In this document: positions 1 through 34,930 of the stretch, piece after piece
Position numbering within the stretch: the first letter of the stretch is position 1
Layout: each line of letters starts with the position of its first letter
Origin: Burkholderia sp. Ac-20379
GTDB taxonomy: Bacteria; Pseudomonadota; Gammaproteobacteria; Burkholderiales; Burkholderiaceae
Length of the DNA stretch: 34,930 bases
Assembly (NCBI RefSeq): GCF_017104645.1
Contig: NZ_JAAGPF010000048.1
Span: forward strand, 1 to 34,930
Reading direction: 5' to 3'
Notes under the pieces: model-generated
The model's database searches: none
Seen by the model: the letters and a program-made list of their open reading frames with translations, nothing else
What the model was told of the DNA's origin: nothing
Translations under genes and position numbers: made by a program

Positions 1-1
1 A

Positions 2-412
2 GGGGAGACAGACGCAGAGGGGGGGGGATCGAGTAGCGGGACGGCGGGGGCGAAGCAGAGCCGCGGGGATCGCCGGCAGGGACGGGTAGGGTACGGGGGA
101 GCGCCGGCAAGAGGAGCGGGGCAACGGGGCGGGAGAAGGAGCGGGCGGGGGCGGGCGGGCAGCCGTCCGCCGCGAGCTAGGGCGACATGGAGCGCGGGCA
201 GGCGGCGAACGAGGAGACGGCGCGATCGCCGCCCGCCGCCGCCGCGCCCGCGCGGCTATGTCTGGGCCGATGGCTACTGGGATTGGCGCAGGGGCGGTTA
301 CGTGTGGGTGCCGGGGCACTGGATCGTGGCGCGCCGCGGCCGCCGCTGGGCCGGCGGGCACTGGCAGCAGCAGGGGCCGTCGTGGGTGTTCGTGCCCGGC
401 GGCTGGCGTTGA
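2..412 (+). CDS. YXWXXGXW-repeat protein, C-terminal part only (partial or broken)
   Basis: The frame is open from base 2 to the TGA at 410-412. Only the last 55 or so codons look like protein: a proline/arginine-rich lead-in followed by aromatic repeats such as GYVWADGYW, GYVWVPGHW, GGHW and VFVPGGW. This matches the small exported YXWXXGXW-repeat proteins common in Burkholderia, whose function is unknown. Upstream, the frame reads as unbroken Arg/Gly-rich sequence with no ATG, GTG or TTG, and no signal peptide is visible. The DNA of bases 1-180 is G-rich with long G runs and is C-poor, unlike the rest of the window. The real N-terminus is therefore lost through rearrangement, frameshift or poor sequence at a contig end. 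The C-terminal family match is fairly secure; gene integrity is not. Confidence 0.4.
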   Translation, partial: GETDAEGGGSSSGTAGAKQSRGDRRQGRVGYGGAPARGAGQRGGRRSGRGRAGSRPPRARATWSAGRRRTRRRRDRRPPPPRPRGYVWADGYWDWRRGGYVWVPGHWIVARRGRRWAGGHWQQQGPSWVFVPGGWR

Positions 413-823
413 GATCGGCGCGCGGTGCGCCGGCGAAACCGGTGCGCCGCGCGCAACACACTATATATATAGTGAGTGTGGAACCGGCGCCGGTTTCGCA
501 TGTCGAAGCGGCCCCGCGCCGCCGCCCATGTCGAACGCCGCCTCGCCATCCCCGCTTCCATCGATTTCCGCTAACGATATGCGGGCACACGGGCACAACC
601 GACGTTGCGGCCCGTATCGATCCCGGCGCAACCGCCCCGATCGACGCCTCAACATCCACATCGCCGCTTCCACGCGCATCGCTGCCGCCATGCCTGCCCG
701 CGTCATTTGCTAATCGGAATTCCTCCGTTCGTCGCCACGCGGCCTTTGCCTAGCATCGGCCTTCGCGACTGCGGCGCGCCCGCGCCTCGCGCGCCGCAGC
801 GCCCGCCAACCGTGGAGAATCCC
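413..823. other. Non-coding stretch before the MFS gene
   Basis: This 411-base stretch holds no convincing gene. Open frames through it have arginine/proline-rich, low-information translations. It contains the AT palindrome at 459-474, described separately. A short repeat of GGTGCGCCG occurs near 424 and 441. No clear sigma70 promoter for the following transporter could be picked out. Confidence 0.4.
459..474. promoter_or_regulatory. 16-bp perfect AT-rich palindrome
   Basis: CACTATATATATAGTG reads identically on both strands and stands out in a region of about 70% GC. It lies 47 bases after the stop of the YXWXXGXW fragment and 350 bases before the MFS start. It could be an operator or a cruciform-forming site. 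No regulator gene adjoins it, so its partner is unknown. Confidence 0.35.
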
Positions 824-2257
824 TTGAGCACCCTCGACCTCGATCCGTCGCTCTCGACGCCGATCCGTTCCGCCAGCGACGTGTCGCGCCTCATCAACAC
901 CAGCGCCAGCCGCACCAGCCATGCGCGCGTGATCGTGCTGCTCGCGCTCGGCGGCGTGTTTCTCGACGCCTACGACCTGACCACGCTGTCCTACGGGATC
1001 CAGGACGTGGTGCGCGAATTCGGCCTGACGCCCGCGCTGACGGGCCTCGTCACCTCGTCGATCATGATCGGCACGATCCTCGGCAGCCTGGTCGGCGGCT
1101 GGTTCACCGACCGCATCGGCCGCTATCGCGTGTTCATGGCCGACATGCTGTTCTTCGTGGTGGCCGCGATCGCGGCCGGCCTCGCGCCGAACGTGTGGGT
1201 GCTGATCGCGGCGCGCTTCGTGATGGGCCTCGGCGTGGGCATCGACCTGCCGGTGGCGATGGCCTTCCTGTCCGAATTCTCGAAATTCCAGGGGCGCGGC
1301 AACAAGGCGTCGCGGCTCGCCGCCTGGTGCCCGATGTGGTACGCGGCGTCGTCCGTGTGCTTTCTGATCGTGTTCGGGCTGTATTTCGCGCTGCCGGCCG
1401 AGCATGCCGGCTGGCTCTGGCGCGCCTCGTTGATCTTCGGCGCGGTGCCGGCGCTCGTGATCATCGCGGTGCGGCACCGCTTCATGAACGAATCGCCGCT
1501 GTGGGCCGCGAACCAGGGCAAGCTCGACGACGCGGCGCGGATCCTGCGCGAATCCTATGGCATCCGCGCGCACAAGGCCGACGATGCGGCCGCGCCGGCC
1601 GAGCCGCCGCGTGTCAGTTTCCTGGTGCTGTTCCGGCGGCCGTATCTGGCGCGCACGCTGGTGGCCAGCGCGATGAACCTCTGCATTCCGTTCGAATACA
1701 CGGCGATCGCGTTCTTCCTGCCGTCGATCCTGTCGCAATTCCTCGGCGCGGGCGTGTTCGAGACGATTTCGGCATCGCTCGCGCTGAACCTGCTGTTCGC
1801 GCTGACGGGCGGCCTGCTCGGCATGCGCCTCGCCTACCGCCGGCCGTCGCGGCAGGTGGCGATCGCGGGCTTCGCGATCCAGTTCGTGTCGCTGGTGGCG
1901 CTCGCGCTGCTCGGCCATCCGCAGACGGCGCTCGGCATCGGCCTCGCGCTGGCGATGCTCGGCGCCTGGCTGTTCGCGGAAGGCTTCGGGCCGGGCGCGC
2001 AGATGATGATCTACCCGGCGCTGTCGTACCCCACCGCGATCCGCGGCACCGGCATCGGCTTCGGCCGCGCGCTGGCCGGCGCGGGCAGCGCGCTCGCGCT
2101 GTTCGTGCTGCCGATCCTGAAGGCGCACTACGACACCGGCATGTTCTGGATCGTGTCGCTGTCGGCGCTGCTGCCGATCGGTTTCCTGCTCGCCGTGCGC
2201 TTCGAGCCGACCCGGCACGACATCGACGACGAGAACGCCGCGCACGCATCGAACTGA
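824..2257 (+). CDS. MFS transporter (metabolite:H+ symporter type)
   Basis: This is a major facilitator superfamily permease of about 477 residues, predicted to sit in the inner membrane with about 12 helices. The first helix carries the FLDAYDL signature (about residues 46-52). The loop between helices 2 and 3 carries motif A, GWFTDRIGR (about 92-100), typical of sugar and organic-acid proton symporters. The start is a TTG at 824, preceded six bases upstream by GGAG (814-817). A GTG at 812 is in frame but has no ribosome site. Longer in-frame upstream sequence reads as low-complexity and is not credible as protein. The substrate cannot be told from sequence, and no catabolic gene adjoins it. 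The gene ends just before a hairpin shared with the convergent SRPBCC gene. Confidence 0.85.
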   Translation: MSTLDLDPSLSTPIRSASDVSRLINTSASRTSHARVIVLLALGGVFLDAYDLTTLSYGIQDVVREFGLTPALTGLVTSSIMIGTILGSLVGGWFTDRIGRYRVFMADMLFFVVAAIAAGLAPNVWVLIAARFVMGLGVGIDLPVAMAFLSEFSKFQGRGNKASRLAAWCPMWYAASSVCFLIVFGLYFALPAEHAGWLWRASLIFGAVPALVIIAVRHRFMNESPLWAANQGKLDDAARILRESYGIRAHKADDAAAPAEPPRVSFLVLFRRPYLARTLVASAMNLCIPFEYTAIAFFLPSILSQFLGAGVFETISASLALNLLFALTGGLLGMRLAYRRPSRQVAIAGFAIQFVSLVALALLGHPQTALGIGLALAMLGAWLFAEGFGPGAQMMIYPALSYPTAIRGTGIGFGRALAGAGSALALFVLPILKAHYDTGMFWIVSLSALLPIGFLLAVRFEPTRHDIDDENAAHASN

Positions 2258-2281
2258 AGCGCCGCGTGCGTTCGCGTTCGA

Positions 2282-2307
2282 GACGCCTCGATCCGTTACG
2301 AGGCGTC
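2282..2307. terminator. Hairpin between convergent MFS and SRPBCC genes
   Basis: GACGCCTCG (2282-2290) pairs perfectly with CGAGGCGTC (2299-2307) around an 8-base loop. The loop contains the TAA stop of the SRPBCC gene, so the hairpin uses the last codons of that gene. There is no U tract on either side, so it may act as a weak bidirectional terminator or 3' end stabiliser. Confidence 0.5.
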
Positions 2308-2832
2308 CGGCGCGCCAGCCGAGGCTGCGCCGCGCGCCGCCGCGACCAAACCGTCGAGCCAGTCCTGATGCCCATTCAGCATCGGGTTGGGCCGCGCCTT
2401 CGCCAGTTCCTCGGCGGGCCGGCCCTTCTGCGTTTCCTGGGTCAGAATCCGAACCCGGCCGCCGGCCAGATCCTCGACCAGCCACGCGTGATGGACATCG
2501 AGCCGCGCCACCTCGCCCACCTCGCCGGCCCAGCCGTGCCACGCCACCCGGCCCGGCGCGCCCGCCGCCGGCGCGACGCATTCGGTCACCTCGGCCTCCA
2601 CCGGGAACCCGAACGTCCGGAACCGGAAGCGCACACCCGCTTCGAGCGCCGGCCCCTTGCCGCCGTCGAAGCCGATCTCGGCGGAATTCGCGTAATAGCC
2701 GGGCCAGCGCGTCGCCTCGACCAGCCAGGGCCAGACGTCGGCGGCGCTCAGGCCCGCCACGATCGTTTCGTTGGAGACAAAATTTTCGGTGGTGCCCGGC
2801 AGATAGCCTGCGGGCCAGATGATTGCGTTCAT
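2296..2832 (-). CDS. SRPBCC (START-like) family protein
   Basis: This 178-residue protein has the SRPBCC/polyketide-cyclase-like pattern. It begins with a strand leading to an ETIVAGLSAADVWPWLVEA segment (about 22-41), which matches the first helix that closes the hydrophobic cavity. Next comes GYYANSAEIGFDGG, then strands that end in a WLDGL helix near the C-terminus. Members of this fold bind hydrophobic ligands or catalyse simple cyclisation or dehydration; no catalytic residue can be assigned here. The gene is divergent from the LysR gene across 141 bases, a common arrangement for a regulator and its target. The start at 2832 has only a weak ribosome site. Confidence 0.75.
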   Translation of the reverse strand: MNAIIWPAGYLPGTTENFVSNETIVAGLSAADVWPWLVEATRWPGYYANSAEIGFDGGKGPALEAGVRFRFRTFGFPVEAEVTECVAPAAGAPGRVAWHGWAGEVGEVARLDVHHAWLVEDLAGGRVRILTQETQKGRPAEELAKARPNPMLNGHQDWLDGLVAAARGAASAGAPDAS

Positions 2833-2973
2833 GGTGTTCGTTCAGTTCGGAATCGGTGCCGACAACGGCGCGGGCCACTGCCCCGCCGCCCTGCCACCCG
2901 AATCTTGACCGCCCGGCTAAAATCATTCCAATCGATTGTCATGATTTTTGATATTCAGTGGATTGATAACACC
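2833..2973. promoter_or_regulatory. Divergent promoter region, SRPBCC and LysR genes
   Basis: The region becomes AT-rich at 2918-2972, against GC-rich flanks. It contains several ATxAT and TTGAT/ATCGAT half-sites around 2930-2968, where a LysR protein would be expected to bind near its own start. No pair of -35/-10 boxes with standard spacing is convincing, so the exact promoter is not called. Confidence 0.4.
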
Positions 2974-3885
2974 ATGCACGACCTGAACCTGCTGAAGGCG
3001 CTCGACGCCCTGCTCGACGAGCGCAACGTCACGCGCGCGGCGCAGCGGCTGTCGCTGACGCAGCCGGCCGTCAGCGCGATGCTGACGCGCCTGCGCGAAA
3101 GCTTCGACGATCCGCTGTTCGTGCGCACCCAGCGCGGCATCGCCCCGACTGAGCGCGCGCTCGAATTGCAGGGGCCGCTCAAGCAGGTGCTGGCCGACAT
3201 CGAGGCGATGCTGCGCCCGCCATCGTTCGATCCCGCCTCGGCCGAGATGACCGTGACGATCGCCGCGACCGACTACGCGCTGCAAGCCGTGATCGTGCCG
3301 CTGCTGCCGGCGTTGCGCGAGCGGGCGCCCGGCATCCGGGTGGCCGTGCTGCCCGCGCGGCAGGAGCAACTGGCCGCGCGCATGCAGCGCGGCGACATCG
3401 ATCTGGCGATCGTCACGCCCGATATGACGCCGCCGGAGTTGCATGCGCGGCGGCTTTACGAGGAGCGTTACGTCTGCATGATGCGGGCCGGCCACCCCGC
3501 CGCAGCCGGCGGCGCGCTGACGCTCGACGCGTTCTGCGCGCTCGATCACGCGCTCGTGTCGTACGCGGGCGGCAGCCTCAGCGGCGTGACCGACACGGCG
3601 CTGGCGGCGCTGGGCCGCAGCCGGCGCGTGACGGTATCGGTGACGAGCTTCCTCGTGCTGCCCGACATTCTCGGCGCGAGCGATCTGATCGCGGTGGTGC
3701 CGGCGCGGCTGGCCGCGCATGCGAAGGGCTTCGCCGTGCAACCGCCGCCGCTCGCGATTCCGGGTTTCACCAAGACGCTCGCGTGGCACGAGCGCACGCA
3801 TCGCGCGCCGGGGCACCAGTGGCTGCGAGGCGTGATTGCGGGCGCGGTGGGCGCTGGCGACATCGCGGCCGCCGGCGCGCCGTGA
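2974..3885 (+). CDS. LysR-family transcriptional regulator
   Basis: This 303-residue LysR-type regulator opens with the canonical MHDLNLLKALDALLDE. The winged helix follows, with NVTRAAQRLSLTQPAVSAML as the helix-turn-helix (about residues 18-37) and DDPLFVRTQRG as the wing. A periplasmic-binding-protein-like effector domain starts near residue 90 (MTVTIAATDYA). An in-frame ATG at 2941 would add 11 residues (MIFDIQWIDNT). The 2974 start is preferred because family members begin at this point; neither has a clear ribosome site. It is divergent from the SRPBCC gene, its likely target, and is followed 82 bases later by the DsbA-like gene. The inducer is unknown. Confidence 0.85.
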   Translation: MHDLNLLKALDALLDERNVTRAAQRLSLTQPAVSAMLTRLRESFDDPLFVRTQRGIAPTERALELQGPLKQVLADIEAMLRPPSFDPASAEMTVTIAATDYALQAVIVPLLPALRERAPGIRVAVLPARQEQLAARMQRGDIDLAIVTPDMTPPELHARRLYEERYVCMMRAGHPAAAGGALTLDAFCALDHALVSYAGGSLSGVTDTALAALGRSRRVTVSVTSFLVLPDILGASDLIAVVPARLAAHAKGFAVQPPPLAIPGFTKTLAWHERTHRAPGHQWLRGVIAGAVGAGDIAAAGAP

Positions 3886-3967
3886 AATCGATCGTGACAT
3901 GATGCCCAGCGCGGCACGCGCCAAGCTTGCGCCGCCGCTTCACTTCCTGACCGAGGATCGTCCCTTC

Positions 3968-4534
3968 ATGAATTCAGCCAACACCGCCCCGTCGTGGACC
4001 GCCGCACCGCTCGTCTGGGGCGCCGGCCCGCGCATCTTCGAAGTGTTTCTCGAGCCGACCTGCCCGTTCTCCGTGCGGGCGTTCGGCAAGCTCGACGCGT
4101 TGCTGCAGGCGGCCGGCGAAGATCGCATCACGATCAAGATCCGCCTGCAATCGCAGCCGTGGCACCTGTATTCCGGCGTGATCGTGCGCTGCATCCTCGC
4201 CGCATCGACGCTGCCGAACGGGCGCGAAGCCGCGAAGGCGGTGCTCGCCGCGGTGGCCGCGCATCGCGATGAATTCGAATTCACGCATCACGCCGGCGGC
4301 CCGAACCTCGACGCCACGCCGAACGACATCATCGCGCGCATCGAACGCTACAGCGGCATCGCCCTGCGCGACGCGTTCGCGCTCCCCGATCTCGATCGCG
4401 AAATCAAATGGCATGCGAAATATGCACGCCAGAACGGCATCCATGTCTCGCCGACGTTCATGGTGGACGGCCTGATCGAGCCGAAGCTCGGCAGCGGGGA
4501 CGACGTGTCGGCGTGGGTCGAACGCCTGAGCTGA
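3968..4534 (+). CDS. DsbA/thioredoxin-fold protein with CPFS motif
   Basis: This 188-residue protein has a thioredoxin-like fold of the DsbA-like kind. After IFEVFLEPTCPFS, the active-site position reads C32-P-F-S35: the first Cys is kept and the second is Ser, so a normal dithiol redox cycle is unlikely. The helical insert (about 60-150) and the late VSPTFMVDG segment, containing the cis-Pro that faces the active site, fit the 2-hydroxychromene isomerase/DsbA superfamily. No signal peptide is seen, so it is probably cytoplasmic. The start at 3968 has GAGGA (3953-3957) upstream. It may be co-transcribed with the LysR gene. Single-cysteine members often act through glutathione or in isomerisation; the specific role is unknown. 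Confidence 0.7.
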   Translation: MNSANTAPSWTAAPLVWGAGPRIFEVFLEPTCPFSVRAFGKLDALLQAAGEDRITIKIRLQSQPWHLYSGVIVRCILAASTLPNGREAAKAVLAAVAAHRDEFEFTHHAGGPNLDATPNDIIARIERYSGIALRDAFALPDLDREIKWHAKYARQNGIHVSPTFMVDGLIEPKLGSGDDVSAWVERLS

Positions 4535-4546
4535 TCGCGCCCGCGA

Positions 4547-4574
4547 GGCCGCGCCGGGTTTCCGGCGCGCGGCC
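4547..4574 (+). terminator. Hairpin after the DsbA-like gene
   Basis: A GGCCGCGCCGG arm pairs with CCGGCGCG-GCC (one small bulge) around a short T-rich loop, beginning 13 bases after the stop at 4534. It lacks a long U tract, so it is called at moderate confidence. Confidence 0.45.
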
Positions 4575-4936
4575 ATCGTTCGCATTACCGATTGTTTCTT
4601 GCGAACGGAAAGTTTTGTCGGCGGATTGCATCGCCGCTGCAAGCCGCAGCGGCAGCCAGCCGTCGTTACATTGAAAGGCGCGGCCGTGCCGGGTTTCGAG
4701 GCGCTCGCGCCATCCCGCGCCAATGCTCGCTCGCGCGCCGCCGCCGAGCCGCGCACGCGGCCCATCGATTCTTTCATGGCATGCGGCCCGTCGGGCCACG
4801 CGCCTCACACCCCGTGCCGCTTGCCGCCCGCTTGAAAGACGCGGTAACCAGCGCACCGCCGCCGCTTGCTATCGTCATCCGATTTCCGGCCCTCGCACCC
4901 GGCGCGAGGCAGCCGCTCATCCAGCACAGGCGGACG
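4575..4936. other. Non-coding stretch before the TPR protein gene
   Basis: No gene is supported here. The stretch holds an inverted repeat GTTCGC/GCGAAC in an AT-richer segment (about 4579-4607) and a perfect 8-bp hairpin, GCCGCTGC-5-GCAGCGGC, at 4633-4653. A smaller GGCCC/GGGCC hairpin lies at 4785-4797. These may belong to a long 5' leader or to a small RNA, but nothing identifies either. Upstream in-frame codons read as low-complexity, so the TPR gene is not extended through it. Confidence 0.35.
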
Positions 4937-7327
4937 ATGGAACACGCGGACATGCTTGCGCTCGCAACGGCGCATCACACGGCGGGCCGCTTCGGCGATG
5001 CGCGCGCGCTGTACGAACGCGCGCTTGCCGCCGCGCCCGGCGATGCGGATCTGATGCTGCGTCTCGGCCTGCTCGACATGCAGTGCGGCGCGCACGACCC
5101 CGCGCTCGGCTGGCTCGACCGCGCGCTGAGGCTGGCGCCGGGCCGCGCCCGCTATCACCTCGCGCGCGGCCATGTGTTATCGGCCGCGCAACGGCACGCC
5201 GACGCGATCGGCGCCTACCGGCAGGCGCTGGCGATCGAGATCGATTCGCCCGACGCGCTGTTCGCGCTCGCCGCCGCGCTGCAGGCGACGGCCGACCACC
5301 CCGCCGCCATCGATGCATACACAGCCGTGTTGGCGCTCGATCCGAGCCGGGCCGATGCGCTCGTCCAGCTCGGCGCCTGCCATGCACAGCAGGGCGATCC
5401 GGACGCGGCGCAAGCGGCCTATCGCCGGGCGCTGGCGCTGAACCCGGCCGACGCCGATGCCCTGACCAACCTCGGTGCGCTACTGCTCGCGGCGGGCCGC
5501 GCCGGCGACGCGTTGGGGTGGCTCGCGACGGCCGTGCAAGCCGCACCGCACTCGGTCGGCGCGCTGACGAACCTCGGCGTGGCGCAACACCAGCATGGCG
5601 ATTTCGCGGCAAGCGCCGCCTCGCTGACGCGCGCGCTCGAACTCGACCCGGCCGCGCCGGAAGCGTCGTACAACCTGGGCAACGCGCTGCATGCGCTCGG
5701 CCGGCGGCAGGACGCGCTGGCCTGCTACCTGCGCGCGATCGAACTGACGCCCGCGCATGCGGACGCCTACAACAACCTCGGCATCGTCTGCCGCGAGCTC
5801 GGGCACGCACAGGAAGCGGCGCAGGCGTTCGACGCGGCCATCGCCGTGCGCCCCCGCTTCACGGCCGCCCTCAACAACCTGGCCGCCGTGCTGCGCACGC
5901 TCGGCGCGATGGACGAGGCCGAAGCGCGCCTGCGCGATGCGCTCGCCGCCGAGCCGCGGCACGCCGTGACGCTCAACAATCTCGGCAACGTGCTGAAGGA
6001 TCAGGGGCGCCTCGACGAAGGCATCGCGTGCTACCGGCGCGCGCTCGAAGCGGATCCCGGCAACGTGGTGGCGCACAGCAATCTGGCCTACGCGCTGTGT
6101 TTTCAGGCGGCCAGCCCGGATTCGCCACTGGAAGAGGCGCGCCGCTGGTCCGCCCGGCACGAAGTGCCGCTGCGCGCCGAACGGCAGCCGCATGCGAACG
6201 ACGCCACGCCGTCGCGCCGGCTGCGCATCGGCTACGTGTCGTCCGATTTCCGTCACCACTGCCAGGCGCTGTTCATGCGGCCGCTGCTGTCCCATCACGA
6301 TCGCACACGTTTCGAGATCGTCTGTTATTCGAGCGTGGTGCGCCCCGATGCGATGACGCAGCAACTCGCGGCGCACGCCGATCTCTGGCGCGACGTGAGC
6401 CTGCTCGGCGACGCCGCGCTCGCGCAACGGATTCGCGACGACCGGATCGACCTCCTGATCGACCTCGGCATGCACATGGCCGACGGCCGCCCGCTGCTGT
6501 TCGCGCGCAAGCCCGCGCCGGTGCAGATCGCGTGGCTGGCCTACCCGGGCACGACCGGCATCGAGGCGATCGATTACCGGCTGACCGACCCGTGGCTCGA
6601 CCCGGCGGGATCGGACGCTGCGTACACCGAACGATCGCTGCGCCTGCCCGACACGTTCTGGTGCTACGACCCGCTGGACGGCACGCCGGACGTCAGCGCA
6701 CTACCGGCGCTGACCCATGGCCACCTCACCTTCGGATGCCTGAACAACCCGTGCAAGCTGAGCGACGCCACGCTGCGGCTCTGGGGCGGCGTGATGCGCG
6801 AGCTCGATACGGCGCGGCTGATCCTGCTCGCGCCGGAAGGATCGGCGCGCACGCACCTGCTCGCGCGTCTCGAACGGCACGGCATCGCGCCCGGGCGCGT
6901 GACGTTCGCGCCGTACCAGCCGCGCAACCGCTATCTGGAAACGTATCACCACATCGACATCGGCCTCGACACGATCCCGTACAACGGCCACACGACCAGC
7001 CTCGACGCGTACTGGATGGGCGTGCCGGTCGTCACGCGCGTCGCCGATACGGTGGTGGGCCGCGCCGGCTTGAGCCAGTCGGAGAACCTGGGGCTGCGCG
7101 AGATCGCCGCCGACAGCGACGCGCGCTTCGTCGAGATCGCGGTGGCGCTGGCGCGCGACCTGCCGCGCCTCGCGCAATGGCGCGCCGGGCTGCGCGCGCG
7201 CCTCGCGGCCTCGCCGCTGATGGACGGCGCACGCTTCGCGGCGCGGATCGAAGCCGCCTATCGCGAAGCATGGCGCCGCTGGTGCGATCAGGCCACCGGC
7301 GTCAGCAAGGCCTCGCCGCTCGCATAG
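4937..7327 (+). CDS. TPR-repeat O-GlcNAc-transferase-like glycosyltransferase
   Basis: The first half of this 796-residue protein is a run of about eleven 34-residue TPR units (about residues 1-400), seen in repeated patterns such as ADAYNNLGIVCRELGHAQEA. The second half resembles the catalytic region of glycosyltransferase family 41 (SPINDLY/OGT). It starts at about residue 429 with RIGYVSSDFRHHCQALF and includes PVQIAWLAYPGTTG, LTFGCLNNPCKLS and the nucleotide-sugar loop YNGHTTSLDAYWMGVPV (from about 682). It probably transfers a sugar to a protein or surface glycan, with the TPRs choosing the partner. AGG lies six bases before the ATG at 4937. The last 40 bases overlap the end of the convergent dehydrogenase gene. 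Donor and acceptor are unknown. Confidence 0.85.
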   Translation: MEHADMLALATAHHTAGRFGDARALYERALAAAPGDADLMLRLGLLDMQCGAHDPALGWLDRALRLAPGRARYHLARGHVLSAAQRHADAIGAYRQALAIEIDSPDALFALAAALQATADHPAAIDAYTAVLALDPSRADALVQLGACHAQQGDPDAAQAAYRRALALNPADADALTNLGALLLAAGRAGDALGWLATAVQAAPHSVGALTNLGVAQHQHGDFAASAASLTRALELDPAAPEASYNLGNALHALGRRQDALACYLRAIELTPAHADAYNNLGIVCRELGHAQEAAQAFDAAIAVRPRFTAALNNLAAVLRTLGAMDEAEARLRDALAAEPRHAVTLNNLGNVLKDQGRLDEGIACYRRALEADPGNVVAHSNLAYALCFQAASPDSPLEEARRWSARHEVPLRAERQPHANDATPSRRLRIGYVSSDFRHHCQALFMRPLLSHHDRTRFEIVCYSSVVRPDAMTQQLAAHADLWRDVSLLGDAALAQRIRDDRIDLLIDLGMHMADGRPLLFARKPAPVQIAWLAYPGTTGIEAIDYRLTDPWLDPAGSDAAYTERSLRLPDTFWCYDPLDGTPDVSALPALTHGHLTFGCLNNPCKLSDATLRLWGGVMRELDTARLILLAPEGSARTHLLARLERHGIAPGRVTFAPYQPRNRYLETYHHIDIGLDTIPYNGHTTSLDAYWMGVPVVTRVADTVVGRAGLSQSENLGLREIAADSDARFVEIAVALARDLPRLAQWRAGLRARLAASPLMDGARFAARIEAAYREAWRRWCDQATGVSKASPLA

Positions 7328-8247
7328 GCGGCCAGGTTGGCGAGGAACAGCGCGGCCATCGCCTCGCGCGTTTCGTGCGTGCCGCTCGCCGTGTGCGGCG
7401 CGAGCACCACGTTGTCGAGCGCAAGCAGTTCGGCGGGCACCGCCGGTTCGTGCTCGAACACGTCGAGCGCCGCGCCCGCGATGCGCCGGTTGACCAGCGC
7501 ATCGACGAGCGCCGCCTGATCGACCACGCTGCCGCGCGCCACGTTCACGAGCTGGCCGTTCGGGCCGAGCGCGTCCAGCACGCCGGCGTCGACCACATGG
7601 CGCGTCTGCGCGCCGCCCGGCAGCGCCAGGATCAGCACGTCGGCCGCCGCGGCCAGTTCGCGCAGCGACGGGTAGTAGTCGTACGCAAGATCGGCCTTGC
7701 GGTTCGGGCCGTGATAGGCCACGCGCATGCCGCAGGCGGCCACGCGCTTGGCGATCTCGCGGCCGATGCCGCCCATTCCCACGATCCCGCACAGCTTGCC
7801 GCCGAGCTTGGTGCCGAGCGGCAGGCGCGCGTTCGCCCACTTGCCGTCGCGCACGAAGCGATCGCCTTCCACCACGCGCCGCGACAGCCCGAGCAGCAGC
7901 CCCAGCGCGAAATCGGCCACGCATTCGTTGAGCACGCCGGGCGTGTTGGTGACGGCCACGCCGCGTGCGCGCGCCGCGTCGAGATCGATCGGATCGGTGC
8001 CCACGCCGAAGCTCACGATCAGCTTCAGGTTCGGCAGCGCGCCGATCAGTTCGGCGTTCGCGCCATAGGCGCCGCTGGTGGCGATCACCTCGAATTCGCC
8101 GGCCCGTTCGGCGAGAAACGCCGCGCGATCGGGCGCGGCCCACAAGCGGGCGACGTCATGATGTTCGGCCAGCGCGTCCATCACGCGATCCGACAACGCG
8201 CCCACGGCCAGCACCTTCAGGCGGCGCACATGACGATCTTGTTCCAT
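7288..8247 (-). CDS. D-2-hydroxyacid dehydrogenase (hydroxypyruvate/glyoxylate reductase-like)
   Basis: This 319-residue cytosolic NAD(P)-dependent dehydrogenase belongs to the D-isomer 2-hydroxyacid family. The Rossmann motif GMGGIG lies at residues 157-162. The catalytic set is complete: Arg238 in NVARGS, Glu267 in FEHEP and His285 in APHTASGT. The substrate loop VSFGVGTDPID (about 78-88) resembles hydroxypyruvate/glyoxylate reductases. The start at 8247 has GGGAA on the minus strand upstream; longer upstream sequence is not protein-like. It converges on the TPR gene and is the next gene after the MocR regulator in the same direction, but 424 bases separate them. With the glycerate-2-kinase-like gene nearby it could supply D-glycerate, which is an inference. 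Confidence 0.85.
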   Translation of the reverse strand: MEQDRHVRRLKVLAVGALSDRVMDALAEHHDVARLWAAPDRAAFLAERAGEFEVIATSGAYGANAELIGALPNLKLIVSFGVGTDPIDLDAARARGVAVTNTPGVLNECVADFALGLLLGLSRRVVEGDRFVRDGKWANARLPLGTKLGGKLCGIVGMGGIGREIAKRVAACGMRVAYHGPNRKADLAYDYYPSLRELAAAADVLILALPGGAQTRHVVDAGVLDALGPNGQLVNVARGSVVDQAALVDALVNRRIAGAALDVFEHEPAVPAELLALDNVVLAPHTASGTHETREAMAALFLANLAAYASGEALLTPVA

Positions 8248-8671
8248 TTCGGTGTTCCCTTTGGTTAGGTTGCCGGACAACGCACGGCAGTGACGGTGGT
8301 GGCGACATTGTCCAACGTCGCCGCGCATCGTGCACGCCCATGCCGCGCCTCGCGCGGAACCGTCAGGGAAACGACAGGAAGGGTTCAGGTTCGCGAACGC
8401 GGCGGCACATGCCGGGTCACGGCGAAGCCGAGCGGCGAGGCGGGCAACTCGGCCAGCGCGCGAGGCGCGGCGGCGCAAGCGACATTCGCGGCACGGCACA
8501 GCCGCGACAACGCCGCGCGCAAGGCGCGGCACAACGGTCGGATCATCGGGGCGCTCCACAGCGCGTCGCCAGGCGGACGCGCAAGCGGGCATTGTCGCGA
8601 AGCCGTGCACGCGCCGACAGCGACAGGGCCGCCTACATGTACAGGCCCGCGCGGCGATACAGCCGCGGCGG
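8248..8671. other. Non-coding stretch between dehydrogenase and MocR genes
   Basis: No supported gene lies here. Close to the dehydrogenase start are two inverted repeats: GTTG-N5-CAAC at 8269-8281 and GGCGAC-N10-GTCGCC at 8301-8322. They fit an operator or promoter for the dehydrogenase. At the far end, 8634-8643 carries TACATGTACA, like the MocR sites upstream of the kinase gene. Bases 8331-8630 are plain GC-rich sequence with no clear structure. Confidence 0.4.
8634..8645. promoter_or_regulatory. TACATGTACAGG site downstream of the MocR gene
   Basis: TACATGTA (8634-8641, palindromic) overlaps TGTACA (8638-8643) and is followed by GG. The same words occur in the divergent promoter region at 10168-10187. 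It lies 27 bases past the MocR stop codon and is a candidate extra MocR-binding site. Confidence 0.35.
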
Positions 8672-10075
8672 CTACGTATCCAGCGCGTTCTGCAGGAATC
8701 CGAACAGGCGGTCGACGTTGCTGTGCGCGACGTTGAAGCGCGTCCACGCGGTACGCTCGCGCCCCGAGAAGAACAGGTGGCCCGGCGCCAGCAGGATCCG
8801 GCTCTTGAGCGCCTGCTCGGCCAGCGCCGCCGAATCGCAGGCCACGCCCGACGGCCGCGCCCACACGAACATGCCCGCGCCCGGCTCGCAGAACACCTCG
8901 AAGCCGATCCCCTCGAGCCGCCGGCACACGCGCTCCTGCGCCTTCGCGAGCCGGTCCTTCAACTGTTCGGTCTGCTTGCGGTAATGGCCCTCGGCCAGCA
9001 CCGCGCTGACCAGCCCCTCGGTCACGGTCGGCGTGGACATGCCCGATACGAGCTTCTGATACAGCAACCCCTCCACCACGTCCTTGTCGGCCACCACGAA
9101 GCCCACGCGCAGCCCGGCGCCGATCGTCTTCGAGAAGCTGCCGACGTAGATCACGTTCTTCAACTGATCCATCGACGCCAGCGTGAAGTGCGCGCCGCGC
9201 ACCAGATCGGCCGACACGTCGTCCTCGACGATCAGGCAGTCGTGCCGCTCGGCCGCCTTCAGCACCTGGTAGGCAGCCGACGAACTGTAGCTCGCGCCGG
9301 TCGGATTGTGCAGGCGGCTGTTCGTGACGTAGAGCCGGGGCCGGCGGGTTTGCAGCGCCGCCTCGAGCGCGGCCAGATCGGGGCCGGTGGGCGTCATCGG
9401 AATGCCGACCGTCTCGACGTCGCGCATGCGCAGCGACACGAGCAGATCGCTGTAGCACGGCGCGTCCACCAGCACCGTGTCGCCGGGCTGCGTGAAGCGC
9501 CGCACCACCAGGTCGAGCGCCTGATTCGCGCCGAGCGTGGTCATCACGCCCGACGGATCGGTGTCGATCTCGTACTCGCCCAACTGCCGGCGGATCTGCT
9601 CGCGCAACCGGCCGTAGCCGCGCGCGTCGCCGTAGCCGAGCAGGCTTTCGGGCTGCGCGGAAAGCTGCCGCAGCGCGCGTGCGATGCCTTCGCCGTCGAG
9701 CCAGGTTTCGGGCAGCCAGCCCGCGCCGGCGTGGATCGCGCCCTGCGTCGCCTCCAGCACGTTGCGCACCAGCCAGCCGTTGGTGACCTTCTCGTCGAGT
9801 TTTTCCGCGCTGTGCTGCGGCAGGCCGAGGCGGCGGTCCGACACGTAGAAGCCCGAACCGCGCCGCGCCAGCAGCACGCCCTGCGCGACCAGCCGGTCGT
9901 AGGCCTCCACCACCGTGAAGGTCGACACGCCATGCGCGTTGGCGAACGCGCGGATGCTCGGCACGCGCTCGCCGGCGCGCCAGCGCTTGTCGTCGACGGC
10001 CTGGATGATGCCGGCCACGATCTGCATCGTGAGCGAGACGTCGGTATCGGGATCGAGAGTCAGAACGGGTGTCAT
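8672..10075 (-). CDS. MocR-type regulator (GntR DNA-binding domain fused to PLP aminotransferase-like domain)
   Basis: This 467-residue protein joins an N-terminal GntR winged helix (about residues 12-80, with GERVPSIRAFANAHGVSTFTV) to a fold-type I aminotransferase domain. The PLP lysine is K316 in VGSFSKT, and the NPTGA and EDDVSADL segments of the PLP pocket are present. MocR proteins use PLP, often with an amino acid or amine, to control adjacent genes and usually activate a divergent operon. Here the divergent partner is the kinase/enolase-like/cyclodeaminase operon 181 bases away, so an amino-acid-like effector is likely. The start at 10075 matches the family N-terminus; a longer in-frame start adds Arg-rich sequence and is not favoured. 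Confidence 0.9.
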   Translation of the reverse strand: MTPVLTLDPDTDVSLTMQIVAGIIQAVDDKRWRAGERVPSIRAFANAHGVSTFTVVEAYDRLVAQGVLLARRGSGFYVSDRRLGLPQHSAEKLDEKVTNGWLVRNVLEATQGAIHAGAGWLPETWLDGEGIARALRQLSAQPESLLGYGDARGYGRLREQIRRQLGEYEIDTDPSGVMTTLGANQALDLVVRRFTQPGDTVLVDAPCYSDLLVSLRMRDVETVGIPMTPTGPDLAALEAALQTRRPRLYVTNSRLHNPTGASYSSSAAYQVLKAAERHDCLIVEDDVSADLVRGAHFTLASMDQLKNVIYVGSFSKTIGAGLRVGFVVADKDVVEGLLYQKLVSGMSTPTVTEGLVSAVLAEGHYRKQTEQLKDRLAKAQERVCRRLEGIGFEVFCEPGAGMFVWARPSGVACDSAALAEQALKSRILLAPGHLFFSGRERTAWTRFNVAHSNVDRLFGFLQNALDT

Positions 10076-10122
10076 GCGGGCGGGCCGGAGGCGAAAAACG
10101 ACGGGTCGGAAGCCGTGCAGGC

Positions 10123-10202
10123 GTACAGGGTTCGGCACCTGCACAGCGATTCGGCGTGTCCGACAAGTGTACATGTATCTGTACAGGGTGTTTGCCTACA
10201 TT
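10123..10202. promoter_or_regulatory. MocR operator region with GTACAGGGT direct repeats
   Basis: GTACAGGGT occurs at 10123-10131 and again at 10181-10189. The second copy lies next to paired TGTACA boxes at 10168-10173 and 10180-10185. A possible -10 box, TACATT (10197-10202), follows, with no good -35. This fits an activator binding just upstream of, and over, the -35 position of the rightward operon, as known for MocR proteins. That this MocR binds here is an inference from position. Confidence 0.55.
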
Positions 10203-10256
10203 CGAACCATGCGCCGCCGGCCGTTCCGGCGGTGCGGTTCTCTCACAGGCACCCGC

Positions 10257-11666
10257 ATGAAGAAGATACGCAACTCGGACGTTCTCCTCTCGCACGGCGA
10301 CACGCGCTCGCGCCAGATCGTGCTCGACATCGCCGACCGCACGCTGCAACGCCTCGACAGCTACCAGCGGATCCGCGACCTGATGCGGCTCGACGGCGAC
10401 ACGCTGCACATCGGCACCCGCTCGTGGGACTTGTCGAAGAAGCGCCACATCTACCTGATCGGCGCGGGCAAGGCCTGCAACCACATGGCGATGGCCGTCG
10501 ATCACGTGCTCGGCGAGCGGCTCACGCGCGGCATCGCGATCGTCAAGATCCATGAGGAGACCGATCGATTCATCCGCACCGAGGTGTTCGTGGGCGGCCA
10601 CCCGCTGCCGAACGAGGAAGGCCATCGCGCCTCGCGGCAGATCATCGAGCTGGTCGATCAGGCCGGGCCGGACGACCTGTTCATCGCCGTGATCAGCGGC
10701 GGCAGCTCGGCGCTGATGTCCTGCCCGATCGACGGCATCTCGCTGCAGGACGAGATCGACACGACCGACGTGCTGCTGAAATCCGGCGCCGGCATCTACG
10801 AGATCAACGCCGTGCGCCGCCATATCTCGGCGCTGAACGGCGGCATGCTGGCCAAGCGGATTCAGGCGGTGGGCGCGGAGCTGATCGGCTTCGGCATCAG
10901 CGACGCGGTGGGCTCGCCCGCCACCGGCGACATCGCGGTGCCGTACGCGGCCTACAAGAGCACGCCGATCGGCCCCGACCTGACCACGCTCGACGACGCG
11001 CGCGCCACCATCGTCAACCGCGACGTGGCCGACCGCCTGCCGCGCAGCGTGGTGGATTACCTGATGCACGCCGGGCCGGAAGGCGAAACGCCGAAGGCGT
11101 TCCCCGACAACACCTACTTCCTGCTCAACACGCTGCCCGATTCGTGCATCTACGCCAAGGAAATTTGCGAGGAGATGGGCATTCCGGCGCTGATCGTGTC
11201 GTCGTTCCTCGAAGGCGAAAGCCGCGACGCCGGCGCGTTCTTCGCGTCGATCGCGCGCGAGATCCAGGCCTACGGCAACCCGATCAAGCCGCCGTGCGTG
11301 TTGCTGAGCTCGGGCGAAGTCACCACGCACATCGCCGACAACAGCGTGATTCGCGGCCACGGCGGCCCCGGCCAGGAAATGACGGTGGGCTTCGCGATTG
11401 CCGCGGCCAAGACGCGCGGCGCGTGCCTGCTGTCGATCGACAGCGAAGGCACCGACGGCACCGCCAAGGTGGCCGGCGGCATCACCGATTCGTCGAGCCT
11501 GAAGGCCGCCGAAAGCCGCGGCATCAGCCTCTACCAGACGCTGCGCGAACACAGCGCGTTCGAGGCGCTCGACGCGATCGGCTCGGCCATCTTCACGGGC
11601 AACACGGGCACCAACCTGTGCGACCTCAACATTCTTTATGTCCCGGACCCCAAGGAGTACGAATAA
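10257..11666 (+). CDS. Glycerate-2-kinase-like protein (DUF4147/MOFRL family)
   Basis: This 469-residue protein is a class II glycerate kinase homologue with an N-terminal DUF4147 domain and a C-terminal MOFRL domain. Visible family motifs are IGAGKA (about 68-73, with Lys72), GGHPLPNE (113-120), SGGSSAL (147-153) and VRRHISALNGG (186-196). C-terminal glycine-rich segments are GEVTTHI, GHGGPGQEM and DSEGTDG. True members phosphorylate D-glycerate to 2-phosphoglycerate with ATP. It is first in a three-gene operon: its TAA is one base before the ATG of the enolase-like gene, whose ribosome site AAGGAG lies inside its last codons. The start at 10257 has only a weak AGG; an in-frame ATG at 10209 is possible. 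The substrate may be a glycerate analogue. Confidence 0.85.
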   Translation: MKKIRNSDVLLSHGDTRSRQIVLDIADRTLQRLDSYQRIRDLMRLDGDTLHIGTRSWDLSKKRHIYLIGAGKACNHMAMAVDHVLGERLTRGIAIVKIHEETDRFIRTEVFVGGHPLPNEEGHRASRQIIELVDQAGPDDLFIAVISGGSSALMSCPIDGISLQDEIDTTDVLLKSGAGIYEINAVRRHISALNGGMLAKRIQAVGAELIGFGISDAVGSPATGDIAVPYAAYKSTPIGPDLTTLDDARATIVNRDVADRLPRSVVDYLMHAGPEGETPKAFPDNTYFLLNTLPDSCIYAKEICEEMGIPALIVSSFLEGESRDAGAFFASIAREIQAYGNPIKPPCVLLSSGEVTTHIADNSVIRGHGGPGQEMTVGFAIAAAKTRGACLLSIDSEGTDGTAKVAGGITDSSSLKAAESRGISLYQTLREHSAFEALDAIGSAIFTGNTGTNLCDLNILYVPDPKEYE

Positions 11667-11667
11667 C

Positions 11668-12942
11668 ATGGAAGACCGCATCGTTTCCGTGCAGGCGCAA
11701 CAGATCATCGACTGCAAGTGCCGCCCGGCGGTGGAAGTCGAGATCCGCACCGCGTCCGGCGCCATCGGCCGCGGCGCCGCGCCCACCGGCACCTCGGTCG
11801 GCATGCACGAATCGTTCGTGCTGCGCGACGGCGACCCGTCCACCTACGGCGGCCTCAGCGTGCATCGCGCCGTGGACAACGCGATCAACGTGATCGGCCC
11901 GGCCCTGATCGGCATGGACGTGTTCGACCAGCGCGCCATCGACGAAAAGATGATCGCGCTCGACGGCACGCCCGACAAGCACAAGCTCGGCGGCAACACG
12001 ATCTACTCGGTGTCGATCGCCGCGTTCCGCGCCGCCGCCGATTCGCGCCGGATTCCGCTGTACCGTTACATCGCCGGCCGCGACATCCGCACCGTGCCGG
12101 TGCCCTGCTTCAACGTGATCAACGGCGGCCGCTACGAGAACCTCGTTCAGGCCTTCAACGAATTCCTGATCGTGCCGTACGGCACCGACAACATCGATCA
12201 CGCGATCGAAATGGCGGTGGCCGTGTTCCAGCAGCTCGGCAGCGTGCTGACCCGGCATCTGGGCCACAAGCCGCAGGTGGCCAGCTCGTACGGCTACGCC
12301 GCGCCGTCGGACGATCCCGAAGTGATCCTCACGCTGATGCAGGAGGCGATCGACGCCTGCGGCTTCACCGGCCGCGTCGCATTCGCGCTCGACTGCGCGT
12401 CGAGCGAAATGTACGACAAGGACACGCAGCGCTATCTGCTCAAGGGCCGGCACGTCACGTCCGACGAACTGATCGCTTACGCGAAAACGCTCACCGAGAA
12501 GTTCAACCTCGTGTTCATCGAGGATCTGCTCGACGAGAACGACTGGGTGGGCTACAGCAAGGCCGTCTGGGAGCTGAAGCGCACCATCGTGCTCGGCGAC
12601 GACCTGACCGTCACGCATCTCGACCTGCTCAAGAAGGCGCACGACACGCGCGCCGTGGACGGCTTCGTGCTGAAGCCGAACCAGGTCGGCACGATCACCG
12701 AGGCGATGGATGCCTACCGCTTCGCGCGCGAACACGGCCTGCTCGCCGTGCCGTCGGGCCGCTCGGGCGGCATGGTGGACGACGTGGTGATGGATTTCTC
12801 GGTCGGCCTCGAAGTGCCGTTCCAGAAGAACGGCGCGCCGCGCTCGGGCGAGCGCATCGAAAAGCTGAACTTCCTGATGCGCGCCTCGGCCCGCAGCCCC
12901 GGCTGCCGGCTCCACGACATCGCCCCGCTGCTGCGCTTCTGA
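11668..12942 (+). CDS. Divergent enolase-like protein lacking key catalytic residues
   Basis: This 424-residue protein is clearly of the enolase family. Metal ligands are conserved: D242 (ALDCASSE), E285 (FIEDLLDEND) and D311 (LGDDLTVT). Also kept are the catalytic lysine K336 (LKPNQVGTITE), E165, R365/S366 and K387. By alignment from memory with yeast enolase, His159 is Tyr156 (INGGRYEN), the acid/base Glu211 in the GDEGG loop is Tyr208 (SSYGYAAP), and His373 is Gly364 (SGRSGG). It is therefore unlikely to be the housekeeping 2-phosphoglycerate dehydratase. Its tight coupling to a glycerate-2-kinase-like gene suggests it acts on a related phosphorylated hydroxy acid. AAGGAG at 11652-11657 sets the start. 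Confidence 0.85.
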   Translation: MEDRIVSVQAQQIIDCKCRPAVEVEIRTASGAIGRGAAPTGTSVGMHESFVLRDGDPSTYGGLSVHRAVDNAINVIGPALIGMDVFDQRAIDEKMIALDGTPDKHKLGGNTIYSVSIAAFRAAADSRRIPLYRYIAGRDIRTVPVPCFNVINGGRYENLVQAFNEFLIVPYGTDNIDHAIEMAVAVFQQLGSVLTRHLGHKPQVASSYGYAAPSDDPEVILTLMQEAIDACGFTGRVAFALDCASSEMYDKDTQRYLLKGRHVTSDELIAYAKTLTEKFNLVFIEDLLDENDWVGYSKAVWELKRTIVLGDDLTVTHLDLLKKAHDTRAVDGFVLKPNQVGTITEAMDAYRFAREHGLLAVPSGRSGGMVDDVVMDFSVGLEVPFQKNGAPRSGERIEKLNFLMRASARSPGCRLHDIAPLLRF

Positions 12943-12989
12943 AGCGCGCCGCCTTTCTCCGACCATCGCATCGACAACAGGACAACCCC

Positions 12990-14114
12990 ATGTATCCCAA
13001 GATCGACTTTCTGTACCTCTCCGAACCGGACATGATCGAAGCCGGCGTGCTGGACGCCGCGCGCTGCGTCACCGTCTGCGAGGAAACCTTCGCACTGCTC
13101 GGCCGCGGCGACTACCTGATGGGCGGCGCCAACCACAACAGTCACGGCATGAACATCGTGTTCCCGAAGGAAACGACGTTCCCGAACATGCCGGTGGCCG
13201 GCCCGGATCGCCGCTTCGCCGCGATGCCCGGCTACCTGGGCGGGCGCTTCGACGTGTGCGGCAACAAGTGGTACGGCTCGAACCATGCGAACGCGGGCAA
13301 GGGCCTGCCGCGCTCGATCCTGACCATGATGCTGAACGACAAGGACACCGGCGCGCCGCTCGCGCTGATGTCGGCCAACCTGCTCAGCGCGGCGCGCACC
13401 GGCGCGGTGCCGGGCGTGGCGGCCAAGTACCTGGTCAACAAGGATGCGAAGACGGTATCGGTGATCGGCTGCGGCCCGATCAACAAGGCCTGCTTCGCGG
13501 CGATCATGACGCAGCTCGGCCAGATCGAGCGCGTGGTCTGCTTCGACGTGTTCCTCGACAAGGCCAACGAATTCGCGGCCTGGGTGGAAGCCGAATACAA
13601 GGGCGTCGCGGCGATCGGCGTGGACGAAGCCGAGGCCGGCTTCCGCGGCGCCGACGTGATCACGGTGGCCGCCTCGCGCCTGAAACCGCTGCACTTCAAG
13701 GACGAGTGGATCAAGGAAGGCGCGACGATCCTCGTGTCCGGCCCGTTCAACACCGACGAATCGTTCCTGACCGGTGCGAAGATCGTCTACGACCACACGC
13801 CGCTGCAGGAAGCCTACGTGGAAGACGCGGTGGCCTCGGGCAACAAGGATGCGTACTACGCCGGCGTGATCGGCGGCCCGTTCTTCCGGCTGATCGATGC
13901 CGGCAAGCTGCCGGCGCTGACCGAATCGACGGGGCTGGGCGACGTGGTGAACGGCACCAAGCCGGGCCGCGAAAGCGCGAAGGAACGCGTGATCTTCATC
14001 GCCTGCGGGATGGCCGTGTTCGACATCAGTTGGGGCTACGAAACGTACCGTTATGCGCTGGAGCACGGCATCGGGCAATCGCTGAACCTGTGGGACAAGC
14101 CGAACCAGGGCTGA
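12990..14114 (+). CDS. Ornithine cyclodeaminase/mu-crystallin family protein
   Basis: This 374-residue NAD(P)-dependent protein belongs to the ornithine cyclodeaminase/mu-crystallin superfamily. It has an N-terminal substrate domain with GNKWYGSN (about 88-95) and a Rossmann domain whose dinucleotide motif is VIGCGPINKACFA (from about 158). The family includes ornithine cyclodeaminase, ketimine and pyrroline-2-carboxylate reductases, alanine dehydrogenases and opine-like enzymes. A subset resembling this one is labelled tyramine oxidase subunit B in databases, a name with little experimental support. It is longer than the usual 310-350 residues. It is third in the MocR-linked operon, 47 bases after the enolase-like gene, with CAGGA seven bases before its ATG. 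The substrate is unknown; a cyclic imino acid or amino acid is plausible. Confidence 0.8.
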   Translation: MYPKIDFLYLSEPDMIEAGVLDAARCVTVCEETFALLGRGDYLMGGANHNSHGMNIVFPKETTFPNMPVAGPDRRFAAMPGYLGGRFDVCGNKWYGSNHANAGKGLPRSILTMMLNDKDTGAPLALMSANLLSAARTGAVPGVAAKYLVNKDAKTVSVIGCGPINKACFAAIMTQLGQIERVVCFDVFLDKANEFAAWVEAEYKGVAAIGVDEAEAGFRGADVITVAASRLKPLHFKDEWIKEGATILVSGPFNTDESFLTGAKIVYDHTPLQEAYVEDAVASGNKDAYYAGVIGGPFFRLIDAGKLPALTESTGLGDVVNGTKPGRESAKERVIFIACGMAVFDISWGYETYRYALEHGIGQSLNLWDKPNQG

Positions 14115-14126
14115 GCCAGGCGGTAT

Positions 14127-14176
14127 CCCGGCCTGAACCGGGCGGCGCTCGACCCGCTGCCGCGCTTCAGGCCGGG
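14127..14176. terminator. 11-bp inverted repeat between convergent genes
   Basis: CCCGGCCTGAA (14127-14137) pairs exactly with TTCAGGCCGGG (14166-14176). The 28-base GC-rich loop can fold further. The right arm includes the TGA stop of the H-NS-like gene. It lies 12 bases past the cyclodeaminase stop and probably ends transcripts from both sides, although no U tract is present. Confidence 0.55.
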
Positions 14177-14526
14177 CTGCACCCTTTTGTTTCGGAGGCC
14201 TGATCGGCGGGGGCGGGCTCGCGCACCGCGAACTGGCTGCGATCCTTGCCCCGGATCCACAACGGCACGTTGCCGCGCCCGCACCACTCCTTCCCGCTCG
14301 CCGGATCGCGATACCGCACCGGCAGCGGATTCACGGCGTAGGTGCCGCGCCCGCCGTTGCGGCCGATCAGGTCGCGATGCTTGATCGCATAGGTTTCCAT
14401 CAACGCATGAACCGCCTCGATCGCATCGGTACGCTCGCGCGCCCGGATACGATCGATTTTCTCGTCCAGTTCGGCCAGCTCGGCTACGAGCTGCGGATAG
14501 GTTTTTCTGGTCTTTTTCGCGTTCAT
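14167..14526 (-). CDS. H-NS-like nucleoid protein
   Basis: This protein of about 119 residues has H-NS architecture. An N-terminal charged coiled-coil (about 8-60, YPQLVAELAELDEKIDRIRA) is for oligomerisation. A C-terminal DNA-binding segment, PVRYRDPASGKEWCGRGNVP followed by LWI, matches the H-NS family. In the core, Burkholderia homologues usually have GRG followed by a basic residue; here it is GRGNVP, with Asn in that place, which may alter minor-groove binding. H-NS proteins silence AT-rich, often acquired DNA. A TTG-initiated extension to 14565 is possible, but the ATG at 14526 fits the family N-terminus. It is divergent from a TetR gene, with palindromes over its promoter, so TetR control is likely. 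Confidence 0.8.
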   Translation of the reverse strand: MNAKKTRKTYPQLVAELAELDEKIDRIRARERTDAIEAVHALMETYAIKHRDLIGRNGGRGTYAVNPLPVRYRDPASGKEWCGRGNVPLWIRGKDRSQFAVREPAPADQASETKGCSPA

Positions 14527-14571
14527 CTTCGGCTTTCCCGCCTCGCATCCACACGAGGATTGCAATTCACA

Positions 14572-14599
14572 CTTTCATATATCAAGTGATATTTGAAAG
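14572..14599. promoter_or_regulatory. Second AT-rich palindrome in the H-NS/TetR region
   Basis: CTTTCA (14572-14577) and TGAAAG (14594-14599) flank ATATCA/TGATAT-type half-sites, giving a 28-base imperfect palindrome. It shares the GATAT/ATATC half-site with the perfect palindrome at 14616-14641. It lies in the predicted 5' leader of the H-NS-like gene and is a likely second TetR operator. Confidence 0.55.
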
Positions 14600-14608
14600 C
14601 GAAACGCA

Positions 14609-14641
14609 ATAATAGTCAGTTGATATTTAAATATCAACTGA
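14609..14641 (-). promoter_or_regulatory. H-NS-like gene promoter overlapped by a 26-bp perfect palindrome
   Basis: On the minus strand, TTGATA (14637-14632) and TATTAT (14614-14609) are 17 bases apart, a good sigma70 promoter reading into the H-NS-like gene. A perfect 26-base palindrome (14616-14641, centred on TTTAAA, arms TCAGTTGATATTT) covers its -35 box and spacer. It also lies 13 bases before the TetR start codon. This is a typical TetR operator position, giving repression of both the neighbour and the regulator itself. Confidence 0.65.
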
Positions 14642-14654
14642 TATTCTTCGTGCC

Positions 14655-15281
14655 ATGAAAACGGCGCCCCAACCCCCACGGCTCAGCCGCGAAGAAAGCC
14701 GATTGCGGACTCGCGCGCATTTGCTCGCCGCGGGGAAGCGGCTGTTCGTCGAACGCGGGTTCGGCGCGACGTCGCTGCGGGACATCGCGGCCGAGGCCGG
14801 TTATACGCAAGGGGCGTTCTACTCGAACTTCGCCAGCAAGGAGGCGCTGTTCCTGGAACTGATGCGCGAGCGCTCGACCGCGCAGGTCGGGAACATCGCC
14901 GCGGCGCTGAGCGACCCGTCGGCATCCGGGGAGGACATCCTGAATGCGCTCGACGCGTGGTCGAAAACGCTCGACGCGGAGCCCGAGTGGTCGGTGCTGG
15001 GTGTGGAATTCAAGCTTCACGGCGGACGCAACGCCGATTTCGCCACAAGCTCGCAGGCGGTGCTCGACGCGCATCGCGACGGCCTGGCCTATTGCATCGC
15101 GCAGATTTTCTCGAGGCTGGGGAAGGTGCCGCCGGAGCCGCCGCTGGTGCTGGCCATCTCGTTCATGGGCCTGTCGCAGGGGCTGGCCCTGCAGCGCTCG
15201 GTGCTGTCCGAGGTGCCGATCGGGCACATGATCATGGTGTTCCTGCGCAGCTTGCTGGCGGCGGCGCCGCCGGTGCGCTGA
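14655..15281 (+). CDS. TetR-family transcriptional regulator
   Basis: This 208-residue TetR-type repressor has an N-terminal helix-turn-helix domain (about residues 15-65). It contains the diagnostic ATSLRDIAAEAGYTQGAFYS and NFASKEALFLELM. The C-terminal ligand domain is all-helical and too divergent to suggest an inducer. Divergent transcription from the H-NS-like gene and the two AT-rich palindromes between them make that gene its likely target. There is no clear ribosome site before the ATG at 14655, and the leader would be very short. It ends six bases from the stop of the convergent LOG-like gene. Confidence 0.85.
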   Translation: MKTAPQPPRLSREESRLRTRAHLLAAGKRLFVERGFGATSLRDIAAEAGYTQGAFYSNFASKEALFLELMRERSTAQVGNIAAALSDPSASGEDILNALDAWSKTLDAEPEWSVLGVEFKLHGGRNADFATSSQAVLDAHRDGLAYCIAQIFSRLGKVPPEPPLVLAISFMGLSQGLALQRSVLSEVPIGHMIMVFLRSLLAAAPPVR

Positions 15282-15287
15282 GCGGCG

Positions 15288-15842
15288 TCAAGCGCCGGCC
15301 GGCGTGTTCCGATCCGCCAGCGCGGCAACCTGCCGAAGCACGAATTCGAATGCGTCCGCCAGCGCCGGCACGACGCGCACGCCGGGCGGCACGGCCGCGA
15401 ACGCCTCGCTCGGCCCGACGCACACGAGCGGCTTGCGAAACCGGGCCGCCAGCCGGATTTCGTCGAGCGTGCCCTGCGAACCGGGCAGCGCCACCACCAC
15501 ATCGCTCGTCAGCACGTTCACATAGTTGCGGTTCAGCGTGCCATCGGGCGTACCCGGCACCTTGCGCGGCAGCGGCGTCAGCACCGGCAGATCGACATAC
15601 GGATTCGGATAGCCGTCGAGCGGCGCGAACCCCTGCTCGGCATGCGGCTCGCTCGGCACGATCCCGATGGAGCGCCCCCGCCGGTTCGGCGCGAGCGAGA
15701 ACGCCCGCGCGGTGGACAGCATCACGCCGCGCCCCGCGCCGGTCAGCAGGTCGAAGCCCTGTTCGGCGATCCATCGCCCCAGCGGCTCGGCCAGTTCGGG
15801 CCACGCCTCTTTCCCCGATCCCATCACACCGACTATCGGCAC
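15288..15842 (-). CDS. LOG-like (SLOG superfamily) nucleotide-binding protein
   Basis: This 184-residue Rossmann-like protein of the LOG/TIGR00725 group opens with VGVMGSGKEAW and has LLTGAGRGVM (about 32-41). The later loop VALPGSQGTLDEI corresponds to the PGGxGTxxE motif of lysine decarboxylase-like phosphoribohydrolases, with the second Gly replaced by Ser and Asp-Glu at its end. True LOG enzymes release cytokinins from nucleotides; this subgroup is largely uncharacterised and may bind or cleave another nucleotide. The start is a GTG at 15842 with GGGGAG six bases upstream. It is a single gene between the convergent TetR gene and the terminator of the large leftward operon. Confidence 0.75.
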   Translation of the reverse strand: MPIVGVMGSGKEAWPELAEPLGRWIAEQGFDLLTGAGRGVMLSTARAFSLAPNRRGRSIGIVPSEPHAEQGFAPLDGYPNPYVDLPVLTPLPRKVPGTPDGTLNRNYVNVLTSDVVVALPGSQGTLDEIRLAARFRKPLVCVGPSEAFAAVPPGVRVVPALADAFEFVLRQVAALADRNTPAGA

Positions 15843-15923
15843 GCGCGTCTCCCCTTTCGATTAGTCGTGCAGTTTAATCGATGGACGCACGCGGCATGGT
15901 GCGGGCGGCGGCAACGCGCCATG

Positions 15924-15948
15924 AAAAAAAGGCGCGCCGAAGCGCGCC
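15924..15948 (-). terminator. Intrinsic terminator of the eleven-gene operon
   Basis: On the minus strand, GGCGCGC and GCGCGCC form a perfect 7-bp stem around a TTCG tetraloop, followed at once by seven T residues (15930-15924). It starts 24 bases beyond the stop of the shikimate-dehydrogenase-like gene. It is the strongest terminator in the window. Confidence 0.9.
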
Positions 15949-15972
15949 CTGCCGGCCACCTGGCGCTCGGCC

Positions 15973-16851
15973 TCAGGCCGCCTTGCGCACCAGGTCGCGC
16001 AGCTCGGCCGGAAACAGCATGTCGCGCGCGATCGAATCGTCGCGCCGCAGCAAGTCGGCCGCCGCCGGCACGCCGAAGAAATCCAGGAACAGCGGCGATT
16101 GCAGGATCAGCATGTCGAAGCCCGGCAACACCGCCTTGCCCTGCTTGATCGCGGCCTGCAGCAGCGGCGTGGGCTGATTCTTCATCAGGATGTCGCACAC
16201 CTGCGCCCCCGCGTCGATCCGCTCGGCCGGCACCGGCAGCGGATCGGCGGCCTTCAGCCCGAGCGGCGACGCGTTGATCACCAGCTCGTACCCGGCCGGA
16301 TCGTTGCTGTCCTGCACCGTCACCGCCACGCCGTACTGCCGGCTCAGCGATGCCGCCAGGTCCCGCGCCTTCGCCGTGTCGGGATCGTACAGGCCGATGC
16401 GCGGCACGCCGCCCTCGACGAGCGCCGCGGCGATCGCGCTGGCCGCGCCGCCCGCGCCCACCAGGAACGTCGATTTGCCCTGATACGGCATGGCGTAGCG
16501 ATCCATCGACTTGACGAAGCCCAGCCCGTCGAACAGCTCGCCCTCGAGTTCGCCGTTGGCGTTGCGGCGGATCGCATTGACCGCGTTGGCCACCGTCGCG
16601 CCCTTCGACTTGCGCTCGACAATGCCGGCCGCGATCGACTTGTGCGGAATCGACAGCACCATGCCGCGTGTGGTGTCCGAACGGAACAGCGCGCGCACCG
16701 TCGCCTCGAGATGCTCGGGCGCCACCTGCAACGGCACCATCACCGCGTCGATCTCGCACAGCGGGAAAATCTGGTTGAAAATCTCCGGCGTGCGAACCTG
16801 TTCGATCGGGTCCGCCACCATGAAGAACACGCCTGTCTTGCCCGTAATCAT
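15973..16851 (-). CDS. Shikimate dehydrogenase family protein
   Basis: This 292-residue protein has the AroE fold. The catalytic pair is present: Lys71 in SIPHKS and Asp108 in LFDGLGF. Asn92 keeps the spacing of E. coli AroE residues Lys65/Asn86/Asp102. The NAD(P) motif is GAGGAA (132-137). The substrate-binding N-terminus lacks the SxS-type shikimate contacts (it reads ADPIEQVRTPEIFN), so the substrate is probably not shikimate. AGGAGG lies upstream of the ATG. It is the last gene of the leftward operon, 91 bases after the proline-racemase-like gene, and is followed by the terminator. It probably oxidises or reduces a hydroxy or keto intermediate of the same pathway. Confidence 0.8.
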   Translation of the reverse strand: MITGKTGVFFMVADPIEQVRTPEIFNQIFPLCEIDAVMVPLQVAPEHLEATVRALFRSDTTRGMVLSIPHKSIAAGIVERKSKGATVANAVNAIRRNANGELEGELFDGLGFVKSMDRYAMPYQGKSTFLVGAGGAASAIAAALVEGGVPRIGLYDPDTAKARDLAASLSRQYGVAVTVQDSNDPAGYELVINASPLGLKAADPLPVPAERIDAGAQVCDILMKNQPTPLLQAAIKQGKAVLPGFDMLILQSPLFLDFFGVPAAADLLRRDDSIARDMLFPAELRDLVRKAA

Positions 16852-16906
16852 CCATCCTCCTGAATTTCGTCGTCCTGAATATTGGGACGTGTTTCGCTCG
16901 AGTCGA

Positions 16907-16931
16907 GGCGGGCCGCGCCCAGCGGCCCGCC
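16907..16931 (-). other. Intercistronic 10-bp hairpin
   Basis: GGCGGGCCGC (16907-16916) and GCGGCCCGCC (16922-16931) pair perfectly around a 5-base loop, 11 bases after the stop of the proline-racemase-like gene. Without a U tract it probably stabilises the upstream mRNA or causes partial termination before the last gene. Confidence 0.5.
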
Positions 16932-16942
16932 TGCCCCGCGCG

Positions 16943-17971
16943 TTACTTCGGGAACCCTTCGCCCCAGGTGTCGCTGAGCATGAAGCCCGCGGCCAGCGGA
17001 TCGTCGGGATCCACGCCGATCTGCTCGACGCTGTAGATCCAGGCGCGCCCGGTGATGCGCGGCAGCACGGCTTCCTTGCCGCCGAGTTCCGTGCGGCCCA
17101 GCAGCTCGACGCCGAACTCGCTGCCGATGGTGGAGCGCGACGTGAGCTTGCCGCCTACCTCCACCTTGCCGCGCGCGGCCAGCGTGGCCAGATTCGCCGA
17201 GCTGCCGGTGCCGCACGGCGAGCGGTCGATACGGCCCGGCGGCAGCGTCGTGCAGGTCTGGTATTCGGTATCGCTCAGGCGGTTGCGGAACATCACGTAG
17301 GCGAGCTGATTGATTTCCGGATACAGCGGGTGCTGGATGCGGATCTGCTCGTTGATGACCTCGCGCAGCTTCACGCCGAGATCGGCCAGCCGCCGTGCGT
17401 TCTCGGGCGCGATCGTCAGGCCCACCTGGTCGACGTCGACCAGCGCGTAGTACACGCCGCCGAACGCCACGTCCACGCGGATCGTGCCGAATTCAGCGGT
17501 GTCGATCGGCAGATCGAGGTGCTCGACGAAGGCCGGCACCATGTCGAGCGAGACGCCGACGCAGCGGCCGTCGTAACAGGTGGCGCGCGCGGTCACCAGC
17601 CCGGCCGGCGTGTCGAGCACGACCGTGGTGAGCGGTTCCTGCATCGGCACGATGCCCATTTCGAGCAGCGCCGTGACCACGCAGATCGAATTGCTGCCCG
17701 ACATCGGATGCGCCTTGTCGGATTGCAGCACGATGAAGCCGGCGTGCGCCTCGGGGCGCGTGGGCGGCAACAGCAGGTTGACCGACATCTGCAGGCAGCC
17801 GCGCGGCTCCAGCACGACGAGCTTGCGCAGGCTGTCGTCCACCTCGTTGATGTGGTTCATCTTGTCGAGCATGGTTTCGCCGGGGATGTTCACGACGCCG
17901 CCCGTGATCACCTTGCCGATTTCGCCCTCGCAATGCACGCCGACCAGTTGCAATGTCTTTTTCCAGCGCAT
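16943..17971 (-). CDS. Proline racemase family protein with Ser/Cys active site
   Basis: This 342-residue enzyme belongs to the proline racemase superfamily (proline racemase, 4-hydroxyproline 2-epimerase, trans-3-hydroxyproline dehydratase). These use two residues on opposite faces of the substrate. Here the first position is Ser91 in HPMSGSNS, where racemases have Cys. The second is Cys253 in DRSPCGTGSSAN. The Ser/Cys combination argues against plain proline racemase and leaves a hydroxyproline-like epimerase or another cyclic amino acid as options. It lies directly downstream of a D-amino-acid oxidase-like gene, matching the epimerase-then-oxidase logic of hydroxyproline degradation. AGAGAG lies seven bases before the ATG. 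Confidence 0.85.
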   Translation of the reverse strand: MRWKKTLQLVGVHCEGEIGKVITGGVVNIPGETMLDKMNHINEVDDSLRKLVVLEPRGCLQMSVNLLLPPTRPEAHAGFIVLQSDKAHPMSGSNSICVVTALLEMGIVPMQEPLTTVVLDTPAGLVTARATCYDGRCVGVSLDMVPAFVEHLDLPIDTAEFGTIRVDVAFGGVYYALVDVDQVGLTIAPENARRLADLGVKLREVINEQIRIQHPLYPEINQLAYVMFRNRLSDTEYQTCTTLPPGRIDRSPCGTGSSANLATLAARGKVEVGGKLTSRSTIGSEFGVELLGRTELGGKEAVLPRITGRAWIYSVEQIGVDPDDPLAAGFMLSDTWGEGFPK

Positions 17972-18017
17972 GACTCACTCTCTTTGAATTGCGCGCCTCG
18001 CGGCGCTCGATGGTTCG

Positions 18018-18036
18018 GGGCGCGCCGGGCGCGCCC
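18018..18036 (-). other. Intercistronic hairpin between oxidase and racemase genes
   Basis: GGGCGCG (18018-18024) pairs with CGCGCCC (18030-18036) around a 5-base loop, in the 90-base gap between the oxidase stop and the racemase start. It is a likely RNA stability or attenuation element, with no U tract. Confidence 0.4.
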
Positions 18037-18061
18037 ATCCAGTTCTACAGCCGCTCGTGCC

Positions 18062-19354
18062 TCAGAAGCGGTAGGCGCTGAACGGCGCCAGGTTCGTTTG
18101 CGGCGTGACGCCGCGCGCCAGTTCGGCGATCAGGCGGCCGGTGGTGGCGCCGAGCGTCAGGCCGAGCTGGCCGTGGCCGATCGCCATCAGCACGTTCGGC
18201 AGCCGGCGCGAGCGGTCGATGATCGGCTTCGTATCGGGCAGGAACGGCCGGTAGCCCACGCCGAATTCGTGACGCTCGGTGCGCAGTTGCGGCAGCACGC
18301 GGCGCGCCTTGTCGAGGATGATCTGCGCGCGCCGGAAATTCGGCTCGGCGCCGCGCGCGGCGAATTCGATCGTGCCGCCGATCTGCAGGCCGCGGCGCAT
18401 CGGCGTGAAGCAGAAGCCGCCGTCGCCGTAGATGACGGAATGACGAAACTCGACATCCGATTCCGGCAGCAGCACCTGGTAGCCGGCCACGCCTTCGAGC
18501 GGCACGTCGATGCCCAGCTGCGGGAAGAACTGCCGCGCGCCCGCGCCGGCCGCCACCACCAGTTGCGCGGCGGCGATCCGCTCGCCGTTAGCCAGCGTCA
18601 CGCCGGTGGCGCGCCCCGCGTCTTCCTCGATGCGCTTGACGGCGCCGCGGATGCGGCGCCCGCCCTGCTGCACGAAGCTCTCCGTCAGCGCCGCGATGAA
18701 GCGCTCGGTATCGCTGACGAACCGCCATTGCGGCAGCAGGATGCCGTGCGAGAAGCGCCCGGCCAGCACCGGCTCGAGATCGCCGATCTCGGCCGCGTTC
18801 AGCACCTGCGACTGGAAGCCGAGCGATTCGCGCAGCACGTTGTGCGGCCGTTCGTGCTCGATGCCGGCCGGGCTGTCGAATACCTGCATGACGGGGCGCT
18901 GCACGAGCAGCGCGTCGTCGTCGCAGGCGGCCAGCAGCGTGGCGTAATCGGCGAACACCTGCTGCGTGAGCGTGGCCATCGCCTGCGCGATGTCGTGCAC
19001 GCGCGAATGCCGCGCGCAGGCCATGAAGCGCAGCAGCCACGGCACGATGCCGGGCAGCGCGCTCGGGCGCAGCGCGAGCGGGCCGGTCTGGTCGAGCAGC
19101 CAGCCCGGCACCTTCATCAGCAGGCCCGGTTTGGACAACGGAATGATCTCGCCCACCGAGATCTGGCCGCAACTCCATTTGGCCGTGCTGTCGCCCGGTG
19201 CGGCCGGGTCGATCAGCGTGACGTCGAAGCCGCTGCGCTGCAGGTACAGCGCGCAGCAGGTGCCGACGATGCCGCCGCCGACGACAACGGCGGGCTCGCG
19301 CGTCGCGGCTGCCGCCGCCGGTTCGGAAATGCGCTCGTGAGGTACGGAGTTCAT
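18062..19354 (-). CDS. FAD-dependent D-amino acid oxidase/dehydrogenase (DadA-like)
   Basis: This 430-residue protein belongs to the DAO family. A short Ala-rich lead precedes the FAD-binding motif VVVGGGIVGTCCALYL (from about residue 23). The middle has the DadA-like KWSCGQISVGEI segment and the C-terminus has the flavin-contacting GHGQLGLTLGATTGRL. It resembles the small subunit of D-amino acid dehydrogenase and the D-hydroxyproline dehydrogenase type (LhpB-like), which convert a D-amino acid to an imine. It is the ninth gene of the operon, after the ABC transporter and before the racemase-like gene, so the pair can turn an L-isomer into an oxidisable D-isomer. The start at 19354 has no obvious ribosome site. 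Confidence 0.85.
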   Translation of the reverse strand: MNSVPHERISEPAAAAATREPAVVVGGGIVGTCCALYLQRSGFDVTLIDPAAPGDSTAKWSCGQISVGEIIPLSKPGLLMKVPGWLLDQTGPLALRPSALPGIVPWLLRFMACARHSRVHDIAQAMATLTQQVFADYATLLAACDDDALLVQRPVMQVFDSPAGIEHERPHNVLRESLGFQSQVLNAAEIGDLEPVLAGRFSHGILLPQWRFVSDTERFIAALTESFVQQGGRRIRGAVKRIEEDAGRATGVTLANGERIAAAQLVVAAGAGARQFFPQLGIDVPLEGVAGYQVLLPESDVEFRHSVIYGDGGFCFTPMRRGLQIGGTIEFAARGAEPNFRRAQIILDKARRVLPQLRTERHEFGVGYRPFLPDTKPIIDRSRRLPNVLMAIGHGQLGLTLGATTGRLIAELARGVTPQTNLAPFSAYRF

Positions 19355-19403
19355 CGTGAGGAAAGTTCGGTCTGCAAGGGAATCGGGGCGCGGCGCGCCG
19401 GGT

Positions 19404-20069
19404 TCAATAGGCGAAGCGCCGCAGGAAACGGCTTTCGATCAGGCCCACCGCGCGCGTCAACGGGAAGGCCACCACGAAATAGATGATGCCCACCGTGGTC
19501 AGGAATTCCAGCGGCCGCGCCGTGGCGTTCGAGATGCTCTGCCCCACGTACATCAGGTCCGCCACGCCCACCGACGAAATCAGCGCGCTCTCCTTGAACA
19601 GGCTGATGACGTTCGACAGCAGCGGCGGAATCGCGCGCAGCAGCGCCTGCGGGAAGATCACATGAACGATCTTGACCTGATGCGTGAGGCTCAGCGCGAT
19701 GCAGGCGTCGTGCTGCTCCGACGAGATGGACTTCAGCGCGCCGCGGAACGTCTCGCTGGTGATCGCCGCCATGTAGGCCGTCAGCGAAATCACCACCGAC
19801 AGATACGGCGGAATCGGCAACCGGAACACCACCGGGAAGCAGAAGAACACCCAGAACAACTGGATCAGCAGCGGCGTGCCGCGAAAGAACTCCACGTACA
19901 GCGTGGTCAGCACCTTGATCGCGCGCGACGGCGCGAGGCGCAACAGGCTCAGGCCGAAACCGAGCAGGCTGCCGAGCAGCGCGCAGCCGCCGGTGAACGC
20001 CACGGTCAGGCCGAGCCCCTTGAGCAGCACGAGCCAGTAAGCCGGCACCACGGAAAAGTCGATACTCAT
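19404..20069 (-). CDS. Amino-acid-type ABC transporter permease
   Basis: This 221-residue permease of the His/Glu/Gln/Arg (HisM/GlnP) family has about five membrane helices, starting with WLVLLKGLGLTVAFTGGCAL. FFRGTPLLIQLFW (about 61-73) is the family signature. The ATPase-contacting EAA loop, DACIALSLTHQVKIVHVIFP, lies at about 121-140. It pairs with the second permease 10 bases upstream to make a heterodimeric channel. AGGAG lies seven bases before its ATG. Its place within a catabolic operon implies a dedicated importer for a polar amino-acid-like substrate. Confidence 0.9.
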   Translation of the reverse strand: MSIDFSVVPAYWLVLLKGLGLTVAFTGGCALLGSLLGFGLSLLRLAPSRAIKVLTTLYVEFFRGTPLLIQLFWVFFCFPVVFRLPIPPYLSVVISLTAYMAAITSETFRGALKSISSEQHDACIALSLTHQVKIVHVIFPQALLRAIPPLLSNVISLFKESALISSVGVADLMYVGQSISNATARPLEFLTTVGIIYFVVAFPLTRAVGLIESRFLRRFAY

Positions 20070-20079
20070 GATGCGCTCC

Positions 20080-20751
20080 TCAACGCTGCATGGCCGCGTC
20101 CTGCCGGCGCTCGATGATATGAACCAGCCGCGAGATCGGCAGCGACAGGGCGAAGTAGATCAGCGCCACCAGCGAGTAGGTCTCGAGCGGACGATAGGCT
20201 TCCACCGCCAGGCTCTTGCCCACGTACATCAGATCCGCCACCGCCACGATCGCCACCAGCGCGCTCTGCTGCAGCGTGCCGATGCCGTTGGTCATCAGCA
20301 CCGGCAGCGCGCTGCGCAGCGCCTGCGGCAGCACCACGTACAGCGTGCGCTGCCACGGCTTGAGGCCGAGCGCGATGCACGCGTCGAGATGCTCCTTCGG
20401 CACCGCCTGCACGCCGGCCCGGTAGGCCTCGGCGTTGAACGCCGTCAGGTTCAGGCCGAGCGCCAGCACGCCCATCGTGATCGGATCGATGAACACGTCG
20501 ACCATCATCGGGATGCAGTAGAAGAACCAGAGAATCTGCAACAGCGCCGGCGTGCAGCGGAAGAACTCGATGAACAACTGCGCGGGCACCCGCACGATCG
20601 CCCACCGGCTCATCACCACGAGGCACAGCAGGAAGCCCAGCACCAGCCCCATCGCGTTGGCGGCCAGCGCCAGCTCGACCGTCACGCGCAGGCCGCCGAG
20701 CAGCGCGCCCGCGCTGCCGTGCAGAAAACTGAAATCGAATTGATAGCCCAT
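20080..20751 (-). CDS. Amino-acid-type ABC transporter permease
   Basis: This 223-residue paralogue of the next permease belongs to the same HisM/GlnP family, with about five predicted helices. The signature is FFRCTPALLQILWFFY (about 63-78). The EAA loop is DACIALGLKPWQRTLYVVLP. GAGG lies eight bases before the ATG, and the gene starts 10 bases after the ATPase stop, so the three transporter genes are translationally close. The two permeases are distinct enough to form a heterodimer in the inner membrane. Confidence 0.9.
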   Translation of the reverse strand: MGYQFDFSFLHGSAGALLGGLRVTVELALAANAMGLVLGFLLCLVVMSRWAIVRVPAQLFIEFFRCTPALLQILWFFYCIPMMVDVFIDPITMGVLALGLNLTAFNAEAYRAGVQAVPKEHLDACIALGLKPWQRTLYVVLPQALRSALPVLMTNGIGTLQQSALVAIVAVADLMYVGKSLAVEAYRPLETYSLVALIYFALSLPISRLVHIIERRQDAAMQR

Positions 20752-20761
20752 CTCGCGATCC

Positions 20762-21595
20762 TCAGTCCAGGTGCAGCACCTTGGTCAGGAATTCGCGCGT
20801 GCGCGATTCCTTCGGGTTCTTGAACATCTCGGCCGGCGCGCCCTGCTCGACCACCTTGCCGCTCGCGCAGAACACCACGCGGGTGGCGATGTCGCGCGCG
20901 AAGTGCATGTCGTGCGTGACGATGATCATCGCCATCTTCTGCTCGGCCAGTTGCAGCATGACGTTCTGCACCTCGACCACCATTTCCGGATCGAGCGCCG
21001 AGGTCACTTCGTCGAACAGCATCAGCTTCGGCTCGAGCATCAGCGCGCGGGCGATCGCCACGCGCTGCTTCTGGCCGCCCGAGAGCTGGCTCGGATAGGC
21101 GTTCAGCTTGCTTTCGAGGCCGAGCCGCGCGAGGTAGCGGCGCGCGCGCTCGGTGGCCTCGGCCTTCGAGAGGCCGCCCACCTTGACCGGCGCGAGGATC
21201 AGATTGCTCAGCACCGACAGGTGCGGAAACAGCGTGTAGTGCTGGAACACCATGCCGATCTGCTTCTGCAGCTTCGCGTCGATCCGTTTCGAGGCGCGCG
21301 CCTCGTTGCCCTTGATATAGGGCTTGCCCTGAAACGCGATCTCGCCGCTCTGGATGCCCTCCAGCCCCATCATCACGCGCAGCAGCGAGCTCTTGCCGCT
21401 GCCGCTCGGGCCGATCACGACGAGCCGGTCGTCGGCGCGCATGTCGAGATTCATGCGATCCATCACGACGAGATGCTCGCCGTAGGATTTGGTGACGTCG
21501 CGCAGCTGCACGAAATCCGCCGCCGGCTGGGGCTCGCTCGCACCTGGCTGGGCCGGTTCCGCCGCGCGCGGCGACTGTGTCAGAGATACCAACAT
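20762..21595 (-). CDS. Amino-acid-type ABC transporter ATPase
   Basis: This 277-residue ATPase of the GlnQ/HisP type has Walker A GPSGSGKSS (62-70), Q-loop Gln118, signature LSGGQKQR (171-178), Walker B LMLFDE (191-196) and switch His228 in VTHDMHFA. A 28-residue Ala/Pro-rich lead precedes the conserved domain. The start at 21595 was chosen because GGGAGG lies nine bases upstream; an ATG at 21604 directly abuts that ribosome site and is less likely. It energises the two downstream permeases together with the upstream binding protein. Confidence 0.9.
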   Translation of the reverse strand: MLVSLTQSPRAAEPAQPGASEPQPAADFVQLRDVTKSYGEHLVVMDRMNLDMRADDRLVVIGPSGSGKSSLLRVMMGLEGIQSGEIAFQGKPYIKGNEARASKRIDAKLQKQIGMVFQHYTLFPHLSVLSNLILAPVKVGGLSKAEATERARRYLARLGLESKLNAYPSQLSGGQKQRVAIARALMLEPKLMLFDEVTSALDPEMVVEVQNVMLQLAEQKMAMIIVTHDMHFARDIATRVVFCASGKVVEQGAPAEMFKNPKESRTREFLTKVLHLD

Positions 21596-21691
21596 GAGAT
21601 ACATCCTCCCGCTAAGCGCAACGCTGGCGCCTGTGACTGTGCTCAACAACCGGAAACCGGCGCGGCAAGCCGCCGCCGTTCAGAACCCATC

Positions 21692-21726
21692 CCGGGCGCG
21701 GCGGCCGCCAAGCCGCCCTTGCCCGG
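21692..21726 (-). other. Hairpin between binding protein and ATPase genes
   Basis: CCGGGC (21692-21697) pairs with GCCCGG (21721-21726), with inner GGCGG/CCGCC pairing. The 137-base gap is the longest inside the operon. Hairpins at this point are common in transporter operons, where they keep binding-protein mRNA more abundant than membrane components; that role is inferred here. Confidence 0.5.
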
Positions 21727-21732
21727 ACGCGT

Positions 21733-22566
21733 TTACTTCGTGGCCGCCAGCGTTTCCTTGATGGCGGCGTCCACCCGGCCGTTGACCGTGCCGGACTTGA
21801 TCTGCTGCGCGATGAACTGGTTCAGCACCGCCACGTCGGCGGCCGGGGTGTCCTTGCGCACGCCGAACGCGATGCCCTGCTGCGCCAGCGGCGGGTTCGA
21901 CTTGTAGATTTCGGCCCAGTCGCCGTGCGAGCGCGCGAGCATCAGGTTGCTCATGTTGTCGTCGGCCAGCACGTCGGCGCGCTTGGACATCAGCGCGAGG
22001 CGCGTTTCGTCGAAGCCCGGCAGGCGCATGATGGTGGCCTGCTTGATCGTGCCGGTCACCACGCGGTCGGCCGCCGAGCCCGACATCACCGCCACCTGCA
22101 CGCCCGGCTTGTCGATCGCGGCGAGCGATGCGACCGGCTTGGCCAGCTTCGGGTTGTGCTTGTTGTAGGCGAACGTGACGCTGTAATCCACCACCGGCTG
22201 CGAGAACGAGATCGCCTTCTCGCGCTCCGGCGTGTCGTTCAGCGACACCGAGATGTCCCACTTGTCCGATTGCAGGCCCGCGACGATGTTGTCCCAGGTG
22301 GTGTCGACGAACTGCACCTTGACCTTCAGCACCTTCTCGCCGAAATCCTTGCAGAGGCCCGGAAACACGCCGCCGTAGGCGCCGCTCATCGGATCCTTCA
22401 TGGTGTACGGGGCCGACAGCGCCACGCCGCAGCGCAGCACGCCGGCCTTGCGCACGGCCTGCCAGTTCGACGCGTCCTGCGCCTGCACCGGCGCGGCGGC
22501 CATCGCGGCGCCGAAGGTCGCCGCGCATACCATGGCGCGGCCGAGAATGTGAGTCATCCGAAACAT
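21733..22566 (-). CDS. Amino-acid-type ABC transporter substrate-binding protein
   Basis: This 277-residue periplasmic binding protein is of SBP family 3 (polar amino acids). The signal peptide covers residues 1-29, with a likely signal peptidase I site after PVQA. The mature part shows VRKAGVLRCGVALSAPYTMK, then GLCKDFGEKVL, and SDKWDISVSLNDTPEREKAI, the usual ligand-pocket landmarks. AGAGG lies six bases before the ATG at 22566; an ATG three codons later is also possible. It lies between the RidA-like gene and the ATPase gene and defines the substrate of the import system, most likely an amino acid or amino-acid-like compound. Confidence 0.9.
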   Translation of the reverse strand: MFRMTHILGRAMVCAATFGAAMAAAPVQAQDASNWQAVRKAGVLRCGVALSAPYTMKDPMSGAYGGVFPGLCKDFGEKVLKVKVQFVDTTWDNIVAGLQSDKWDISVSLNDTPEREKAISFSQPVVDYSVTFAYNKHNPKLAKPVASLAAIDKPGVQVAVMSGSAADRVVTGTIKQATIMRLPGFDETRLALMSKRADVLADDNMSNLMLARSHGDWAEIYKSNPPLAQQGIAFGVRKDTPAADVAVLNQFIAQQIKSGTVNGRVDAAIKETLAATK

Positions 22567-22660
22567 GTTCAACCTCTTTGATCTGGGGTTGGCCCGGGCC
22601 CGCCAAGCCATTCGATTGTTCGAACGCGGCACGCCGCCCGGCGCGCCGCGCATGCCGCCC

Positions 22661-23131
22661 TTAGTTCAGTTCGAAAATACCGTCGAGCTCGACCGCCACG
22701 CCGCGCGGCAGCGAATTGCAGCCCACCGCGGCGCGCGTGTGCCGGCCGGCATCGCCCAGCACGGCGATCACGAGATCGGACGCGCCGTTGATCACCTTCG
22801 GATGCTCGGTGAATTCCGGCGCGGCGTTGACGAAGCCGCCGAGCCGCACGCAGCCCGCCACCTTCGACCAATCGCCGCCGACCGCCGCATCGACCTGCGC
22901 CAGCACGTTGACGGCGCAGATCCGCGCGGCCTCCTGCCCCTGTTCGAGCGTCAGGTCCTGCCCGACCTTGCCGGTAAACCGGTCGACGCCGCCGACCACC
23001 GGCACCTGGCCCGACACGTAGAGCAGGTTGCCCACCCGCTTGGCGGGCAGGAAGTTGGCGCCGGGCTTGACGGCCGTCTCCGGCGCCTCGATGCCCAGCT
23101 TGCCCAGGCGGGCTTTCAGCGATTCACTCAT
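22661..23131 (-). CDS. RidA/YjgF family protein
   Basis: This 156-residue member of the Rid superfamily is longer than classic RidA (about 128). It shows LYVSGQVPVV (about 37-46), FTGKVGQDLTLEQGQ and the C-terminal RAAVGCNSLPRGVAVELD, where Arg133 is in the position of the imine-binding arginine. RidA proteins hydrolyse reactive enamines and imines to keto acids. In this operon it would handle the imine made by the DadA-like oxidase. The ATG at 23131 has GGAG eight bases upstream; a GTG at 23140 is in frame but too close to that site. Confidence 0.85.
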   Translation of the reverse strand: MSESLKARLGKLGIEAPETAVKPGANFLPAKRVGNLLYVSGQVPVVGGVDRFTGKVGQDLTLEQGQEAARICAVNVLAQVDAAVGGDWSKVAGCVRLGGFVNAAPEFTEHPKVINGASDLVIAVLGDAGRHTRAAVGCNSLPRGVAVELDGIFELN

Positions 23132-23147
23132 GTTGTCCACTCCAGGT

Positions 23148-23981
23148 TCATTTCAGGGGGCGCACGTGCGGCCCGCATCGCTCGATCGACACCCTCACCG
23201 TTTCTTCCGGCGGGCGCTGCCACCAATCGAGCTCGGAGAAGATCTCCAGTTCGAATGGTCCGGTGTACTGGATATCGTCCAGCAGCCGCTTGATGGCCGG
23301 GATGTCGATCACGCCGTCGCCCACCATGCCGCGGTCGCGCAGGTTGCGGGTGGGCACGAGCCAGTCGCAGTAGTGAAACGTGATGATGCGATCCGGGCCG
23401 GCGCGGCGAAGCTCCGCCTCGAAGTCCGGATCCCACCAGCAGTGATAGACGTCGGGCACGAGGCCGGCCCCTTCGCCGAGCGCGTCGCACAGATCGTTCG
23501 CCACCCTGATCGAATTCAGCACGCTGCGATCGCCGGCGTACATCGGGTGCAGCGGCTCGAGGCCGAGCTTCACGCCGGTTTGCCGCGCATGCGGCAGCAG
23601 CTCGAACAGCGCGTCGCGCACGCGGGCGCGCTGGCCCGCGATGTCCTTGCTGTCGGGCGGCATGCCGCCCACCACCATCATCAGGCAGGCTGCGCCGATC
23701 TCGGCCGCCGCGTCGAGCAGCCGGCGGTTGGTGTCGATGGCGTCGCGCATGCTGCCGGCCACGGCCGCGTTGAACCATTCGCTGGTGCACAGCGACGGCA
23801 CCCACATGCCGAGGTCGCGAATATGCTTGGCCGTCTTCGCCACCCCGTAGTCTTCGAGGAAATGGCGCCACACGGCGATACCGTCGACGCCCTGGCGCTT
23901 GTAGCCCTCCAGGGCCTCGGGCATCGACCAGGCCGGCGTCGTGATCTGGTTGATCGCGAATCGGGAGAGATCGAATTCCAC
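23148..23981 (-). CDS. Sugar phosphate isomerase/epimerase-like TIM barrel protein
   Basis: This 277-residue protein belongs to the AP-endonuclease-2/xylose-isomerase-like TIM barrel superfamily, which includes hydroxypyruvate isomerase, inosose dehydratase and various epimerases. Metal-ligand-like positions are seen in LGLEPLHPMYAG (Glu near 151), GLVPDVYHCWWDPDF (Asp/His near 180), ITFHYCDW (His near 204) and FELEIFSE (Glu near 251). The start is a GTG at 23981 with AGGAG seven bases upstream, and the gene begins 10 bases after the hydantoinase B stop. The reaction is unknown; isomerisation or dehydration of a ring-opened intermediate would fit. Confidence 0.8.
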   Translation of the reverse strand: MEFDLSRFAINQITTPAWSMPEALEGYKRQGVDGIAVWRHFLEDYGVAKTAKHIRDLGMWVPSLCTSEWFNAAVAGSMRDAIDTNRRLLDAAAEIGAACLMMVVGGMPPDSKDIAGQRARVRDALFELLPHARQTGVKLGLEPLHPMYAGDRSVLNSIRVANDLCDALGEGAGLVPDVYHCWWDPDFEAELRRAGPDRIITFHYCDWLVPTRNLRDRGMVGDGVIDIPAIKRLLDDIQYTGPFELEIFSELDWWQRPPEETVRVSIERCGPHVRPLK

Positions 23982-23991
23982 GTCGGGCTCC

Positions 23992-25713
23992 TCAGGCCGC
24001 CGCGCCGCGAGCGGCCGCCGACTTCGCCACGTCGATGGCCTCGCCGTCGAACACCACGCCGTGGAAGCGCTGCGCGTACTCGCGCGTGATCTTGCCGTTG
24101 GCCAGATCGGCCGCGATCCGATCCAGCGAACGCGCCGCCGGATCGCCGTAGCCGCCGCCGCCCGCCTGCTCGTGGCGGATGATCGCGCCGCGCGTCAGGG
24201 TGCGCGTGAACTTGCTCGGCAGCGGCGCGAGGCCGTCGTCGGAGCGCAGGTAGTTGGCCGAGCACGCGCCGGACTGGCCGCCGAACAGGCCGTACGGCGC
24301 ATGCGCCGCGCGGTCCGAGCGGATCTGCGCCACCACCTCGTCGGCCTCGATGCGGTATTCGCGCACCAGGCCCAGGCCGCCGCGATGCTCGCCCGCGCCG
24401 CCCGAATCGGCTGCGAAGCCGTACGCTTCCATCACGATCGGATAGCGCGCCTCGAGCGTCTCGATCGGCATGTTCGACATGTTCTGCGACGGGTTGGTCA
24501 CGCCTTCCACGCCGTCCTTGTTGTAGCGCGCGCCCCAGGCGCCGTTGATCATGTCGACCAGGATGAACGGCTCGCTTGCGCCCTTCGCGTAACCGCTCAG
24601 CGCGATCACGGTGTTGCCGCCCTCGCCGGCCGCCATCACCTTGGTGGGCGCGATCTGCGCCAGCGCGCCGAGCACGCAGTCCACCGTGCGGTAGCCGGTC
24701 AGCGCGCGCGCCGCCACCGGGGCCGGCATGCGCGGGTTCAGGATCGAGCCTTCCGGCGCGGTGATCTCGATGCAGCGGTACACGCCCGCGTTGTTCGGCA
24801 CGTCGGCGTCGAGCGCGCAGCGCACGCTCAGGTAGGTGGCCGATTTGACGAACGACAGCGTGGAGTTGATCGCGCCGCGCACCTGCGGCGACGAGCCGGC
24901 GAAATCCACGCTGACCTTGTCGCCCGCCACCGTGATCGCGCAGCGGATCGGAATCGCGTCGTCGGAGAAGCCGTCGTTGTCGATGTAGTCGGTGAACGTG
25001 TAGGTGCCGTCCGGCCAGGCCGAGATCGCCTTGCGCGTGAGGCGCTCGCCGTAGTCGAGCAGTTCGTCGAAGTAGTCGCGCAGCTCGCTTTCGCCGTAGC
25101 GCTTGATCAGGCGCTGCAGTTCGCGTTCGCCGATGTTGCAGGTCGCGAGCTGGGCGTCGAGGTCGCCGAGCACCAGATCGGGCAGCCGCACGTTCTTGCG
25201 GATGATGTTGATCAGCGTCTCGTTCGGCTCGCCGCGCGTGTACAGCTTGGTCGGCGGAATCCGGATGCCTTCCTGGAAGATCTCCGTCGAATCGGCCGCG
25301 TTCGAGCCCGGCACGCGCCCGCCCATGTCGCAATGGTGGGCGATCACCACCGCGAAGCCCTGCAGGCGGGCATCGTGGAAGATCGGCTTGAACATGAAGA
25401 TGTCCGGCAGGTGCATCCCGCCTTCGTACGGATCGTTCAGGATGATCACGTCGCCCGGCTCGAGCTTGCCGGCGTACTTCTTCGTGATGACGTCCACGGC
25501 GTCGGGCACCGCGCCCAGATGCAGCGCGACGGTCTTGGCCTGGGCCAGGATGCGGCCGTCGGCGTCGCACATCGTCACCGAGTAATCGAGCACGTCGCGG
25601 ATGATCGGCGAGCGCGCGGTGCGCATCACGGCGAAGGCCATGTCGTCGACGATCGTGTCGAGTGCGTTCTTGACGACCGCGAAGGTAATCGGGTCAACGT
25701 TGCGTTGGTTCAT
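23992..25713 (-). CDS. hyuB: Hydantoinase B/oxoprolinase family protein
   Basis: This 573-residue protein matches the HyuB half of ATP-dependent hydantoinases and 5-oxoprolinases. Landmarks are VDPITFAVVKNALDTIVDDM at the N-terminus, ILNDPYEGGMHLPD (about 142-155), VIAHHCDMGGRVPGS (His-rich metal-binding segment, about 174-188), and late EHRGGLGLVREYRIE and HEQAGGGGYGDP. HyuB works with HyuA to open a five-membered lactam or hydantoin ring at the cost of ATP. It lies 16 bases after hyuA, with GGAG before its ATG. The substrate (5-oxoproline, hydantoin, N-methylhydantoin or other) cannot be read from the sequence. Confidence 0.9.
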   Translation of the reverse strand: MNQRNVDPITFAVVKNALDTIVDDMAFAVMRTARSPIIRDVLDYSVTMCDADGRILAQAKTVALHLGAVPDAVDVITKKYAGKLEPGDVIILNDPYEGGMHLPDIFMFKPIFHDARLQGFAVVIAHHCDMGGRVPGSNAADSTEIFQEGIRIPPTKLYTRGEPNETLINIIRKNVRLPDLVLGDLDAQLATCNIGERELQRLIKRYGESELRDYFDELLDYGERLTRKAISAWPDGTYTFTDYIDNDGFSDDAIPIRCAITVAGDKVSVDFAGSSPQVRGAINSTLSFVKSATYLSVRCALDADVPNNAGVYRCIEITAPEGSILNPRMPAPVAARALTGYRTVDCVLGALAQIAPTKVMAAGEGGNTVIALSGYAKGASEPFILVDMINGAWGARYNKDGVEGVTNPSQNMSNMPIETLEARYPIVMEAYGFAADSGGAGEHRGGLGLVREYRIEADEVVAQIRSDRAAHAPYGLFGGQSGACSANYLRSDDGLAPLPSKFTRTLTRGAIIRHEQAGGGGYGDPAARSLDRIAADLANGKITREYAQRFHGVVFDGEAIDVAKSAAARGAAA

Positions 25714-25729
25714 GAGGACTCCAGTGAAT

Positions 25730-27811
25730 TCAAACGATTGAGGCGATCACGCTGCCGATCTTGTCCGTGGCGACGCGCCAGCCCGGCGGGATCACGATCG
25801 TCGTGTCGGAGCTTTCGAGGATCACGGGGCCGTCGATCGGCTGGTCGAGCGCGGCGCGCGGCACGATCGGCGTGTCGACCCAGCCCGTCTGGCGCGAGAA
25901 ATACACGTTGCGCCGGCTACGCTCAGCGGTGGCGCCCGCGGCGCGCGCGCTGCGGATGTCGTTGAAATCGAGCGTGCTGGTGGCCACGCCGCGCGCCAGC
26001 AGGCGCACGTTGGCGCATTCGATCGCGTCGTCCGACGCGTAGCCGTAGATCGCGGTGTAAGCGTCGCGGAAGGCCTGGCGCAGCGTGTCGCGCGCATGGG
26101 CGTCGAGCGTGTCGGGCAGGCGCACCGGAATTTCGTAATCCTGACCCTTGAAGCGCATGTCGAGATCGAACACGTACTGGATGCGGTCCGCCGTATAGCC
26201 TTCCTCGGCCAGCGCCTTGCGCGCGTCCTCGCGCATGCCGGCCACCACCGTGCCGAGCGCCTCGATGTCGAGCGCGTCGAGCAGGCTCAGCGACGGCTTC
26301 ACGAAATAGCGCTCCACCGCCCCGGCCAGCATGCCCATCGCCGTGAACACGCCCGGCGCGGCCGGGAACACCACGCGCTTCATGTCGAGCGCGCGCGCCA
26401 GATCGCAGGCGTGCACCGGGCCGGAGCCGCCGAACGCCACCAGCGTGAAGTCGCGCGGATCCACGCCGCGCTCCACCGTCACGGCCTTGATGGTGCGCGC
26501 CATGTTGACGTTGACCACCTCGCGAATCCCCACCGCCGCTTCCTCGACGCCGATGCCGAGCGGCGTGGCCAGCAGCGTGTCCACCGCCTCGCGCGCCGCC
26601 TTGATGTTCAGCTCCATCGTGCCGCCCGCGAGCTTCTGCGGCAGGAAGCCGAGAATCGCGTTCGCGTCGGTCACGGTCGGCTTCTCGCCGCCGATGCCGT
26701 AGCACACCGGCCCCGGGAACGCGCCGGCCGACACCGGGCCGACGTTGAGCAGGCCGCCCGCGTCGATCCAGGCGATCGAGCCCGCGCCGCTGCCCACTTC
26801 GGCCACGTCGATGGTCGGCACGCGCATCATGTAGCCGCCCGCCTTGATGAAACGGCTCGGCGTGGAGATGCCCGCGCGGAATTCGTATTCGTTGGTGCGC
26901 GCAAGCTGCCCTTCGTGGATCAGCGAGGCCGAGGCGGTCGTGCCACCCATGTCGAACACCACCAGTTCCTGCTCGCTGCACGCTTCGCCGAGCCGGCCCG
27001 CGCCCACCACGCCGGCCGAGCGGCCCGACGAGATGAAGAACACCGGCGTGTCCTGCGCGATGCGCGCGCTCGACAGGCCGCCGTTCGAATTGCTGACCAA
27101 GAGCGGCGCGCTGACGCCGATCCGCTTGAGGCCCGATTCGAGGCGTTGCAGATAGGTGCGCAGCGCCGGCAGCACGTACGCGTTGACCACCGTGGTGGAG
27201 GTGCGCTCGTATTCGCGCAGTTCCGGCAGCACCTGGATCGACGCGGTCACGCTGATCTCGGGGAATGCCTGCTGGAACGCATCGAGCGCGGCCTGTTCGT
27301 TCGCTCCGTTCTTGTACGAGTTGATGAAGCAGATGGCGACGGACTCCACGCCTTCCTGCTGGAAGAAACGGCCCGCTTCGAGCACCTGATCGACGGGCGT
27401 CGCGCGCAGCACGTCGCCCGAGGCCAGCACGCGCTCGTCGATCTCGACGCGGTAGCGGCGCTCGACCAGCGGCACCGGCTTGTCCCACGACAGATCGAAC
27501 ATCGTCGGCGTGCGCACGCGGCCGATTTCGAGCACGTCGCGGAAGCCCTTGGTGGTGATCAGGCCGCACTTCGCACCGACCTTCTGCAGCATCGTGTTCG
27601 AGCCGACCGTCGTGCCGTGCAGCACCTCGACCACGTCCGACGTCTTCATGCCGGCCTGTTCGAGAATCCGCTGCACGCCCGTCAGCACCGCTTCCTCCGG
27701 CGCCGCCGGCGTCGAGGAAACCTTCGTGAATGTCACGTAGCCCTTGTCGTCGAGCAGCACAAGGTCCGTGAAAGTACCGCCGATGTCGACTCCAATTCTC
27801 GCGCTTGCCAT
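25730..27811 (-). CDS. hyuA: Hydantoinase A/oxoprolinase family protein
   Basis: This 693-residue ATP-binding partner of HyuB has the ASKHA-type fold. The phosphate loop is GVDIGGTFTDLVL (about residues 7-19), then HGTTVGSNTML, and a second glycine-rich motif FDMGGTTASAS. The C-terminus carries DPRDFTLVAFGGSGPVHA (about 436-453). In FDMGGTTAxAS many relatives have Lys at x, while here it is Ser. It is the first gene of the eleven-gene leftward operon. The ATG at 27811 has GGGA upstream; longer upstream in-frame sequence lacks family features. A short hairpin, AGTTGC-3-GCAACT (27847-27861), lies in its leader. It is probably repressed by the FCD-type GntR protein through the operator at 28032-28052. 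Confidence 0.9.
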   Translation of the reverse strand: MASARIGVDIGGTFTDLVLLDDKGYVTFTKVSSTPAAPEEAVLTGVQRILEQAGMKTSDVVEVLHGTTVGSNTMLQKVGAKCGLITTKGFRDVLEIGRVRTPTMFDLSWDKPVPLVERRYRVEIDERVLASGDVLRATPVDQVLEAGRFFQQEGVESVAICFINSYKNGANEQAALDAFQQAFPEISVTASIQVLPELREYERTSTTVVNAYVLPALRTYLQRLESGLKRIGVSAPLLVSNSNGGLSSARIAQDTPVFFISSGRSAGVVGAGRLGEACSEQELVVFDMGGTTASASLIHEGQLARTNEYEFRAGISTPSRFIKAGGYMMRVPTIDVAEVGSGAGSIAWIDAGGLLNVGPVSAGAFPGPVCYGIGGEKPTVTDANAILGFLPQKLAGGTMELNIKAAREAVDTLLATPLGIGVEEAAVGIREVVNVNMARTIKAVTVERGVDPRDFTLVAFGGSGPVHACDLARALDMKRVVFPAAPGVFTAMGMLAGAVERYFVKPSLSLLDALDIEALGTVVAGMREDARKALAEEGYTADRIQYVFDLDMRFKGQDYEIPVRLPDTLDAHARDTLRQAFRDAYTAIYGYASDDAIECANVRLLARGVATSTLDFNDIRSARAAGATAERSRRNVYFSRQTGWVDTPIVPRAALDQPIDGPVILESSDTTIVIPPGWRVATDKIGSVIASIV

Positions 27812-27956
27812 ATCGATTCCCGATCGTTCTCGAGCCGTCCCGCTGAAGTTGCGTGGCAACTGGCTCGGGTTACCCAATTGAAGATGTCGCCGGCTCCGGG
27901 CGGGCGACACAGCCGCCCGCCCCGCCCGGAACCCAATGGAATTGATGATTGGCGAC

Positions 27957-28083
27957 AATGATTCGAGGCAAGGCTGGAACCGCTTTTCACTCGAATCCGC
28001 TACAGCGCCGCATCAACTTCCATGGCGCTCATTGTCGATCAAATGCCGACAAAGTCAACGTGGAAAAATAATGATTCGAGGCA
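27957..28083. repeat. 14-bp direct repeat flanking the hyuA operator
   Basis: AATGATTCGAGGCA occurs exactly at 27957-27970 and 28070-28083, 113 bases apart start to start, both followed soon by GG. The GntR operator and hyuA promoter lie between the copies. They may be sites for a second regulator or the trace of a small duplication. Confidence 0.55.
28031..28058 (-). promoter_or_regulatory. hyuA operon promoter with embedded GntR operator
   Basis: On the minus strand, TTGACT (28058-28053) and GACAAT (28036-28031) are 16 bases apart and read into hyuA. The near-perfect palindrome TTGTCG-N9-CGACAA (28032-28052) fills the spacer and overlaps the -10 box, so a bound repressor would exclude RNA polymerase. 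The same motif recurs before the tautomerase and GntR genes. The rest of the 462-base stretch 27812-28273 holds the hyuA leader, the direct repeats and the tautomerase promoter, but no further gene. Confidence 0.7.
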
Positions 28084-28167
28084 GGTCAGTAACAAAACCC
28101 TTTGTTTAAAAGGACTTAGCGCATGAATTCGGGTAAACACCGCCCGTCATTCGGCGCGCTTTCCGGC

Positions 28168-28235
28168 TTGACGATCGGGTTCTGGAGTGCAAATATTTGT
28201 CGACACTAGATCGACTGTCGACCTAATGTCGATCA
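28168..28235 (+). promoter_or_regulatory. Tautomerase promoter with tandem GntR operators
   Basis: TTGACG (28168-28173) and AAATAT (28191-28196) are 17 bases apart. Two overlapping operator-like sites follow at once: TTGTCG-N9-CGACTG (28197-28217) and CTGTCG-N9-CGATCA (28215-28235). They share the spacing of the perfect copies at 28032 and 29412. They cover the predicted transcription start, consistent with repression by the nearby GntR protein. Confidence 0.65.
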
Positions 28236-28254
28236 AAAAGAGGCGTTGCGCCTC
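28235..28254 (-). terminator. Short intrinsic terminator reading leftward
   Basis: On the minus strand, GAGGCG and CGCCTC pair around CAA and are followed by five T residues (28239-28235). It would stop leftward transcripts that cross the tautomerase gene from the GntR gene, before they reach the hyuA promoter. On the plus strand the same hairpin lies in the tautomerase leader. The 6-bp stem is short. Confidence 0.5.
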
Positions 28255-28273
28255 GCCCACCCAGGAACCGACC

Positions 28274-28483
28274 ATGCCCGTTATTCATGTCCAGATGCTC
28301 GCCGGCCGCAGCCAAGCGCAGAAATCCGAACTGGCCGAGGTGCTGACGCGCGAAACCTCGCGCATCGCCCGCTGCCCCGAAGCCGATATCCAGATCGTGT
28401 TCGACGAGGTGCCGCGCGCGAGCTGGGCCGTGGGCGGCCGGCTCGTGGAAGGCCACGCCGCGGCGCCGCAAGGCGCGGCCTGA
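28274..28483 (+). CDS. 4-oxalocrotonate tautomerase family protein
   Basis: This 69-residue small tautomerase has Pro1 available after removal of Met (PVIHVQMLAGRS). Arg11 is conserved as in 4-oxalocrotonate tautomerase. The second arginine, Arg39, is replaced by Gln in DIQIVF, and Phe50 is Trp in ASWAVGG. The substrate therefore probably differs from 2-hydroxymuconate; a keto-enol shift of a pathway intermediate is plausible. AGGAA lies seven bases before the ATG at 28274. It is divergent from hyuA and shares its operator motif, which places it in the same regulon. Confidence 0.85.
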   Translation: MPVIHVQMLAGRSQAQKSELAEVLTRETSRIARCPEADIQIVFDEVPRASWAVGGRLVEGHAAAPQGAA

Positions 28484-28500
28484 GCCCGCGATGACCCCAT

Positions 28501-28541
28501 GCACGCGCCGCGTGGCGCGTGCGCCGGGCAGCGCGCCCGGC
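28501..28541. terminator. Tandem hairpins between convergent tautomerase and GntR genes
   Basis: GCACGCGCC (28501-28509) pairs with GGCGCGTGC (28514-28522) around GCGT. Directly after, GCCGGGC (28523-28529) pairs with GCCCGGC (28535-28541). The pair sits between the tautomerase stop (28483) and the GntR stop (28603). It probably ends transcription both ways, without U tracts. Confidence 0.5.
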
Positions 28542-28602
28542 CTATTCGCTCAGTGATCCGAATCGTCCGGCCGCAGCCGGCGGCCACCCGCCGCGCGGCG
28601 GC

Positions 28603-29361
28603 CTACCGCGGCTTGCGGCCGACGCCGGCCGCCGAGTAGTTCACGGGGATCCGCGCGGTCAGGTTGCGATCGAGGAACTGCATGAAGCGCCCCTTGAACT
28701 GCACCGCGTGATGATGCGCGCACGCTTCGGCGCGATCGGCGTCGCCGGCCTCGATCGCCAGCACCATCTCGGTGTGATCGCTGGCCATCTCCTTGGCGCT
28801 GATGTTCGGATCGAGCCGCTCGAACTGGAAATGCAGATGCAGCATGCGCCGCCCTTCCTCCATCAGCCGCCGGTACAGGTCGGCGAAATACACGTTGCGC
28901 CCCGCACGGGCGATCGCCATGTGGAATTCGTAGTTCTGCTCGATGATGCCGAGGCTCTCGCCCGACTTGATGCCGGCCGCGGCCACCTTCTCGTAGGCGC
29001 GCTGCGCCGCGTGTATCGCGGCCAGGTCGGCGGCCGTGCGATGCTGCGCGGCGAGCCGCGTGGTCACGCGCTGCAACAGGTCGAGCGCGTCGAGGAATTC
29101 CGGCACGCGGCCGAAATCCATCGGCATCACCACGTTGCCGCGATTCGGCAGGATCGTCACGAGCCCTTCGGCCGACAGCCGTACCAGCGCCTCGCGCACC
29201 GGCGAGCGCGACACGTCGAAACGCTCGGCCAGCCCCTGCTCGTCGAGATGCGTGCCCGGTGCGAGCCGCATCGTCAGGATGTCGTTGCGCAAGCTCACGT
29301 ACAAACGTGCGGAGCCGGTTTCCTTGCCGGCCGGGACAGGCCCGGTCAGTGCTTTTTCCAT
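28603..29361 (-). CDS. GntR-family regulator, FCD type (candidate regulator of the hyu operon)
   Basis: This 252-residue FadR-subfamily GntR regulator has an N-terminal winged helix (about 18-85, with DEQGLAERFDVSRSPVREAL) and a C-terminal helical FCD domain. Metal-binding-type residues can be seen in EQNYEFHMAIA, SDHTEMV and HHHAVQF. FCD proteins usually bind carboxylic acids and repress catabolic operons. A perfect TTGTCG-N9-CGACAA operator lies 50 bases upstream of its start, and related sites lie in the tautomerase and hyuA promoters, so it very likely controls itself and both. AGGGAAGGG precedes the ATG at 29361. Confidence 0.9.
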   Translation of the reverse strand: MEKALTGPVPAGKETGSARLYVSLRNDILTMRLAPGTHLDEQGLAERFDVSRSPVREALVRLSAEGLVTILPNRGNVVMPMDFGRVPEFLDALDLLQRVTTRLAAQHRTAADLAAIHAAQRAYEKVAAAGIKSGESLGIIEQNYEFHMAIARAGRNVYFADLYRRLMEEGRRMLHLHFQFERLDPNISAKEMASDHTEMVLAIEAGDADRAEACAHHHAVQFKGRFMQFLDRNLTARIPVNYSAAGVGRKPR

Positions 29362-29411
29362 GTCGCCCTTCCCTGGTCACCGGTGCATCGCGGGGCCCGG
29401 TGCATGACTCA

Positions 29412-29437
29412 TTGTCGATCTAATGCCGACAATTCTA
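29412..29437 (-). promoter_or_regulatory. GntR gene promoter element and operator
   Basis: TTGTCG-N9-CGACAA at 29412-29432 is the second perfect-armed copy of the operator; it differs from the hyuA copy by one base in the spacer. On the minus strand, TAGAAT (29437-29432) is a good -10 box directly before it, with no clear -35. Repressor bound here would block the start of GntR transcription. It may also affect the divergent GntR gene at 29595. Confidence 0.65.
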
Positions 29438-29594
29438 GCGCGTTTCCCGTGCGTCACGGGCATCGTCTGCGCGATCCCGATGCGCGCGTCCGCCCGTCTT
29501 GCGCCGCCGGCCGCGCAGCGGCGCAAGCCGGGCGATTGGCTACAATGGTCGGCGCCGCCGCGCTGGGCGGCGCCGCTGCTTTCAGGTTTCCCGA

Positions 29595-30347
29595 ATGTCT
29601 GCATTGCTGAAAATCCCGAAGATCACCCGCCAGTCGATGAGCGCCCAGGCCGTCGACGTGCTGCGCGCATCCATCGTGCGCGGCGACCTGCCGGCCGGCG
29701 CGCGCATCACCGAAATCCAGCTCGCCGAGGACATGGCGCTGTCGCGCGCCACCGTGCGTGCGGCGCTGCATCAACTGGCCAAGGAAGGGCTGACGAAGCT
29801 GGTGCCCTACACCGGCTGGGCCGTGATCACGCTGACGCCCAAGGATGTCTGGGAGTTGTACACGCTGCGTTCGAGCCTGGAGCGGCTGGCGGCCCAACTG
29901 GTGGCCGCGGCGATCGACGCGCGCAAGCGCAAGACGCTGCTCGCACGCTTCGCGGCGCTCGAGAAAGCCTGCACGGGCGGCAACGAACGCGTCGTCGCGG
30001 AAGCCGATTTCGCGTTCCACAAGGCGATCATCGAGCTGGCCGGGCATGGGCGGCTCGCGAGCCAATACGAAGACATCGAACGGCAGATCCGCCTGTACAT
30101 CCGCTCGAGCGACGCGCTCGCGGCCGACGGCGGCGAGATCGCCGGCCAGCACCGGCCGATCGTGGAAGCGCTGCTGGCGGGCGACGCCGGCGAAGCCGGG
30201 CGTTTGTCCGAGGCGCACAACATGAGCGAGGGCGAGAAGCTCGGCGCGTATCTGGCGAGCCTCGATTCGCCCGAAATCGGCGAGAATCCGGTAGGGCCGG
30301 ACGGCCGGCTGAAGAACCTCAAGGCGCGCCGCAGCAAGTTCGACTGA
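29595..30347 (+). CDS. GntR-family regulator, FCD type (second)
   Basis: This 250-residue GntR/FadR-type regulator has an N-terminal winged helix (about 15-80, with EIQLAEDMALSRATVRAALHQL) and an FCD domain containing ADFAFHKAIIEL and QHRPIVEALL metal-site-like segments. It is only distantly similar to the other GntR protein in the window. The ATG at 29595 is preceded by AGG; earlier in-frame codons are Arg/Pro-rich and rejected. It is followed 58 bases later by an orphan leucine-type binding protein, which may be its target. TACAAT at 29541-29546 could be a -10 box. The effector is unknown. Confidence 0.85.
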   Translation: MSALLKIPKITRQSMSAQAVDVLRASIVRGDLPAGARITEIQLAEDMALSRATVRAALHQLAKEGLTKLVPYTGWAVITLTPKDVWELYTLRSSLERLAAQLVAAAIDARKRKTLLARFAALEKACTGGNERVVAEADFAFHKAIIELAGHGRLASQYEDIERQIRLYIRSSDALAADGGEIAGQHRPIVEALLAGDAGEAGRLSEAHNMSEGEKLGAYLASLDSPEIGENPVGPDGRLKNLKARRSKFD

Positions 30348-30405
30348 CGCGCGCCGCCGGCCGTTCGTCATCCCGACCATTTCCCGACATAGCCACGGAG
30401 ACACC

Positions 30406-31596
30406 ATGCCAGTCCGACGCCGGGCCGTCCTGTCGCTGCCGCTCGTCGGCGCGCTGGCACTGGCCTGGGGCCTCGCCCCCGCGTACGCCGCACCGCCTGC
30501 CGGCGCCGCCATCGTGAAGATCGGCGTGGCCGCGCCGCTGACCGGCTTCTCCGCCTCGAACGGCAAGGACGTCGCGAACGCCGCGCGCCTGGCGTTCGAG
30601 GAGGCCAACGCGGCCGGGCTCGCGATCGGCGGCCGGCCGGTGCGCTTCGAGGTGGACAGCCAGGACGACGCCGCCGATCCGAAAACCGCCGTGCTGGTTG
30701 CGCAGCGCTTCGCGGACGAAGGCGTCAGCGGCGTGATCGGCCACTACAACTCGAGCTGCTCGATCGCCGCCTCGGCCGTCTACCAGCGCGCCGGGATTCC
30801 GCAGATCTCGCCCACCTCCAGCTCGCCGCTGCTGACCGCGCGCGGCTTCGACACCACGTTCCGCACCATCAGCAACGACCGCCAGATGGCGGCGCTGGCC
30901 GCGCATTACTCGGTCGCGACGCTCGGCGCGAAGCGCATCGCGGTGATCGACGACAGCACCGACTACGGCACCCACCTTGCCAACGCCTACGCGAAATCGG
31001 CCGCGCAGGCCGGCGCGGAGATCGTCTCGCGCGAGTACGCCAGCCCCACCGCGATCGATTTCCGCGCGCTGCTCACCACCGTCAAGGGCCTCTCGCCCGA
31101 CCTGATCCTCTACGTCGGCCAGGATCTCCAGGCGGCCAGCCTCGCCAAGCAGATCCACCAGCTCGGCATCAAGGCGGCCCTGATGGGCGAAGGCGGCTTC
31201 ACCAACGCGCATTTCCTCGCGCTCGCCGGCGCCGGCGCGAAGGACATGTACAGTTGGGAATACGGCCTGCCGCGCGAGCGCATGCCGCAGGCGGCCGAAC
31301 TCGACGCGAAGCTCAAGGCCCGCTTCGGCGCCGGCATCGTGCAGTTCGCGCCGCTCGCCTACGACGCGGCCTGGGCGATGATCCGCGCCATGCAGGCCGC
31401 CGATTCCACCGCGCCGCAGCGCTATCTGCCGGCGCTGCGGGCGCTCTCGTTCGAGGGCGTGACCGGCACCGTGTCGTTCACCGCGCAAGGCGATCGCAAG
31501 CTCGCGTTCGCCACGCTCTATCGGGAACAGGCCGGCGAATGGGCCGTGCAAGCCGTGGAGCGCACCGGGCGAGCGGAGCCGGCACCCTCGCGCTGA
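30406..31596 (+). CDS. Leucine-type ABC transporter substrate-binding protein (orphan)
   Basis: This 396-residue periplasmic protein of the LivJ/LivK (SBP family 6) group has a signal peptide at residues 1-28 (RRR, hydrophobic core, cleavage after AYA). The mature N-terminus, IVKIGVAAPLTG, is typical. Ligand-pocket landmarks are GHYNSSCSIAASAVYQRAGI and ISPTSSSP (the serine/threonine pair that grips the amino-acid carboxylate). No permease or ATPase genes are adjacent, so it must share a transporter encoded elsewhere or act in sensing. It follows a GntR gene and may be co-transcribed with it. Confidence 0.9.
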   Translation: MPVRRRAVLSLPLVGALALAWGLAPAYAAPPAGAAIVKIGVAAPLTGFSASNGKDVANAARLAFEEANAAGLAIGGRPVRFEVDSQDDAADPKTAVLVAQRFADEGVSGVIGHYNSSCSIAASAVYQRAGIPQISPTSSSPLLTARGFDTTFRTISNDRQMAALAAHYSVATLGAKRIAVIDDSTDYGTHLANAYAKSAAQAGAEIVSREYASPTAIDFRALLTTVKGLSPDLILYVGQDLQAASLAKQIHQLGIKAALMGEGGFTNAHFLALAGAGAKDMYSWEYGLPRERMPQAAELDAKLKARFGAGIVQFAPLAYDAAWAMIRAMQAADSTAPQRYLPALRALSFEGVTGTVSFTAQGDRKLAFATLYREQAGEWAVQAVERTGRAEPAPSR

Positions 31597-31630
31597 TCGC
31601 CGCGCCCGCTCATATCGATCACACAATTCC

Positions 31631-31659
31631 TTGGTTGTCCGAAGCCCGCCGCGTATCTA
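31631..31659 (+). promoter_or_regulatory. Predicted sigma70 promoter before the LLM monooxygenase gene
   Basis: TTGGTT (31631-31636) and TATCTA (31654-31659) are 17 bases apart, in the 196-base gap after the binding-protein gene. This would give a leader of about 125 bases to the monooxygenase gene. Confidence 0.5.
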
Positions 31660-31792
31660 GTCTCTGGGTCTCCTGACCTTCGAGCGCGTTCGCGACGGCG
31701 CTGCGCATCCGCGTGCGGATCGCCTGCCCGGCCGGCCGGAACGGCCCCGAATGTCATCGCATGCCACGCACTCATCGACGACCAGGGCCACC

Positions 31793-33145
31793 ATGACACG
31801 ATCCCCCCGGCAGTTCTCGCTCGGCGCCTTCCTGATGCAGACCGGCCACCATATCGCCGGCTGGCGCCATCCCGACGCGCAGGCCGATGCGGGCAGCAAT
31901 TTCCGCCACTACGTCGAGCTGGCGCGGCTCGCCGAAGCCGCCAAGTTCGACGCCGTGTTCCTCGCCGATTCGTCCGGCGTGCGCAGCACGCATCTGCCTT
32001 CGCTGGCGCGCACCGCGCGCACCGATTTCTTCGAGCCGGTCACGCTGCTGTCGGCGCTGGCCGCCGTCACCGAGCGCATCGGCCTGATCGCCACGGTGTC
32101 CACCTCGTTTCACGAGCCGTACAACGTGGCGCGCCGCTTCGCCACGCTCGACCAGATTTCGGGCGGACGCGCGGGCTGGAACTTGGTGACCTCGACCGGC
32201 GCCTCCGAAGCGCAGAACTTCAACCGCGACGCGCTGCCCGATCACGCCGAGCGCTACGAGCGCGCGGCCGAATTCCACGACGTGGTGCTGGGCCTGTGGG
32301 ATTCGTGGGAAGAGACGAGCTTCGTGCGCGACAAGGAAAGCGGCATCTATCTCGACACCGACAAGCTCCATGTGCTGAACCATCGCGGCAAGCATTTTCA
32401 GGTGCGCGGCCCGCTCAACGTGAACCGCTCGCCGCAGGGGCGGCCGGTGATCGTGCAGGCCGGCGCATCGGAGGACGGCCGCGCGCTGGCCGCCCGCACC
32501 GCCGAGGTGATCTTCGTCGCGCACCAGACGTTCGACGAGGCCCGGGCGTTCTATGCCGACATCAAAGGCCGCTTGCCCGCCTACGGGCGCCACCCCGACG
32601 ACGTGAAGATCATGCCGGGCATCTTCCCGGTGGTGGGCCGCACGCAGGCCGAGGCCGAGGAGAAGTTCGAGGCGCTGCAAGCGCGCGTGGATCCGGTGGT
32701 GGGCCTGGCGCTGCTGTCCACCGTGATCGGCGGCGTGGACCTGTCGGGGCACGACATCGACGGCCCGATTCCCGAGCTGCCCGAAACCAACGGCCCGAAG
32801 AGCCGCCAGCATCTGCTGCTCGATCTGGCGCGGCGCGACAAGCTGACGATCCGTCAGCTCTACCTGCGCATCGCGGGCGCGCGCGGCCACCAGCAGGTGG
32901 TGGGCACGCCGGCCAGCATCGCCGATCAGCTTCAGCAATGGTTCGAGGAAGGCGGCGCGGACGGCTTCAACATCATGGCGCCGTGGTTCCCGGGCGGCCT
33001 CGCCGAGTTCATCGAACTGGTGCTGCCCGAACTGCGCCGCCGCGGGCTGTTCCGCAGCGAATACACGGGGCGCACGCTGCGCGAGCATCTGGGGCTCAAG
33101 CGGCCCGAGCATCGCGCCGCGGTGCACACCGCCGACGCGGCCTGA
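31793..33145 (+). CDS. LLM-class flavin-dependent monooxygenase (NtaA/SnaA/DszA family)
   Basis: This 450-residue two-component flavin monooxygenase is of the NtaA/SnaA/DszA/SoxA type. It has the TIM-barrel opening FSLGAFLMQTGHHIAGWRHP, FDAVFLADS, the GLIATVSTSFHEPYNVARRF core, ISGGRAGWNLVTS and GTPASIADQLQQWFEEGGAD near the end. Such enzymes use FMNH2 from a separate reductase to cleave C-S or C-N bonds. The ATG at 31793 has AGGG five bases upstream; an in-frame ATG at 31751 would add 14 residues. Convergent with a second enzyme of the same family, it fits an organosulfur or amine scavenging locus. No reductase gene is seen in the window. Confidence 0.88.
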   Translation: MTRSPRQFSLGAFLMQTGHHIAGWRHPDAQADAGSNFRHYVELARLAEAAKFDAVFLADSSGVRSTHLPSLARTARTDFFEPVTLLSALAAVTERIGLIATVSTSFHEPYNVARRFATLDQISGGRAGWNLVTSTGASEAQNFNRDALPDHAERYERAAEFHDVVLGLWDSWEETSFVRDKESGIYLDTDKLHVLNHRGKHFQVRGPLNVNRSPQGRPVIVQAGASEDGRALAARTAEVIFVAHQTFDEARAFYADIKGRLPAYGRHPDDVKIMPGIFPVVGRTQAEAEEKFEALQARVDPVVGLALLSTVIGGVDLSGHDIDGPIPELPETNGPKSRQHLLLDLARRDKLTIRQLYLRIAGARGHQQVVGTPASIADQLQQWFEEGGADGFNIMAPWFPGGLAEFIELVLPELRRRGLFRSEYTGRTLREHLGLKRPEHRAAVHTADAA

Positions 33146-33156
33146 TATCGCGAGCG

Positions 33157-33180
33157 GGCGGCGCGTTCAAGCGCGCCGCC
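33157..33180. terminator. Hairpin between convergent monooxygenase genes
   Basis: GGCGGCGCG (33157-33165) and CGCGCCGCC (33172-33180) form a perfect 9-bp stem around TTCAAG, 11 bases past the stop of the rightward gene. After it comes a short repetitive run of AATCC units (33182-33204) that enters the end of the leftward gene. It is probably a bidirectional terminator. Confidence 0.6.
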
Positions 33181-33197
33181 TAATCCAACCAATCCAA

Positions 33198-34514
33198 TCA
33201 ATCCAGCCCGAGGTGCGAGCGCAGCGTCGCGCCCGCATACGCCTCGCGAAACACCCCGCGCCGCCGCAACAACGGCACCACCTCGTCGACGAACGCCTGC
33301 AGGCTGGCCGGATAGACGTCGAAGTTCAGATTGAAGCCGTCGGCCGCCCCGCCCTCGAACCACGCGACGATGTCGTCCGCGATTTGTTCCGGGGTGCCAA
33401 CCAGTTGCCGATGGCCGCCGGGGTTGCGGGCGATCGCGTCGCGCGGCGTCCAGCGCTTCGCCAGCGCCTCGCGCAGCAGGTTTTCGGCGAAGCCGCGCGT
33501 CTGCGGGCGGTTCCAGCCGGCCAGCATCTCCGTCAGCACGTCGGCCGCAATCGGCGCGTCGAGCGGCAGCCGCTCGGGCGCGACGCCGAACAGATTCGCC
33601 AGCTTGACACGCTCGGCCTCGATGTCGAGCCGGCCGTCGAGATCGCGCTTGCGCCGCCAGGCGTCCTCCTCGGTCGCGCCGATCACGGTCAGCAGCCCCG
33701 GCAGCACGCGCAGCCGCGACGGATCGCGGCCCGCGCGCGCGGCACGCTCGTGGATGTCGCGGCGAAACGCGCACGCGCCGTCGAACGTGCGCTGCACGGT
33801 GAACAACGCATCGGCGAAGCGCGCGCCGAGCGCGCGGCTCGCATCGGAATCGCCGGCCTGGAACCGCACCGGCTCGCCCTGCGGCGTGCGCGGCACGTTC
33901 AGCGGGCCGCGCACCGAGAACGCCGGGCCGGCGTGATCGATGCGATGCACGCGCGCCATGTCCAGATAGCGGCCGGTTTCGGCGTCGGCCACGATCGCCT
34001 CCGCATCCCAGCTTCGCCACAGCTTTTCGACCACCTCGACGAACTCTTCCGCGCGCGCATAGCGGTCGGCATGCGCGGGCAACGCTTCCAGCCCGTAGTT
34101 GCCGGCCACGCCCGCGTGATGCGTCGTGACGATATTCCACGCCGCGCGCCCGCCGCTGACGTGATCGAGCGACGCGAACCGGCGTGCGATGGTGTAGGGA
34201 TGCTCGAACGTGGTCGAGGCCGTGGCGACCAGGCCGATGCGCTGCGTCTCGCGCGCGATCGCGGCGAGCGCCACCACCGGGTCGAACGCGTTCCACGGGC
34301 GCTCGGGCGCGCTCGGATCGAGGCTCGCCTGATCGGCGAAGAAGATCGCGTCGAACGTGCCGAGCTCGGCGAGCTGGGCGATTTCTATCAGGTGGGCGAT
34401 ATCGTCGGCACGCGGCGGCGGCGACTGCGTGCGCCAGCCGGCCGTGTGCCGGCCGCCGGGAATCACGTTGGCGTTCAGATGCAACTGACGGGGCCGGGGT
34501 CGAGGGTGGTTCAT
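33198..34514 (-). CDS. LLM-class flavin-dependent monooxygenase (NtaA/SnaA/DszA family)
   Basis: This 438-residue homologue of the neighbouring rightward enzyme belongs to the same subfamily but is clearly divergent from it. It has LNANVIPGGRHTAGWR at the start, FDAIFFADQ, RIGLVATASTTFEHPYTIAR, VSGGRAAWNIVTT and GTPEQIADDIVAWFEGGAAD. The start at 34514 fits the family; an upstream in-frame extension reads as non-conserved. It follows the SfnB/DszC-like gene by 65 bases in the same direction, so the two probably form an operon for oxidative cleavage of a sulfur-containing compound. Such loci are usually induced by sulfate limitation; no control site was identified. Confidence 0.88.
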   Translation of the reverse strand: MNHPRPRPRQLHLNANVIPGGRHTAGWRTQSPPPRADDIAHLIEIAQLAELGTFDAIFFADQASLDPSAPERPWNAFDPVVALAAIARETQRIGLVATASTTFEHPYTIARRFASLDHVSGGRAAWNIVTTHHAGVAGNYGLEALPAHADRYARAEEFVEVVEKLWRSWDAEAIVADAETGRYLDMARVHRIDHAGPAFSVRGPLNVPRTPQGEPVRFQAGDSDASRALGARFADALFTVQRTFDGACAFRRDIHERAARAGRDPSRLRVLPGLLTVIGATEEDAWRRKRDLDGRLDIEAERVKLANLFGVAPERLPLDAPIAADVLTEMLAGWNRPQTRGFAENLLREALAKRWTPRDAIARNPGGHRQLVGTPEQIADDIVAWFEGGAADGFNLNFDVYPASLQAFVDEVVPLLRRRGVFREAYAGATLRSHLGLD

Positions 34515-34579
34515 CGCGAATCGTGAATCGACATCAATCGGTTGACGGAACGGCGCCGCCGCGAGGGCGGCGCCAACGT

Positions 34580-34930
34580 TCATGCGGCGGCGGAATCGGG
34601 CTGCGCCGCGGGCTCGATCGCGGGCTGCGCGGCCGGCTTTTCTGGCGGCGCGGTGCCGATGCCGCCCTTGGCCGTCGGCAACGTGCCGTTGACGGCGAAA
34701 TCGCCCACCAGCCGGTTGTGATAGATCCGTGGGTTGTGCGAAGCAATCGTGCGCGCATTGCGCCAGTGACGGTCGAGCCCGTGGCTGCGCTTGGCCGCCG
34801 ACGAGCCGAGCGCATCGAACAGCTCGGTGGTCGCGCCCAGCACGAGGCTGGTGATCGCCATCACCGACTGGCCGATCTCGATGTCGGCCAGCGCGTGCGC
34901 GTCGAGGCGCGGCGGCGCTCCGTCCGCGGC
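34580..34930 (-). CDS. SfnB/DszC-like acyl-CoA dehydrogenase family protein, C-terminal part
   Basis: The frame enters from beyond the window end and stops at 34580, giving 116 residues of C-terminus. The segment SSAAKRSHGLDRHWRNARTI, then ASHNPRIYHNRLVGDF, is the characteristic end of the SfnB/DszC/SfnC-type flavin-dependent members of the acyl-CoA dehydrogenase superfamily, which serve in sulfur acquisition. A Pro/Ala-rich tail of about 35 residues follows, longer than I would expect for the family. It is upstream of the LLM monooxygenase gene in the same direction. Confidence 0.8.
   Translation of the reverse strand, partial: AADGAPPRLDAHALADIEIGQSVMAITSLVLGATTELFDALGSSAAKRSHGLDRHWRNARTIASHNPRIYHNRLVGDFAVNGTLPTAKGGIGTAPPEKPAAQPAIEPAAQPDSAAA

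Follow-up and report, generated by a model that had tools for sequence, protein, structure and literature searches.

The stretch of DNA from Burkholderia sp. Ac-20379 analysed here (34,930 nucleotides; hereafter the window) contains some 17 conserved genes that together resemble a catabolic route, so far uncharacterised, for a ring compound similar to hydroxyproline. We consider it somewhat probable that these genes, at approximately 8.6–29.4 kb, constitute one catabolic island whose substrate would be a hydroxylated cyclic imino acid or its lactam, similar to hydroxyproline and processed outside the hydroxyproline route. The sequences themselves show the gene families, which catalytic sites are intact and which altered, the co-inheritance of the genes, and the origin of the front end. 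The features are:

8672–10174, minus strand: MocR-like regulator, GntR plus aminotransferase domain (profile matches)
10266–11666, plus strand: glycerate-2-kinase-type protein, DUF4147 plus MOFRL (PF13660/PF05161)
11638–12942, plus strand: enolase paralogue (PF00113/PF03952)
12990–14114, plus strand: OCD/mu-crystallin family enzyme (ornithine-cyclodeaminase family, OCD; PF02423)
15929–15950, minus strand: terminator-like stem after the SDH-like gene, 9 pairs and a T tail (consensus match only)
15973–16851, minus strand: shikimate-dehydrogenase-fold oxidoreductase (SDH-like; Shikimate_dh_N)
16943–17971, minus strand: proline racemase superfamily protein, Ser/Cys pair, 4-hydroxyproline-epimerase type (PF05544, Pro_racemase, 399 bits)
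18062–19354, minus strand: DadA-like FAD oxidoreductase, kin of the hydroxyproline-cluster oxidase (PF01266, DAO)
19404–20069, minus strand: polar amino-acid ABC importer, second permease (PF00528, BPD_transp_1)
20080–20751, minus strand: polar amino-acid ABC importer, permease (PF00528, BPD_transp_1)
20762–21649, minus strand: polar amino-acid ABC importer, ATPase (PF00005, ABC_tran)
21733–22653, minus strand: polar amino-acid ABC importer, binding protein (PF00497, SBP_bac_3)
22661–23140, minus strand: YjgF/RidA family protein (PF14588/PF01042)
23148–23981, minus strand: TIM-barrel sugar-isomerase-like protein (AP_endonuc_2)
23992–25713, minus strand: hyuB, metal-site subunit (Hydantoinase_B; PF02538, 620 bits)
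25730–27811, minus strand: hyuA, ATP-binding subunit, hydantoinase/caprolactamase/oxoprolinase type (PF01968, PF05378)
28058–28031, minus strand: promoter-like match (9/12, consensus match only)
28197–28206, plus strand: candidate operator TTGTCGACAC (recurring TGTCGAC/GTCGACA)
28274–28483, plus strand: 4-oxalocrotonate-tautomerase-like protein, divergent from hyuA (PF01361)
28603–29361, minus strand: GntR/FCD regulator (PF00392/PF07729)

The eleven genes described in an earlier note on this DNA were confirmed, all on the minus strand at 15973–27811 and in the order given there, and each family named was borne out, all eleven products scoring above the Pfam cut-off. The gaps are short, as claimed (16, 10, 7, 7, 83, 10, 10, 49, 90, and 91 bases, counted from the hyuA ATG at 27811; an alternative longer TTG reading frame extends to 27958), although the value of 137 bases could not be reproduced with these starts. 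Promoter-like and terminator-like matches are likewise present, but the consensus scan also lists additional candidate promoters at 28.2 kb and, within the operon, terminator-like matches of lesser strength, and the proposal of one promoter and one terminator is therefore unproven. The limits of the operon were drawn too narrowly, excluding linked genes on both sides: the interpretation omitted the kinase, enolase paralogue, OCD, and MocR set (8.6–14.1 kb) and the tautomerase, which are recurrent beside such clusters, as is the GntR/FCD regulator. Of 21 distinct stretches, 15 have TGTCGAC/GTCGACA at most 500 bases upstream of hyuA.

Sixty-four loci collected via the racemase gene comprised 14 of the window type (type A), 47 of the classical hydroxyproline type (type B), none of both types, and three of neither, the presence of the aldehyde dehydrogenase or the DHDPS-type deaminase doubling as a type B criterion. 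The DHDPS-type deaminase is present in 0/14 type A and 43/47 type B loci, and the KGSA-type aldehyde dehydrogenase in 0/14 and 47/47, respectively; neither has a match in the window. Conversely, at the cut-offs used, the kinase, enolase paralogue, and OCD genes were found in 10/14 type A and 0/47 type B loci, and hyuA, hyuB, and the TIM-barrel, RidA, SDH-like, and MocR genes were likewise absent from all 47. Because the deaminase and the aldehyde dehydrogenase are absent, membership in the plain hydroxyproline clusters was rejected; a classical cluster is present separately in the same genome, on contig C517, and the earlier statement that this is not the known pathway stands.

The hydroxyproline cluster, as outlined in PMC4113996 (4HypE, c4Hyp oxidase, DHDPS-type deaminase, and KGSA dehydrogenase), shares with the island the importer type, the Ser/Cys racemase, the DadA-like oxidase, and the GntR regulator. 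The window racemase is 62–83% identical to those of type B loci, and the oxidase mostly 59–73% (33–37% in four loci); the binding protein has diverged further than the permeases. Only three diagnostic positions set the racemase apart from its counterparts in classical clusters, and only six the oxidase; both branch from within the classical proteins, except that the L048 racemase and oxidase and the L062 oxidase group apart from other type A proteins. The best solved relatives of the racemase are 4q2h and 4lb0, the latter deposited as A. vitis hydroxyproline epimerase with t4Hyp, and its Ser/Cys pair aligns with that of 4lb0. Judged by their sequences, the importer, racemase, and oxidase are derived from the hydroxyproline system, and this kinship upholds the earlier suggestion that a cyclic imino acid is imported, epimerised, and oxidised.

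Neighbourhood comparison, proposed earlier as a check, revealed the grouping, complete or partial, at 14 loci in other genomes; the genes recur together, while portions of the set are found on their own too, so that the check for unrelated conservation gave a divided answer. Among 299 Burkholderiaceae genomes, including that of the window, HyuA (at least 83%) and the enolase paralogue occur together in eight, the paralogue only in one, and HyuA only in none (Fisher p = 6e-15, uncorrected for relatedness). A search for HyuA at E ≤ 1e-170 in 398 genomes across the phylum revealed one genome besides the window's own, at 51%, and close HyuA is thus rare in this sample. One-direction runs that join the two halves of the island were found in Pantoea sp. 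Ap-967 (locus L030; hyuA hyuB rid sbp atp prm prm dad rac sdh glyK eno ocd tim) and in genome G251 (hyuA hyuB tim rid glyK eno ocd MFS). Six of the loci read also have a class II aldolase gene, with relatives elsewhere in the window's own genome (best 68%). No description of the gene cluster was found, with the terms used, among the matches listed in the PubMed Central open-licence literature.

HyuAB has in common with caprolactamase CapAB (PMC8453981) and N-methylhydantoinase two subunits, intact ATP motifs (DIGGTFTD, DMGGT, and PGP), and, in HyuB, the metal-site residues aligned with CapB Asp41, His99, Asp102, and His124 (6yra, B chain), named in PMC8453981. It differs in that the best NCBIfam match of HyuA, caprolactamase alpha, reaches 532 bits against a model cut-off of 1000. 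The position of CapA Asp302, a residue near the substrate that is a feature of CapA rather than an established mark of the family, is occupied, by motif spacing and not by CapA alignment, by Ser in 6/6 members of the HyuA subfamily, and by Lys in 4/5 and Asp in 1/5 more distant sequences; lactam opening by HyuAB is therefore a family-level guess, and its action on a five-membered lactam or hydantoin, as put forward earlier, is conjectural. PMC8453981 gives as a criterion of 5-oxoprolinases the missing Lys at CapA position 40; HyuA has a Lys (FTKVSSTP) in a stretch that is comparable, short of residue-level alignment to an oxoprolinase. Breakdown of 5-oxoproline (pyroglutamate) by HyuAB alone was rejected, as it leaves the racemase, oxidase, kinase, and enolase paralogue unexplained.

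Unlike CapAB, HyuAB has a TIM-barrel gene as a linked partner. This gene lies next to hyuAB in the window and in the seven plasmid regions read, but several kb away in some Burkholderiaceae. The nearest solved relatives of the TIM-barrel protein are 3ju2/3qc0 (SMc04130) and 7vpf, none with an assigned function. The shikimate-dehydrogenase-fold enzyme (nearest solved by sequence, 4k28) is, by its score of 134 bits against an aroE equivalog cut-off of 200.2, not AroE. The kinase has the domain architecture of class II glycerate 2-kinases and has 1x3l and 2b8n as nearest solved structures, with its L009 homologue below the glycerate 2-kinase equivalog cut-off (174 vs 550 bits). OCD has SbnB (4m54) as nearest solved relative and is 88% identical to an L009 protein that passes NF004848 ('tyramine oxidase subunit B'). 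Fold searches with structure models of modest confidence (mean pLDDT 70.5 and 66.0; shallow alignments of 15 and 7 rows) went only as far as confirming the enolase and sugar-isomerase folds.

The enolase paralogue (424-aa form, start 11668, in the protein search) is 35% identical to the genome's own enolase and exceeds the TIGR01060 cut-off (362 vs 300 bits). It has the fold, Mg site, base lysine, and phosphate-binding residues of enolase (phosphopyruvate hydratase): the Mg ligands, Lys345, Lys396, Arg374, Ser375, Ser39, and Glu168 are kept in all of the 120 sequences surveyed out of 1351 matches. It differs by replacement of Glu211 by Ser and His373 by Gly in 120/120, the window's copy included. 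We take the numbering and residue roles from yeast enolase, in which Glu211 and His373 form the leaving-group side of the site. With two catalytic residues absent throughout and the rest of the site kept, the label 'enolase' is probably wrong and the reaction something else; many of the 1351 matches are labelled enolase or phosphopyruvate hydratase. A glycolytic role was rejected, as the genome has its own enolase and the paralogue is without the two residues. The L028 enolase, which first clustered with the paralogue, has ordinary enolase motifs and was set aside.

For the single island, the substrate class, the step order, and every individual reaction are proposed as follows. The ABC importer of the front end, taken from the hydroxyproline system, would bring the compound in; the Ser/Cys racemase-family enzyme could turn the L into the D configuration at C2, after which the D form could be oxidised to a cyclic imine by the DadA-like flavoenzyme, with RidA and the tautomerase helping to hydrolyse or tautomerise imine and enamine forms. 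HyuAB, in the core that is shared with rhizobia, would open the lactam ring with ATP, the TIM-barrel enzyme may shift the carbonyl of a hydroxy-keto acid, and the SDH-like enzyme may reduce this acid to a 2-hydroxy acid with a C3 substituent. The glycerate-2-kinase-type enzyme would phosphorylate O2, and the enolase paralogue would make the usual enolate and expel a C3 group other than plain hydroxyl, the loss of acid residues fitting ammonium or a larger leaving group; the phosphoenol acid would give a 2-oxo acid, and OCD could reduce or oxidise an imine. Tentatively, and with less conviction than for the island itself, one could hypothesise a pathway, hitherto undescribed, that hinges on a phosphorylation–elimination pair new to biochemistry: the DUF4147 kinase would phosphorylate a 2-hydroxy acid whose C3 bears an amino group or another group that is not hydroxyl, and the neofunctionalised paralogue would expel that group, yielding a phosphoenol acid. 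A scheme in which 3-hydroxy- or 3,4-dihydroxyproline loses its C3 oxygen via the kinase and the paralogue, and OCD then gives a proline, is improbable. The glycerate kinase/pyruvate kinase end of glyoxylate metabolism (gcl-hyi-glxR-ttuD-pykF) has in common with the island a TIM-barrel isomerase family, a reductase, a DUF4147/MOFRL kinase, and, in genome G123, a pyruvate kinase gene 3' of OCD; this gene favours the single-island reading, as do the dihydroxy-acid-dehydratase-family genes located with the set in A. cucumeris and L048. Unlike glyoxylate metabolism, the island has a non-canonical enolase after the kinase, as well as HyuAB and OCD.

Alternatively, two independent pathways could be neighbours under the same regulator type, a hydroxyproline-like import, epimerase, and oxidase unit, and HyuAB–TIM–RidA–kinase–enolase paralogue–OCD for another compound; this is unlikely. 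It draws on genomes in which the core occurs without the hydroxyproline-derived front end: G123 has no racemase match at E ≤ 1e-130 in the whole genome, and its stretches read are without DadA-like, amino-acid-importer, and SDH-like genes, while 45 kb of A. cucumeris gave neither a racemase-family nor a DadA-like match. The parting of the halves, in these and in further genomes, weighs against the single island. In the stretches read of R. leguminosarum and S. fredii, HyuAB–TIM stands with another FAD oxidoreductase and with no racemase-family match or kinase, enolase paralogue, and OCD genes; these three are present in G181 with no HyuA at E ≤ 1e-180, and in R. tumorigenes and Shinella with no HyuAB in the stretches read. 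The L048 front end also seems separately recruited. However, a single run in the window, with gaps of 7–91 bases, comprises hyuA, hyuB, TIM, RidA, importer, oxidase, and racemase; much the same run recurs in Pantoea (L030), and in four rhizobial plasmids (L087, L093, L095, and L104) the core lies near a racemase-family gene 59–64% identical to that of the window.

A redundant cluster, in which 4- or 3-hydroxyproline itself would follow a variant route whose lower half differs, is favoured by the near identity of racemase and oxidase to their type B counterparts at diagnostic positions, by a hydroxyproline epimerase among the closest solved relatives of the racemase, and by a second racemase of L009 that exceeds the NCBIfam cut-off for 4-hydroxyproline epimerase (494 vs 376 bits). 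We regard it as quite doubtful: the classical cluster is already on C517, other named strains hold both types (e.g., B. aenigmatica, L011 and L033), and HyuAB, TIM, kinase, and enolase paralogue have no place in the pathway as far as PMC4113996 sets it out, its main text being, by word check, without hydantoinase, oxoprolinase, enolase, glycerate, and shikimate. Equally hard to credit is an opine- or Amadori-type lactam pathway, in which HyuAB opens an N-substituted pyroglutamate, as with agropinic acid, the DadA-like enzyme cleaves a secondary amine, OCD is an opine-type dehydrogenase like SbnB, and the kinase, enolase paralogue, and dehydratase genes handle the sugar-acid half. SbnB, whose reaction is of the opine-dehydrogenase type, is the best solved relative of OCD; dihydroxy-acid-dehydratase-family genes (A. 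cucumeris and L048) and MFS genes join some clusters; and the hosts include hairy-root and tumour isolates. Nevertheless, a ring imino acid is what the racemase and oxidase suggest, and A. tumefaciens HyuA is 39% identical at best among the best 40 of 983 records; kinship to the agropinic-acid genes was rejected on this indirect evidence.

The single-island reading provides, in Burkholderiaceae and rhizobia, a testable gene set for a nutrient with a probable link to plants, and the comparison shows a hydroxyproline front end re-used on another core. If the proposed chemistry is true, at least 120 sequences of the enolase paralogue, and perhaps most of the 1351 matches, would not be glycolytic enzymes. 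The enolase family is usually treated as functionally uniform. Here, a conserved family is carried as 'enolase' in public databases with two catalytic residues replaced throughout the examined sequences, which brings function within the enolase family into the reach of a cheap assay.

The eleven genes that the earlier note had read as a catabolic operon for a probably cyclic, nitrogenous substrate were all found on the minus strand of the window, from 27811 down to 15973, with intergenic gaps of 7–91 bases, and each matches its named family. Contig C464, which makes up the window, belongs to a 7.40 Mb genome in 826 contigs; judged by these cluster genes, its relatives are Burkholderiaceae. The island stands as real, conserved and catabolic, and it has more parts than were first listed.

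Features around the eleven-gene run
8672-14114, four extra genes: MocR, a glycerate-2-kinase-type kinase, an enolase paralogue (Eno*) and an ornithine-cyclodeaminase family gene (OCD), the last convergent to the operon
14655-15281, TetR-family gene, between OCD and the end of the operon
15950, terminator-like stem, predicted from sequence
28058, promoter-like match, predicted from sequence
28197, candidate operator, TTGTCGACAA-like, containing a TGTCGAC/GTCGACA-type motif
28274-28483, tautomerase gene
28603-29361, GntR/FCD regulator gene

A perfect 26-base palindrome (14616-14641) overlaps promoter-like sites directly before the TetR-family gene, whose product is probably a self-regulating repressor. 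The window also carries a convergent pair of luciferase-like monooxygenase genes, 44% alike (31751-33145 and 33198-34583).

A comparative set was assembled through relatives of the racemase gene in the named genome collection, where 83 pattern matches gave 65 confirmed ones and 64 loci, in which 13 gene families were scored by identity cut-offs. Loci with a shikimate-dehydrogenase-like (SDH-like) gene or a close HyuA were designated type A, and those with an aldehyde dehydrogenase (ALDH) and/or DHDPS gene type B, the classical hydroxyproline clusters; counts for these genes reflect the sorting, and the remaining ones are independent of it. The loci split cleanly into 14 of type A and 47 of type B, with none in both and three in neither (L016, L069, L070). 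Type A loci contain racemase (14), DadA-like oxidase (13), SDH-like (13), hyuA (12), hyuB (11), RidA (11) and the TIM-barrel gene (7), together with the kinase, Eno* and OCD (10 each) and MocR (8), while ALDH and DHDPS were found in none of the 14 at the cut-offs applied; the SDH-like homologue of L063 (38%) falls below the cut-off and is hence uncounted. In type B, racemase and ALDH are present in all 47 loci, DHDPS in 43 and the DadA-like gene in 42, and hyuA, hyuB, TIM, RidA, SDH-like, kinase, Eno*, OCD and MocR were found in none at the cut-offs used. Four of the 14 type A loci are without Eno*: the stretches of L010 and L014 stop at most 2.4 kb from the SDH-like gene, L062 is apparently the same contig as G251:C29, both having a length of 75964, with the Eno* of genome G251 on a different contig, and L063 is a divergent alphaproteobacterial locus.

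The importer, racemase and DadA-like oxidase form a front end with counterparts in type B loci, including the host's own type B cluster on contig C517 (sbp atp prm prm DHDPS dad ALDH rac gntR). The racemase keeps the catalytic pair Ser (MSGSN) and Cys (SPCGTG) of 4lb0, deposited as A. vitis hydroxyproline epimerase with bound t4Hyp; according to PMC4113996, enzymes of the Ser/Cys group epimerise 4-hydroxyproline and act promiscuously on 3-hydroxyproline as well. Three positions separate the 14 type A racemases, that of the window among them, from 43 type B ones at 80%, and six positions do so for the DadA-like enzymes. In the racemase tree, 13 of 14 type A proteins fall in a single clade (99/93), which lies next to type B racemases of Burkholderiaceae; in the DadA-like tree, 12 of 14 share one clade (99). 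Outside these clades are both enzymes of L048 and the oxidase of L062. Judged by these diagnostic positions and placements, the front end is derived from the hydroxyproline system and was perhaps acquired more than once.

Among the core enzymes, the ATP motifs of HyuA are intact, and HyuB retains the four metal ligands that were shown in PMC8453981 to be essential in caprolactamase (CapB). The position of CapA Asp302 is Ser in six of six members of this HyuA subfamily, whereas more distant sequences have Lys (4/5) or Asp (1/5). The closest structures to the TIM-barrel protein carry no assigned function; its invariant acidic and His residues are retained and could be metal binders. The kinase resembles 1x3l/2b8n, and OCD is closest to SbnB, alanine dehydrogenase and a pyrroline-2-carboxylate reductase.

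For Eno*, 120 sequences, including that of the window, were compared out of 1351 at E ≤ 1e-100, using yeast enolase numbering and residue roles. All 120 keep Ser39, Glu168, three Mg ligands, Lys345, Arg374, Ser375 and Lys396; Glu211 is replaced by Ser and His373 by Gly in every one, and His159 by Tyr in 113. By this pattern, the enolate-forming half is retained and the leaving-group half is swapped for other invariant residues. Decay of the enzyme fits less well than an altered substrate, since one half is kept and the replacement residues are themselves invariant.

The arrangement of these parts varies between genomes. In Pantoea sp. Ap-967 (L030), 14 genes are co-directional (hyuA hyuB rid sbp atp prm prm dad rac sdh glyK eno ocd tim), and genome G251 has hyuA hyuB tim rid glyK eno ocd and an MFS-type gene. 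Genome G123 has the core with SDR and GntR genes, and OCD is followed there by a pyruvate kinase gene; a DadA-like gene, amino-acid importer and SDH-like gene were not found in the stretches read, nor a racemase genome-wide at E ≤ 1e-130. Of 983 plasmid records with a HyuA match, eight contain a relative of at least 60%, and these come without exception from Rhizobium, Sinorhizobium or Agrobacterium; hyuA, hyuB and TIM are adjacent in all seven of the eight regions that were read (R. jaguaris, A. cucumeris, R. leguminosarum, S. fredii and Rhizobium spp. NXC24, CB3060 and CB3090). Eno* relatives of at least 60% occur in 9 of 1114 plasmid records, with kinase, Eno* and OCD grouped in all seven of the nine regions that were read. 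A racemase-family gene (59-64%) lies near the core in four plasmids (L087, L093, L095, L104); none was found in the 45 kb read of A. cucumeris. In R. leguminosarum and S. fredii, HyuAB-TIM is accompanied by SDH-like, tautomerase, FAD oxidoreductase and class II aldolase genes; kinase/Eno*/OCD was not found in the stretches read there. R. tumorigenes and Shinella carry kinase/Eno*/OCD, and HyuAB was not found in the parts of their sequence that were read. Dihydroxy-acid-dehydratase-family genes accompany the set in A. cucumeris and L048.

Several other loci were also noted. In Paracoccus plasmids L094 and L105, the genes near TIM-HyuB-HyuA (55-64%) include a serine-kinase-like gene with a class III aminotransferase, an SDH-like gene and all members of a hydroxyproline set; a kinase/phospho-lyase pair may, at a guess, substitute for kinase/Eno*. 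The R. jaguaris plasmid gene at L087 11630-12421, annotated 'ThiF family adenylyltransferase', shares 69% identity with an A. cucumeris 'shikimate dehydrogenase' gene and 54% with the SDH-like region of L063, and its label is likely a misannotation. A branched-chain-type (Peripla_BP_6) binding protein gene at 30406-31596 of the window has relatives in L152, L157, L017 and L018 that lie close to GntR or MocR genes, and another on the host's contig C122. The second locus on that contig (L102) holds GntR (71%), SDR (72%), binding protein (63%) and racemase-family (34%) genes and a branched-chain-type binding protein gene; elsewhere among type A genomes, the main cluster has the SDR gene and a similar racemase-family gene next to it.

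Of 21 distinct 500-base stretches upstream of hyuA, 15 contain TGTCGAC/GTCGACA, which shares first rank among 4694 7-mers; in coding stretches of the same genes the count is 10 of 42. As the loci share ancestry, this enrichment is a lead, not proof, for a candidate GntR site.

Co-inheritance was assessed in 299 Burkholderiaceae genomes, the host included, searched for Eno* (E ≤ 1e-120, chosen to exclude housekeeping enolase), HyuA and racemase (E ≤ 1e-130). Eno* was found in nine genomes and HyuA of at least 83% in eight, all eight with Eno* (Fisher p 6e-15, a value that overstates independence, the genomes being related); two further genomes have HyuA only at 51-52%. Racemase was found in 24, seven of them with Eno* (p 3e-7).

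No published description of this cluster appeared among the papers listed by searches of the PubMed Central open-licence library. Both halves likely, but not certainly, belong to one pathway, since each half can occur alone. The substrate is probably, at the level of compound class only, a hydroxyproline-like molecule, either a cyclic imino acid or a lactam.
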